DNA from: Chrysophaeum taylorii
Lineage: Eukaryota > Sar > Pelagophyceae > Pelagomonadales > Pelagomonadaceae
Assembly: GCA_029834535.1 (NCBI GenBank)
Contig: JAQMWT010000208.1
Coordinates: 1-64,000 of the forward strand
Length of the DNA stretch: 64,000 nucleotides
Direction of reading: 5' to 3'
In this document: positions 1 to 64,000 of the stretch, piece after piece
Position numbering within the stretch: position 1 is the first letter of the stretch
Layout of the letters: each line of letters starts with the position of its first letter
Made by a program: the position numbers and the translations under genes
The notes under the pieces: generated by a model
What the model saw: only the letters and a program-made list of their open reading frames with translations
Told to the model about the DNA's origin: nothing
Database searches by the model: none

Positions 1-62
1 ACCACACCGTTCTCTTTATAGGTAAGCACCATGCTGCTGAGCAAGATCAAGAGGATGTTCTG

Positions 63-2081
63 GTGTGCAGCCGGACCGCAATGTCATTGAAAAACCCCAG
101 CCCTCATCTTTTGCCACTAATTTTGTTGTTTGCGTGTAATCATCCACTAATTAGTGCTGGCGCTACCTGCACCTGCAGCCTACCGCAGCAACCACCCACG
201 TGGAGTCACGCCCGCCGACGCGAGCTACCTCGCACACGCGCCCGCTGAGTCGTGCCACCAAGCGCTCCCAGACAGAAGAAACCAAATCGCGACGACATTA
301 CTCATCTGCTCATCATCTGGCTGCGATCCGGCCTGGCTCCAGCCAATACCACGCTTGCCGATGCGTAGTTTTAAATGTTTCTCAGCAGGAACATGGATCA
401 TCAATCACGTCAGACCAAAAAATTCAAACTTAAACCACCGGTCTCCTATCATCTTTTCTACATACGGACCTATTCAAGGCACTCGATTATCGCATCTCGC
501 GATCACTTGGACTACCAGATCTTCATGGAACTGTAGAACTCGCTCAATCAGAACACCATCTTCCCTCTGCCTTCTGCACCTTCAATATACGGCACGCTAT
601 CGAGGTCTCAAGAAGGAGACCCAGCGATCTTCATTTCACTGCGACTTAATGCGACAACGACGGCAAACCGCTCCTAATCACTGTGTCTCCAATTATAAAA
701 GGAAGATAGACGAGGCTTCCTGCTGCTGTCTTAGAACATGTCGCCAGCGAATCACATAGCAATGCCTCCATACCTATCTCTATTCCAATGGGTATGTGCT
801 GTGCGTGAAGAAACTCCGAGCACATTGCCCTCTCATTTATTTTCCTCGCGTGGAACGCATTTTCCCTTGTGAGTCATCACCCGCTGGTCACCTCCGTGCC
901 ACCATCCTCCGTGTTTTCTTTCTCCCATTGGACCTGCAAGCACTGCTCCAAGAACTAATCAAGGAACACGCACTACCCGATGATATTATTATTACCCCCC
1001 CAGTCACAACAGATTCACAAAATGCGGTGGCCTACCCCTTCAACCTCAAGTTTATTTCTCGGCTTCATCTGGAACGTCGCTTATTGCGAATGATGCGTTC
1101 GCACACAGACAATAAGCAGTCGATTATTAAGGCAGGCGCATCAGCCTTTGGTTCACGCTTGCCGCTCTCGTACATCACACTGCTGCGTACAACACACGGC
1201 ACATGATGAACGACCACCATCAATCTTTGACGAAGCGATCTTCACCAACTACCTTTTCGACACCGATCCAAGGATTTGCTAAAGCTCATCATCACGCTAC
1301 CCGATCTCGTAACGAACTGCCGCTGCGACCGAAAAGTCAGCAAACTACCCGCCAGTGGCACCTGCCGCCGGCACCAACACAACCTGTACTACTACCTCGC
1401 CATATCTTGCGGCATTATCCTCTCAGGTGACTCAACTTACCCAACAGGTTTTGCAATTTTCCAAACTTCATATGGACAAATGGACGAACGTCTCCACGCC
1501 TTGAAAATGCTACCTTGCGGTCTGATTTAACTACTGCTGTCACAGACCTCCGTGATATGGAAAATCGGATATTCCCAGCCACTACCAATACCAATATTAT
1601 GCTGGTAACCCTATTCAAGGTGTGTGAGTTACCCAACAGACTCACTCTCGCTCTGAATGACCAACACGACTTAGTGTTTGGCATGCCTGATGATATTCTC
1701 CTTCAACTTCAAAACGAGTTAATCCGCACGACACATCATATTGCCTCACAACAAACTGAGTCCCTTCAAGATCCTTTCATGATCCCACAGTTCCTCGAGA
1801 ATAACCTCGATGAATTGCAATTGAGCAGCCTTATCCCTCAAGTCTTGCATCACTTGCTCGCTCTTACCCACAGGATCATACCTCAACACTGCTCTGCAAA
1901 GAGCACCAATCATCCTTCTGAACCTGAAGATGACGACGTTTCCGCCATACGTGAAGTCCAAGAGGACCAAGCAACCTCCTCGCCATTATCATTGACATCT
2001 GCCTCATCACGTTCACTTCCCTCCTTCAAAGTTCCCCTTGCCAAAAGCATTCAGAGTGCTACCACCAAGTCCAAGCCCTAA
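63..2081 (+). pseudogene. Extra 3' coding region of copia element C (decayed)
   Basis: Several frames together match the 3' coding region of A and B. A block near 866-1130 carries CESSPAGHLRATIL, matching CDGCSAGHIRATII in B. The open frame 1515-2081 matches the C-terminal part and ends in the same TKSKP. Frames shift at least twice, so no single protein can be made. The function is unknown. I see no membrane segment, signal peptide or catalytic motif that would make it an envelope protein or enzyme. The shared blocks across diverged copies show that it was once under protein-level selection. Confidence 0.65.
1325..1348 (+). other. Copy of the T-E-x-S-x-N-Y junction motif in element C
   Basis: Reads A-T-E-K-S-A-N-Y followed by P-P. 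It sits at the position of motif 5 in A and B (T-E-T-S-L-N-Y). The DNA has changed (tcagca instead of tcgtta), but T, E, S, N and Y are kept. A weaker copy of motif 4 (T-A-M-S-L-K-N) lies at about 73-95. Confidence 0.6.
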
Positions 2082-2210
2082 CATCTGTCTGCTGATGAAC
2101 CTGTTGTGCCACTTTACGTGACCTCTGAAGTGCATTTCTTCTTTATCCTGATCTCGCCCTCCATCACGTTTCTCAAGAGATGCCATGTTCCTCAACCACA
2201 AGACATCTCG

Positions 2211-2231
2211 AGGGGGTGCAGAGAAATCTGC
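2211..2231 (+). repeat. Polypurine tract and truncated LTR start of element C
   Basis: AGGGGG at 2211-2216 is followed by TGCAGAGAAATCTGC, identical to the LTR start of A and B. At 2232 the sequence switches to the TAAC-rich tail of LINE L1 in reverse orientation. Confidence 0.75.
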
Positions 2232-4560
2232 TAACTACTTAACTAACTAACTTCGGACCTCTCCCGGGCATGGGAGCCAGGCTGGGCCGGCAGGAGCCTG
2301 TCCAGGATCACAGAGCAAAATCACACAGTTGGGGTAGAGGCGAGGGATGAAAAGGCGTTGATGGCGGACCGCCACTGCGCGCGGTATTGTGCGAGGTCGT
2401 GCAACGAGTTGAAGGGGATGTCGCATTTCCGGAGTGCCTTGGCGAGCGACCTCCCGTACGTCATCTGCGGAGCCCCCGGTGGGCGCTTGAAGCGGACCCA
2501 AGACGAGAGCATCTTGCGAGGGAGTCGGGAGAAGGGCATGCGGGCGACGTGACCGGCCCAGCGGAACTGGCGGCGCGTGACGTAGACGTCGATGGACTCG
2601 AGGCCGATGCGCCGCAGCAGGATGCCGTTGAGATGTGGTGGAGCCAGGTGTGCTTCCGGTCACACGACACGTGTGACGCGGGTGCACTGCGCGTGGAAAC
2701 ACCGCAGCCGGCGGAACAGGACCTCGGTGGCACCACGATTCCGCACCGTGAAGGAGGATGGCCAGGACGAGCGAGACATAGACGAGGCGCTTGGCGCGAG
2801 CAGAGACGGACTTCGAGGCGAAGATGCAGTCCCGCAAGACACCGAGGGCCTGAGACGCCTCTTCTTGATCCGCGCGTCGACGTCTGAGTCGTCGCGGCAG
2901 TCGCGCGAGAGGACCGAGCCGAGGTACTTAAACTGGTCGACGACCGGTATGAAGCGGCCGCGCCCGAGATCGATGTCCGAGAGGTCCGTGTCGTCGAACG
3001 ACTTTGGGTCGCCGTACAGGTGTGCCGGGCGAGCGACGAGCAGCATCTCCGTTTTGGACGCCGCCTTCGTGTGTCGGTTGCCTCGATGCACCTCCATGCA
3101 ACAGGCGTCGCAGTGTTCGATGAGGCGCAGTGTCTCGCTGGCGGCGATGTGGCGGTCCCAGAAGAGAAAGGCGACGTCGTCGGCGTACGCCGATTCATCG
3201 AAGGGAAACTCGTCGCCGCGAGCGGACCAACCCCGGTTCGTCATCTGAAAGTCCTCCCGCGTACTGTAGACACACGGGGCGCGGCCATGGCGTCGTCGAA
3301 ACGACGTCGTCAGTGCCACCATGAACAGCACGAACAGGACGGGGCCGAGGACGTTGCCCTGCTTGACGCCGATGATCGAGTCAACCGAGGCCACGACACC
3401 GCTGACCGATAAGTGGACCTGGATTCGGTGGAGGCCCTTGATGACTTCGACGAGCTTCGGCGGGACGCCGAACTTCAGGGCTGCTCCCACAGAGAGAGAA
3501 GCTCGCGGGACGTCGAACGCCTCACCGAAATCGATGAACCTCCGCGCGCAGGCCCGATTCGCCGGGCGCGGTGCAGTTCAGCTGACCAACGGCCCGTTTT
3601 ATCTCCTCCTGCGTCGGTGGTTCCCCGAGTTCCGGACGGATCGGCAACTGGTCAACGTCGTTGATCACGGTGGGGTCGTAGAGAGCAGAGCTTGAGCTGT
3701 AGAGATGCTCGAAGTGCGCCTTTAACGTCGGGTGTTCTCCTGTGGCGACGCGACACTGCTACCGTCGGCCTTCCATCTGTACCTGCCTAGCCAATGTGGT
3801 ATTCGTGAGACCGCGTCGAAGCCGTCCGACCGTGTTCCAGTATCTCGAGGTGCCGCCGAGCGACCGCGCTTGCGTTGAGTGAGTCATCACACAGACAGAC
3901 GATCCATCGCTCTTTTGCCCGTGCTACGCCCTTCGCGAGCCGCGACTTGATCGCCCGAAGGTCGTCGAGGACCGTGGACGCCGAGCGAAGACGGCGCCGG
4001 GCACCGAGCGAGGCACAAACGCGTGAGGGTGCGTTGCGTCGCTCGATCAGAGGGGCGAGCTCTTCCCCGCGTCCTCAAACCATCCGGGTCGGGGCGTCGG
4101 ATCTTCGGCAGTAAGGCGTCAGAGGCCGAGGCCGCCGCCCGCGCAAGGCGGGAGTACGGCGAGGACGGCGAGCCCCGGTCGGCGTCGGGTACCCCGTCCG
4201 TGGCGTCGGTCGGTGCGTCGTCGGTCGCGTCGTCATGTGACCCACGGCCCAAGCCGAAGGTGTCGAGCACGTTCGAGCACCACCGGCGCCGGAATCCGAA
4301 GCGCGTGCTTTCTGAGCGCAGGGGAGCGTAGTCGAGGCGCGCCAGAGAGGGCCGTGTGCCAGGAGGCCGTGCGAGGCGGACTTTGACGCGCAGTTACGCC
4401 CGCATAAACAACTCGCACGACCGTAAGTGAACCTCCTTATCCTCCTCATCGATCATCTCGACAACCCCGCCCCGCCGCAAGATCCCCCGCTGCTGGTGCG
4501 TCGTCGAGCACTGCACGAGAAAGTCGGCAAATACAAGCCGCGGGATCATGAGCACTAACA
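2232..4560 (-). mobile_element. Non-LTR retrotransposon L1, truncated or decayed copy
   Basis: Minus-strand copy of the same LINE family as L2. Its 3' end, a TTAG-type tail preceded by the conserved GGGAGAGGTCCGAAG block, lies at 2232-2275. Homology to L2 runs back to about 4440; the 5' limit is uncertain. The orientation is head-to-head with L2. No convincing target duplication was found next to the interrupted LTR of element C. Confidence 0.8.
2321..3700 (-). pseudogene. LINE L1 reverse transcriptase (frameshifted)
   Basis: The minus-strand frame shows RT motif B (GVKQGNVLGPVLF) and the catalytic box ESAYADDVAFLF, followed by KYLGSVLSRDC, typical of the RT thumb region of APE-type LINEs. 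Upstream, the motif A region (FIDF) is damaged and about 25 residues are scrambled compared with L2. The C-terminal part (TEVLFRRLRCFHAQ, MPFSRLPRKMLSSW) continues in other frames down to about 2320. It is not functional as written. Confidence 0.75.
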
Positions 4561-4885
4561 CAAGTCAAGGCGCCGTCCCCCTTACACCCACTCCCGTCCC
4601 CCTTACACCCACTCACCCCACCCTCCTTTCAGCTCGACTCTCACCCCCGCCAATCTAAGCTGCTTTGATCAGCAGCGCACGTTCGCTAACCTTTGAGTTC
4701 ACTCGTTTACTCCTAAACACAAGTCACTTGACCTAACCACTCGCCTTTGGCCCAACAACTCCGGAACTTAATAATGGGAATTCGTAGTGACAAGAGAGCG
4801 AGAGGACTCACGACGAACTGGAGATAGTCCCCGTGGAAACGCGCGCAGAGCCGGTTGGAGTGGCACCGGCGACTTTTATATATCG
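4561..4885. other. Spacer between LINEs L1 and L2
   Basis: No gene seen. It contains a short C-rich tandem repeat (unit close to CGTCCCCCTTACACCCACTC, two copies at about 4572-4612). It could include LINE 5' sequence, but I could not align it to L2. Confidence 0.4.
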
Positions 4886-4897
4886 AATAGTGGTAAC
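4886..4897 (+). repeat. L2 target-site duplication, left copy
   Basis: AATAGTGGTAAC, identical to 7688-7699. Confidence 0.8.
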
Positions 4898-4994
4898 TAA
4901 AACCCTTGCGATCGTTAACCTTATGGTTCCGATGGAGGACGGCGCCTAATACGCTTGCTCCCTGCGGCGGCCCCGGCCGTCCCGGAGTGAGACG

Positions 4995-5870
4995 GTGCCT
5001 GCCCGCCTCCCGGGCTGGCCGGTTAGCACCCGGAAAGTCTGCGCTGGGATGGGGTTCGCTCGGTTGGGTAGAAAGCGACGGACGGGTCGATTATTCGTGG
5101 ACCAAAACGTTCGCGGTCTGCGACGCGACGAGAAGAAGGAAGAGTTGTTCGCATCTTTACGGCGGCGGGACATCTTCGCGGCCACGTTGCAGGAGACGTG
5201 GCTCACCGGCAACGAGTCGCTCGAGCGACACGGCTACGTCGCTGTTTGTTCCGGTTTGGCAGCCTCCGAGCAGTCTTCCCGCGGCAGCCAGGGTGTGGCC
5301 GTGGTGCTGTCCCCTGCGGCGCAACAGGCGTGGCACGCGAGCGGCAGCACCGTTATCCGCGCATCTGCGCGAGTTGCGCTGCGACTCGATGTCCAGGACG
5401 ATGACGATCGAGACCTCGGCCTCTTTGTCATGAGCGCTTACGCTCCAGTCGGAACCGCGCCTGACGAGAAATGGGACGCGTTCTTCGACGACATTGACCT
5501 TGCGCTTCAAGCGCGACGACCGGACGACATCCTCGTCCTGGGGATGGACGGGAACGCGGCTCTCGGCGTGCGCTCCAAGTACGTCGTCGACGGCCCCTGT
5601 GGGCCCTACGGGGCGCCGTCAACGACGCTGGCCGCCGTCTCCACACGTTCCTCGCAACACGGCGTCTGGCGTCGGTCGGCACGTTCTTCCGTAAGCGCGC
5701 CTACGCGTCGTGGCTGCACCCGCGCTCCTGGAAAACGTACCAGCTCGATCACATGATCTCACGGCGGCGCGACGTGCACCGGTTCGCTGATGTGGGTTTG
5801 ACCAGCAGCCTCGTGGACTCGGACCACCGCGCTCTCAAGTGCATCCTGCGCGTCAAAGTCCGCCTCGCAC
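4995..5870 (+). pseudogene. LINE L2 APE-type endonuclease
   Basis: The open frame 4995-5756 and its shifted continuation give the endonuclease/exonuclease/phosphatase fold. The N-terminal N (DQNVRGL), catalytic E (LQETWL), SAYAPVG, the DGN box (LGMDGNAALG) and, after a frameshift near 5620, the final SDH box (DSDHRAL) appear in order. This enzyme nicks target DNA to prime reverse transcription. The frameshift removes the last catalytic histidine from the reading frame, so the copy is inactive as written. Confidence 0.75.
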
Positions 5871-6317
5871 GGCGCTCCTGGCACACGGCCCTCTTCGGCG
5901 CGCCTTGACTACGCTCCCCTGCGCTCAGAAAGCACGCGCTTCGGATTCCGGCGCCGGTGGTGCTCGAGTGCTCGACATCTTCGGATTGGGCCGTGGGTCA
6001 CATGACAACGCGACCGACGACGCACCGACCGACGCCACGGACGAGATACCCGACGCCGACCAGGCCGACGCCGACCAGGGCTCGCCGTCCTCGCCGTACC
6101 CGCCCGCGCGGGCGGCGGCCTCGGCCTCTGACGCGCTGCCGAAGACCCGACGCCTCCGACCCGATGGTTTGAGGACGCGGCGGAAGAACCCNGGAGGCGA
6201 TAAAACGGGCCGTTGGTCAGCTGAACTGCACCGCGCCCGGCGAATCGAGCCTTCGCGCCTCAATGTGACTTTCGACCCGAGCGCGGTACGTCCGACGCCA
6301 CCTTCTCGCTCAAGCTA

Positions 6318-7687
6318 GCGCTGAAGAAGCGGCGTGAGCACGGTCAGGACTCGTGGGTACTGTTCATCGATTTCGTTAAGGCGTTCGACCGCGTCCCGCG
6401 AGAGCTTCTCTGGAGGTGCTCCTGAAGTTCGGCGTCCCGCCGAAGCTCGTCGCAGTCAGCATCAAGGGCCCACCGAATCCAGGTCCACTTCTCGGTCAGC
6501 GGTGTCGTCGCCTCGGTTGACTCGATCATCGGCGTCAAGCAGGGCGACGTCCTGGGCCCCGTCCTGTTCGTGCTGTTCATGGTGGCACTGACGACGTCGT
6601 TTCGACGACGCCATGGCCGCACCCCATGTGTCTACCGTACGCGGAAAGACTTTCAGATGCGCGGAAAGACTTTCAGATGACGAACCGGAGTTGGTCCGCT
6701 CGCGGCGACGAGTTTCCCTTCGATGAATCGGCGTACGCTGACGACGTTGCCTTTCTCTTCTGGGACCGCCACATCGCCGCCAGCGAGACACCGCGCCTCA
6801 TCGAACACTGCGACGCCTGGGGCATGGAGGTGCATTGCGGCAACCGACACGCGAAAGCGGCGTCCAAAACGGAGATGCTGTTCGTCGCTCGCCCGGCACA
6901 CCTGTACGGCGACCCAAAGTCGTTCGACGACACGAACCTCTCGGACATCGAGCTCGGGCGCGGCCGCTTCATACCGGTCGTCGACCAGTTTAAGTACCTC
7001 GGCTCGGTCCTCTCGCGCGACTGCCGCGACGACTCAGACGTCGACGCGCGGATCAAGAAGGCGTCTCAGGCCTTCGGTGCCTTGCGGGACTGCATCTTCG
7101 CCTCGAAGTCCGTCTCTGCTCGCGCCAAGCGCCTCGTCTATGTCTCGCTCGTCCTGGCCATCCTCCTTCACGGTGCGGAATCGTGGTGCCTCACCGAGGT
7201 CCTGTTCCGCCGGCTGCGGTGTTTCCACGCGCAGTGCGCCCGCGTCATGTGTCGTGTGACCCGGAAACACACCTGGTCCCACCACATCTCAACGGAGATC
7301 CTGCGGCGGCGCCTCGGCCTCGAGTCCATCGACGTCTACGTCACGCGCCGCCAGCTCCGCTGGGCCGGTCACGTCGCCCGCATGCCCTTCTCCCGACTCC
7401 CTCGCAAGATGCTCTCGTCTTGGGTCCGCTTCAAGCGCCCACCGGGGGCTCCGCAGATGACGTACGGGAGGTCGCTCGCCAAGGCACTCCGGAAATGCGA
7501 CATCCCCTTCAACTCGTGGCACGACCTCGCACAAGACCGCGCGCAGTGGCGGTCCGCCATCCATGCAATTTCTTCCCAAGCTTCAACCCCAACTGTGCGA
7601 TTTTTTTGCTCTGTGATCCTGGACCGGCTACTACCGGCCCAGCCTGGCTCCCATGCCCGGGAGAGGCCCGAAGTTAGTTATTTAGTT
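6318..7687 (+). pseudogene. LINE L2 reverse transcriptase
   Basis: RT motif A reads VLFIDFVKAFDRVP at about 6357-6400, motif B GVKQGDVLGPVLF, and the catalytic box YADD lies in ESAYADDVAFLF near 6738. The long frame from 6626 continues through the thumb and the C-terminal LRWAGHVARMP block, a common signature near the C-terminus of animal and protist LINEs. A duplication of about 20 bp (6640-6676) and a frameshift separate the palm from the downstream part. The long frame runs past the element end into the target duplication. Confidence 0.8.
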
Positions 7688-7800
7688 AATAGTGGTAACA
7701 CATACGTCCTAGTTCAACGACATTGTGCGACTTTTCCATAACGAATAGTGGTAACACACACGCCCTAGTTCAACGACATTGTGGTCGACACGGCTAGCAA
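7688..7800 (+). repeat. L2 right target duplication inside a tandem repeat of the target
   Basis: The block starting AATAGTGGTAACACA and continuing through CCTAGTTCAACGACATTGTG occurs at 7688-7727 and again at 7746-7785, spaced 58 bp apart. The target itself was therefore tandemly duplicated. Confidence 0.7.
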
Positions 7801-9344
7801 GTTAACGAACTTTGTTGATGCGACGCGACGACCGCGATGTGACTGACAACCACCCACACCCCCCCCTCTTAGCAGTCGACCTTTAAAGACAACCAACCCG
7901 TTGGTACCTGTTATTCTCAATATTTTTCGGGATTTTTTACACGAACCGCGGTGTGCGGCGAGCCGATGACACCCACTAGCCGTTCAAGGCTCGAAACGGC
8001 CCTCCATGGTCCCCTCTCGCACCCGTGAAAGCGCGAACGCGTTTCGTGAGGTTTTAGAGACGCGAGACTTGCGTCGAAATTAGGCACTTTTTTGGGGGTT
8101 CCGCGCGCACATCTCTTTTTCTTTCGAGAAAATTATACGAAGACCGCCTCAAAGCCACACAGGCCGCCAGACGCCGGAGCTTTTGTCGAGATGTAAGAGG
8201 GTTCCGTGTGGCCCTCCTGAACCACCAACCATCATGATATAGTAGGGCGGGCGGAGTCCATGACGTCTCGCGGCTGGGGGCGGTGTTGGGGGCGGTGTTG
8301 GAGGCTTGCAGCAAGGTTGCAGGGGACTCAGAGCCACTTGTCGCAGTGGAGGCGCGGTGCGCATGGCGATAGGCTTGTCGACCTTGGCCTTGCAGTCGAA
8401 GATGCCGAGGCTGTACGTCTTCTTTTACATTTTGTGCGGCGCGTTCTCATCGGTCTCTAAGTTCTCGATGTGGCCGGGGATGTTTGGCTGCGGTCCGCCA
8501 CTTGGCCCGGTTGGCGTCAAGAGGACGCTGGCGGCACGAGCCGTCGATGGCTTCATGCTTCAGGAAGTTCCGGCAGTACCAGTTGTCCCACTTCCTGCCG
8601 TCCCAGAGGATGCCACCGGAGCCGTTGCGCTTCATCTTCCCAGAGTCATCGAGCTGGGCAAACTTCGGTGACCAGATGGTCTCGTTGACGGGCGCCTGCG
8701 CGTGCGCAATGACCAGCTCCTTATAGACTGGTTATTTCATCTCGCGAAGCTTGACGACGTTGCTCACCACCTTCGCCTCGGCATCCTTTAGGTAGCAAGC
8801 CATCCGACCCGAAATCTTCGACGCAGAGATGTTGTCGGCAACGTAGGTGTTGATCGCGCTCTCTTTTCACGCCACGTCTTCGCCGTACAGCCGGTTACGC
8901 TCATTGATGATCACGTTGAGCCCGCGCGTCGCACCCTTCGCCTAGAGTGGGGCCCAGTCTGTAGACGAAATCAATATCTAGTTCTGGCGTCAGGTCTCGA
9001 GTGGATCCTATGGCGCGGCCGGCGCCGGTGCTGGCCGGTGCTGGCGCTGGCATCCGTGCCGACGTTAGCTGCGCCTACGCCGTGATCGCCGTCACCGCGT
9101 CGTCCGACCCGCAAGGCTCTTGGACACGTCGTTAAACGGCGCTAGCTGCAACGTGCGCGTACTCGGGTCGCTCCTCAACGGCCTGTTTCAAGGCATTGGA
9201 GATCATCCCCCCGATGGCCATGACGCTAACTGCCACCGCACGGATGAGGAAGTGCTTCTCTTCCTTTGGGGGACCTCGCAGGGCGCATCGCATCGCGCTC
9301 TATGTGCACGTAGAATTTCCCCGCAAAGAAAAGTGACCTGAAAG
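7800..9344. other. Decayed, unassigned DNA upstream of element A
   Basis: The minus strand shows fragments of a former coding region at about 8900-8450, including INTYVADNISASKI, LKDAEAKVVSNVVKL and GGILWDGRKWDNWYC, broken by stops. The codon pattern looks protein-like but I do not recognise the family; a decayed transposon protein is likely. A sequence at 7859-7886 (CTCTTAGCAGTCGAC) also occurs at the edge of the Helitron-related repeats. Nothing else supportable. Confidence 0.35.
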
Positions 9345-9658
9345 TGCAGAGAAATCTGCTGCCTCTTACCCTTATCCGTCCGTTGAGAGCGTGATCTCTT
9401 CCTTACCCCTATTCCTCCTTTCTACACAATTAAATAGTCCTCTGATTTGTGCCTACGCTCATCATCATGGTCTAGCGCGCCCCGAGGTATGTAGCACGAT
9501 ACACTTTACCTTTCTCGTGTAGTTCTAGATGCCGCCTGTCGTGTTCTGAGGATATAGGAAACATACCTTTTCATTCCCCGAATTAAATGCTTCTAGACGT
9601 TCATGATGAGATGGGATGGTTTCCCAGGTGACTTACCACTGCTTGCTAATGCTCTGCA
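9345..9658 (+). repeat. Element A 5' LTR (314 bp)
   Basis: Starts TGCAGAG and ends CTCTGCA, a perfect 7-bp inverted terminus with the TG...CA ends typical of LTRs. It matches the LTRs of B throughout. The five bases before it are GAAAG; they cannot be tested against the truncated right side. Confidence 0.9.
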
Positions 9659-9672
9659 GGTTATGGGCCCAG
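9659..9672 (+). promoter_or_regulatory. Primer-binding site for half initiator-Met tRNA
   Basis: GGTTATGGGCCCAG lies directly against the LTR. It is the complement of CTGGGCCCATAACC, the anticodon arm of initiator methionine tRNA. Drosophila copia is primed in this way by a tRNA-iMet fragment cleaved in the anticodon loop, so half-tRNA priming is inferred. Confidence 0.8.
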
Positions 9673-10181
9673 GCGGGTCCCTGAGAAACCATGGGTTAAA
9701 ACGTGCACGTAACCTATGGGTATTGGGTCGTTACCGCGCCGACTTAGCCTCGCCACGAAAACACACTTGCAAATACAACGCCATTACCATTGGGCTGTAT
9801 ATAATTTTGTTTTTGCACACGTGATCGTGCAACCTTGTGTGCACCTGTTCATAGCATCGTATTGTCATGTCAATGTCTATGTGTGTGTAATTGGCTAACC
9901 TGTACTCTTGCACACATGTTTTGGAATATTTTGGGTACGTCCACTCGTACATTCCATGGCAATGCACTTAACAAGCTCCTTGAGAGCACCAAAACTAACC
10001 AGCTGCCTGAGTGACTACGCTTAGCGACACTACTCTGGACTCGCAGCTTGCACAGTCGTCAAATAGACATCTTTCCATCGAAAACGATGAGTGTACATAG
10101 ACACCGATAGACAGACCCCCTTCGAATGTCTAGACAGTGTCAACTGCGTGACTGAACCCACAGGTTCCCCCGTCAACTGCT

Positions 10182-11882
10182 ATGGCAGAACACGCAGCAC
10201 GAGCCGCACCCAAGGCGATCACAGGTGCGGATATATTGAAGCTCGAAGCTCCTGTAGTTGAGTTTCTTAACGATGGAAATCGATTTCAGCTTCAGACTCG
10301 CAAGGTATCCTTGCAAATCAAGCACGTTAAGCAATTGTTACGGTCCAGTTATGCCGATGCCTTCCTCGAGTACGACTCGTACGAAGCATATGCTCGGTCG
10401 TGCAAGGACCATGAGATCCTCCGGAATCAAATTCTCGATCGCGGTTTCCTGGAATGGAAGACCGACAGGGCTGCTGATCTCCGTTTAGCCGTTGATGAAT
10501 TGCCCCCTGAATATCAGGAATGGCATTTCACCAACGAAGCTTCCCCCCACTTACCTGATGCAGAAGTAGCTCAGCTAGCTACTGTCTGTTACGACTATGA
10601 AGTCAAGGCATTACGTCCTGAAATCAATGCTCGTTTCTTAGAAGAGGAACGAATCTTAAATCGCGCGCACCCGAAGGCACTAGCTTTCGACACCCGTGTT
10701 CGTGCCCCTGTTACCATGTTTTCGTTAACTGCTGACTGGCACACTTCTCAGAATACGTATGCTACATTCTTGCATACTTACTTCAATCTTGAAAGTGTTG
10801 GAAAACCGGCACTTGCGGCCTGGCCCGCCATCAATGAGGTATACAACAAAAGTTATTTACCCGACAGGCTCGAGCTATTATGCTCATCGCCTTTAGTCAC
10901 TACGAGTCTGTTACGACTACTGATGTGTCCTATTTGAAACAGCAATTTAACTCTGTTGTTTATAATCCTAACTGGTATGTCCATGTATTTATCGAAGCTG
11001 TCCTAGCATTTAGGCAAATCTCTTACCAACTTAACCAGGAAGAGACTGACCTTCAATTCGACTTTGGCACTCTTTGTAGAAAAATATATGAAGAGATACA
11101 TCGGCATTATGCCGATAATACCAGCAACAACCGTTACGATCGTGGTTGGGTAGATTGGTGTTATATGTACGAAACCCGATCTTCATCTCGGCCTGTGCCA
11201 GAAGCTGAACGATTGTGTCACCCTACCAACCCTAGCTACATTTTAGAATACGCATTAGACCTTACAATGTAGTATCAAATGGGTCGAACAAAAGACGCTT
11301 AGAACGCCCTGTTTCTTGGCAACCCTATGTCGAAGGTTTATCATCTCAACCAAAGCCAAAGTTACTACTTACAAACACTTTGGACTCATCAGACAAAAGT
11401 CTGACTCAAACTGCTAACACACTCGCCTTCATCACTTCGCCCCAACCTGGTACATCTTCCACGTTTAATGCTAGACGCTTGCGTAACTCTAATGATGCTC
11501 GCCAGCCTTTCTCTCGCAGCGATTTATCGTATTATCGTCCTGGTGATTCTTACGTCACCAAGAAAACTGCCGGACAGTCCCATGACCGTCCAATTTACCC
11601 CCGCACTTTTGACAGGTCCTCTCGGTCTAACATGAAATTATTAGATCGAACAAACCACACCTTAAACACCCTGCGACAACAGTGTAGTGAACTTACGAAA
11701 CATGTGACAGATAATGAACGGATCAGCCACAAAAGAATATCAACAAGTTATTTGAGACTCTATTACAATCAGCTGACATTCTGTCAACGACATCTACTGA
11801 GGACAACAGTAGTTTACTTCGTCTAAACGAACAGCTCATGTTTGCAGAAGACATCATTTATGATGTAGACGTTCATCTATCC
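10182..11882 (+). pseudogene. Element A gag-like region
   Basis: Begins MAEHAARAAPKAITGAD and matches B. Mostly helical and charged, consistent with a capsid protein. No CCHC zinc knuckle was found in either copy. The frame breaks at about 10880, where A lacks one base in a GACAGGCTCGAG stretch; B is also broken here but by a two-base gain, so the same frames result by different events. Further breaks lie near 11270 and 11720. Confidence 0.7.
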
Positions 11883-11905
11883 TCGACCGAAAGTCGTTAA
11901 ACTAC
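11883..11905 (+). other. Junction motif 1 (gag / protease), element A
   Basis: Matches the consensus GACCGMAAHGTCGYTAAAC; one base has been lost in this copy. In B it reads S-T-E-K-S-L-N-Y then V-E-P. Confidence 0.75.
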
Positions 11906-12900
11906 GTGGAGCCACAACACCATACTGTTGTTACTGCTCCCACCCCAAAGGCAACTCCTCCTACTACAAACACACAGGGTAATCCTTCCAATACTGTGTC
12001 TAACCTCTTTGCCGCTTCCGCCATCTCGGCTTTACCACCAGCATTATTGTCCTCGCTATCTTCACAGGTCCAATCTGCCCTCAACCACCACAAGTCGAAA
12101 CCAACAGGGATGCCGATCATACCGCTATCGTCATTTGATGAAAAGCACGGCATGGCTGATAAGGCTGACGAACCATCCACCACCTGTTCAACCGATCATT
12201 ATTCCAACATGTTATTGCTGGAGGGCTTCTTCAGCCAGCCTCCACTAGCCCACATTCGGAAAACGCGCCTCACCAACGCATGAAGGTAAACGTGTCCCTC
12301 CACATTGCTCTTTTCTATATTTGACTCTTGTGCTACCATCTCATTGATGTCCACTGATTTTGCAATACCCAATCAAATTCCATTGGACTCAAATACGCGC
12401 CGATTGTTATTCAGGCGGCTACAGGACAACAACGGGCATCACATATGATGTTAACGTAACATTCCCCTACCAGATCATACAAGTTGGCTATGTTAAGATC
12501 GACTTCGCTTATGTCTTCACCCAGTGCATGACCGACATCTCGCTATCCTGAGCATGCTCGAGTGGAACCAGACGAACCTGACCACTGTGTTCAATGATCG
12601 AGCTCAGCCAAAGCTCAGCGCTGTCACGAGCCGCGTAGACAAAGATGTAGTATACCATCATGTGTGGTACCTGCTCTTCCTTGTCTCACTTACAACATCG
12701 CGCGCGACAAGCGGCTGGAACTTCGCTCTCTCGCATTTCCCCTCAAGCGATATGGAAACAGGGATCTACGGCATACTACCTACTCCAAGAGGTTTCCAGA
12801 TCGCCCGTGGATTCGCCCTTTGGTTCTCAATCTTCGGAAACAGAACAAATTTTTCAGCAAAACACGCAGCCATTAACCTGACTACTCACACGCCCAGTGT
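11906..12900 (+). pseudogene. Element A aspartic protease region
   Basis: The active-site codons gac tct tgt gct (D-S-C-A) are at 12323-12334, where the copia family normally has D-S/T-G-A. One base is missing just before them, so the frame is broken. The flanking sequence (HDRHLAILSMLEWNQTNL in B) follows in pieces. Confidence 0.6.
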
Positions 12901-12909
12901 TTCTCACAA

Positions 12910-14545
12910 AGAGTCCAATCTCCGCAAACCTCCTGTCATGTTACTTTGTTCTGGCTTGTCAAATCCGGCGTTCCTGTCTCAAGCCACTAATGACTTAGGC
13001 TTAAATATCAATGTAAGTTGTTGTTGAGTCCGATGATACGCTTGTTCGTATGTTACGCCACCGTTTTCCTACTGTACTATTATTTGAATCTCCCCGCCTT
13101 TATTAACCACCTTCACCTAATCTCACCAGAGGAAAGGCGCACATTCTATTGTGCTGTAATTGAGATCCCTCCCTGCACAACAGGAATTTACTAAACAGCA
13201 GAAGACAGAAGACTTACACATCTGCTGGACGACTCCTTTTCGACAGCGTGTCTGTCATCAAGCTACTCCAGCCCTTGGTACTACTGGCTGAGATGACGCC
13301 TCCGCATGGTACTGTCATCAAGACCATCACAGTGGCCAACCTTATCCACTACAGCGACTGGTCGTATGTTGTTGATAGGTCCGACCTACCTCTGTGGCGA
13401 CTACCAATCTAGAGAAGGATGGATATGCATTGCACGCAGGTATTCTACTGGACCAATTAAACTATTGTCGTGGCCCATCATCCATCCACGCCCCTTCCTA
13501 AAGATCGTGGATGATCAACTTCGCATTCCCAAAGCGCCGTTGGCTACCTAACCATCAAGACTGGATCCGGTGTTCCCGATCCTCCATATATGCCGTTCCT
13601 AAAACTTTACTCTCTCGCGGGTTTTGCTGCTCAGCACTATGGCTGACCTTAAATCCCTTATGTGTGTTACTGTTGCCTTCACTCTCACAACGAACGCGAA
13701 CAACGCACCCTGTTCAATCCGAGTGTACGCACTCACTCTGTTCAATCCGAGTGTACTTTTCATCAGTTGGCTTTAAAGCTCCTCTGTGGAGCACGCCCAA
13801 TGCAACACATCATCCTTGCCGCGTCAAGGTTTTTGCATGCTATATAATTTGCCAACTTACACTGACTGCCATGCGTGTCCTATTAAACGTTTTTTAAACT
13901 ACAACCGTCACTGATTTGCTAACACGCATCGACATCACACAACACCATACTGGTGGCTGCCCACTCTGACGGCAACCTCACCATAGACGCCACCACCAAA
14001 CAGCCCAAACTCCCATCAAAGCGACGGACACCGTTCACTGCTTCCGACATCCCCCGCGACCGGGACAGGTCCATATATTTGGAGCCGTTTATGGGTTACT
14101 TGTGGATAGTCCAAGCCCTTACCCTGATCGCCGACAACGGTTGCGATGGAGGACGGTGCCTCATGAATCCTGAGCCTTGCGAGGGCATCCGCTCCCGGCG
14201 TAGGTTGGCACCTATTCGCCTCCCGGGCGGGCCGGTTGGCAGCCGGAACGTTCGCAGTGGGACGGGGTATGGCCCGGGGGCGAATACGGAAGGTTATCGA
14301 CGAGTTGGTTGTCAGTCACATCGCGGTCTCCTCGTCGCATGGCGACAAGCGATGGTCACTCTCCGCCGACCGACCTTTCGGCGCTCCTCGTCTGAGCCCG
14401 TGATTCCGGGCTGGCTCCTGTCGGTCCGGCCTGGCTCCATGCTCGGGAGGGTCTGAAGTTAGTTAGTTAGTAGTCCAAGCCCTTCCCAAGTTGGCTCCGC
14501 TGCCACCTATGGCACCGCCATACAAAACTTGTCAGATGCTCTCTT
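12910..14545 (+). pseudogene. Element A cytosine-5 DNA methyltransferase domain (broken)
   Basis: Same domain as in element B. Motif I reads VMLLCSGLSNPAFL near 12937, the PC box with catalytic cysteine IPPCTT has its Cys codon at 13174-13176, and motif VIII is QSREGWICIARR near 13408. The second arginine of Q-x-R-x-R is glycine here but arginine in B. Motif IX (RTPFTASDIPRD) is open at about 14026-14100. After the short LINE-derived insertion (14121-14470), motif X follows as SQVGSAATYGTAIQ. Stops and frameshifts between 13026 and 13560 make it inactive. Confidence 0.75.
14121..14470 (+). mobile_element. Short LINE-derived element (350 bp) inside element A
   Basis: Flanked by a perfect 14-bp direct repeat TAGTCCAAGCCCTT (14107-14120 and 14471-14484). 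Its first part resembles the L2 leader (GATGGAGGACGG; GCCTCCCGGGC...GGCCGGTT). Its last part is the LINE 3' end with a GAAGTTAGTTAGTTAG tail. It has no protein and was presumably moved by the LINE machinery. Confidence 0.85.
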
Positions 14546-15072
14546 GTGATGCCTGGCTGCCTTACCTACAAGGCCACCGACAACTCTTTCGATTACACGG
14601 ATTCTCTTTTTGCTCTGGAAGATCACCACTTATCTCGTAGTCGTATATAGGGTACCTTCGTGGAAGTGACCGCAAACTCGGCTCTAAAATTCACTCAATG
14701 CTTGCTCCATTGCCAACCGTAGGCCAATATTATTTTACTCGACCCTCGCAACGGGAAATTACGCTACCCCACTCGACCGGAGTTGATTCGTGCTAACAAC
14801 CACCAAACAACAGGATATCTTCCTCTTGTCTCTACGCCATGACCTTTGCTGTGACATGCTCAGCAGTCTGCCTGCCGGTACGTACAGCATCGTATGGCAC
14901 CGGCGCTCCTCGTTGCCGATATTAAATCCCTTATGTTGGACCCTACCTTCCATAGCTGCCGTGACTAAGAAATCCTATGTATCCAATTTCATGACCATTG
15001 AATCAAGCTCACCACGTAGCACATATACCTTGCCTTTGGCACAAGCTTTATGATGTCTATTTCCAGCAACTG

Positions 15073-15096
15073 CTGACCGAAATGTCGTTAAACTAT
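15073..15096 (+). other. Junction motif 2 (methyltransferase / integrase), element A
   Basis: Encodes L-T-E-M-S-L-N-Y then I-S-S, between the methyltransferase C-terminal region and the integrase. Confidence 0.8.
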
Positions 15097-17182
15097 ATAT
15101 CGTCGTCCTACGAAGATACTCTCGTACTCGTGATGATGAGGATGCACCTCAAGTGACCCTGCTGCGCACCAGGATGACGACGCACCGCCGCTTCCACCTT
15201 GACACCGAACTCAAGTTCGATGTTCGGCGCAAACGGCATTCCCGCTCATCAATTCCTAAAGTCCCTACACGGATCCACTATCTCAATGCCAAAGAACGTG
15301 CCAATCGCTTTCCACCGGGTGCATCACTGCCCCGACAACGTGCTGCCAAGGCCCCCACGTACTTGCTCGCCCTGGATTCTCTGCTTCTGACATACCATCG
15401 CGACTTATGCACCGACTGCATCGCACACAACAAGCGCCACCCACAAGCATTTCAATGCGACCAAGCCTTCTTTGAGCAAACTCACAAAGCCGGCGAAGTC
15501 TGGGCGTGCGACGGCGGCTATGTGACCATCCCATCCGAATGGGGAGGCTTCACACATATCATCTTCTTCAAGGAACTCATCAAATTTCTCTTTGTGTACA
15601 CACGCACCACCAACGCCACGGGTTCACTCAAGCTCTGGATTTTGTGTATGACTGTCGTACACAACTCAACGTGCACATGCGCACCACTCGCTCCGTCAAA
15701 GCCCTTCAGCCAGCACATTACCTCCCCGTACCGCGTCGATAAGGGCATTCAACTCATCGCCTTCCCGCCGTACATGCACCACTTTAACTTTGAAGTTGAG
15801 TCTGCCATCGGTTTCATCGCCTCCGCCTCCTCAACTCGCCTTCGTTCTCTCCTTAATGCTCACTATCGTGGCGCCAAGATCGTGGAACCAGCCATCATGT
15901 TCCCATGGGCGGTGATACACACTTCAAAGCTATACCCTCCCGAACGCCACGCTCGAGCGCATTCATCATGCTATCTGAGTCCGCAACAGCTACTCTACAA
16001 CCAACTCAACACCCAACACATGACGGCTCAAGATTTTGGCGCTGAATGTTACCTCTTATTGGAGCCCCATGAACACCACAAGTGGGAACCGTGCCGCCGC
16101 AAATATCGTATCTCTGTTGCGCCAACGCGCAAAACCGCTCGTCTCCCCACGCGTCGACCATCTCGCTGACGTCGTCCTCAACCCTGAAAACGGACAAATG
16201 TGTTTCGTCAAGCTGCAATTCCTCTACATGTTCAGCATCCTACTCCTGATCCTGAACTAGCTCCTCCGCTTCACGCTCCTCCCGCGCCTTTCTCGCTCAC
16301 ACCACACACCGCTATCCAAGACCATGTCATTCAGAGGGGGACAAGGACTCCTCATACTCAGAGGGGGCACTCCCCACCTCCTTCAGCTCCTTCTTCGTCC
16401 CCTACTCCTGCCTCTTCTCCCTCTTCTGACGCTCTCGCCGACGAATCTGGCTCTATGTCACCGCCGCCCTTGCTTCCTTCTTACAAAGACCTTTTTGCAC
16501 AAGATGACCTCATTCTTGTCCCAGGTTCCAAACAGCCTAACACTCGCAAGGCCACTTCTATGAAAACTATCCGAGCCCGGTTACAAGCGTCTACTATTGG
16601 TGCTTACAAAGCCGCTGGTGGCAAGCTCGCCGATTTCCGCTGGGATCTTCGCCACCACTTTCTTACGTTCAAGTCTCCCGCCCTCTCCGCCCTTCATCTC
16701 CGTGGTGGTATCCTCTGGTCTGCTATCTGCTCAGAGGGGGAACATGCGTTGTTAGCTCGTCTTCTTCTCCCGTTGCGCACTGACTTACTTGCCCGCTACC
16801 CGCACGTCGATGGTTACTTCGCCCACGCCAAGTGCGCATCCAGCATCCCAGCTGCAACCTTTTTAACTGCTGATGGTTCACCTACGTGCCCTATTCCTCA
16901 GCCCCTTTTATCTGCGTTCACTGAACACGCTGCTGCCTTCGGCACTTCTTCCTTACAATATGCACTTACGTACCTGGCGCCGACCAGCTTATTGATCACA
17001 ACTCATCCGAGTTTGGCGCTACTTCTGCATCTCTGGCTGACTTGGAGGAATACCTTCTGGTCTCTACAGAGTTTATCACCCAGGTCTTACGTACCGACCC
17101 TACTATCCATATCCAACTGGAATCTGCCCCTACTACTCCTACTGACGCTGTTTCCGCTTATCCCGAAGTTGCGCACACTGCC
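15097..17182 (+). pseudogene. Element A integrase
   Basis: The frame 15153-16169 carries an N-terminal His/Cys region ending LCTDC and the rve core: first Asp in VWACDGGYV (about 15505), second in the damaged stretch near 15685, and the glutamate region FNFEVESAIGF near 15790. Downstream (16200-17180) lies a long, low-complexity Pro/Ser-rich C-terminal region, as in other copia integrases. Frameshifts at about 15680 and 16100 break it. Confidence 0.7.
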
Positions 17183-17206
17183 TCGACCGCAACGTCGCTA
17201 AACTAT
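17183..17206 (+). other. Junction motif 3 (integrase / RT), element A
   Basis: Encodes S-T-A-T-S-L-N-Y then N-S-P, just before the RT. It has a synonymous C/T change in the Leu codon relative to the other copies. Confidence 0.8.
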
Positions 17207-19074
17207 AATTCACCAGCCATTGTTGGTCCTGACGAATATAAGGTCCAAGAAGCGGACGTTTCCATTGACGAATATAAACTTAAGTGCCTCCACGGTTTGT
17301 CGCCTGAAAACAGGCACGCCTACCTCAAGGCCATCGCCAAGGAACTCCACGACATTATCCGCTTTGGCTGCTTCAAACTTTCCTTACCCGACGGTGTCTC
17401 TCGTCCTATTGACAGCAAGATGGTGCTGAAGATTAAAACAGACTCTGCAGGCAAATACGTTAAGCACAAGGCTCGCCTCGTACTACGTGGCTTCCTAGCA
17501 TCTCTTGGCGCCGATTTCTTTGGTACCTTCAGCCCCATGGCCACCATGACCGCAATCCGGGTACTACTAGCTATTGCAGCATACAAGCAATTGCCTGTCT
17601 ACCATGCAGACGTCCCGAACGCCTTCGTTCAGTCTGACATCGATGCCAATGTCTATGTTCAGTTACCAGACGGCATCAAGCTTATCGACCCCGATGACGC
17701 TAAGTACAAGGGCCGACGTCTACCGAAACTGCTGAAGTCACTTTATGGACTTCGGCAATCACCATCCCTTGGAACAAAGAGATAGACGGCTTCTTCCGTA
17801 GCCTTGGCTACAAACGCCTGCATTCGGACTCTTGCCTATATGCTCGAGTATCCGCACATGCTAAGTTCGTCGTATGCAGTCTGTCTGTAGACGACATTGT
17901 TATTGTGTCCAATGACGACCCTCTTCGTACTGAATTACAGGATGCCCTCCACAAACGGTATGCTGTAGAGCAGTTTGAACCTGTCCATACCCTCCTAGGC
18001 ATGCGTGTGTGTCGCACATCTGACGGTTCCATTTCTCTGGATGTGCAAGCCAAGCTGGATGAACTCTTCGCTGATCACCCAGTCTTGCAGCAACTGACCC
18101 CGCTTAAATATCCTATGTCATCGTCCTTCAAGTATAAAGATGGCACTCCCAGCTCTGAAACAGAGTTGTACATCAATTCGCACTTTGCCACCCTCCTTGG
18201 CAAGCTGGTGTTCATGCAAGTTGCCTGCAGACCTGACTTCTCGCAAGCCTTGGGCAGATGTTCGCGTGGTATGCATGCACCTACGTATGTTCACGTCCAA
18301 ATGCTAGAGCATTTGCTTCGCTACCTCAAGAAGCCGGAAAACCGCTCACTTCGCCTCTGGTTCCATCCTAAAGGTAATGCCATTGAAGCTCACCTTCGCA
18401 CTGTCTCCGCTAATCGAATTGATCTATCCACTGTGGTCGACTACCAACCGCAGGATGTATCTACTGGACAGTTTGACCCCTTAGTTGCCATGGTTGACGC
18501 TGACAATGCCCCTTCCTTAGCACAGGAAGATAGGAAATCTACCACCGGGTTTGTCTTCTATCTTTTCAACTGCCTTATTGGTTGGAAAAGCAAACTTCAA
18601 CCGATTGTCTCCTGCTCAACTCACGAAGCTGAGTTGATTGCCCTCAGTATTTGTGCTGATGAAGCTGTTTGGCTACGCAAGCTGCTGTTGGAACTCTCCT
18701 TTGTCGTCAACCCCACCTTCTACGTCAACAATGCTAATGGTGAGAACACCGCTGATCATGTCGACTTCGATGACAATGACAACCCAATTGCTGAAGATAT
18801 GCGCTTCATCAGAAGCCTACCTCTCTTGTCTGACAATGCTGCCGCTGTTCACACCTCTAATAACCCAGATGGGTCCTCTCGATCCAAGGCACTGTCGACC
18901 AGATGGTTTAAAATCCGTGAGTACATCTCGCTACAGAAAATACGAGTCCATCATGTTCCCGGCAAGCTGAACGTGGCGGATGGTTTTACAAAGCCACTTG
19001 CTGCTGAGTTCTCCACTTTTCGTTCTCTACTCGGTATGCATCATGCTTCTGACGACAAGCCTTTACAGGATTGA
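17207..19074 (+). pseudogene. Element A reverse transcriptase and RNase H
   Basis: Copia-type RT: KARLVLRGF, YHADVPNAFVQ (motif A aspartate) and KSLYGLRQSPS, then after a one-base loss near 17770 the catalytic box LSVDDIVIV (17884-17895). The box has S-V-D-D where copia elements normally have Y-V-D-D or F-V-D-D. RNase H follows: VAMVDADNAPSL, KSTTGFVFYL, CSTHEAELIAL, ending LNVADGFTKPL. The frame 17905-19074 is open for 389 codons. B has the same SVDD. Confidence 0.85.
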
Positions 19075-19089
19075 AGATGCCTAACTCTA

Positions 19090-19113
19090 GTGTCCGGAAC
19101 GTCGTTAAACTAG
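19090..19113 (+). other. Junction motif 4 (end of RNase H), element A
   Basis: Lies 17 bases past the pol stop. In the pol frame it would read V-S-G-T-S-L-N and then TAG in place of the Tyr codon. In the downstream 3' ORF it is read in a different frame. Confidence 0.65.
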
Positions 19114-20072
19114 CCCTGGCCTTACCTTCTTTTACCACAAATTTTTTGTACGCGGGCGAGTGTTGTTCATGTCTTCTCTTGACACTCCCGTGGCCGTGGC
19201 ATCTCACTAGTCGGTTGAAGGACAGTCCTTTCTCGCTCTCCACGGCCGAACTTTCCCCCAGGTTGTCGCAGAAGCAACGAACCATGACTGCTACAACTGC
19301 AACCACACTGGCTGCTGCGTTTGCACCGACACTAGCCGTGCATATCTCACCTCAGTCGCTGACGACGTTCCAGGACGGCCTCAGTATTGACTATGCTGCT
19401 TACAAGCGAGGAATCTCTCTCCTTGAGAACTTCCGTGTCCCTGTCACCCCATTTCTCTCTTCTTTTATGCGAGTGGAACGCACACTGACCTATGAGTCTA
19501 CTGACTTTTCATTGTTTGTAGACCTGACCACATTCATGTCCATGCGCTTACCCATTACTATACTTTGGGAGGCTGCTCCTGCTCTTGCTTCTATTGGCTG
19601 CTACAGATGCCCCAAACGCGAACGCTTCATTTTGTCGCTTTCCTTTTTTTACGCAGTGCCTCAACGATCGTGGACAACCGACTTTTCTAGTCTCGACCAC
19701 GTGCAGTTCCAACCGACTTTCCTAGTCTCGACCACGTGCAGTTCCAAGGCACAAACACCTCGTGAACTCCCCACTGAAGTGTCGAGTCACCTAAACACGG
19801 ACGACCATAAGAAGAATGGTCACATCCCCATTATCACAACACCGATCAGTTTACTTGTGACTCGTGTTCGAACACAGAGTCGCACAGCTCAGGCTATACA
19901 AGCCATCCATTCAGCATTTGATTACTACTGTTGCTCGATCGCGTGTACAACATCTTAACAACTACGCATCATCCTCTGATGATACAGAACCGCTATCACT
20001 CCGGGATGTAACGTTCGGCCACACTTATGTTCAGGCAGAACATTAAGGCTTCCTGCACTCCTTTTTTTAACG

Positions 20073-20096
20073 TTGACCGAAACGTCGTTAAACTAC
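20073..20096 (+). other. Junction motif 5 (inside 3' coding region), element A
   Basis: Encodes L-T-E-T-S-L-N-Y then S-H-S, in frame with the C-terminal half of the 3' region. Confidence 0.8.
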
Positions 20097-20879
20097 TCAC
20101 ACTCCACGCTAGACGCTACTCTGGAGATATCTTCACCACCGTTACCTACGCCTTCTGCTTCGCTTGCTGATTCCGACTTCTTGTGCCAAGAAGTCGACCA
20201 ACTCCAGGAAACTCTTCGAATCTATATTACGGAGGCTGCCATTGCTTCAATCACCTCCCTGGAGAACCGGCTCTTCCCTCCTACAGCCAACACCCACGTG
20301 TTACTTATACACTGTACAAGATCACAGAGCTGTTGTCTCGCTTAACACTCACCGCTCATGATCAACATGTTACCAACCACTCCTCCCCGGACGATCACCT
20401 CCTTCATCTACGTGACAAGTTGCTCTCATGCTTCAGAGCATTCCGTCCGCTCTCATGTGAATCTGAAGACTCTCCTATCTTCGTTCGCCAAGTCCAACCT
20501 TTTTTTTTGGAAAACCAACTGGACACCTTTCAACTAGATTCTCTGTCGCCATCCATACTGAATGCTCTACTTGCACTCACCCTTCTCTCGGCACCACATC
20601 ATTCAGCTATTGGTGTTCACCACCTTACAGCAGAAGCTGACGATGATTGATAATCCTAACACACTGTCTGTTGTTTCTGTGTTTCTTAATGTTCTGTTCA
20701 AAAGGGTCAAATCGACTCTCAGCTCCACCAAGTCCAAGTCCAAGTCCTAAGACCCGTATATACTCTTGATGCTTCGTACGTGACCTCTGTGACCATCAAG
20801 ACTGTATTCCCTCTTTTTTCTTCATCATCATCTTTCTCAAGAGATGCTCTACAGTCGCACCTTGCGCTTAAGACATCTC

Positions 20880-21176
20880 GAGGGGGTGCAGAGAAATCTG
20901 CTGCCTCTTACCCTTATCCGTCCGCTGAGAGCGTGATCTCTTCCTTACCCTTCTTCTTCCTTTCTACACAATCAAATAGTCCTCTGATTTGTGCCTACGC
21001 TCATCATCATGGTCTAGCGCGTCCCGAGGTATGTAGCACTATACACTTTACCTTTCTCGTGTAGTTCTAGATGCCGCCTGTCGTGTTCTGAGGATATAGG
21101 GAACATACCTTTTCATTCCCCGAATTAAATACTTCCAGACGTTCATGATGAGACGGGATGGTTTCCCAGGTGACTT
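20880..21176 (+). repeat. Element A polypurine tract and truncated 3' LTR
   Basis: GAGGGGG (20880-20886) is the plus-strand primer site. The LTR starts at 20887 and follows the 5' LTR to ...CAGGTGACTT at 21176. The last 25 or so bases present in the other LTRs are absent, replaced by GGTCTTG, 15 bp before the hAT element. Confidence 0.85.
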
Positions 21177-21191
21177 GGTCTTGAGAATAAC

Positions 21192-24076
21192 TAGCGTTGG
21201 GAATTCACTGGGCTCACTTCACTAGGTTCACTGAATTTGGTTCACTTCACTCCACTTCACTTCACTCCACTTCACTTCACTTCACTTCACCTTCACCGCA
21301 AATTTTCGTCCGAAGTCCAATGTTCACTTCACGTTCATTCACTTCGGCTGACGGCCTGACCCTGACCCCGTCTGATGAGCGAAGTCGAGCCGCGCTACCT
21401 GGAGGTGGAGGATAGTGCTGATGATGAGGAGGAATACGCGGAACAGAAGGAGGAGCACAAGAACGAGCTTGCGACGTCGATGTTGTGACGTGGAACACAC
21501 CCGGCAAAAGTGGACGATCGACCAGGTTTTTCCAAGGTGTGGGACTGCGTGCGTCGACCGAAGGAAAATCATCCTGACCGCGTTGACCAGTGGGAAGGCG
21601 ACGACGCATGTGTGTATCCGGTGCTGGGAGCGCTGAAGGTGACGAGAGACTTCAAGAAAGGCACATGGCAGACGACCAAGCCTCTTGCCCACTTCAAGGC
21701 TGCGCATCCGGAGGACGAGCTGGGACGTCGACAGCTCACCAAGAAACAGAAGGCAGACCAAGAAAAGGAGGGCGTTATGACGACCGTGGGCGTTGTGTCA
21801 GCCTCGAAGGGTATATCGGATATTACGAGATACTTCATGGCCACGCCCAGCCAGGCAAAGCACTCTTCCCTGATGGCGTTCTCGGCTCGGCACTACGTGT
21901 ACACGTCGCAGCGGATTTCCAAGCGCACCTTTGACGACGAAGATCATCAGCCTAATTGAGGCGTATTACCGCGGCGGTGGCGGGAAAGGCAAGTGCCCGT
22001 TCATGACTCGAAAGGCGCTGTTTGAATGGGCGGACGCTGAATATCGTTGCTTTGTTCGAATCTTGAAGCACGTCGTTACGGAGTGTTATGAAGCGGCTTT
22101 CGGCAATCCATTCGCCCAGGTGCTGCATGGACGGCGGGAAACTCAAGGATAAGTTCAAGCGACAGGCCATTGGCCTATCCTTCATCTGGCCCGATTGGAG
22201 TGGCGTTGAGACGGTGTGCGTGGGCCTCGTTCCAGCTGACGACGGAGCCGATTCCGGCACGGCTTCTCTGCTCTGTTCTGTGGTCGCGGAGCGTGCGGGA
22301 ATCGATATCGATTTGGCGGCCGCAACCATTGTTCAAGACCGGGCTGCAATTGGTGTCGCCGAAGAATTTTTTGTTGAGGTCGAAGCGTGTGACATGCATG
22401 ATATCTCGAAAATCTCGGCAGCGGCATGTGGCGACTTGACACGACCCAGAGGCAAGCAGGTGGTCAGTCAATTCCCAGCTGGCCAGGAGAAGCTGAACAG
22501 TGCCCACGATGGAGCCAAGTTCTTTTCTTACGGCACACGTTTGAAGGATCTGCATGCGCTTTTGCCATTAAAGCCGGGGAAATCGCCGAAGCTCTAGCTC
22601 AAGCTCGACCTCAATAAGACGAGGTTCCGGGCGCGATACCAACTTATTCGTTCCTTGCTGCGTATGCACCACGTGCTCAAACTGTACGCGGCCACCAACA
22701 TTGGACTCCCCTGGACAATCAGTGATGAGCAATGGGTGGCGTTGGCTGAATTCGAGGCGATTTTTGCTATAGCGGATGCGGCCGTTGTTTTCGTGCAACA
22801 TGAACACTTATACATGGGGGCGTGCGCCGCATTGATCAAGCACAACATGATCGAGTCTCTACGAGCTGGGACGCTAGACGTCATTGATCTCCCGAACATA
22901 ACTGCGAAATCCATGCCACGTAAGACTGTCGATGTTGACGACCTCAGCGAGACCGGCAAAATCCGTCTCGAGCGGGCTATTCTCGAATGTGAGCGTCGGT
23001 TTTGCGGGAATAATGAAAACTACGTGCGTCACTTCGACTACAAATTCAACGATCGCGAGCTGATTGCCTTCCTTCTTGACTTTCGGACTATCAACTGCCG
23101 GCGCCTGTCGTCCAATCATAGAGCTCAGGCCAGGAGTTGCTCAAGGGAGAATATGTGATTTACGCACGGACTGCATTCCACCACGAAAAGGCAAAGACTT
23201 CCTCCGAGCCTGCGCCTGCCCGCAGTCTCTTGGCGGCACTCGACGCACCCGACGCTTGGGACGACATTAGTGGCGACATGCCTTCTTTTGCTATGCCTGA
23301 GAACCAGATGCCCGATTTCAATGTGGAGTTTGAACAGGTCTTCACTCAATGGATGAGGCTGTGGAGATCACTCAACTGGAAAGAGCATTATCCTGAACTT
23401 GAGAAGAAGGATGAAGTCGGCTTCACAGATCTGGCTGTGCTCGACGTTGGAAAGCTGTATCGACCGCTCACCAAGGAGCAGTATGGGTTCCTTCCGGATA
23501 TGGCGAGAGCCTCTAAGGGTTCAATTGGTACACATGGCGCGCAGAGCTACTGTGAGCGCTGCCTGAGCATTGGAAATCTTGTCCAGACTGAAGGAAACAC
23601 GTTGCTCAGCGCGGACGAGACGGACAATGCTGCCCTACTGCGCATGAACAAGAATTTCATTGCGGCGGCCCGGATTAAGTACAGGGACCTCGCCGAGACC
23701 GAGTTCAAAAACGCCGAGAGCACCATCCCCGAAGACTCTTCGGAGATGGAGGTTGATGAGGAAGAACCAGACGAAGATACCGAGGTCGTTCACATCGCCT
23801 AAAGTAAGAAACACGGATCCCCATCCACGGTAACTCCTCCTTCGCCCCGAAACGCGAATGAGTCTAAGAGCACCAGACCTAGCTAAGAGCGCGCGGGGGG
23901 CACGGAACTGACGGGGCGCGGCAGGGACCGGCGCTGGCGTAAAAAAAAAAAAAAAAGTGGCGTTCACTTCACAAAGGTTCACGATGGCCACGTAGGGTGA
24001 CGTGTTTACTTCAAATCACTTCACCAGCCACGCAACACGGTTCACGTTCACTTCCTGAAGTGAATTCCAAACGCTG
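21192..24076 (+). mobile_element. hAT-type DNA transposon (2885 bp)
   Basis: Ends are TAGCGTTGGGAATTCACT and the reverse complement of CAGCGTTTGGAATTCACT, giving imperfect terminal inverted repeats with the YAGNG start of hAT elements. Flanking 8-bp sequences AGAATAAC (21184-21191) and AGAATAAT (24077-24084) form a target duplication with one mismatch. Both subterminal regions are rich in TTCACTTC repeats, likely transposase-binding sites. Confidence 0.9.
21375..23802 (+). pseudogene. hAT transposase, frameshifted
   Basis: Starts MSEVEPRYLEVEDSADD, acidic. A BED zinc finger follows across a frameshift: SKVWDC, C-x2-C (VCIRC), then LAHFKAAHP. The central part (22088-23150, several frames) corresponds to the RNase H-like catalytic fold with its insertion. 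The frame 23137-23802 ends in the hAT dimerisation region, including SYCERCLSIGNLVQTEGNTL and ALLRMNKNFI. At least four frame changes or stops interrupt it, so it is inactive as written. Confidence 0.8.
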
Positions 24077-24084
24077 AGAATAAT

Positions 24085-24310
24085 AGCTATCGTTCGATCT
24101 ACCGCCCCCCCCCGGCCACAACCCGTCCCAACGCTGACGTTCACGTTCGGCTGCGAAACCGCAAGAAACAGAGCCGGCACCAAGCGGCTGAAGATCAGTG
24201 CAGCGAGAGACAATGCAAAACATAAAGATAGACTCCCCCACCGCTGCGACACAATCATCTGCAGCGAGACAATGAAAAAAATAAAAGCGGACAATGAAAG
24301 TAAATTTAGG
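24085..24310. other. Spacer with a decayed duplicate of the tRNA flank
   Basis: No gene. The segment GCAGCGAGAGACAATG ... GACTCCCCC (24203-24240) resembles GCAGCGAGACAATG ... GGCTCCCCC (24261-24317), which runs into the tRNA 3' end. This suggests a decayed partial duplication. The T-rich stretch (reverse strand) at 24273-24287 can serve as Pol III terminator for the tRNA. Confidence 0.45.
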
Positions 24311-24395
24311 CTCCCCCATCGGGAATCGAACCCGAGCCGCCCGCGAACCGCTTTCGGATGACAGGCGGGAATACTGACCACTATACTATGGAGGA
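24311..24395 (-). tRNA. tRNA-Asp(GTC) with a 13-nt intron
   Basis: The minus strand folds as a full cloverleaf. Acceptor TCCTCCA pairs with TGGGGGA, the D arm is GTAT...GTAT, the anticodon stem CCCGC pairs with GCGGG, the anticodon is GTC, and the T arm is TCGGG-TTCGATT-CCCGA. The discriminator is G. Between positions 37 and 38 there is a 13-nt insert (TCCGAAAGCGGTT), the canonical intron site. A-box and B-box sequences are intact. The variable loop is 4 nt. Introns in tRNA-Asp are uncommon. Confidence 0.88.
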
Positions 24396-25113
24396 TTTCA
24401 CAGTACTCGAGCGCACATGGCTCGCATGTTCGACGGTGTGAAGGCCCATATCGCTCCGTTTCTCGCAGGCCAACGTTCCTTTGAACACGTTTGCTCTCAA
24501 TACTTTATAAATATACAAAAAAGTCTAATAAGAGAGTGTGATAGTTGTTCAAAAAACGAATGTGAATCGGTCTTGTTTAACTTGTAGTAGGGATATTGGA
24601 TAGGTGATGTCATATAGGGTCGGATAAGAAAACGAGACTAGCCCGCGCCGCAACGACGGGTCCTACAACGCGTGGGCTTTTTCCTTTTTTTGCGTGAGGG
24701 GACGAAAGGATGCCGACTTCACTATGGGGACTAGTTCCATCGCGACGATCTCGCGGCGTGGCGGCACATACTGCTTGAGTACAAATGAACATAGCTCAGC
24801 GATCCGTTGAGTATGTCTTAGTACAAACTGAAACATAGTTAACGGCTCGTACGAACTTTCTTATCCAACCCTATAAGTTGTAGTCGTGAGTGTTGTGATC
24901 GAGCGGCGTGTCACAATCCACCTGCAACTGGGCATCTCTCATCAACCCTCTGTCGACAGCCACAGTGGCGACCTAGTAAAAAGCCGTAGGACTAGCTCGC
25001 TCACCCCGGCGGCAAAAACGGAATCTGTCTGGATGTTTTCCGCTCGGGACTCTTAGCACTCAACCGTGGTGCTACGCAAGGGTACTTAGTTCTCTTACTA
25101 ATCGGGCGCACTG
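24396..25113. other. AT-richer intergenic spacer
   Basis: No coding region supported. The segment GAACATAG / GAAACATAG with neighbouring GTACAAA is repeated at 24778-24840, a short imperfect duplication. The rest may hold the 3' UTR of the minus-strand gene that ends at 25114. Confidence 0.4.
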
Positions 25114-25797
25114 CTACAATAGAGTGGGTGGCCGAAAGAGGGAAAAGTCGTTGTCGTAGATGAGGCGGAGGGATGCGTAGGCGCCGAGCAAGGGGCCGAT
25201 GATCCAGATGCCGTTGGAGAGGCCCACAAAGAGCGAGGTCTCGAGGGTCGTTTTACCCACATACCGCTTGTTCCAGAGGAAGGAGGCGAAGTAGACGAGG
25301 GTCCCATAGAGTTCTTGGTAGAAGACAAGGAGCGAGAGGATGCCGAGGGCCCGCGGGGGAATAATGGGGTAGATGGTGCCGAAGACCCAGAGCAACGAGG
25401 GCAGGAGCGTGGTGTGGCCGTTGCCGATGTCGATCCAAAAGCCCCAGGTCGAAGAGTCCGCGTACTGCGGGTCGTAGAGAGCGTACGTTGACCAAATACG
25501 ACTCCAGTGACGTGGCGAGAGCGTGGCGGGGGCGACCACGAGGGCCCGGACCGCCTTCCAGCGGCCGGCGGGGGTGTCTGGTGTTTTGGCACGAAGCACA
25601 TCCGCGTCGCGCGCGACCGTCGTAGCGTTGTAGCAGAGGGCGAGCTCCCAGAGGCAGATGAGGAGGTTGAGCGCGCAGAAAAAGACGAGGGACGTCTGGA
25701 GCAGGCCCGGGGCCTCGCCGTGCGACGCGTAGTGGAGGACGCAGGGCGCGACCGTCGTCGCCACGACAAAGGTGACGACGACGTGGCCGCAGTTCAT
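25114..25797 (-). CDS. EXPERA-like (EBP/TMEM97-type) multi-pass membrane protein
   Basis: The protein has 227 residues, with five hydrophobic segments at about 5-22, 33-53, 128-146, 150-172 and 188-210. Residues 104-113 (TYALYDPQYA), 160-170 (YQELYGTLVYF) and 192-205 (GLSNGIWIIGPLLG) follow the pattern of EXPERA proteins (sterol isomerase EBP, TMEM97, TM6SF2), which act in ER sterol metabolism or trafficking. I do not see the full set of EBP catalytic residues, so isomerase activity is not claimed. I chose the ATG at 25797 because the frame upstream of it lies antisense to the XPG N-terminus and looks non-coding. No intron is needed. The gene starts 40 bp from the divergent XPG start. Confidence 0.6.
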   Translation of the reverse strand: MNCGHVVVTFVVATTVAPCVLHYASHGEAPGLLQTSLVFFCALNLLICLWELALCYNATTVARDADVLRAKTPDTPAGRWKAVRALVVAPATLSPRHWSRIWSTYALYDPQYADSSTWGFWIDIGNGHTTLLPSLLWVFGTIYPIIPPRALGILSLLVFYQELYGTLVYFASFLWNKRYVGKTTLETSLFVGLSNGIWIIGPLLGAYASLRLIYDNDFSLFRPPTLL

Positions 25798-25837
25798 TAT
25801 TATTTCCTTGAGAGATGCGTTCCGTTGGTACCGGCAC
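25798..25837. promoter_or_regulatory. 40-bp divergent intergenic region (EXPERA-like / XPG)
   Basis: The start codons of the two head-to-head genes are separated by only 40 bases. Any shared promoter must overlap one or both coding regions, or transcription must start inside the neighbouring gene's 5' UTR. No TATA box was recognised. Confidence 0.5.
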
Positions 25838-28800
25838 ATGGGCGTGCAAGGATTATGGAGCCTGCTCGCGCCAATCGGGCGTCGCATCTCGATCGAGAGC
25901 CTCGAGCACACGACGCTCGCGATCGATGTGTCGATCTGGCTGACGCAGTTCTTGAAGGCGATGCGGACGGACGAGGGCGAGCCAGTGCGCAACGCGCACC
26001 TCATCGGCACTTTGCGACGCGTTGTCAAACTGCTTTTCAACGGCATCCGGCCCGTCTTCGTCTTCGACGGCGGCGTGCCCGCTGCCAAGGCCCGCCTCAT
26101 CCGTAAGCGGCAGCTCCGCCGCGAGCAGAACCAAGACGAAGCAAAGGTCTTAGCGCGCAAGCTCCTCGTCGCGAGACTAAAGAAAGTCGAGAAGAAAACC
26201 GAGCACTTCGACCCGGGCCAGCAGCGAACGGGCCGTCCCGCGGGCGAGGAGGACGACGAGGAGGTGGCCTGGGAGGCCTCCGATTCGGAGGAAGAGGAGG
26301 AGGAGGAGCTCGCGGTCGCCGGCGACGTGGACGCCGCCGCCCTCGCCGCGCTTCCCTCGGGTCTGCGCAAGGAGGCCGTCGAGGCCGCGCTCCGCTCGCA
26401 GCGCGTCGCCGCGCGCCGCACCTTCGTCCCCCTCGCCGCCGATGCCGAGGCCTACAGCGCGGCCCAGCTCTCCAGCTTTCTCAAATCGGCCGCCTTCCGC
26501 AAGACGATCGAGGTCGCGCAGCGTCGAGCCGAATCGGACGACGTCGACCGCCGAGTCCACTCTGACGCGGCGCGACGCTTCCTCATGCTGCGCGACGAGC
26601 CCGGCGGCCCCAAGGGTGGCGCGCGCGCTCGCATGGAGCGATTCCTCGCCAACAACAGAGCCTGGCTCAGCGAAGACGACGACGACGACGACGACGACGA
26701 CGTTCCGGTCGCGGCGCGTACGGACGGCGAACGTAGCTTTGTTCAACGCGAGGAAGGTGGCTCCTTGCGAGATGATGACTCCGTTCGCGACGCTCAAGGA
26801 GGCGGCAAATTCGTTGTCCAAGACGACGACGACGACGACATGGTTTTCTCTAGCAACCGTCGAGACGACGACGGTGGATGCGCGCGGGTTGCTGCTGCTT
26901 CCGACGAGGGTGGCTTTTTTCGCGAGGAGGTGGGTATCAAGATGCGAGACGACGACGAAGCTGCTGATATTGAGGGTGGCTTTCTTCGAGAAGAAGACAC
27001 TGCTCGCGAGGAGGAGGGCGGCTTTCTTCGAGAAGAAGACAACGCCGCTCGCGAGGAGGAGGGCGTTTTTTTTGCAGCGGATAACGAGGGCGGGGCGGAG
27101 GAACGTCGCGTCGTCGCGTCCGAGGACGAGGAGTGCGCGGCATGGGAGGACGGAGACGCGGCGGTCGAGGTGGGCGACATCGAACTCGAGCTCAAGTGTA
27201 CGGACGCGGAGGAGGAGTTTCGAGCGGAGCTCGACGCGGCGTTCGGCGCGAAAGTGCGGGAGGCGAGACGAGTCGCGTCGACGTTGCCATCGAAGGACGT
27301 ATCATCTCCAAAGGAACGCGTCGCGGAAAGGAGAGACCACATCGAGGAACGAAACTCGGCGGCGATCGCTGCCGCGCTCCAGACGGCAGATCGGATGGCT
27401 GGGTGGGCTGGCCGGGCGTTTCGTCGTGCCTTCTCGGATTTGGGAGGCGAGTCGCCCGCGGTCGTCCGCGAGGAGCCAGAGAGAAGTCGAGTGGTGGACG
27501 AAGGCGACGCGAAGGCCAAAGAAGAAGAAGAAGAAGAAAACGGGAGCGTCGCAGCCGAGGAGAGCATGGCTCCGGAAGAAAAAGAGGACGAAACGACGGA
27601 AGAGAGCGGATCGATGGCCGCGCATCGCGCGGCGGCCGAGGAGCGAGGATTCTACAAAGTGTGCCCGGACTTTGACGAGCAGCTCGCGCACGCGCTGGCG
27701 AACAGCGAGGACTGCGACCTCGACGGGCTCCGGGAGACGATCTCGATCGTGGTCGACGAGGTGGAACGGTCGGCGCTCGAGTACGTGCTGTCGACGGTGC
27801 TCGCGAAGCGCGCGGCCGCTCGGGGATTTCCGGTGGAGTTCTACGAGGCGTATCCTAAATTCGACGAGGACCTGGATTTCGCAACGAAAAACGCCGCCGA
27901 TTGCGACGTCGCGGGTCTGCGAGCCGCTCCGGTCAAGTCGGAGGTCGAGGGCCGCGCGAGGGAGTTCATCGTCTCGGCCGTCGAGGCGCGCAAGGTTCCC
28001 GACGAAGAAGAGGTTCGCGAGCTGCGTCGCGAGATGAATCGGCGGCAGCGGGACGGCGAGCACGTGACGAACGAGATGCGAGAAGAGGTCATGACGCTCC
28101 TCGAGATGCTGGGCGTGCCCTACATGGAGGCGCCGATGGAGGCCGAGGCCCAGTGCGCGTACCTCGAGAACGAGGGCGTGGTCGAGGGCGTGGTGACGGA
28201 CGACAGCGACGCTTTCGTGTTTGGCGCGCAGCGCGTCTACAAGAACATATTCGAGGACCGCAAGTTCGTGGCGGCGTACTACGCGTCCGACGCCCGGGCC
28301 GAAGAACGGCTCGACCGGACGGACTTCGTCGCTCTAGCGCTGTTGTTGGGGGGCGACTACTGCGCGGGCGTCAAGGGGGTAGGCATCGTGAACGCGATGG
28401 AGGTGCTGCGTGCCTTCAAGCGTGGCGGCGACGAGCTGGCGACGACGGCACTCTCGCGCTTCCACGGGTGGCTCGAGGGCACGCTCGAAGAGGTCGACGC
28501 GGCGATCGAACGCTTTGCCTCCAAGCACAAGACGGCCCGCGTGCGATGGGAGCCGCCCGCGGGCTTTCCGAGTCGCGAGGCCGAGAAGGCCTACACGCAG
28601 CCTCGGATCTCGGACCTCGACGCGATCCGCGCGTCGCGGTCGACGACGAAAAATCGCGGCCTCTTCGACGACGACGACGACGAAAAAATTGACGCGCGCG
28701 TCTTTCGCTGGCGGCGTCCCGACGGCGAGCGGCTGCGAACGTGGTGTGCCGAAACCCTGGGCTGGCTCCCGGACACGATCGAGAAAGAGGTGGGACCCAT

Positions 28801-29182
28801 GTTGGACCGCGTCGCGGAGCGCGCGGGCAAGCCGCGGACGCGTCGCCTCGACGCGTACTACGAGACCTACCACAGCAACAGCCGCTTCGCGACCGTCCGC
28901 TCGAAGCGCCTCGCGGACGCCCTCGGCATGGAACCGGCCGACGAGAGCAAGCGTCTCCGAAAGAAGGGGAGGAGGAGGAACAACAACAACAACAAAATGC
29001 AGGAAGACTTTAGCTCCGACGAGGAGCCGTCGCTGCCGGATGATGATGATGATGATGATGATCGAGGGGATTATCTTCTGGTGCCCGGTGGCGCGACATC
29101 ATCCTCCCCTCGCGCCTCGACCCAGCGCGTGGCGGCCCAGAGGGCCAAGCACAAGATGATCCTGGGGGGGTCCGAGTCTTAG
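25838..29182 (+). CDS. XPG/Rad2-type structure-specific DNA repair endonuclease
   Basis: This protein of 1114 residues cuts the 3' side of the bubble in nucleotide excision repair. The ATG at 25838 gives the canonical N-terminus MGVQGLWSLLAP. XPG-N (1-110) holds AIDVSIWL and FVFDGG. A long acidic spacer (about 130-750) follows, as in XPG but not FEN1. XPG-I starts at 762: APMEAEAQCAY (E768, E770) and TDDSD (787-791). GGDYCAGVKGVG is the helix-two-turn-helix. A degenerate PCNA-binding box (TRRLDAYY) lies near the C-terminus. The spacer contains Asp runs coded by GAC repeats and a 63-residue tandem duplication (from 605 and from 668; FYxxxPxFDExL ... DCDxxGLR). No introns. All catalytic acids are present, so it is probably functional. 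Confidence 0.93.
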   Translation: MGVQGLWSLLAPIGRRISIESLEHTTLAIDVSIWLTQFLKAMRTDEGEPVRNAHLIGTLRRVVKLLFNGIRPVFVFDGGVPAAKARLIRKRQLRREQNQDEAKVLARKLLVARLKKVEKKTEHFDPGQQRTGRPAGEEDDEEVAWEASDSEEEEEEELAVAGDVDAAALAALPSGLRKEAVEAALRSQRVAARRTFVPLAADAEAYSAAQLSSFLKSAAFRKTIEVAQRRAESDDVDRRVHSDAARRFLMLRDEPGGPKGGARARMERFLANNRAWLSEDDDDDDDDDVPVAARTDGERSFVQREEGGSLRDDDSVRDAQGGGKFVVQDDDDDDMVFSSNRRDDDGGCARVAAASDEGGFFREEVGIKMRDDDEAADIEGGFLREEDTAREEEGGFLREEDNAAREEEGVFFAADNEGGAEERRVVASEDEECAAWEDGDAAVEVGDIELELKCTDAEEEFRAELDAAFGAKVREARRVASTLPSKDVSSPKERVAERRDHIEERNSAAIAAALQTADRMAGWAGRAFRRAFSDLGGESPAVVREEPERSRVVDEGDAKAKEEEEEENGSVAAEESMAPEEKEDETTEESGSMAAHRAAAEERGFYKVCPDFDEQLAHALANSEDCDLDGLRETISIVVDEVERSALEYVLSTVLAKRAAARGFPVEFYEAYPKFDEDLDFATKNAADCDVAGLRAAPVKSEVEGRAREFIVSAVEARKVPDEEEVRELRREMNRRQRDGEHVTNEMREEVMTLLEMLGVPYMEAPMEAEAQCAYLENEGVVEGVVTDDSDAFVFGAQRVYKNIFEDRKFVAAYYASDARAEERLDRTDFVALALLLGGDYCAGVKGVGIVNAMEVLRAFKRGGDELATTALSRFHGWLEGTLEEVDAAIERFASKHKTARVRWEPPAGFPSREAEKAYTQPRISDLDAIRASRSTTKNRGLFDDDDDEKIDARVFRWRRPDGERLRTWCAETLGWLPDTIEKEVGPMLDRVAERAGKPRTRRLDAYYETYHSNSRFATVRSKRLADALGMEPADESKRLRKKGRRRNNNNNKMQEDFSSDEEPSLPDDDDDDDDRGDYLLVPGGATSSSPRASTQRVAAQRAKHKMILGGSES

Positions 29183-29401
29183 GATTAAAAAAAATATTTT
29201 CGTTCACAACAAACAGCGTGTATTATTATTTATGGATCCGTTTCTTTGTTTGTTTGTTTTAAAAAGGCGTCGTTGAAGGGAATGTACTATGTTGAAGAAT
29301 TAGGGAAATCTCTCTAGAAGTAGGAAACGTTATTGTTGAACTCCCTACTACGATTTATTATAAATTGGGCGTCGTTTTGTTTTTGTGAAGGGAAGAGAAG
29401 A

Positions 29402-30409
29402 ATGGGGAGGAGGGTGGTGTGGTTGCTGGGTTCCCTTGGGCGCGCCTTCGTCACGAACAGCACCTGCGTGTGGAACGCGAGCACCAAGGCATCCCTGCAA
29501 GCCGCGCTCGGCTCGGAGTGGCCCGCCAGCCGACCGCGGCCTCTGGCAATCCGCACAGACAGCGAGCTGTTCTGGAGGCACGCCTTCGACGCGCAGGCGT
29601 CGAGCGTGCGGGTGGTGGGCGCGGGGCTGGCGTCGACGGGGAGCGAGACGATCCACGACCTCGTGTGCGAGGCGGGGCTTGGGTCGATTCATATGACGAA
29701 GCACTGTCGCGTGACGCAGTCGGCGTGGCTCGCGCACGAAAAGCTGCTCAACGTCTACCTCGAGCAGATCGTCTCTTGTGCGACGCCCACCATCGGAGTT
29801 TCCTGCGACGCCGTCGAGATCGCCAAGAGGCTCCGGCCCCTGCTGCGGGACGTGCTGGTGAGCGGCGTCGTCGCCATCGGAGACGCGCCTTACTCGTACC
29901 TCGTCGACGAGCTCGCGATGGCCTTGCCCGGTGCCACCTTCGTCCGGACCAACCGCGAGCCCCTCGAGTGGGCCCTCGTCAAGCAAAAACGCTTTAAAGG
30001 TCGCGACGTCATCTGCAAGCCCAGCAATCTCGAAGCCAAGCAGGCCCCGACCTACCTCGATCTCATGGGCTGTTTGCCCTCGCTCGCGACAGAATTCTCG
30101 CCGTCGATCGCGAAATTTTTCGTCAACTACCAAGATTTCTTCACCCCCTCGGGCCACAAGTTGGCCGCGGTCTTTGCGATCCACTTTGAGTACCTCTCGG
30201 CCGTGCTCCGCGGCCGCGATCTCCTCGACGTCTGCCTCTATGATCCTAACGGACGCGACCAGCTCATCCAGCTCACGCTCAGGCTCAGCAACATGGCCGA
30301 CCGCCGCATTGCTTGCTCTAAATGGCCCTGCGATGGGCCGACGCTCGCGACACCCGCGCGCCGGAGCAGGAATCGCGGACAGCGACCCCTCAAGCCCTTT
30401 CCCCCCTGA
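29402..30409 (+). CDS. Sulfotransferase-like P-loop protein
   Basis: The protein has 335 residues and starts at the first ATG of the frame (MGRRVVWLLGSLG). Residues 69-83 (VRVVGAGLASTGSET) are a variant of the phosphosulfate-binding loop. Residues 158-190 (AIGDAPYSYLVDE ... LPGATFVRTNREPLEW) match the central block of the Sulfotransfer_4-like family common in protists and algae, where a related segment reads DAPY...PGAKF...R.P..W. The lysine usually found in the first loop is absent, so catalysis is uncertain. The hydrophobic N-terminus could be a weak membrane anchor. It lies 219 bp downstream of the XPG stop, with no intron. Confidence 0.55.
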   Translation: MGRRVVWLLGSLGRAFVTNSTCVWNASTKASLQAALGSEWPASRPRPLAIRTDSELFWRHAFDAQASSVRVVGAGLASTGSETIHDLVCEAGLGSIHMTKHCRVTQSAWLAHEKLLNVYLEQIVSCATPTIGVSCDAVEIAKRLRPLLRDVLVSGVVAIGDAPYSYLVDELAMALPGATFVRTNREPLEWALVKQKRFKGRDVICKPSNLEAKQAPTYLDLMGCLPSLATEFSPSIAKFFVNYQDFFTPSGHKLAAVFAIHFEYLSAVLRGRDLLDVCLYDPNGRDQLIQLTLRLSNMADRRIACSKWPCDGPTLATPARRSRNRGQRPLKPFPP

Positions 30410-31076
30410 GACCGCGAGCGGAGGAATGCGCGCAAGCATCTACTACAAGCAGCTTATTCGAGGATACCCCCACGATGGTCCAGGAAATATTTACCGCCCC
30501 CCCGCCCGCAGCCCCGGGCCCAGTGTGTGAGAGGGTCGAACGAGGCGTCGAACAGAGCTTCAACCCACCACACGGGGGGGGGCGCATTTGCGATTTCTAG
30601 CTGATGTGACCATATCATGAAATCTGGTTTCGACATAAAAATCGTCCAAGCTGCTGAGGCTTGGACCTCCGATCGGGAGTCCCCGACCGAGGGTTCGTTG
30701 TGCTGAAGAGGAGAGCGCGCCAAGTGCCGGCCTTTTTTTCCTGTGGTCCGCCAAAGTTAAATCGCGTTGTAATTACCAGCCTTTGGTTGATAAACTAGCC
30801 CTCTCGAAGAGAAGACGTTGTCGCCAGCTCAGTTTTTCAGTATCAGACAGTATGTTCGAGATTAAACGGATAATATAAACGGGAAGTTCAATATGTGTCT
30901 GGCCACGTGGGGGTACGAAGGTGGCGTAATCGATTTGAATCAAGTTGATCGCGATACTTGCGTCGCTCTTGCACGCTGTGATGGCCTCGGGAGAGTACAA
31001 CTTCACGCGCACGCTCCTGCACGGTTTGTATGAGGCCTCCGGAGACGGGCCGCCGATCCCAGGGATCGGGCGGTAG
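30410..31076. other. Intergenic region with two strong hairpins
   Basis: No protein gene supported. At 30647-30667 TCCAAGC...GCTTGGA and at 30673-30692 a CGATCGGG/CCCGACCG pair form adjacent hairpins. They are followed by GGGTTCG and a run of seven T at 30732-30738. This could be a small Pol III RNA, but I recognise no family. Confidence 0.35.
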
Positions 31077-31763
31077 AGCGATGATCAACACGCAAGCCGC
31101 GCGGGCAAGTTCTTCGTCATCATTGACAAGTACGAGAAGAGGGTGGGGAAAGGCAAGGCGAAGGTGGTTCGGAGCTCGACGCTGTACGACACAAAGGAGG
31201 ACGCCGCTGCAGTGAGGGACGACTTTCGGCAGGAGCACGAGCCGCGGGAGAACAAGCGCAAGCCTGCGGGCGCGCCGGTTGCCTCGGAGGAGACGGCGAA
31301 GAGGCCGCCGAAGTTGGTGGCCGCGTCGTCGCCGCCGCTGAAGAAGGCCAAGTTCGCGCCGGCCTTTGTGGGACCGAAACGGGGCGCTCGTCGTGCCGTC
31401 GGAGACAGCTCACTGGCCGGGCCTCTCCAGAACAAGAAGCGCAAGGCTGAGTTCATCGACCCAAAGCGCGCCGAGGATCTCGCCAAGTGCTTGCAGCGCG
31501 CCCAGAGAAAGCGGAAGGCGAGGCACTTTTCGAGGAACATGGCGTACGTTTCATGCGGTACTCGCGGACTGCCCGCGAGTACAAGCTTGTCTACCGCGCC
31601 GAGAATGGAGGCAAAGACGAGACCGCCCATTTTTCTCGCGATCGAAACCCAGCGCCACGCCCAGAAGCTCAAGCGGACTGCCGGAACCCATCGCACCATC
31701 CCCCAGTCTGATGAACTGCAGCGCGCGAATACCAGCGCCATGGACTTTATTATTACCGAATAA
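31077..31763 (+). CDS. Unassigned Lys/Arg-rich ORF, no ATG at its start
   Basis: Open from a stop at 31074. It begins SDDQHASRAGKFFVIIDKYEKR and continues through several basic stretches (KPAGAPVASEETAKRPP, LKKAKFAP, NKKRKAEF, RAQRKRKARHF) that could be nuclear targeting signals, ending MDFIITE. There is no ATG near the start. TAG at the left edge would suit an intron acceptor, so this may be a 3' exon or a gene fragment. I do not recognise the family. GC-rich sequence can keep such frames open by chance. Confidence 0.3.
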   Translation, partial: SDDQHASRAGKFFVIIDKYEKRVGKGKAKVVRSSTLYDTKEDAAAVRDDFRQEHEPRENKRKPAGAPVASEETAKRPPKLVAASSPPLKKAKFAPAFVGPKRGARRAVGDSSLAGPLQNKKRKAEFIDPKRAEDLAKCLQRAQRKRKARHFSRNMAYVSCGTRGLPASTSLSTAPRMEAKTRPPIFLAIETQRHAQKLKRTAGTHRTIPQSDELQRANTSAMDFIITE

Positions 31764-32454
31764 ATTCGTAGTAAACCGCTGGACAGTGTCGCGATAGGTC
31801 CGAGAGGAGGGTACCCCGCACACTTCAGAGCCGCTTAGTCCGCGTCGAAATCCGTGGGTCATATCTCGGGCCATTTTATCCGTACCGCGAGCGACCGAAG
31901 ACAGATTTTGAGCGTCAATGGACTAAAAGAGGGCTCACGTCGCTCTGCCGGGTCGCCCGAGACCACTCGTACCTTCACGGACTGCGCAAGGGGACGTTGT
32001 TTCGACGGGTGTGGCCGGGCGACACGCGGGTTTCGGTCGGCACGATTTTTTTTTTTTTTTTTCGCAAACTGAAAGTGGGTTTATGGTCGAATAAGCTTGT
32101 ACACCAAACGGCGCGATGCTTATGGGTGTGAGATGATGACCCACGGCTTTTCGGGACAGACACTCTTAGCCTCGCAACAGAAAAAGCAGCATGTAGTCCA
32201 AGAAGAAGAAGAAGGAGGAGGAGACTCGCACACACACACAGTCTCAAGATTGGAGAGCACCATCCATCCATCCAAGTCCAAGTCCAAGTCCAAGTCCAGG
32301 TCCAGGTCCAGAACCATATCCATCCAACTTAACTAAAGAAAGCAAGCAAGCAAGCAAGCACGCTCAAAAGAGGCAAAGAAACCAACCAAACCACGGTCGA
32401 TCGGTCGGGTGTGAGTATGTTCGGCGCAAATAAACAAGCCGCAGAGCAGTAGAG
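31764..32454. repeat. Spacer with short tandem repeats
   Basis: No gene seen. It contains a T run (32047-32062), a TCCAAG/TCCAGG minisatellite at 32270-32311 and an AGCA tetranucleotide repeat at 32339-32360. The last part is probably the 3' UTR of the minus-strand BTB gene. Confidence 0.5.
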
Positions 32455-33942
32455 TCAGGCGAGGTGCGCGAGGAGGTGTTCGACGAGGTCGGGGCGGCGC
32501 TGTAGGAAGGCGGTAAAGGAGGGGTCTTCCATGACTGCCCTGATGTTGTCCTTGGCGAAGGCGAGGGACCGGCGGGTGAGCGCGTCGTCCTGGAGGTCGT
32601 CCGCCAGCGCCAAAATCGTCGCGAGGCGGGAGGGTTGGAGGTCGCGCGTGAGCGTGCAGCGGAGCATGTCCTTCAGTTCCGGGTGGTCGACGCGAGGGAG
32701 CAAAAAGGCGGCGACGTCGAGGTCACCTCTTAGATCGTTCTCGAGGAAGTCTCTGCACGAGCGTCGGAGCGTATCCAAATAGAATTGCGTCGCGGGGTGC
32801 GCGGGACGCTGTTGCGAGAGATCGATGAGGGCGGCGATCGTGTCGGGGCGCGGCACGAAAAGGCATCGGGCGATATTCTCGGCCATGCCGTAGACGTCGT
32901 AGCGAGCGGCAGCATCGAGAAGACCGAGGGCGTCTTCTCGCGCTTCGAGAGCAAGGTCATCGCAGCCGTACATGTAGGCGAGCATCGCGAGAACGCGAGA
33001 TTGGGGCTCGGCAAGGTGGAGATCCCCCGCTTTCCGGTCGACGAAGTGAGCCCGAAAAAATCCAGATCGCGCGGCGAGGACGGCGCGGTGGACTCTCACG
33101 GGTACGTCCGCGCAATAGAGTGTCGCGTCGGTTGGAGTTGTTGATTTTATGTTTGCAAACGACATGTCTTCTTTTTCAAGGACGATGTCGACGACGAGGT
33201 CGCGGGGTGCGTCGTTGGGGGGCTCGAAGAGGCAGACGAGAAGATTGTCGTGCGTCTCTATTCGTCGTCGCGTGGGTTTTAGGCGTCTAATCGAGACGCT
33301 CGCGCGTCTGTCGGCGTCACCTTTGCGGATGACGATTGCGAGGCGCGGGGCCGTGGGGGGCTCGATACCAAGCCTCGCACATATCGGGCGTGCGTCGGGG
33401 AAAGCGCCAAAGCCCCAAGTCGTTCCGAAGAAAGCGCGCGGCGCGACGTTTCCTCCGTCTGGCGTCGCGACCCAGAACGATCGGGGGAGCCGGACCACGA
33501 CGGACGAGCCCTTCTCCTCGATCTCGACATGCTTCAAAATGGCGAGGGGCATTTGTTCGAGTTGAATCACGGAGCCCTCGACCACAGCGCCGTCCAGGAC
33601 CGCGACGGCCGCGACCGCGTCGATGGCAGACTCGAACGTGGCCACCACGCCGGCGTGGTCGAGGCGCAGTTCCACCGGTCCCACCTCTTCCAAAAGCGCT
33701 TGGAGCGCCGGGAGACTCTCGGTCCCCCGCACGCGGACGGTGCGGTAAAGCTTTGAGGTCGCTGCAACGGTGGCCCCGGCGATGGTCGATCCGTTGAGCT
33801 TCGCGGCGAGGGCAACGGCTTGGTCGCGCGATCGACACCGCACCACGGCGACACCCAAGGCGGCGCCTGTCCGCGTGTTTCGCAGTTGCCGCGCGCCGGC
33901 AAGGGGGGCCGCAAGCTTCGACACCACCACATCAGCAGCCAT
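32455..33942 (-). CDS. BTB/POZ protein with RRM-like N-terminal repeats
   Basis: The protein has 495 residues. I chose the ATG at 33942 (MAADVVVSKL); the few codons upstream lack an ATG. Residues 1-62 and 66-132 look like two RRM-type beta-alpha-beta folds (TVRVRGTE ... GVVATFESAIDAVAAVAVLDGAVVEG). The middle, 145-255, is a beta-rich region that could be a distant MATH domain but is not assigned. Residues 272-360 are a BTB domain (DATLYCADVPVRVHRAVLAA, FFRAHF, LAYMYG), and 365-495 is a helical BACK-like tail. BTB proteins of this type often recruit substrates to Cullin-3 ligases. RRM with BTB is an unusual pairing. No introns. Confidence 0.7.
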   Translation of the reverse strand: MAADVVVSKLAAPLAGARQLRNTRTGAALGVAVVRCRSRDQAVALAAKLNGSTIAGATVAATSKLYRTVRVRGTESLPALQALLEEVGPVELRLDHAGVVATFESAIDAVAAVAVLDGAVVEGSVIQLEQMPLAILKHVEIEEKGSSVVVRLPRSFWVATPDGGNVAPRAFFGTTWGFGAFPDARPICARLGIEPPTAPRLAIVIRKGDADRRASVSIRRLKPTRRRIETHDNLLVCLFEPPNDAPRDLVVDIVLEKEDMSFANIKSTTPTDATLYCADVPVRVHRAVLAARSGFFRAHFVDRKAGDLHLAEPQSRVLAMLAYMYGCDDLALEAREDALGLLDAAARYDVYGMAENIARCLFVPRPDTIAALIDLSQQRPAHPATQFYLDTLRRSCRDFLENDLRGDLDVAAFLLPRVDHPELKDMLRCTLTRDLQPSRLATILALADDLQDDALTRRSLAFAKDNIRAVMEDPSFTAFLQRRPDLVEHLLAHLA

Positions 33943-34028
33943 AAAATATCTGGTGGCTCGCACTCTTTATTTTCCGAGGGCTACACTAATAAGTCTTGTA
34001 CTGTATACACACTACACATTACACATCC

Positions 34029-35290
34029 TTACTACTAATCGACACATCCTAACTACTAATCGACAGATGTTTGTCTGTTTGTCTGTCTGTCTTTAAATGT
34101 CGACTGCTAAGAGGGGGGGGTGTGTGTGGGGAGCATGAAGGATGTGGGTGGGTTTGTGGGGTATGAAGGATGTGCTTGACGGGCGGAGATAAGTACGCGG
34201 GACCTAGTCGGGTGCTAAGAGGGGGGGGTGTGTGTGGGGAGCATGAAGGATGTGGGTGGGTTTGTGGGGTGTGAGGGATGTGCCTGACGGGCGGAGAAAA
34301 GTACGCGGGACCTAGTCGGGGTCAGCCGTCTACGGCGACCTCGCAGACTATTTCCACGAGCCGCGGCGGCTCTTTCAGCGCGCCATTCTCACGCCCCGTC
34401 GAAATGATGTTGTCGATGCTGACAACGCGCGCATGACCGCGGCCTTTTTTTCCCGGAGACGAGGCGTCGGAGTTCGGAGTTCGGCTGACTAGGCTGGGTC
34501 GGAAGACGACGCCTCGCTCTTTACAGTAGAGTTTTCAACTCCGTGACAACCAACGGCATGCTGACTTTGATCGCGAGCTTAATGTCTTCGCAATCTCGAC
34601 CCGTCGCACGGCCACTGCAACGGTACCAGATACATGATCGATCGTGTCGTTGTCACCGAGGCTCCTCCAACCTGTATCGCTTAAGGCCCGCCTACGCCAA
34701 ACGATCAACAAGAGCCAGGGCCAGACGCCCCGCGAGGTCGGCGTCCTCTTTCCCAAGCCCGTCTTCTGCCACGTCCAGCTCTACATGGCTCCCTGTCGAT
34801 CGGCAACCCCGAGGATATAATCATCTGGGTCGACGACTCCACCCTACCCCACACGTGCTGCGCAATACCGATAAGCCCCCTCCCGGCGTCTACACGCGCA
34901 CTATAGGTGAACTTACTGGGACCAGATGAATTTACTGGGGTTAGAGATTGGGATTACGTGAATATAGTGACCAGGTGAACTTACTGGGACCAGATGAACT
35001 TACTGGGAGTTTTAGAGTAAACTCGAAGGTTAGCGGCGTGTGCGGATCAAGGCAGCTTAGATTGGTGGAGGCGAGAGCGACGAGCTCGAAGGAGTGGGTG
35101 TGAGCACGAGTGGGTTGACGCCGAACTTACTGGGGTTAGAGATTTGGACTAGGTGAACTTAACTGACCAGGTGAACTTATTCAGAAAATTTTCAAGAAAC
35201 TTACTGGGACCAGGTGAACTTACTGGTGTTCAGAGATTGGGACTAGGTGAACTTACTGGCCTGGACTTGGACTTGTAATAATAATAATAA
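34029..35290 (+). mobile_element. Helitron-type helicase fragment R1 with repeat edges
   Basis: It starts with the boundary motif TACTAATCGACAGATGTTTG and a short TTTGTCTG array, then TTTAAATGTCGACTGC. A 108-bp unit is tandemly duplicated (from 34106 and from 34214). From 34324 to 34830 broken frames encode the C-terminal end of a Pif1-like helicase: ILTPRRNDVVDADNARM and TINKSQGQT...VGVLFPKPVFCHVQLYMA, the motif V/VI pattern of Helitron Rep-helicases. It ends in a minisatellite of GTGAACTTACTGG units. No Rep domain is present, so it is non-autonomous. Confidence 0.65.
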
Positions 35291-35306
35291 TAAAAGTTGT
35301 TCTAAA

Positions 35307-35327
35307 ATGAATTCAACGGATGGGTGA
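35307..35327 (+). other. Upstream ORF overlapping the CH/WW start
   Basis: ATG at 35307 gives M-N-S-T-D-G and stops at TGA 35325-35327, overlapping the main ATG at 35320 in another frame. It would reduce initiation at the main start if it lies within the transcript. Confidence 0.4.
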
Positions 35328-36195
35328 AGAGGAAGGACATGTGCTAGCTTGGGCAAATCTGGATGCGCGGCGAGCTGCCGACGCAATCGCCGACGGGTTT
35401 GCCGTGGCACGGCTGATCCACACGGCGCGGCCCGACCTCCTCGTGGAGGTGCACGCCTTTGAAAGCGGACTCGCCGAAGCGGCGCGGAACTGGAATCTCC
35501 TGCGGCAACGCGTACTGCGTAAGCTCGGGTCTCGCGTCGGCGCGGCTTGCGCGCCGACGAAAATCGATATTCTTTTAAGAGGACGGAGCGCTGAGGCGCG
35601 GCACGAGGTGGCGGTGGAGTTCCTGTGCGCGCTGCGGCCGGCGCTGCGGGCGGCGAGTCCCGCGCTCCCGAGGCGAACTCGCGTCAAACCCGAACCGGCG
35701 CTGAGACGCGAGGTGGATGCGGCATGGATGGAGGAACGATACGAGGAAATAAGGGCGTGGGCCTCGCGGTCGCGGCGCCAGGAGCTCGACGCGTTGGAGG
35801 TGCGGAGCAAGGCGTTCGACGAGGGGGTCGCGAGGCTTCGGGCAGAAAACCTCGAGGCCCTAGAAGCGACGGAACGCGAGATCGAACGGCTGCGCGCCGC
35901 GGGGGAGGCCGAGGAGGAGGAGGAGGAGGGGTCGCCGCCGCCGCCCCCCGACACGGCGCCCCCCGCGCACTGCGTCCCCGTCGCGACACCCACGGTCGTC
36001 CAATACTACCGGAGGTTGGATCCCGCGACGCGACGCCACTACTACGAGGACGCGCGGACGCGGGCGACGGCCTGGGAGCCCCCCGAGGCGGGCATCGTCC
36101 ACGCTGTCGACGACCTCGGGGCCAACCCCACCTACCACGCCTTTTACCTCGACGCCAAGTCCAAGAGGACAGCCTGGACCCTCTCGGAGATGTAA
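35320..36195 (+). CDS. CH-like / coiled-coil / WW-like protein
   Basis: The protein has 291 residues. The N-terminal 1-110 resembles a CH-type domain (DGFAVARLIHTARP ... NWNLLRQRVLRKLG ... ILLRGRS). Residues 130-200 are a charged coiled coil, ending in an acidic run and a proline run. Two WW-like segments lie at the C-terminus, 227-255 (VVQYYRRLDPATRRHYYED...TAWEPP) and 272-290 (AFYLDAKSKRTAW). The first tryptophan of the classical WW motif is replaced by Tyr. Such proteins are usually cytoskeletal or ciliary adaptors; the specific role is unknown. An upstream ORF overlaps the start. No introns. Confidence 0.65.
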   Translation: MGEEEGHVLAWANLDARRAADAIADGFAVARLIHTARPDLLVEVHAFESGLAEAARNWNLLRQRVLRKLGSRVGAACAPTKIDILLRGRSAEARHEVAVEFLCALRPALRAASPALPRRTRVKPEPALRREVDAAWMEERYEEIRAWASRSRRQELDALEVRSKAFDEGVARLRAENLEALEATEREIERLRAAGEAEEEEEEGSPPPPPDTAPPAHCVPVATPTVVQYYRRLDPATRRHYYEDARTRATAWEPPEAGIVHAVDDLGANPTYHAFYLDAKSKRTAWTLSEM

Positions 36196-36326
36196 TAATA
36201 ATAATAATAATATATATAGGGGAAGTAATATAAAGGGAAAGAAGTGAAGGGGTAAGTAACTAACTTCCTATAAAGGGGTAAGTAACTACCTTCCTACTCA
36301 TTAACAACAAACAAATCGATCGAAAA
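36196..36326 (+). other. Short spacer with a direct repeat before the BAR gene
   Basis: GGGGTAAGTAACT(A)ACTTCCTA occurs twice (36248 and 36276). TAA/ATA repeats follow the WW stop. The promoter of the next gene must lie within these 131 bases or in the upstream gene. Confidence 0.45.
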
Positions 36327-38711
36327 ATGAACCGTATGAGCCGGCTGTCGGCGGCCGCCGGATTCGCGATGCGGCACGGTCGCGTCGCCGGCGGGGGCGA
36401 GAAGGACGAGGAACACGAGAAGATGATGGAGACGTTCGGGGCGTACGAAGGCCGCGTGAAGACGTTGGTCGCCATGACCCTCGATGCCCGCGCGCAGCTG
36501 GCCGAGGCGTTTTTACAGCTCGGGTTTGCCGCGCAGTGCTTCAAGGAGCTGACGGCCCCCGAGGTGGATATCGCGGGAAGTGGTGCCCTCGTAAATGCGG
36601 GAGCCCCGCTCCCCGACGCGCAGAGGACGGCGGCGCTCGCGGCGCGCGTCGCTCGGAGTCGAGCGATCGCGGGTCTGCTTCAAGAAGCCTTCCACGCGTC
36701 GTTTGGGGAGGCCCTCCAGACGACGTTGTTGACGCCGTTGGAGAGCGAGGTGGAGCTGTTCGAGAAGACGCACGCCGACGTGGCCAAGCACCACGAGGCG
36801 CGGCTGGAGAATCAGCACTACGCGTCCAAGCTCTCGAGCCTCCAGCAGAAGACGGGAGAGTCGGACAAAGAGCGGGAGAAGCTGCAGCGAAACGCCGACA
36901 AGGCCGCCGAGGCAAATACCAAGCTGCAGGAGGCCAAGGCCCAGCTCCAGGCGGACCTCGCCGCCCACGACGCCGTCCGGAAGGAAGTGCTGACGCGCCG
37001 CGTGAACGAGCTCAAAGGCATGCTCCATCGCTTTTGCGAGGCGGCGCTCCGGGCCCTCGGGACGACCGAGAGCGAGGAACGAGAGCTCGACCGGTACAAC
37101 GTGTATGGCGACGTGAACGTCGAGTCGGCCATGTCCAAGCTGCGGCGCGGGATCACGACGACGACGCGCGGCGCGGGCCGGTACGGCGAATCCGTCGCGC
37201 TCCGAGTGGCTCACATGCGGCGGCACGCGGCGACCACGTTTACCAAGGCCAAGATCGAGAAGGACGCCCACACCGAGGACCCCGTCGAGCTCGAGACCAA
37301 CGAGATGGCCTCGCGCTACGAAAAGGCCTGGTCTGTCCTCGAGCGCCTCCCCCACGTGCTCGAAGCCCTCCGCCGCTGGTACGAGGCGGGATTCGGCGCC
37401 TTCACGGGCGTCGCCGCCGAGCTCGCCGCCGCCGTCAAGGACGAGGACGCGCCCGAGGAAAAGGCGGTAGTCCTCCAGTTCCACGCGGCCCTCGACGAGG
37501 TCCGCGCGACCCTGTCGACGACGGTCGTCGCCCGCGTCCTCGAGGACGTCGTCCAACCCCTCGGCGATTCTCTCCTCGAGTTCAAGGAACTCCCCGAAAA
37601 GCTCCGCGACCGCCGCGCCAAGGCCCTCGAGAGCGAGCACTACCACGCCAAGGTCGCCAGCCTCGAGAAGCGCACCCACTCCGACAAGGCCAGCGAGACG
37701 GCCAAAGAGAAAGCCGCCGAGCGCTGGGAACGCAACAAGACCAAGGCTTCGACCGCCGACGAGGCCGCCAAGGCAGAGACCCTCGCCTGCCGCGACCGCC
37801 TCCTCGCCTTCGACGAGATGATCAAGCTCCGCGTCGAGACCACCGCCACCTCGCTCGACACTCTCCAAAGGGAATTTTATCTCGACTTTGCGGCCAAGGT
37901 CGCTGCCAAGCTCCAGCTCTCGGACCAGGCCTCGCCCGCGGACGCGGCCTCCGCCTCCAAGCTTACCGAGCTCATGTCGCGCGGCATTATCGTCCCCCAG
38001 TCGGGCATGACCCTCAACAAGTCAGCGGCGGCGGACTTCCAGCGCACGCGCTCAGACACGGCGGGGGGTGTGCCCCCGCGCGCCTCCTTCGCCCGCCCGC
38101 CGCCTCCGCCCGTGCCCCAGCCCGTCGCGCCGCCGGTCGCGCCCCAACCGGGAGGAGTCCGCCCGCCCGCGCCCCCGGTGCCCCAGCCCGCAGTCCGCCC
38201 GTCTCAGGGGAACATGACCGAACTCATGAGCCGCAAGGCGAGCCTCAGCGCCGACGAGGCAGCGCAAGTACGACAGATGATGATGCAGCAAAAGACCCGC
38301 GCGGCACCAACTTCTTCCGCGCCGTGTGGGCAGCAGCAACAGCAGCAGCACCAGGCCGCTCCCGTGCCGCCCTATGCGCAGCAGCAGCAGCACCAGGCGG
38401 CTCCCGCGGCCTGGCCTGCCGCCACCCCCTCGGCCTTCGCGCAGCAACCTCCGGCGGCGAGACCCGAGCCGCCGACCCCGCCGGTGCCAACGCCCCCGCC
38501 GCCGCCTCCCCGTGCTCCCCCGGGTATGATCGAGGTCAAGGCCCTCTACGACTTCGACGCGGTCCAGTCGGGAGACCTCGCCTTCAAGACCGGCGATGTC
38601 ATCCTCACCGACGAGGCGACCTTCAACGCGGCGGGCGGCGGTGGCTGGATCAACGGCGAACTCGCTGGTAAGTCGGGCGTTTTCCCCTCGAACTACGTCC
38701 AGCCCCTCTGA
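36327..38711 (+). CDS. Double-BAR, proline-rich, SH3-domain membrane-remodelling protein
   Basis: The protein has 794 residues. The first 20 residues (MNRMSRLSAAAGFAMRHGRV) can form an amphipathic helix, as in N-BAR proteins. Two long helical regions of similar plan follow, about 25-240 and 305-550. Both have repeated charged coiled-coil segments including a closely matching stretch (ExHYxxKxxSLxxxT). This suggests a duplicated BAR domain. Residues 580-735 are Pro/Gln-rich and contain two related TELMSR segments. The C-terminal SH3 domain (735-794) shows ALYDF, a Trp in GGWINGELAGKSG and FPSNYV. BAR-SH3 proteins bind curved membrane and actin regulators in endocytosis. No introns. Confidence 0.8.
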   Translation: MNRMSRLSAAAGFAMRHGRVAGGGEKDEEHEKMMETFGAYEGRVKTLVAMTLDARAQLAEAFLQLGFAAQCFKELTAPEVDIAGSGALVNAGAPLPDAQRTAALAARVARSRAIAGLLQEAFHASFGEALQTTLLTPLESEVELFEKTHADVAKHHEARLENQHYASKLSSLQQKTGESDKEREKLQRNADKAAEANTKLQEAKAQLQADLAAHDAVRKEVLTRRVNELKGMLHRFCEAALRALGTTESEERELDRYNVYGDVNVESAMSKLRRGITTTTRGAGRYGESVALRVAHMRRHAATTFTKAKIEKDAHTEDPVELETNEMASRYEKAWSVLERLPHVLEALRRWYEAGFGAFTGVAAELAAAVKDEDAPEEKAVVLQFHAALDEVRATLSTTVVARVLEDVVQPLGDSLLEFKELPEKLRDRRAKALESEHYHAKVASLEKRTHSDKASETAKEKAAERWERNKTKASTADEAAKAETLACRDRLLAFDEMIKLRVETTATSLDTLQREFYLDFAAKVAAKLQLSDQASPADAASASKLTELMSRGIIVPQSGMTLNKSAAADFQRTRSDTAGGVPPRASFARPPPPPVPQPVAPPVAPQPGGVRPPAPPVPQPAVRPSQGNMTELMSRKASLSADEAAQVRQMMMQQKTRAAPTSSAPCGQQQQQQHQAAPVPPYAQQQQHQAAPAAWPAATPSAFAQQPPAARPEPPTPPVPTPPPPPPRAPPGMIEVKALYDFDAVQSGDLAFKTGDVILTDEATFNAAGGGGWINGELAGKSGVFPSNYVQPL

Positions 38712-39127
38712 AGAAAAAGAAGAAGACGAAGACAGAATGGAACAAAACCACCCCCCCCGCCACCACCACCACCAAGCTCATCTCATCTCATCTCATCTCA
38801 TCTCTCTTGTTGTTGTCGCCCCTGCCCTACCCTGCCACACCGAGCGCGCCCTCGAAGTGAACGAAGTCTCAACAATCCAACTAATTATGGCTGCCAGCTC
38901 GGCGTCGTCGTGGTGGTCGTGTCGCAGGCGGCGGGGTAATTAGCGACGCAACCCTCCCGGATTTTTAAGGTCGGTCGGCTGCGAATCAAAGACCGGGGGG
39001 GAGGGGTAAATTAAATTAACCCCCCCTGGCGGCCATTTCATTTCATTTCATTTCATTTCATTTCATTAGGAACGGAAGAAGAAAAAAAATAATAATTCAA
39101 GAAGCAACATCCGGTGATGGTGAAGTG
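38712..39127. repeat. Spacer with pentanucleotide repeats
   Basis: TCTCA repeats at 38777-38802 and ATTTC repeats at 39035-39066 lie between the BAR and kinase genes. No gene seen. Confidence 0.6.
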
Positions 39128-40384
39128 ATGGCAGAGTCCGAAGAAGCGGTCAAGGAGAAGGCTATGACGGTGAAGGAGCTGGGGCTCGGGCTTCCCAAGT
39201 GCGGGGACTCGATGGTCTGGCTGAAGCACAAGCTGAGTCTGCGGCGGCCCGAGCACATGCGCAGAATGGTCGGGGAGAGCCAGTCTTTGTCGGGATACAT
39301 TATTGGCAAAGGATCGACTCGGAAGAAGTTGCCGAAGCACCTTCTCGACGACGGGTTCGAAGTCCCGATGTTCGATTGCTCCAAGTTGCCGGTCCTCAAG
39401 CAGATCGGGAGCGGGTCGCAAGCCATCGTGTACCGGGTTGACTACGGCGGCAAGACGTTCGCCGTCAAGGCACTCCGGAAGGAACTCGCACAGTTCCGGG
39501 ACGAGCATCTCGCCTTCGAGCGCGAGGTCAATTTGCTGGCGCGCCTCGCGCACCCGCACATCAACAACGCGATCGGCATCGGCGAGGTCGAGCGCTCCCC
39601 GGCGGCGGTATTAGAATGGTGCGACTCGACCGTCTCGAGTTCGCTGCGCCTGAAGGACATCACGCGCGACCCCACGCAGCGCGAGGGCGTCGTGGGGCAC
39701 TGGCCCTCCCTCGATCGCATCCGCCTCGCGGCCGAACTCGCCTCCGCTATGAAGTTCTTGCACGGCGGCAACGCTCTTCCGCGCTGCGTAGTCGTTCACC
39801 GCGACCTTAAACCTGACAATCTCGGACTCTGCCACCGCACCCTCAAGCTTCTCGATTTTGGCCTCGCTGTCTGCCTCGAGAACGACCTCAACGACTTTGG
39901 CGAGGACGAGGACGAGGACGAAACTAAATACGATCTCACGGCAGAGACCGGAACGCGCCGTTATATGGCCCCGGAGGTCACCAACGGCGACATGTACGGT
40001 GCCCCCTGCGACGTCTACAGCTTCGCGATGACTACCTGGGAGTTTTTGGGCCTCTACGGCAAACCGTTTCCAGATTTCGACCTTCGCATGTTCAAGGCTC
40101 ACGTTGTCCGCGGAAACCTCCGCCCGACCATACCTCGGGGCTGGCACCCCGCCCTACAGAACCTCATGCAGGCCTGCTGGGACCGCGATCCCCACAAAAG
40201 GCCCACCTTCGATCTCATTGCCGACGAGCTCTACAACCTCCTCAACTCCCTCAGACAACCTCGCAAACAGTATTCTAAAAACAACAACAACAAAAAAAAC
40301 AACGGCGCTTCCCGGGCCTCCTCCAAGCCTCGCGATCCCCTCGCCACAAACCCCCCGACTTCCTTCTGCCCCTGCTGCAGCTGA
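39128..40384 (+). CDS. Protein kinase, TKL-like, with cysteine-rich C-terminus
   Basis: The protein has 418 residues. The ATG at 39128 is the first in frame. The kinase domain spans about 88-376: glycine loop IGSGSQAIVYRV, K114 in FAVKAL, a Glu in helix C (EREVNLL), HRDLKPDN with D226, DFG at 243-245, an activation loop with TGTRRYMAPE, and a C-lobe ending KRPTFDLIADEL. All catalytic residues are present, so it should be active on Ser/Thr. The overall pattern (DVYSFAMTTWE, CWDRDPHKRPT) is that of TKL kinases abundant in stramenopiles and other protists. The C-terminus, an Asn/Lys run and TSFCPCCS, could be palmitoylated. Substrates unknown. No introns. Confidence 0.92.
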   Translation: MAESEEAVKEKAMTVKELGLGLPKCGDSMVWLKHKLSLRRPEHMRRMVGESQSLSGYIIGKGSTRKKLPKHLLDDGFEVPMFDCSKLPVLKQIGSGSQAIVYRVDYGGKTFAVKALRKELAQFRDEHLAFEREVNLLARLAHPHINNAIGIGEVERSPAAVLEWCDSTVSSSLRLKDITRDPTQREGVVGHWPSLDRIRLAAELASAMKFLHGGNALPRCVVVHRDLKPDNLGLCHRTLKLLDFGLAVCLENDLNDFGEDEDEDETKYDLTAETGTRRYMAPEVTNGDMYGAPCDVYSFAMTTWEFLGLYGKPFPDFDLRMFKAHVVRGNLRPTIPRGWHPALQNLMQACWDRDPHKRPTFDLIADELYNLLNSLRQPRKQYSKNNNNKKNNGASRASSKPRDPLATNPPTSFCPCCS

Positions 40385-41531
<1,147 letters not shown>

Positions 41532-42654
41532 TCAGAAGTTGTACATGCCGCGCCGTGACAGACTCCGGAGCGTCCTTCGACTTGGAAACAGACGACGACA
41601 ATATCTATGCGGGTTTTGTCGTCGCTCCGGTCGAGCGGGAGCGTGGCGATAACACGCAGCTGACGTCGTGGTGGGCTGAACACGACCCCGAGAATGTATT
41701 AAACAAGTCGAGTGCCGTGACGAAGGGTGACGACTGTGAGCGATCGCTGCGTTACACGAAGAGGTCTGACGGCAGTCGACGCAACAAAAGCCGAGTTCAG
41801 CACGTGTAACAGTTCGGGAGGAGGCCGAGTTGCAAAAGAAGATGGTCGACAGACGCGGGCGGCGCATACAACATCACGGTTTACAAAGAACAGCGCGACG
41901 ACGTTGTCGTTCATGTGCAACAAAGGCTGCAGTTTATCGTGATGGACGGTCCTCATCAAGGGCTCCATACCGTGCAAGTCTGGCGGCTCTACTCGTGACT
42001 TGGATTGATAAACATCCACAACAAAACCATGATTCCGCCAAGCTCTTCTGATGAGATGACGAACCAGTATCATTCGCTGGAATCTGTTGAGAACATCAAA
42101 TTCGGGTGCGTCCGAATCAACAACTGCTCTTGGGCGACGAGGAGAGAGACGAACGCGCGGTGGCAGTCAGCGGTCTCTATTTCTCGCAACAGGCCTTGTT
42201 TTGAATGTTGTTCTATTCTGCGGGTGTTTGGATGTTGATGCGTGCGTACGGTCAAATTTGGCAGCTTTGTGATTGATCAACCCCATACTATGTGTGCGCT
42301 GCCTCAAACTTGACGTACGTGCATCAAACTTTGGCCACCGCGGAAGATTCGAGCAGGAGAACGAACGATACTTTACGGCTTGACGCTCATCGGGAATCCA
42401 TCCAATATATCACGGTTTCGAGATCGCAAAAACTCAAGTATTGTCGTTGCAACTCGCGGGCATCATAATTTCCGGGCGCCAGATTCAACCTTGATGTGAC
42501 CGTCTTGGATGACTCATCCGTCGTCAACTTGATACGCGCAATGCTCTAATCTGGAGCTGGCGAGCGCAGTTGGTCGGCGAGCTCGGCTCTCTTCACGTCC
42601 AGTTTGAGGACGAGTACCCGGTGCTTCTGCAAAAAACACGACTTACTTTTGTAC
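41532..42654. other. Unassigned region between the AAT repeat and LINE L3
   Basis: Short frames occur on both strands (for example 41555-41809 plus and 41699-42073 minus) without recognisable domains or consistent codon use. Probably decayed transposon sequence. Nothing else supportable. Confidence 0.3.
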
Positions 42655-42813
42655 TTTCGGTTTCATCCTCCTTCACGGTGCGGATTCATGGTGCCTAACC
42701 GAGGTTGTCTACAATCACCTACGATGCTGTCACCTCGCTCGCGCGATGTGCCGCGTGTAACACGCGTCGCCAGAATACCTGGGAAAAACATCATATCAAA
42801 ACTTCAAACCACC
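42655..42813 (+). mobile_element. LINE L3 fragment, left of element B
   Basis: Encodes ILLHGAD then WCLTEVV and RAMCRV, with frame disruptions. It matches the L2 block ILLHGAESWCLTEVL ... RVMCRV. It is interrupted at 42813 by element B and resumes at 55219. Confidence 0.75.
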
Positions 42814-43128
42814 TGCAGAGCATTTAGCAAGCAGTGGTAAGTCACCTGGGAAACCACCCCTTCTCATCGTGAACGTCTGGAAGTGTTTAATTCGGGGAAT
42901 GAAAAGGTATGTTCCCTATATCCTCAGAACACGACAGGCGGCATCTAGAACTACACGAGAAATGTAAAGTGTATAGTGCTACATACCTCGGGACGCGCTA
43001 GACCATGGTGATGAGCGTAGGCACAAATCAGAGGACTATTTGATTGTGTAGAAAGGAAGAATAAGGGTAAGGAAGAGATCACGCTCTCAACGGACGGATA
43101 AGGGTAAGAGGCAGCAGATTTCTCTGCA
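42814..43128 (-). repeat. Element B 3' LTR (315 bp)
   Basis: Bounded by the 7-bp inverted ends TGCAGAG/CTCTGCA. The adjacent polypurine tract reads GAGGGGG on the minus strand (43129-43135). CCACC lies outside at 42809-42813. Confidence 0.92.
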
Positions 43129-43276
43129 CCCCCTCGAGATGTCTTGAGTGCAAGGTGCGACTGTAGAGCATCTCTTGAGAAAGATGATGATGAAGAAAAA
43201 GAAGGAAAAGAATGAGAATACAGTCTTGATGGTCGCAGAGGTCACATAAGAAGCATCAAGAGTATAGCAGAGTGTC

Positions 43277-45165
43277 TTAGGGCTTGGACTTGGTGGAGCT
43301 GAGAGTCGACTTGACGCTTTTGAACAGAGCATTACGAAACACAGGTACGACAGACAGTGTGTTAAAGCTATCTGAGGTGGTGGACATCGTTACTGGTTCG
43401 AGAGTATCGGTATCGTCTTCGTCAGCTTCTGCTGTCAGGTGGTGAACGCCAATAGCAGAATGGTGTGGTTCCATACGAAACGTGAGTGCAAGTAAAGCAT
43501 TCAGTAGGGATGGCATTAGTGAGTCAAGTTTTAGGGTGTCCAGTTGGTTTTCCAAGAAGTTGGACAGAGCGAACGGATCCGAGAGGATAGAAGGGTCTTC
43601 CGATTCACATGCGAAGGGAATGCTTTGAATACACGAGAGCAAATCATCACGCAGACGATGGAGGTGATCGTCCGGGGAGGAATGGTTGGCGGCATATTGG
43701 TCATGAGCGTTAGCATTAAGCGAGACAGCTCTGTGATCTTGAACAGTGTTACAAGCAACACGTGTGCATTGCTGTAGGAGGGAAGAGCCGGTTATCCAGG
43801 GAGGTAATTGAAGCAATGGCAGCCTGTAGATCTGTGCGCAGAGATGATTTCAGCGCTGAGGTGTTGACCTTGCGAATATGCGAAGAGTTTCCTGGAGTTG
43901 CTCGACTTGTCGACTCAATGCATCGACATCATCAGGCGAGGCAGAAGGAGCAGGATGTGTCGATGGCGAAGACATTTCCAGAGTAGATTCTGATGTGGGA
44001 AGTGAGTAGTTTAATGACGTTTCGGTCAACACATGCTGTGCAGGTAGGGGGTATTTCGTGTTTAGAAAGTGCAGAAAGTCTTGATGTTCTGCCGGAGTAT
44101 AGGTGGGGCCGAACATAACATCCAGGAGTGATAGCGGCTTTGTATAATCTGAGGATGATACGTAGTCGTCAAGATGTTGTGCCCACGATTGGACAACAGT
44201 ATTAATCACATGGTGGTATTTGGTGGCCTTGAACATAGCCTGAGTTTTACGAGCCTGTGTTCGCTCGAGAGTTACAATTAAGTTAAGATGCTCCAGGTGC
44301 ATCTGAGTAATAAGCCGAAGATCCAGTGCAAATGGCAGTTGAGTGGTGGAGTTCTGTGGCTGCATCGGTTACTGATAAGACTAAATGAGCAAGTGACGGA
44401 TGTTGCGGTAGACTGCTAGTCAAGAGAGTATGTAGCTCCTTTGGCAAATGATACGTGCGTATGATGGTTGCGCGTATATGACCAGCTGAGCACCCATCAC
44501 AGGAGGGTTGGAAGGAAGTAGCATTACGTGCACATAAGTTAGGTTGTATGGGTGCCTGATCGGTGTTGTGACAAGCGCAACAAATGTTAATGGTGATAGT
44601 TGAGATGGGGATGTGACCATTCTTCTTGTGGTCATCTGTGTTGAGGTGAGTAGGATGACAGAATGAAACGTTCACGTTTGGGGCCTCTGTAGCAGCCAAT
44701 AGAAGTAATAGCAGGAGCAGCTTCCCAAGATGTAGTAATGGGTAGGCGCATGGATATGAATGTCGTTAGTTCCACAAACAGTAAAGAGTCAGCAGATTCA
44801 TAGATCGAGTTGAGTACCGTAGAGATTTCCGCTCGCATAACAGAAGAGAGAAAGGGGGTAGCAGGAGTACGGAAGCTCTCAGAAAGAGAGTGTCCTCGTT
44901 CAATCAGGGCAAAATCCATGTTGAGGCCATCCTGGAGTGTTAGGGATTGTAGTGCAACAGGTTCGGCTGGTGTCGGTGAGACAGTAGCAGCCTGGGAGGT
45001 AGTAGGAGTGACAGAGGTTATGGGTTGTCGTTTTTTTGAGACAACTTGGGAGAAGGCTCGGTCGTGGAAAGCGAGCGTGGAATTGTCCTTCGAACGACTG
45101 GAGAGATGCCACGGCCACGGCCGCGGCCACGGGAGTGCCAAGAAAAAGACATGAGCGACACTCAC
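43277..45165 (-). pseudogene. Element B extra 3' coding region
   Basis: Frames 45165-44632, 44699-44283, 44365-43850 and 43816-43277 follow one another with small overlaps, as expected from frameshifts in one original reading frame or two. The start is Pro/Trp-rich and basic. A Cys/His cluster (CCACH, CARN, CDGCSAGH) at about 44580-44470 may bind zinc. Motif 5 is at 44005-44028. The last part is helical and ends STKSKP. Unrelated to any retroviral envelope I know: no signal peptide, no membrane span. The function is unknown. Confidence 0.65.
44005..44028 (-). other. Junction motif 5, element B
   Basis: Encodes L-T-E-T-S-L-N-Y then S-L-P, in frame with the 3' coding region. Confidence 0.8.
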
Positions 45166-45217
45166 ACGACACGTAAAAAAAATTGTGGCAAAAGGAAGAA
45201 AAGCCAGGGCTAGTTTG

Positions 45218-45241
45218 CTAGTTTAACGACGTTGCGGTCAC
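45218..45241 (-). other. Junction motif 4, element B
   Basis: Lies just past the pol stop. In the pol frame it reads V-T-A-T-S-L-N followed by TAG where the other copies have a Tyr codon. The pol frame reaches it only through a TGA about ten codons earlier. Confidence 0.7.
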
Positions 45242-45256
45242 TAGGGTTAGACATCT

Positions 45257-47124
45257 TCAATCCTGTAAAGGATTGTCGTGAGAGGCATGATGCATACCGA
45301 GTAGAGAACGAAAAGTGTAGAACTCAGCAGCAAGTGGCTTTGTAAAACCATCCGCCACGTTCAGCTTGCCGGGAACATGATGGACTCGTATTTTCTGTAG
45401 CGAGATGTACTCACGGATTAAAAACCATCTGGTCGACAGTGCCTTGGATCGAGAGGACCCATCTGGGTTATTAGAGGTGTGAACAGCGGCAGCATTGTCA
45501 GACAAGAGAGGTAGGCTTCTGATGAAGCGCATATCTTCAGCAATTGGGTTGTCATTGTCATCGAAGTCGACATGATCAGCGGTGTTCTCACCATTAGCAT
45601 TGTTGACGTAGAAGGTAGGGTTGACGACAAAGGAGAGCTCCAACAACAGCTTGCGTAGCCAAACAGCTTCATCAGCACAAATACTGAGGGCGATCAACTC
45701 AGCTTCGTGAGTTGAACAGGAGACAATCGGTTGAATTTTGCTTTTCCAACCAATAAGGCAGTTGAAAAGATAGAAGACAAACCCGGTGGTAGATTTCCTA
45801 TCTTCCTTTGCTAAGGAAGGGGCATTGTCAGCGTCAACCATGGCAACTAAGGGGTCAAACTGTCCAGTAGATACATCCTGTGGTTGGTAGTCGACCACAG
45901 TGGATAGATCAATTCGATTAGCGGAGACAGTGCGAAGGTGAGCTTCAATGGCATTACCTTTAGGGTGAAACCAGAGGCGAAGTGAGCGGTTTTCCGGCTT
46001 CTTGAGGTAGCGAAGCAAATGCTCTAGCATTTGGACGTGAACATACGTGGGTGCATGCATACCACGCGAACATCTGCCCAAGGCTTGCGAGAAGTCAGGT
46101 CTGCAGGCAACTTGCATGAACACCAGCTTGCCAAGGAGGGTGGCAAAGTGCGAATTGATGTACAACTCTGTTTCAGAGCTGGGAGTGCCATCTTTATACT
46201 TGAAGGACGATGACATAGGATATTTAAGCGGGGTCAGTTGCTGCAAGACTGGGTGATCAGCGAAGAGTTCATCCAGCTTGGCTTGCACATCCAGAGAAAT
46301 GGAACCGTCAGATGTGCGACACACACGCATGCCTAGGAGGGTATGGACAGGTTCAAACTGCTCTACAGCATACCGTTTGTGGAGGGCATCCTGTAATTCA
46401 GTACGAAGAGGGTCGTCATTGACACAATAACAATGTCGTCTACAGACAGACTGCATACGACGAACTTAGCATGTGCGGATACTCGAGCATATAGGCAAGA
46501 GTCCGAATGCAGGCGTTTGTAGCCAAGGCTACGGAAGAAGCCGTCTATCTCTTTGTTCCAAAGGGATGGTGATTGCCGAAGTCCATAAAGTGACTTCAGC
46601 AGTTTCGGTAGACGTCGGCCCTTGTACTTAGCGTCATCGGGGTCGATAAGCTTGATGCCGTCTGGTAACTGAACATAGACATTGGCATCGATGTCAGACT
46701 GAACGAAGGCGTTCGGGACGTCTGCATGGTAGACAGGCAATTGCTTGTATGCTGCAATAGCTAGTAGTACCCGGATTGCGGTCATGGTGGCCATGGGGCT
46801 GAAGGTGCCAAAGAAATCGGCGCCAAGAGATGCTAGGAAGCCACGTAGTACGAGGCGAGCCTTGTGCTTAACGTATTTGCCTGCAGAGTCTGTTTTAATC
46901 TTCAGCACCATCTTGCTGTCAATAGGACGAGAGACACCGTCGGGTAAGGAAAGTTTGAAGCAGCCAAAGCGGATAATGTCGTGGAGTTCCTTGGCGATGG
47001 CCTTGAGGTAGGCGTGCCTGTTTTCAGGCGACAAACCGTGGAGGCACTTAAGTTTATATTCGTCAATGGAAACGTCCGCTTCTTGGACCTTATATTCGTC
47101 AGGACCAACAATGGCTGGTGAATT
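45257..47124 (-). pseudogene. Element B reverse transcriptase and RNase H
   Basis: RT frame 47289-46363 (VKHKARLVLRGF, YHADVPNAFVQ, KSLYGLRQSPSLWNKEI, LSVDDIVIV with codons at 46435-46446) overlaps frame 46456-45257, which carries the rest of the thumb and RNase H (DADNAPSL, KSTTGFVFYL, STHEAELIAL, LNVADGFTKPL). The only break is next to the SVDD box, where B differs from A. The catalytic box is S-V-D-D in both copies. Protein identity with A is nearly complete by eye. Confidence 0.88.
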
Positions 47125-47148
47125 ATAGTTTAGCGACGTTGCGGTCGA
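47125..47148 (-). other. Junction motif 3, element B
   Basis: Encodes S-T-A-T-S-L-N-Y then N-S-P immediately before the RT. Confidence 0.82.
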
Positions 47149-49280
47149 GGCAGTGTGCGCAACTTCGGGATAAGCGGAAACAGCGTCAGTAGGAGTAGTA
47201 GGGGCAGATTCCAGTTGGATATGGATAGTAGGGTCGGTACGTAAGACCTGGGTGATAAACTCTGTAGAGACCAGAAGGTATTCCTCCAAGTCAGCCAGAG
47301 ATGCAGAAGTAGCGCCAAACTCGGATGAGTTGTGATCAATAAAGCTGGTCGGCGCCAGGTACGTAAGTGCATATTGTAAGGAAGAAGTGCCGAAGGCAGC
47401 AGCGTGTTCAGTGAACGCAGATAAAAGGGGCTGAGGAATAGGGCACGCAGGTGAACCATCAGCAGTTAAAAAGGTTGCAGCTGGGATGCTGGATGCGCAC
47501 TTGGCGTGGGCGAAGTAACCATCGACGTGCGGGTAGCGGGCAAGTCAGTGCGCAACGGGAGAAGAAGACGAGCTAACAACGCATGTTCCCCTCTGAGCAG
47601 ATAGCAGACCAGAGGATACCACCACGGAGATGAAGGGCGGAGAGGGCGGGAGACTTGAACGTAAGAAAGTGGTGGCGAAGATCCCAGCGGAAATCGGCGA
47701 GCTTGCCACCAGCGGCTTTGTAAGCACCAATAGTAGACGCTTGTAACCGGGCTCGGATAGTTTTCATAGAAGTGGCCTTGCGAGTGTTAGGCTGTTTGGA
47801 ACCTCGGACAAGAATGACGTCACCTTGTGCAAAAAGGTCTTTGTAAGAAGGAAGCAAGGGCGGCGGTGACATAGAGCCAGATTCGTCGGCGAGAGCGTCA
47901 GAAGAGGGAGAAGAGGCAGGAGTAGGGGACGAAGAATGAGCTGAAGGAGGTGGGGAGTGCCCCCTCTGAGGATGGGGAGTCCTTGTCCCCCTCTGAATGA
48001 CATGGTCTTGGATAGCGGTGTGGGGTGTGAGCGAGAAAGGCGCGGGAGGAGCGTGAAGCGGAGGAGCTAGTTCAGGATCAGGAGTAGGATGCTGCAACAT
48101 GTAGAGGAATTGCAGCTTGGACGAGACACGAATTTGTCCGTTTTCAGGGTTGAGGGCGACGTCAGCGAGATGGCCGACGCGTGGGGAGACGAGCGGGTTT
48201 TGCGCGTTGGCGCAACAGAGATATAAATATTTGCGGCGGCACGGTTCCCACTTGTGGTGTTCATGGGGCTCCAATAGGAGGTAACATTCAGCGCCAAAAA
48301 TCTTGAGCATATCGTGTTGGGGAGTGTTGAGTTGGTTGTAGAGTAGCTGTTGCGGACTCAGAATAGCATGATGAATGCGCTCGAGCGTGGCGTTCGGGAG
48401 AAGGTTATAGCTTTGAACGGTGTGTATCACCGCCCATGGGAACATGATAGTGGGCTCACGATCTTGGCGCCACGATAGTGAGCATTAAGGAGAGAACGAA
48501 GGCGAGTTGAGGAGGCGGAGGCGATGAAGCCGATGGCAGACTCAACTTCAAAGTTAAAGTGGTGCATGTACGGCGGGAAGGCAATGAGTTGAATGCCCTT
48601 ATCGACGCGGTACGGGGAGGTAATGTGCTGGCTAAAGTAGGGCTTGAATGCATCGGAGTAGAGGGTGCGCATGTGCACGTTGAGTTGTGTACGACAGAAG
48701 TCATACACAAAATCCAGAGCTTGAGTGAACTCCGTGGCGTTGGTGGTGCGTGTAAAGTACACCAAGAGAATTTCGTAATGAGTTCCTTGAAGACGATGAT
48801 ATGTGAAGCCTCCCCATTCGGATGGGATGGTCACATAGCCGCCGTCGCACGCCCAGACTTCGCCGGCTTTGTGAGTTTGCTCAAAGAAGGCTTGGTCGCA
48901 TTGAAATGCTTGTGCGGGTGGCGCTTGTTGTGTGCGATGCAGTCGGTGCATAAGTCGCGATATGGTATGTCAGAAGCAGAGAATCCAGGGCGAGCAAGTA
49001 CGTTGGGGGCCTTGGCAGCGACGTTGTCGGGGCAGTGATGCACCCGGTGAAAGCGATTGGCACGTTCTTTGGCATTGAGATATTCGGTGGATCCGTGTGC
49101 GATTGACTTACGAGGAATGGGATGAGCGGGAATGTGCCGTTTGCGCCGAACATCGAACTTGAGTTCGGTGTCTAAGGTAGGGGAAGGCGGTGCGTCGTCA
49201 TCCTGGTGCGCAGCAGGGTCACTTGGAGGTGCATCCTCATCATCACGAGTAACGAGAGTATCTTCGTAGGACGAAGATAT
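47149..49280 (-). pseudogene. Element B integrase
   Basis: The N-terminal His/Cys region lies near 49040-48950 (FHRVHHCPDN ... LCTDC). The rve core is in frame 48951-48427: first Asp in VWACDGGYV, second in TLYSDAF 64 residues later, glutamate in FNFEVESAIG about 35 residues after that, fitting the D-D-35-E layout. The usual copia N-G-x-x-E-R context is replaced by F-N-F-E-V-E. A long Pro/Ser-rich C-terminal region continues in frame 48445-47573. Frame changes at about 48950, 48440 and 47580 interrupt it. Confidence 0.8.
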
Positions 49281-49304
49281 ATAGTTTAACGACATTTCGG
49301 TCAA
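49281..49304 (-). other. Junction motif 2, element B
   Basis: Encodes L-T-E-M-S-L-N-Y then I-S-S, between methyltransferase and integrase. Confidence 0.82.
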
Positions 49305-49829
49305 GCAGTTGCTGGAAATAGACATCATAAAAGCTTGTGCCAAAGACAAGGTATCTGTGCTGCACGTGGTGGAAGCTTGATTAATGGTCATGAAATTGGA
49401 TACATAGGATTTCTTAGTCACTGCAGCAGTATGTTGGAAGGTAGGGTCCAACATAAGGGATTTAATATCGGCAACGAGGAGCGAAAGGTGCTTGTACAGA
49501 GTGCTGTACGTACCGGCAGGCAGAGCATTGCTGAGCATGTCACAGCAAAGGTCATGGCGTAGAGACAAGAGGAAAGATTCCTGTTGTTTGGTGTGGTTGT
49601 TAGCACGAATCAACTCCGGTCGAGTGGGGTAGCGTAATTTCCCGTTGCGAGGGTCGAGTAAAATAATATTGGCATACCCTCGGACGGTTGGCAATGGAGC
49701 AAGCATTGAGTGGATTTTAGAGCCGAGTTTGCGGTCACTTCCACGAAGGTACCCTATATAGCGACTATGAGATAAGTGGTGATCTTCCAGAGCAAAAAGA
49801 GAATCCTTGTAATCGAAAGAGTTGTCGGT

Positions 49830-51594
49830 GGCCTTGTAGGTAAGGCAGCCAGGCATCACAAGAGCGCATCTGGACAAGAGTTTTTGTATGGCGGTGCCAT
49901 AGGTGGCAGCGAAGCCAACTTGGGGAAGGGCTTGGACTATCCACAAGTAACCCATAAACGGCTCCAAATATGGACCTGTCCCGGTCGCGGGGGATGTCGG
50001 AAGCAGTGAACGTATAACTAACTAAACTAACTTCAGACCTCTCCCGAGCATGGGAGCCAGGCCGGACCGACAGGAGCCAGTCCGGAATCACGGGCCTGTA
50101 GACGAGGAGCGCCGAAAGGTCGGTCGGCGGAGAGTGACCAGCAAGCTTGTCGCCATGCGACGAGGAGATCGCGATATGACTGACAACCAACTCGTCGATA
50201 ACCTTCCGTCTTCGCCCCGGCCATACCCCGTCCCACTGCGAACGTTCCGGCTGCCAACCGGCCCGCCCGGGAGGCGAATAGGTGCCAACCTACGCCGGGA
50301 GGGCGGATGCTTTCGCAAGGCTCAGGATTCATGAGGCACCGTCCTCCATCGCAACCGCAGTCGGCGATCAGGGAACGTATACGTGCTTCCAAACGCTTTG
50401 ATGGGAGTTTGCTGTTTGGTGGTGGCGTTCTCTATGGTGAGGTGTGGTGGCGTTCTCTATGGTGAGGTTGCCGTCAGAGTGGTGGCCACCAGTTAAGAAG
50501 TAGGAGTTGTGTGCTGTTGATGAGGTTGTAAGTAATAACCTGTGTGACGGTTGGTTAGTTTCGAAAACGGTTATGTAATAGGATACAGGAGTGGGTGAGT
50601 TAGTGTGTAAGCTGGCAAACAAGCTATAGAAGATTGTAAAAACCTTGACGTGTATAGGATATGTTGCATTGGGTAGTGGCTCCATAGAGGAGCGTTTAAA
50701 GCACAACTGATGATAAGTACACTCGGATTGGACAGAGTGAGTGCGTTGTTCGTGAGCCTGTTGTGAGTGAAGGCGAAGCAGTAACATATTGGGGGATTCA
50801 AGGTCAGCCATAGTAAGCTGAGTAGAACCTGTGCGAGAGTAAGGTGCAAAAGTTTTAGGAACGGGGACATATGGAGGATCGGGAAACACCCGGATCCAGT
50901 CTTTGGATACGAGGTTAGGTAGCCAAAGGCGCTTGGGAATAGCTTGTAGATCATCCACGATCTTTAGGAAGGGGCGTGGATGGAGGATGGGCCACGATAA
51001 TAATTTAATTGGTCCAGTAGAATACCTGCGTGCAATGCATATCCATCTTTCTCTAGATTGGTAGTCGCCACAGAGGTAGGTCGGGAACCTATCAACAACA
51101 TCGACACAGTAATCAAGTGTAGTATGGATAAGGTTGGCCACTGTGATGTGGTCTTGATGACAGTACTTATGCGGAGGCGTCATCTCAGCCAGTAGTACCA
51201 AGGGCTGGAGTAGCTTGATGACAGACAACATGCTGTCGAAAAGAGAGTCGTCCAGCAGGCTGTGTAAGTCTTCCGTCTTTTGCTGTTTTAGTAAATTCCT
51301 GTTTGTGCAGGGAGGAGTGATCTCAATTATATCACAATAGAATGTGCGCCTTTCCTCTGGTGAGATTAGGTGAAGGTGGTTAATAAAGGCGGGGAGAGAT
51401 TCAAATAATAATACAGTAGGAAAACGGTGGCGTAACATACGAACAAGCGTATCATCAGACTCAACAACAACTTTTACATTGATATTTAAGCCTAAGTCAT
51501 TAGTGGCTTGAGACAGGAACGCCGGAGTTGACAAACCAGAACAAAGTAACATGACAGAGGGTTTGCGGAGATTGGACTCTTGTGAGAGAAACAC
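49830..51594 (-). CDS. Cytosine-5 DNA methyltransferase domain carried by copia element B
   Basis: Frame 51594-50368 is open for 409 codons. Motif I is VMLLCSGL (residues 14-21), followed by an acidic ESDD. The PC box is EITPPCTN with catalytic Cys 96 (codon 51309-51307). Motif VI is LLAEM with Glu 137. Motif VIII is QSRERWICIARR with R181 and R183. Cys to Glu is 41 residues and Glu to the second Arg is 46; M.HhaI has 38 and 46. After the target-recognition region, a LINE-derived insertion (50017-50372) interrupts the gene, then motif IX (FTASDIPRD) and motif X (PQVGFAATYGTAIQKLL, about 49923-49870) follow across one frameshift. All key catalytic residues are present. It lies within the polyprotein between protease and integrase. 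As it stands the domain is cut, but its catalytic half is intact. Confidence 0.85.
50017..50372 (-). mobile_element. Short LINE-derived element (356 bp) inside element B
   Basis: Same family as 14121-14470, flanked by a 9-bp direct repeat GAACGTATA (50008-50016 and 50373-50381). It is inserted some 90 bp upstream, in element coordinates, of the site used in A, so the two insertions are independent. Confidence 0.85.
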
Positions 51595-51609
51595 TGGGCG
51601 TGAGAGTAG

Positions 51610-52650
51610 TCAGGTTAATGGCTGCGTGTTTTGCTGAACAAACTTGTTCTGTTTCCGAAGATTGAGAACCAAAGGGCGAATCCACGGGCGATCTGGTAAA
51701 ACTCTTTGGAGTAGGTAGTTGTAGTATGCCAGTAGATCCCTGTTTTCATGGTATCGCTTGAGGGGAAATGCGAGCGAGCGAAGTTCCAGCCGCTTGTCGC
51801 GCGCGATGTTGTAAGTGAGACAAGGGAGAGCGGGTAAATTAGCTGCTACATAGTGTATGGGTATACGTACATCTTTGTCTATGCGGCTCGTGACAGCGCT
51901 GAGCTTTGGCTCAGCTCGATCATTGAACACAGTGGTCAGGTTCGTCTGGTTCCACTCGAGCATGCTCAGGATAGCGAGATGTCGGTCATGCACTGGCTGA
52001 AGACATAAAGCGAAGTCGATCTTAACATAGCCAACTTGTGGATGATCTGGTAGGGGAATAACGATGTTACGTGTTAACATCATGTGTGATGCCCGTTGTT
52101 GTCCTGTAGCCGTCTGAATAACAATCGGCGCGTATTTGGAGTCCAATGGAATTATATGATTGGGTATTGCGAAATCGTAAGTGGACATCAATGAGATGGT
52201 AGCACAAGAGTCAAAATATAGAAAAGAGCAATGTGGAGGGACACTGTTTACCTTCATGTAGTTGGTGAGGAAGGCGTTTTCCGAATGTGGGCAAGTAGTG
52301 GAGAGGCTGGCTGTAAAGAAGTTCTTCAGCAATAACAGATTCGTTGGAATAATGATCGGTTGAACAGGTGGTGATGGTTCGTCAGCCTCATCAGCCATGC
52401 CGTGCTTTTCATCAAATGACGATAGCGAAGTATGATCGGCATCCCTTTTGGTTTCGGCTTGTGATGGTGTGTTGAGGGCAGATTGGACCTGTGAAGATAG
52501 CGAGGACAATAATGCTGGTGGTAAAGCCGAGATGGCGGAAGCGGTAAAGAGGTTAGACACAGTATTGGAAGGATTACCCTGTGTGTTTGTAGTAGGAGGA
52601 GTTGTTGTTGGGGTGGGAGCAGTAACGACAGTATGGTGTTGTGGCTCCAC
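51610..52650 (-). pseudogene. Element B aspartic protease region
   Basis: Open within frame 53094-51610. The active site is FDSCATISLM (codons at 52212-52201), with Cys where copia proteases have Gly. Downstream are hydrophobic strands (IVIQTATGQQ, VGYVKIDFAL, HLAILSMLEW) like the protease fold. The following stretch up to the methyltransferase has no known domain. A frame break at about 51600 separates it from the methyltransferase frame. Confidence 0.65.
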
Positions 52651-52674
52651 GTAGTTTAACGACTTTTCGGTCGA
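52651..52674 (-). other. Junction motif 1, element B
   Basis: Encodes S-T-E-K-S-L-N-Y then V-E-P, between gag and protease, in an open frame. Confidence 0.82.
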
Positions 52675-54375
52675 GGATAGATGAACGTCTACATCATAAA
52701 TGATGTCTTCTGCAAACATGAGCTGTTCGTTTAGACGAAGTAAACTACTGTTGTCCTCAGTAGATGTCGTTGACAGAATGTCAGCTGATTGTAATGGAGT
52801 CTCAAATAACTTGTTGATATTATGTTGTAGCTGAGCCGTGGTATCATTATCTGTCACATGCTTCGTAAGTTCACTACACTGTTCTCGCAGGGTGTTTAAG
52901 GTGTGATTTGTTCGATCTAATAATTTCATGTTAGATCGAGAGGACCTGTCAAAAGTGCGGGGGTAAATTGGGCGATCATGGGACTGTCCTGTAGTTTTCT
53001 TGGTGACATAAGAATCACCAGAACGGTAGTATGATAAATCGCTGCGAGAGAAAGGCTTGCGAGTATCATTAGGAGTTATGCAAGCGTCTAGCATTGAATG
53101 TGGAAGATGTACCAGGTTGAGACGCAGTGATGAAGGCGAGTGTGTTAGCAGTTTGAGTCAGACTTTTGTCTACTAAATCTAGCGTGTTTGTAAGTAGTAA
53201 CTTTGGCTTTGGTTGAGATGATAAACCTTCGACATAGGGTTGCCAAGAAACAGGGCGTTCTAAGCGTCTTTTGTTCGACCCATTTGATACTACATTGTAT
53301 AGGTCTAATGCGCATTCTAAAATGTAGCTAGGGTTGGTAGGGTGACACAATCGTTCAGCTTCTGGCACAGGCCGAGATGAAGATCGGGTTTCATACATAT
53401 AACACCAATCTACCCAACCACGATCGTAACGATTGTTGCTGGTATTATCGGCATAATGCCGATGTATCTCTTCATAGATTTTTCTACAAAGAGTACCAAA
53501 GTCGAATTGAAGGTCAGTCTCTTCCTGGTTAAGTTGGTAAGAGATTTGCCTAAATGCTAGGACAGCTTCGATAAATACATGGACATACCAGTTAGGATTA
53601 TAAACAACAGAGTTAAATTGCTGTTTCAAATAGGACACATCAGTAGTCGTAACAGACTCGTAGTGACTAAAGGCGATGAGCATAATAGCTCGAGAGCCTT
53701 GTTGGGTAAATAACTTTTGTTGTATATCTCATTGATGGCGGGCCAGGCCGCAAGTGCCGGTTTTCCAACACTTTCAAGATTGAAGTAAGTATGCAAGAAT
53801 GTAGCGTACGTGTTCTGGTAAGTGTGCCAGTCAGCTGCAGTTAACGAAAACATGGTAACAGGGGCACGAACACGGGTGTCGAAAGCTAGTGCCTTCGGGT
53901 GCGCGCGATTTAAGATTCGTTCCTCTTCTAAGAAACGAGCATTGATTTCAGGACGTAATGCCTTGACTTCATAGTCGTAACAGACAGTAGCTAGCTGAGC
54001 TACTTCTGCATCAGGCAAGTGGGGGAAAGCTTCGTTGGTGAAATGCCATTCCTGATACTCAGGGGGCAATTCATCTAGATCGGCAGCCCTATCGGTCTTC
54101 CATTCCAAGAAAACGCGATCGAGAATTTGATTTCGGAGGATCTCGTAGTCCTTGCATGACCGAGCATATGCTTCGTACGAGTCGTACTCGAGGAAGGCAT
54201 CGGCATGACTGGACCGTAACAATTGCTTAACGTGCTTGATTTGCAAGGATACCTTGCGAGTCTGAAGCTGAAATCGATTTCCGTCGTTAAGAAACTCAAC
54301 TACAGGAGCTTCGAGCTTCAATATATCCGCACCTGTGATCGCCTTGGGTGCGGCTCGTGCTGCGTGTTCTGCCAT
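52675..54375 (-). pseudogene. Element B gag-like region
   Basis: Starts ATG at 54375 (MAEHAARAAPKAITGAD). The first frame ends at 53626, the second runs 53683-53069 and the third starts near 53094. Content is mainly helical, with no CCHC knuckle. The overlap at 53626-53683 gives the same frame change as in A, but by a different indel (CTCTCG here, a lost A there). Comparison of the two suggests that the ancestral frame was continuous (N-K-A-R-A-I-M). Confidence 0.75.
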
Positions 54376-54888
54376 AGCAGTTGACGGGGGAACCTGTGGG
54401 TTCAGTCACGCAGTTGACACCGTCTTGACATTCTAAGGGGGTCTGTCTATCGGTGTCTATGTACACTCATCGATTTTTTCGATGGAAAATGTGTCTGTAT
54501 GCCGACTGTGCAAGCTGTGAGTCCAGAGTAGTGTCGCTAAGCGTAGTCACTCAGGCAGCTGGTTAGTTTTGGTGCTCTCAAGGAGCTTGTTAAGTGCATT
54601 GCCATGGAATGTACGAGTGGACGTACCCAAAATATTCCATAACATGTGTGCAAGAGTACAGGTTAGCCAAATACACACACATCAACATTGACATGACAAT
54701 ACGATGCTATGAACAGGTGCACACAAGGTTGCGCGATCACGTGTGCAACAAAAAAATTATATACAGCCCAATGGTAATGACGTTGTACTTACAAGTGTGT
54801 TTTCGTGGCGAGGCTAAGTCGGAGCGGTAACGACCCAATACCCATAGGTTACGTGCGCGTTTTAAAACATGGTTTCTCAGGGACCCGC

Positions 54889-54902
54889 CTGGGCCCATAA
54901 CC
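54889..54902 (-). promoter_or_regulatory. Element B primer-binding site (half tRNA-iMet)
   Basis: The minus strand reads GGTTATGGGCCCAG directly after the LTR, identical to A and complementary to the anticodon arm of initiator tRNA. Confidence 0.82.
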
Positions 54903-55218
54903 TGCAGAGCATTTAGCAAGCAGTGGTAAGTCACCTGGGAAACCATCGCGTCTCATCGTGAACGTCTGGAAGTATTTAATTTCGGGGAATGAAAAGGTAT
55001 GTTCCCTATATCCTCAGAACACGACAGGCGGCATCTAGAACTACACGAGAAATGTTAAGTGTATAGTGCTACATACCTCGGGACGCGCTAGACCATGATG
55101 ATGAGCGTAGGCACAAATCAGAGGACTATTTGATTGTGTAGAAAGGAAGAAGAAGGGTAAGGAAGAGATCACGTTCTCAACGGACGGATAAGGAAAAGAG
55201 GCAGCAGATTTCTCTGCA
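54903..55218 (-). repeat. Element B 5' LTR (316 bp)
   Basis: Same 7-bp inverted ends as the other LTRs. The target duplication CCACC follows at 55219-55223. Confidence 0.92.
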
Positions 55219-55400
55219 CCACCTCCAGCCCCTTGGCCTGGATATTATCGACATCTACATCGCTCGCCGACAAGTCCGATGGGCAGGCTATGGTGCCCGC
55301 ATGCCCTTGAAACCCCTCTCTCGGATTCAAGATGATCTCCTCCTGGCGCGCCTCCTATTTGTTACCCCCGCGGGTCGGGTCGGGTCGGGTCCCCACGTAA
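55219..55400 (+). mobile_element. LINE L3 fragment, right of element B
   Basis: Joined to 42655-42813 it continues the LINE frame: LGLDIIDIYIARRQVRWAG ... MPLKPLSRIQDDLL, matching LGLESIDVYVTRRQLRWAG in L2. It therefore marks the element interrupted by B. Confidence 0.75.
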
Positions 55401-55880
55401 GGGCGGGGTCTCGACAAGGCACACCGCGCATTCCAAATATCAAAAAGCCCTCCGCGCACAAAACCGTCACATCTGGCGACAGACCATCAACCCGTCCTAT
55501 CTATCTTCCGAGGGGTTGTCTGAAGGCCCGGTGACTTCGATCACGGCGCTGAGGCAGGAAAACAAGTAGGGAGACGGACGAAACGCAGAAAGGCAAAGAA
55601 TAGGAGCCGCCGCAAGGTTATGCCGTCGCCGCCGCAAGGTTATGCCGGCGTCGCCGCCACCCATGAAGTTGGCGCGGAGCACATCGATAAAATGTCCTCA
55701 AAGGCCAAGGCTGCCGCTTGTACTAGTAACTAAGGCGGGAGGGTGATCCCGCTCGTAGTAGAACATGGCGAGTTGAGTAGGAAAAAACGATTGACGGGGA
55801 AGCGTACTTCTACTAAACACTAAAAGCGGGTGGTAGATAGTGATGACCTCACACAGTGTGCCAAATTATCCTTACTACTA
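55401..55880. other. Decayed sequence after LINE L3
   Basis: No gene supported. A short direct repeat GCCGCCGCAAGGTTATGCC occurs at about 55609 and 55630. A GGGTC repeat lies near 55373-55391. Confidence 0.4.
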
Positions 55881-55885
55881 ATCGA

Positions 55886-56560
<675 letters not shown>

Positions 56561-57620
56561 CTTTAAATGTCGACTGCTAAGAGGGGGGTGTGTGTGGGGA
56601 GCATGAAGGATGTGGGTGAGTTTGTGGGGTATGAGGGATGTGCCGTACGGGCAGTTAGTCCCTCGATTTAGGGTAAGGATCAGGTAGGCGCGAGAGCCAG
56701 GCAGGTATTGATCCTCCAAGCCGTCTACGGCGACCTCGCAGACTATTTCCACGACCCGCGGCGGCTCTTTCAGCGCGCCATTCTCACGCCCCGTCGAAAC
56801 GATGTTGTCGATGCTGACAACGCGCGCATGACCGCGGCCTTTTTTTCCCGGAGACGAGGCGTCGGAGTTCTTTTCGGCGGACTAGGCTGGGTCGGAAGAC
56901 GACGCCTCGCTCTTTACAGTAGAGTTTTCAACTCCCTGACAACCAACGGCATGCTGACTTTGATCGCGAGCTTAATGTCTTCGCAACCTCGACCCGTCGC
57001 ACGGCCACTGCAACGGTACCAGATACATGATCGATCGTGTCGTTGTCACCGAGGCTCCTCCAACCTGTATCCCTTAAGGCCCGCCTACGCCAAACGATCA
57101 ACAAGAGCCAGGGCCAGACGCCCCGCGAGGTCGGCGTCCTCTTTCCCAAGCCCGTCTTCTGCCACGCCCAGCTCTACAACCCCGAGGATATCCTCTTCTG
57201 AGTCGACGACTCCACCCTACCCCACACGTGCTGCGCAATACCGATAAGCCCCTTCCCGGCGTCTACACGCGCACTGTAGGTGAACTTACTGGGACCAGGT
57301 GAACTTACTGGGGTTTGAGATTGGGACTAGGTGAACTTAGTGACCAGGTGAACTTACTGGGACCAAGTGAGCTTACTGGGGTTTTTAGAGTGAACGCAAA
57401 GGCTAGCGGCGTGTACGGATCAAAGCGGCTTAGATTGGCGGAGGTGAGAGCGACGAGCTCGAAGGAGAGTGGGGTGAGTGGATGTGAGCACGAGTGGGAT
57501 TACGCCGAACTTACTGGGGTTAGAGATTGGGACTAGGTGAACTTACTGGGACCAGGTGAACTTACTGGGGTTAGAGATTGGGACCAGGTGAACTTACTGG
57601 CGAACTTACTGGCCCGCACT
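56561..57620 (+). mobile_element. Helitron-type helicase fragment R2
   Basis: TTTAAATGTCGACTGC edge, then VYGDLADYFHDPRRLFQRAI, LTPRRNDVVDADNARM and, in other frames, the INKSQGQT ... VGVLFPKPVFCHAQLY motif, broken before its usual end. A minisatellite with GTGAACTTACTGG units follows (57280-57605). Same arrangement as R1. Confidence 0.65.
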
Positions 57621-57689
57621 TGTTGTCCTTATAACGATAATAATCTTGATCATGATCTCTCGCAATAAATCAATCAATCAATCAATCAA
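57621..57689. repeat. CAAT tetranucleotide repeat and 3' flank of the tandem gene
   Basis: CAATCAATCAATCAATCAAT at about 57668-57692. It touches the stop of the minus-strand gene. Confidence 0.6.
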
Positions 57690-58660
57690 TCAATAACGTG
57701 GTATGAGTGACTCGCGGCGGCACTTCGTCTCGGCCAATCTGTGCCCTTGAAAAAGGGCAGCTGTCTCGGTGAACACTCGGCTCTTGGTGCCCGTGGCATT
57801 ATTATTGAAGAACATGGTGAATACGACGTCGGTTAAATTTGATGGAGGCTTGCGATTTATCGCGTCTTTGCAGAGGGCCGCGGATTTTTTTCTTAGAAGA
57901 CAGCCGGCTGCCTCTAAGGTGACGCCATAGACTGGTGGCCACAGAGCGGCAATAGTCGCGTCACCGAGAGCGAGCATCGCGCGCGTCGCGTCAATTTCGA
58001 TGCGTCTGACGGCGTTTCGCGTCGAGCACGAGAGTTGGCAGAGTTTCCAATAAAGGCTCTTGACGCGAGCGTCGACGATAATCGCCCAAGACTCGACGTG
58101 CACATACTGCGAGCAGCTGAGGGCGACACCCGAGACTCGGGTCGATGTGTCGAGGTAGAAAGGCCAAGCGAGAGTCTCGAGCCACGCGTCGCCGAACGGA
58201 CCCCTCGCGTCGCCGTCGACGAAAAGATAGTGCGATGCGTCCAAGTCGCGCAGCACCCAAGCCCGCGGACAGAGGCTCGATCTTGATGATAAGACTTGGC
58301 GGAAGACGACGTTTGCAGGGAGCACGGCAGGACCCCACGGATCATCGACTCCGATCGACGCGAAAACTCGTCGGCCTCTGGCAGCGGCGAGGTCGACGTC
58401 ACCACGAAGGTCACGTTCGGCGGCTTCTTGAGAACCGCATTTTTCACAAACACGGCTAGATTCGTGCGCTTCGTGATTGTCGCGCACCGATCCTCTGGAT
58501 TCTCATCGTAGTGCAGATGTGCGACCTGCGCGATCAAAAAATCGCGCTCGCGAAAACCGACTCGTACCTCACGAGGCGCGGGAAGATGAAGTTGGAGGTC
58601 CGAGCCGGTATGCCACGAGCGACGAGGTCGTCTGCGCGGTCGCACGTACCAGGCATTTTG
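57690..58660 (-). pseudogene. Glycosyltransferase-like gene, second tandem copy (one-base deletion)
   Basis: Starts without its own signal peptide, directly continuing the frame of copy 1 (CDRADDLVARGIPARTSNF). A GTGAGG...GCGCAG segment of 47 nt (58526-58572) contains the in-frame stop and would have to be spliced out, giving PRL-VAHLHYDENP. NLAVFVKNAVLKKPPNVTFVV follows. At the DEF/ASIGVDD position (about 58370) one base is missing relative to copy 1, shifting the frame. Downstream the second frame is open: ASHYLFVDGDARGPFGD, HVESWAIIVDARV, ending LIPRY. No intron at the ASHYL site, unlike copy 1. Either a pseudogene or a sequencing error. Confidence 0.55.
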
Positions 58661-59738
58661 AACGACGAGGGAGCATGACACGGCAGTTCGCCGCCCAACG
58701 TTGGCTGCCGAAACAAAGCGCCGGTCTCGTTGGCCACGCGCATCTTGAAGTCGCGTGGCTTGAAAGGCATCACTGATCCGCCAAACTTTGTAAAGACGAT
58801 GTCGCTCAGTTTCGCTGGTGTCCTCAGCGTACTCAGGGGCCCCAGGGGGTTCCTGCAATTCTGGAGATCGCTGATGAGCCGAGGTGTTTTTTCGGCCCGC
58901 ATGCACTCGGCTGCCGCGCGCGTAAAGCCGTAGAGTGGTGGCCGAAAGGCCGCGATCGATCCGTGCGCGAGAGCGGCGAGTCCAACCGCAACCTCGCCTT
59001 GCATGATGGCGTCGGTCTTTTGCATCGAACACGCGTTATCGTAGACCCGAATGAATTCGTGCTTGACGCGCGCGTCTACGACGATCGCCCAAGACTGGAC
59101 GTGGACGCTATGCTCACAACTTATGACGACGCCCAAAACCCGCGTCGTCGGATCGACGGCGAAGGGCCACGCGAGCGTCGAGACCCACTCGTCCCCGAAC
59201 GGACCTCGGGCGCCGTCGTTCAAAAACCTAAAACTCGCGTAACTACCACAGAGGTGACGACTCACAGATAGTGCGAGGCATTCCCGTAGTTTCGAATCAC
59301 GCGCGCCCGTGGACAGAGGTCCGTGTCTGTGTTGCCAGTGCGCTGGAAATGGACGGCCGGCGGCAGTATGGCTTCGCCCCACGGATCGTCGACTCCGATC
59401 GACGCGAAGAACTCGTCGGCCTCAGGGAGCGGCGAGCTCGCCGTCACCACGAAGGTCACGTTCGGCGGTGCCTTGAGAACCGCATTGTTCACAAACACGG
59501 CCAGATTCGTGCGCTTGATGACGATCTTGCACCAGTCGTAGCGCGGGCTCTCAAAGTAGTGCAAGTGCACGACCTGCGATGATTCGGGCAGTGACTTCGG
59601 CGATGATACAGATCGGACGAGATGCGGGAACGTGCGAGTCGACGTCCGAGGAGGGATCCCGCGAGGGACGATATCCTCCGCGAACGCGCAGTCGTCCGCG
59701 CCGACGCCGCACACGAACGACAACAAAACGAGGATCAT
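58534..59738 (-). CDS. Secreted or Golgi glycosyltransferase-like protein, first tandem copy (one 38-nt intron)
   Basis: Starts MILVLLSFVCGVGA-DD, a good signal peptide. Exon 1 is 59738-59266; a 38-nt GTGAGT...TTTTAG intron (59265-59228) gives ASHYL-FLNDGARGPFGDEW in frame; exon 2 starts at 59227. The FLNxxxRGPF block, HVQSWAIVVDARV and a following E..L...A helix resemble a family of glycosyltransferase-like proteins of protists and algae that I know only by pattern. The frame then runs on without a stop into copy 2, ending at TGA 58534 only if the 47-nt segment of copy 2 is not spliced. A two-domain fused protein is therefore possible. The substrate is unknown. Confidence 0.55.
59228..59265 (-). 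other. Predicted 38-nt spliceosomal intron
   Basis: Donor GTGAGT, acceptor GTTTTAG. Removing it joins CAC TAT CT to G TTT TTG, matching the uninterrupted HYLF of the tandem copy. Confidence 0.75.
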
Positions 59739-59819
59739 TTCATTTCAAGGGCAAGGGCGACGTCCTTTTACCACAAGCAAACATTTCGAAAGAAACGGTC
59801 AAGGACTTCATACCACGTA

Positions 59820-60020
59820 GAAATAACTAATCGACAGATGTTTGTCTGTCTGTTTGTCTGTTTGTCCTTACTACTAATCGACAGATGTTTGTCTGACAGA
59901 TGTTTGTCTGACAGATATTTGTCTGTCTGTTTGTCTGTTTGTCCACAATAATTAATCGACAGATGTTTGTGTGACAGATGTTTGTCTGTCTGTTTGTCTG
60001 TTTGTCCACAATAATTAATT
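59820..60020 (+). repeat. TTTGTCTG arrays with repeated boundary motif
   Basis: Three tandem blocks, each starting TAATCGACAGATGTTTGT and continuing as TTTGTCTG repeats. Same motif as at the edges of the Helitron-related fragments. Confidence 0.75.
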
Positions 60021-60480
60021 GGGAAACGTCAGTCAGTCAGTCACTCGAGATTACCGGACCTATACATTCTGTTCAAATCCCTACTTTCTGTTCTTTTGCT
60101 AATGTATGCGCCAAAAGCGGTGCTGTTTATAAAATGTTTTCTTCTTGGCATCTGTGAGAGCCTTGTAGTATGGGAGAGAGCGAAGAAGTTTGAGCGAGAA
60201 TCTGGGGTGGTTGCGGTACGTACGTCTCGAGGTCGGATCCTGGTGGTCGATTTGTAAGCTGAATGTAGCCTGGGGAGTGTGGGTGAAGACGATTTTCGGG
60301 TACGTGGTGCGCCTAGGTCCCTGGTTTCGAGTTCGAATCCCGCAGTAAATTGGACACTGGTAGTCGTAAAAATAGAGAGTAAATCGAAGAAGAAAACCCT
60401 TAGTGTTTCTAAAAAGAAAATCCTTACCCTCCTTCCTCTTTTTTTGCTATGCAAACCCTCGGCCGATCTTTTTTGAAGTA
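60021..60480. other. Intergenic region with a B-box-like sequence
   Basis: No gene supported. GAGTTCGAATCCCGC at 60330-60344 resembles a tRNA T-arm / B-box, but no cloverleaf can be built. A tRNA-derived SINE relic is possible. Confidence 0.3.
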
Positions 60481-61620
60481 AGGTTGACGCGTGCGACGGC
60501 GATGGAGCCTTCGCCCGGCAAACGGGACGACGCGCTCGAGCCAGGGACGCGAGCCTCGACGCCGGCATGGCATGCCGGGGTTTTTCTTTCGATGTTCTTT
60601 CGGGGTTCTGGCGCGCGCAAAAATGCGACGCGATTTCGCCTTTATTCCGCGCGAACTCTTCGGTACCGCGCGATGCGTGCCGGCGTCTTCGTCGCCGCTG
60701 CGACCGGCCACCGAAATCGAGAAGGGCTTGCCGCGCTCGCGTCTGCGGTCAAAGCCCGCTTCCACGGCCACGACTCGCTCTTCCGACGGGACGTCCTCGA
60801 GAACGCGCGAGAGCGAACGAGACTCGACCGTCGACTCGGTGGATCGAACATCGTTTCACCTTCGATACGATGCGTGCCGGCGGCTTCGTCGCCGCTGCGA
60901 GCGGCCACCGCCGTCGCGACCGCGGACTCGGACTCGCCCGCGGGTTGACGTCCAGTCGACCAACCCGAAATAAAACTTCGCGGCGCGCCGCCGATCGTCG
61001 AGCAAGACGCGTCCGCCAGCGCTTCGATACGATGCGTTCCGGCGTCTTCGTCGCCGCTGCGAGCGGCCACCACCGTCGCGACCGCGGCCTCGGACTCTCC
61101 CCCGCGGGCGACAACGGCTCGCCGTGAAGTCGCGGCCTTCGTCGAGGCGTCGTCGAGCTCGACGCGTCTGCAACCGCGATTTCGCCTTTGGTCGACGGTG
61201 GTCGCGCCACGTCCTGGGACTGGCCGCGCTCTGGCCATCGCAAACCTCGCGACCTACAGCTGGAGCGCCTACGGATCGAAGACCAGGAACAACGCGGCGA
61301 CGACCGCGACGAGCGCGCCGCGCGCCCACGCGCCGACGACCGGCCGCGCGCCCGCGCGCGTCCACGACGACCGCCCGTGGCCGCGCTCTGGCCATCGCCG
61401 ACGGAGACGAAGACCTCCCCGCTCGCGTCTACGGCGAAGCCCGCTTCCACGGCCACGCCTCGCTCTTCCCGCTGCGGCCGTCCTCGCCGCGAGAACCTCT
61501 GGACCGTCGACCGCGACGGCGCGTCCGCTATCTATGGATTATGCGCCACGCCCTCCTCCTCAGTACGCCCGCCGCCACCCCGGCGCCTACACCAAAAATA
61601 TTGTCTATAAGGAAATACTC
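60481..61620 (+). repeat. GC-rich region with repeated coding-like segments
   Basis: A segment encoding M-R-A/S-G-V/G-F-V-A-A-A-T/S-G-H occurs at 60674, 60870 and 61032, followed each time by similar downstream DNA. A second repeated segment (AGCCCGCTTCCACGGCCACG) occurs at 60754 and 61438. This looks like repeated duplication of a 5' exon or of a decayed gene. No complete protein can be assigned. Confidence 0.45.
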
Positions 61621-61839
61621 CAATAAAGAAAGCGGCCATCCGCCATCACATAGTCCATCCGCAAAAAACGCGAAGCCGAAAATAAACAGGCATAACGCTA
61701 ACCCCCAGAACGCTTCGCGCAACGGAAAGCAAGGAAAACGGTACACACCCTAACCCAAGAACGAAAAATTACGCAGAAATCTTCAAGAACCGAAAAGACT
61801 GAATTTCCACGGCGTGCGACGGCGTTTTTGGTCGGCTCC

Positions 61840-61970
61840 CGAGACGCGGCGGCCGTCGAGACGGTGGGGGTCCGGGGGTGTCCCCCGGCGGGGGGTTTGG
61901 GGGGCAGAATCCCCCAATTCTCGGGGGGGTTCGGGGGGCTTGCCCCCCGAGAAAAAGGCCGGAAAAAACC
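61840..61970. repeat. G/C-run palindromic cluster
   Basis: Alternating runs of G and C (GGGGGTCCGGGGGTGTCCCCC, GGGGGGCAGAATCCCCC, GGGGGGCTTGCCCCCC) form several short hairpins and could form G-quadruplexes. Possibly a small repeat element; no gene. Confidence 0.6.
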
Positions 61971-61984
61971 CGACTTGGCTTTAC

Positions 61985-62344
61985 TAGTCCTTACTACTAA
62001 TCGACAGATGTTTGTCTGTCTGTCTGTTTGTCTGTTTGTCTGTTTGTCTGTTTGTCTGTTTGTCTGTTTGTCTTTAAACAAGTGCGGGCCAGTAAGTTCA
62101 CCTAGTCCCAATCTCTACCCCTTGTAAGTTCAGGTCTGGTCCCAGTAAGTTCACCTGGTCAGTTAGTTCACTTAGTCCCAATTTCTATCCCGGGGTCACG
62201 CGAGCGTTGTCAGCATCGACATCATCGTTTCGACGGGGCGTGAGAATGGCGCGCTGAAATAGCCGCCGCGGGTCGTGGAAACAGTCTGCGAGGTCGCCGC
62301 AGACGGCTTGGAGGATCAATGTCCGGCTCGCGGGCCTACATGAT
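61985..62344 (-). mobile_element. Helitron-type fragment R5, reverse orientation
   Basis: Boundary motif and TTTGTCTG array, then TTTAAACAAGTGCGGGCC and the GTGAACTTACTGG minisatellite in reverse complement, then the start of the helicase segment in reverse (62186-62330). The middle of the helicase part is missing. Confidence 0.6.
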
Positions 62345-63078
62345 CCTTACTACTAATCGACAGATGTTTGTCTGTTTGTCTGTTTGTTTGTTTGTCTTTA
62401 AATGTCGACTGCTAAGAAGGGGGTGTGTGTGGGGAGCATGAAGGATGTGGGTGGGTTTGTGGGGTATGAGGGATGTGCCTGACGGGCGGAGATAAGTACG
62501 CGGGACCTAGTCGGGGTCATCGCCGAGGCGTGGGGCAGGCGAAGAGAGGACGGGTCCCGCCCGTAGGTCGTACGCATGCTGCCGCCGGACGTATGTGCGA
62601 CGAAGGGCGACGTCCTGCTGGGATCGGGCGGCCTGGGTGGGGTTCCCCGAGGCGGCGACATGGGTGGTTGTTTGTCCCCCGATTTAGGGTAAGGATCAGT
62701 TTGGCCCACGAGCCAGACATTGATCCTCCAAGCCGTCTACGGCGACCTCGCAGACTATTTTCACGACCCGCGGCGGCTCTTTCGGCGCGCCATTCTCACG
62801 CCCCGTCGAAACGACGTTGTCGATGCTGACAACGCGCGCATGACCGCGGCCTTTTTCCCGGAGACGAGGCGTCGGAGTTCTTTTCGGCAGACTAGGTTGG
62901 GTCGGAAGACGACGCCTCGCTCTTTACAGTCGAGTTTTCGACTCCCTGACAACCAACGGCATGCTGACTTTGATCGCGAGCATAAAGTCTTCGCAACCTC
63001 GACCCGTCGCACGGCCACTGCAACGGTACCAGATACATGATTGATCGTGTGGTGTCACCGAGGCTCCTCCAACCTGTC
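62345..63078 (+). mobile_element. Helitron-type helicase fragment R3
   Basis: Boundary motif, short TTTGTCTG array, TTTAAATGTCGACTGC edge, then from 62722 the ILTPRRNDVVDADNARM segment. It is truncated in the middle of the helicase region by the next boundary motif at 63079. Confidence 0.6.
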
Positions 63079-64000
63079 CTAACTACTAATCGACAGATGT
63101 TTGTCTGTTTGTCCGTCTGTCTGTCTGTTTGTCCCTCGATTTAGGGTAAGGATCATGTGGGCCCGCGAGCCACACATTGATCCTCCAAGCCGTCAACGGC
63201 GACCTCGCAGACTATTTCCACGACCCGCGGCGGCTCTTTCAGCGCGCCATTCTCACGCCCCGTCGAAACGATGTTGTCGATGCTGACAACGCGCGCATGA
63301 CCGCGGCCTTTTTCCCGGAGACGAGGCGTCGGAGTTCTTTTCGGCCGACTAGGTTGGGTCGGAAGACGACGCCTCGCTCTCAAGAGTCGAGTTTTGAACT
63401 CCCTGACAACCAACGGCATGCTGACTTTGATCGCGAGCTTAAAGTCTTCGCAACCTCGACCCGTCGCACGGCCACTGCAACGGTACCAGATACATGATCG
63501 ATCGTGTCGTTGTCACCGAGGCTCCTCCAACCTGTATCCCTTAAGGCCCGCCGACGCCAAACGATCACCAAGAGCCAGGGCCAGACGCCCCGCGAGGTCG
63601 GCGTCCTCTTGGCGAAGCCCGTCTTCTGCCACGTCCAGCTCTACGTGGCTCTCTGTCGATCGGCAACCCCGAGGATATCCTCTTCTGGGTCGACGACTCC
63701 ACCCTACCCCACACGTGCTGCGCAATACCGATAAGCCCCCGGCGTCTACACGCGCACTGTAGTTGAACTTACTGGGACCAGGTGAACTTACTGGGGTTTG
63801 AGATTGGGACTAGGTGAACTTAGTGACCAGATGAACTTACTGGGACCAAGTGAACTTACTGAGGTTTTTAGAGTGAACGCAGAGGCTAGCGGCGTGTACG
63901 GATCAAAGCAGCTTAGATTGGCGGAGGTGAGAGCGACGAGCTCGAAGGAGAGTGGGGTGAGTGGATGTGAGCACGAGTGGGCTTACGCCGAACTTACTGG
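63079..64000 (+). mobile_element. Helitron-type helicase fragment R4 (continues off the right edge)
   Basis: Boundary motif, array, then from 63178 the same helicase segment, with TITKSQGQT and VGVLLAKPVFCHVQLYVAL at 63564-63654, the best preserved copy of the motif VI region. The GTGAACTTACTGG minisatellite then runs to the window edge. Confidence 0.65.

Follow-up and report, generated by a model that had tools for sequence, protein, structure and literature searches.

Copia-type LTR retrotransposons of the pelagophyte Chrysophaeum taylorii appear to have captured a C5-cytosine methyltransferase (MTase) into their polyprotein. The capture is supported at the level of element families, not in the damaged copies in which it was first noticed: the two elements (A and B) of our window, the stretch of 64,000 nucleotides that was analysed, are both broken. 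The fuller explanation, to which we assign a probability of about 55%, is that several Copia families have retained the MTase in their Pol polyprotein, where it would be made at the Pol level, packaged, and used before integration to methylate the double-stranded cDNA of the element itself, with host DNMT5 maintaining the mark.

Element B (Table 1) has TG...CA ends and a purine tract before its 3′ LTR, both read from the sequence. Its gag-like ORF has no Pfam match, and no Pfam protease was matched in the gag–protease (PR) region, where FDSCATIS is, we assume, the aspartic protease motif; the equivalent region of another copy, L039, is a single frame of 892 aa. RNase H is assigned by eye, from what we take to be its motifs. 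The first-pass annotation placed an MTase at 49830-51594, within the Copia polyprotein. The core does lie inside this interval, but 49830-50430 is taken up by a SINE-like insert (50017-50373) and linker rather than MTase; the polyprotein claim holds for families F1 and F2 (fused frames of L037, L018 and L019), but in element B the UGA splits the MTase from gag–PR, and a frameshift plus the insert split it from the integrase (IN). Where B carries the insert, L037 has one open frame. An array of 8-bp units adjoins element B, from window position 55772 to at least 56500 (the end of the searched region).

Table 1. Positions of element B, element A and their parts in the window
Feature	Position	Strand	Remarks
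Element B, Copia-type LTR retrotransposon (F1), 12.4 kb	42814-55218	-	LTR pair 96.3% identical
Target duplication of element B, CCACC, 5 bp	42809-42813 and 55219-55223		Read from sequence
5′ LTR, element B	54903-55218	-	Ends placed by eye
Gag-like ORF (gag start)	53629-54405	-	92% identical to ORF 7229-8431 of L037
Gag C-terminal part and putative aspartic protease	51613-53157	-	FDSCATIS seen by eye
In-frame UGA then CUA at gag–PR/MTase boundary, putative readthrough site	51610-51612	-	
ORF with MTase	50371-51609	-	413 aa, between protease and integrase of element B
Predicted C5-cytosine MTase core, residues ~15-240	50890-51567	-	Motifs I (weak), II, IV, VI, VIII
Predicted catalytic Cys codon, Cys101	51307-51309	-	Motif IV (PPC-T)
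C-terminal part, residues 241-393	50431-50889	-	41-42% identical to L030 (F3)
SINE-like insert, ~350 bp	50017-50373	-	TTAG repeats at 3′ end; interrupts polyprotein, outside MTase
Linker and start of integrase region	48834-50021	-	93% to L037 residues 418-788
Integrase region and SH3-like domain, frame-broken	47576-48969	-	SH3_retrovirus E 5.6e-5, below curated cut-off
Reverse transcriptase, RVT_2 (Copia type)	46366-47544	-	E 1.3e-37
Reverse transcriptase end and RNase H region	45260-46465	-	RNase H seen by eye
3′ LTR, element B	42814-43128	-	Ends placed by eye
Element A, second F1 copy, opposite orientation	9345-21176	+	LTR pair 96.2%
MTase region of element A, frame-broken	12882-13996	+	

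Judged through its relatives, on which the case rests, the window ORF encodes a very divergent predicted C5-cytosine MTase core. Stretches that we take to be motifs I (VMLLCSG, weak), II (VVVESDD), IV (DIIEITPPCT), VI (VLLAEMTPP) and VIII (GDYQSRERW) follow one another in 50371-51609(-), so that of the motifs originally read in order I (weak), IV, VI and VIII stand but IX and X are not confirmed; residues 241-393 are a possible target-recognition part. Direct searches are negative: a Pfam scan of the window protein alone yields no family at E<=10, PF00145 included, phmmer against the PDB returns no methyltransferase and a single unrelated row (E 0.49), and an F1-only profile retrieves two unrelated PDB rows and zero MTases. 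Because Pfam and solved structures give no methyltransferase match, a plain domain scan would discard the window MTase. A single-sequence AlphaFold model (pLDDT 32.7) has no usable fold. Among PHROGs, the sole family for the window protein is phrog_116, DNA methyltransferase (E 0.0083, residues 39-205). We also used a C5-MTase profile free of element sequences, composed of a host DNMT2-like protein and seven proteins from phages (annotation: methylase or methyltransferase for six, hypothetical for the one from Moraxella; three reached via an F2 query and four via the DNMT2-like query). It scores the window protein at 16.4 bits, against 9.0 for the best of 20,000 shuffles (0/20,000 as high); of the 211 window ORFs reported it comes top, with the runner-up at 4.9 bits. 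The expected significant profile match thus fails with PF00145 for the window copy and is obtained only through relatives and through this profile. By hhalign, F1+F3 align with the C5-MTase set at E 2.5e-5 (probability 75%, 171 columns) with motifs II, IV, VI and VIII in register, and F2 at E 5.6e-13 (97.9%). Of the 46 PDB rows that a mixed F1+F2 profile reports at E<=10, 43 are C5 MTases (best 8yf3, 1.5e-6; M.HhaI, 0.0011; DNMT1 and DNMT2 also present). Its alignment with M.HhaI spans residues 64-179 and needs few gaps, bearing out the catalytic spacing first proposed.

The whole-genome search that had been suggested (assembly of 70.8 Mb, 697 contigs) finds open copies elsewhere. This genome has 84 chlorophyll-binding matches and a plastid rubisco large subunit, features of an alga; the rubisco looks to be of the red type, as would suit an ochrophyte and perhaps a pelagophyte. 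F1 occupies at least 101 places including the window (103 matching stretches; scored places of 1371 candidates), the 100 beyond the window being 82-97% identical. In L037 (F1) a single 1691-aa frame starts with the MTase (1-389) and runs on through a linker and the integrase region to reverse transcriptase (RT; RVT_2 1431-1651, E 7.7e-42). Ahead of RVT_2 come rve (784-866, E 0.0076) and SH3_retrovirus (E 5.6e-4), each below its cut-off, and the order fits an integrase upstream of RT as far as such weak matches go. F2, with at least 120 matching stretches (113 scored of 669 candidates), joins PF00145 and RVT_2 in one open frame in L018 (1868 aa) and L019 (1952 aa); its PF00145 matches (5e-7 and 1.1e-7 in L018 and L019, and 4.1e-9) are above the cut-off, compared with one of 12 F1 rows, at 0.011. 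F3 was found via a stretch of L030 that resembles the part C-terminal to the MTase core (at least 126 matches to that stretch; 123 scored of 1133 candidates). Only one piece of F3 core was read, 199 aa without a stop in L043; it shares 51% identity with the window and retains SPCT, MEMTPP and QARER; alone, it gives weak matches to PF00145 (E 0.33) and phrog_116 (E 0.31), and its 5.9 bits against the C5 profile are attained by 3/20,000 shuffles of the longer window protein.

The frame-broken, Pfam-negative window copies could by themselves suggest an assembly chimera, or a host gene beside a retrotransposon. The number of F1 places, a motif-IV pattern matched at no fewer than 107 F1 sites and single frames of 1691-1952 aa already refute this, as does co-location with RT. 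Rows for that comparison were picked by hand from F1 and F3, with F2 outside it (all 150 RT rows, 101/103 F1 rows, 100/126 F3 rows and 41/76 junction sites). Of 1670 RVT_2 candidates 150 places were scored, and no fewer than 64 of these have an F1/F3 mark upstream on the same strand: 30 F1 MTase, 23 F3 homologue of the part beside the core and 11 F1 junction. The other 86 are unassigned, the MTase rows compared being a capped set, and at least eight of them have, by eye, an F1 motif-IV site 2.9-5.2 kb upstream. For the F1 MTase or F3 homologue alone the count is 53/150 on the same strand, and it drops to 0 when the strand is flipped.

P100, C101, E142 and R188 are invariant in the A1 alignment (nine rows, F1 and F2), and Cys is present at 70 of the 71 F1 motif-IV sites with letters read (69 TGC, 1 TGT; the exception is Tyr). 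The Thr pointed out earlier in the PC box recurs in 12/12 F1 rows and the single F3 piece. SAM-binding motif I, FxGxG, is only partly kept (LLCSGLS in F1, IIAGGLH in F2) and motif VIII of F2 has degenerated to ISKTR, which leaves both SAM binding and activity in doubt; methyl transfer to DNA by the F1 and F2 domains is a prediction from their sequences. Pooled dN/dS, computed on open frames only (a choice that depresses the values of every domain in the same way), is 0.106 for the F1 MTase core (12 copies, 65 pairs), 0.228 for the C-terminal part, 0.239 for linker and for integrase, and 0.167 for RT (four copies only). Corresponding F2 values are 0.138 for the MTase (20 copies, 190 pairs), 0.123, 0.334, 0.102 and 0.129. 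The core is therefore the lowest of five F1 Pol parts and mid-range in F2; in the most divergent quarter of F1 pairs (highest dS), MTase (0.089) and integrase (0.085) are alike. Between F1 and F3, pS reaches 0.84-0.89 while the proteins are 50-52% identical and the motifs retained. The pattern looks like that of a domain required by the element, with at least two families apparently under purifying selection. Eroded motif I in both families and the F2 motif VIII would also suit a catalytically dead MTase fold, retained in Pol for a structural or DNA-binding role; the invariant Cys101, Glu142 and Arg188, the near-universal F1 Cys and the strongest constraint among F1 Pol parts make that unlikely.

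DNMT2, which turned into a tRNA enzyme, offers a parallel for another alternative: an RNA-binding fold or RNA methyltransferase whose target would be element RNA or primer tRNA instead of cDNA. The divergence of motifs I and VIII and the PC-T of F1 are compatible with it, and RNA methylation is raised for SymbioLINE-Dnmt in PMC5890265. The best profile matches are nonetheless DNA methyltransferases: phrog_116, phrog_363 and TIGR00675 dcm, the last in five of nine A1 rows, a set that includes five F2 rows and in which the window row has no dcm match. Among the PDB rows DNMT2 stands beside M.HhaI and DNMT1, and none of these matches settles the substrate. We regard an RNA target as improbable, and prefer DNA methylation.

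Expression of the MTase would depend on how ribosomes leave gag. In F1 the gag–PR frame ends in UGA and MTase–IN–RT continues in phase (in L039, the 892-aa frame, a stop, then 1230 aa). Eleven further F1 copies comprise eight with UGA-CUA, one with UGA-CCA, one with UGA-CUG and one (L038) interrupted by other sequence; a TAAC-repeat stretch sits at the L038 junction. Genome sites matching the junction flanks have TGA in 75/76 cases and TTA in 1/76, in a search that demanded identical flanks including CUA and hence favours young copies. CUA after UGA was enough for efficient readthrough in reporter tests, as far as the available text of PMC4207609 goes, and we infer UGA-CUA readthrough in F1. 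The F2 pol frame (L019, L026 and L029) begins with a putative protease and overlaps gag by ~37 bases, one base back. Within the overlap the run CTTTTTCG is retained in 19/21 distinct aligned copies, and F2 would reach pol by -1 frameshifting at this T run. Related elements of one genome thus show two routes to pol, an in-frame UGA in F1 and apparent -1 frameshifting in F2.

Pol-level products of LTR elements are packaged with RT and integrase. With the order gag–PR, then MTase, integrase, RT and RNase H, an F1 ribosome would get to the MTase only through UGA-CUA readthrough and an F2 ribosome through the -1 frameshift; because it would be expressed at the Pol level, behind the UGA or frameshift, the MTase would probably be packaged with RT and integrase in the virus-like particle. 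There it would encounter double-stranded cDNA before integration, most likely methylating the element's own cDNA. A new copy would arrive pre-marked, host DNMT5 could maintain the mark, and the element would presumably benefit.

PF00145 has at least 57 listed matches in the genome (123 scored of 474 candidates): 49 F2, one DNMT5-like, one DNMT2-like and six outside the comparison. The DNMT5-like host protein (L017:3968-9499; G000:C621) has DNA_methylase and SNF2 in one frame, 1844 aa long in the fetched stretch and 2086 aa in the genome. A 360-aa protein (L028:4322-5401; G000:C634), DNMT2-like by a motif we take as diagnostic, is the genome's best PF00145 match among the matches listed. Among these, with exons searched separately, no DNMT1- or DNMT3-like protein was recognised, a weak negative. 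DNMT5 is reported in pelagophytes and other stramenopiles in the accessible part of PMC9998398. Across nine stretches of the elements CpG observed/expected is 0.91-1.04, and TpG and CpA are elevated; the ratio is 1.22-1.28 for three flanks in the window and 1.31-1.44 at three host-gene loci. Such depletion is the pattern that methylation would leave; host DNMT5 can also cause it, as can lower GC, and the elements are lower in G+C than the window flanks. More speculatively, and to our minds quite improbably, the Copia MTase could be the main or only nuclear de novo cytosine methyltransferase, placing CG marks on its own cDNA and on host DNA: leaky expression of many copies would mark host DNA, host DNMT5 would only copy the marks, and the host methylome would be seeded by a parasite. 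A fungal DNMT5 reportedly only maintains marks; if the DNMT5 here does the same, a de novo role of the element is directly testable.

Compared directly by hhalign, F1 and F2 match only weakly (E 0.036 and 0.026, at probabilities <2%), so F1/F3 and F2 may derive from one capture or from two. The F2 profile scores the window protein at a level attained by 1/20,000 shuffles (2/20,000 with a smaller alignment), and the F1 profile gives 0/20,000 for L026 and 22/20,000 for L019; for the F3 piece against the F2 profile, 1151/20,000 shuffles of the longer window protein are as high. A tree that omits DNMT3 groups F1/F3 with F2, though with weak support for a single origin (82/78, with a long-branch warning). 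In phages, tblastn with the F2 MTase of L022 finds eight records, some near-duplicates, of which the seven annotated are all DNA methylases; the best match has E 3e-6 and the rest 0.008-0.09, apart from a duplicate of the best. In viral contigs, none of 118 pattern stretches for F1 relatives and none of three for F2 relatives was confirmed.

The first-pass annotation pointed to methyltransferase capture in dinoflagellates and a charophyte, and the precedent is sound: de Mendoza 2018 (PMC5890265), in the portion available, describes cytosine MTases in LINE and DIRS elements of Symbiodinium and Gypsy elements of Klebsormidium. SymbioDIRS-Dnmt3, SymbioLINE-Dnmt and KnitGypsy-Dnmt3 resemble the present elements in that the coding sequence of a retrotransposon contains a C5 MTase (within Pol for DIRS and Gypsy), in high copy number (Symbiodinium) and in purifying selection similar to that on RT. 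When tested in yeast, two SymbioDIRS domains methylated CG de novo; those from LINE and Gypsy gave no methylation, a result that PMC5890265 terms inconclusive. Those elements differ in host lineage and in not being Copia, Symbiodinium Copia being described in the same portion as lacking any DNMT. A 2025 paper (PMC12344493) does name Copia as a DNMT bearer ('LTR Copia' DNMT3 elements), in a single sentence of its available text that cites PMC5890265, which has Gypsy in the streptophyte, and may be a slip; that text names streptophytes and dinoflagellates and no stramenopile. Diatom Copia elements are likewise Ty1/copia, most putative active ones with at most one stop or frameshift between gag and pol, but have the order PR, IN, RT, RNase H in the part of PMC2806351 available, and 'methyltransferase' and 'methylase' are absent from its main text.

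F1 also has the in-frame UGA before its MTase, and F1 and F3 have QSRER and QARER at motif VIII, unlike what we take to be the DNMT3 form. Bacterial and phage C5 MTases (TIGR00675 dcm, phrog_116, M.HhaI) share colinear motifs II, IV, VI and VIII, whereas the present domain has an eroded motif I, PC-T (F1 and F3) and its embedding in Pol. Titles and abstract beginnings in the literature covered, which leaves out most subscription journals, include no Copia DNMT in a stramenopile. A Copia DNMT in this lineage therefore looks new, the published bearers of cytosine MTases being LINE, DIRS and Gypsy elements. Copia elements, and probably stramenopile algae, would join the known range of DNA methyltransferase capture. 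Methyl marks are often used by cells to silence transposable elements, and these families offer a testable system for asking why a transposon would carry the mark that silences transposons.

Element A, for which the same domain was claimed, does contain the region, at 91.6% identity to element B over 9344-13996, but frame-broken. Its 3′ LTR is truncated, no target duplication was seen, and the junction pattern with TGA lies at 12865-12886. A ~350-bp insert with TTAG repeats, probably a SINE, is found in both elements (14122-14471(+) in A, 50017-50373(-) in B) at sites ~90 bases apart; in A its likely target duplication is TAGTCCAAGCCCTT. At gathering scores Rfam gives a single match in the window, a tRNA gene at 24311-24395(-).
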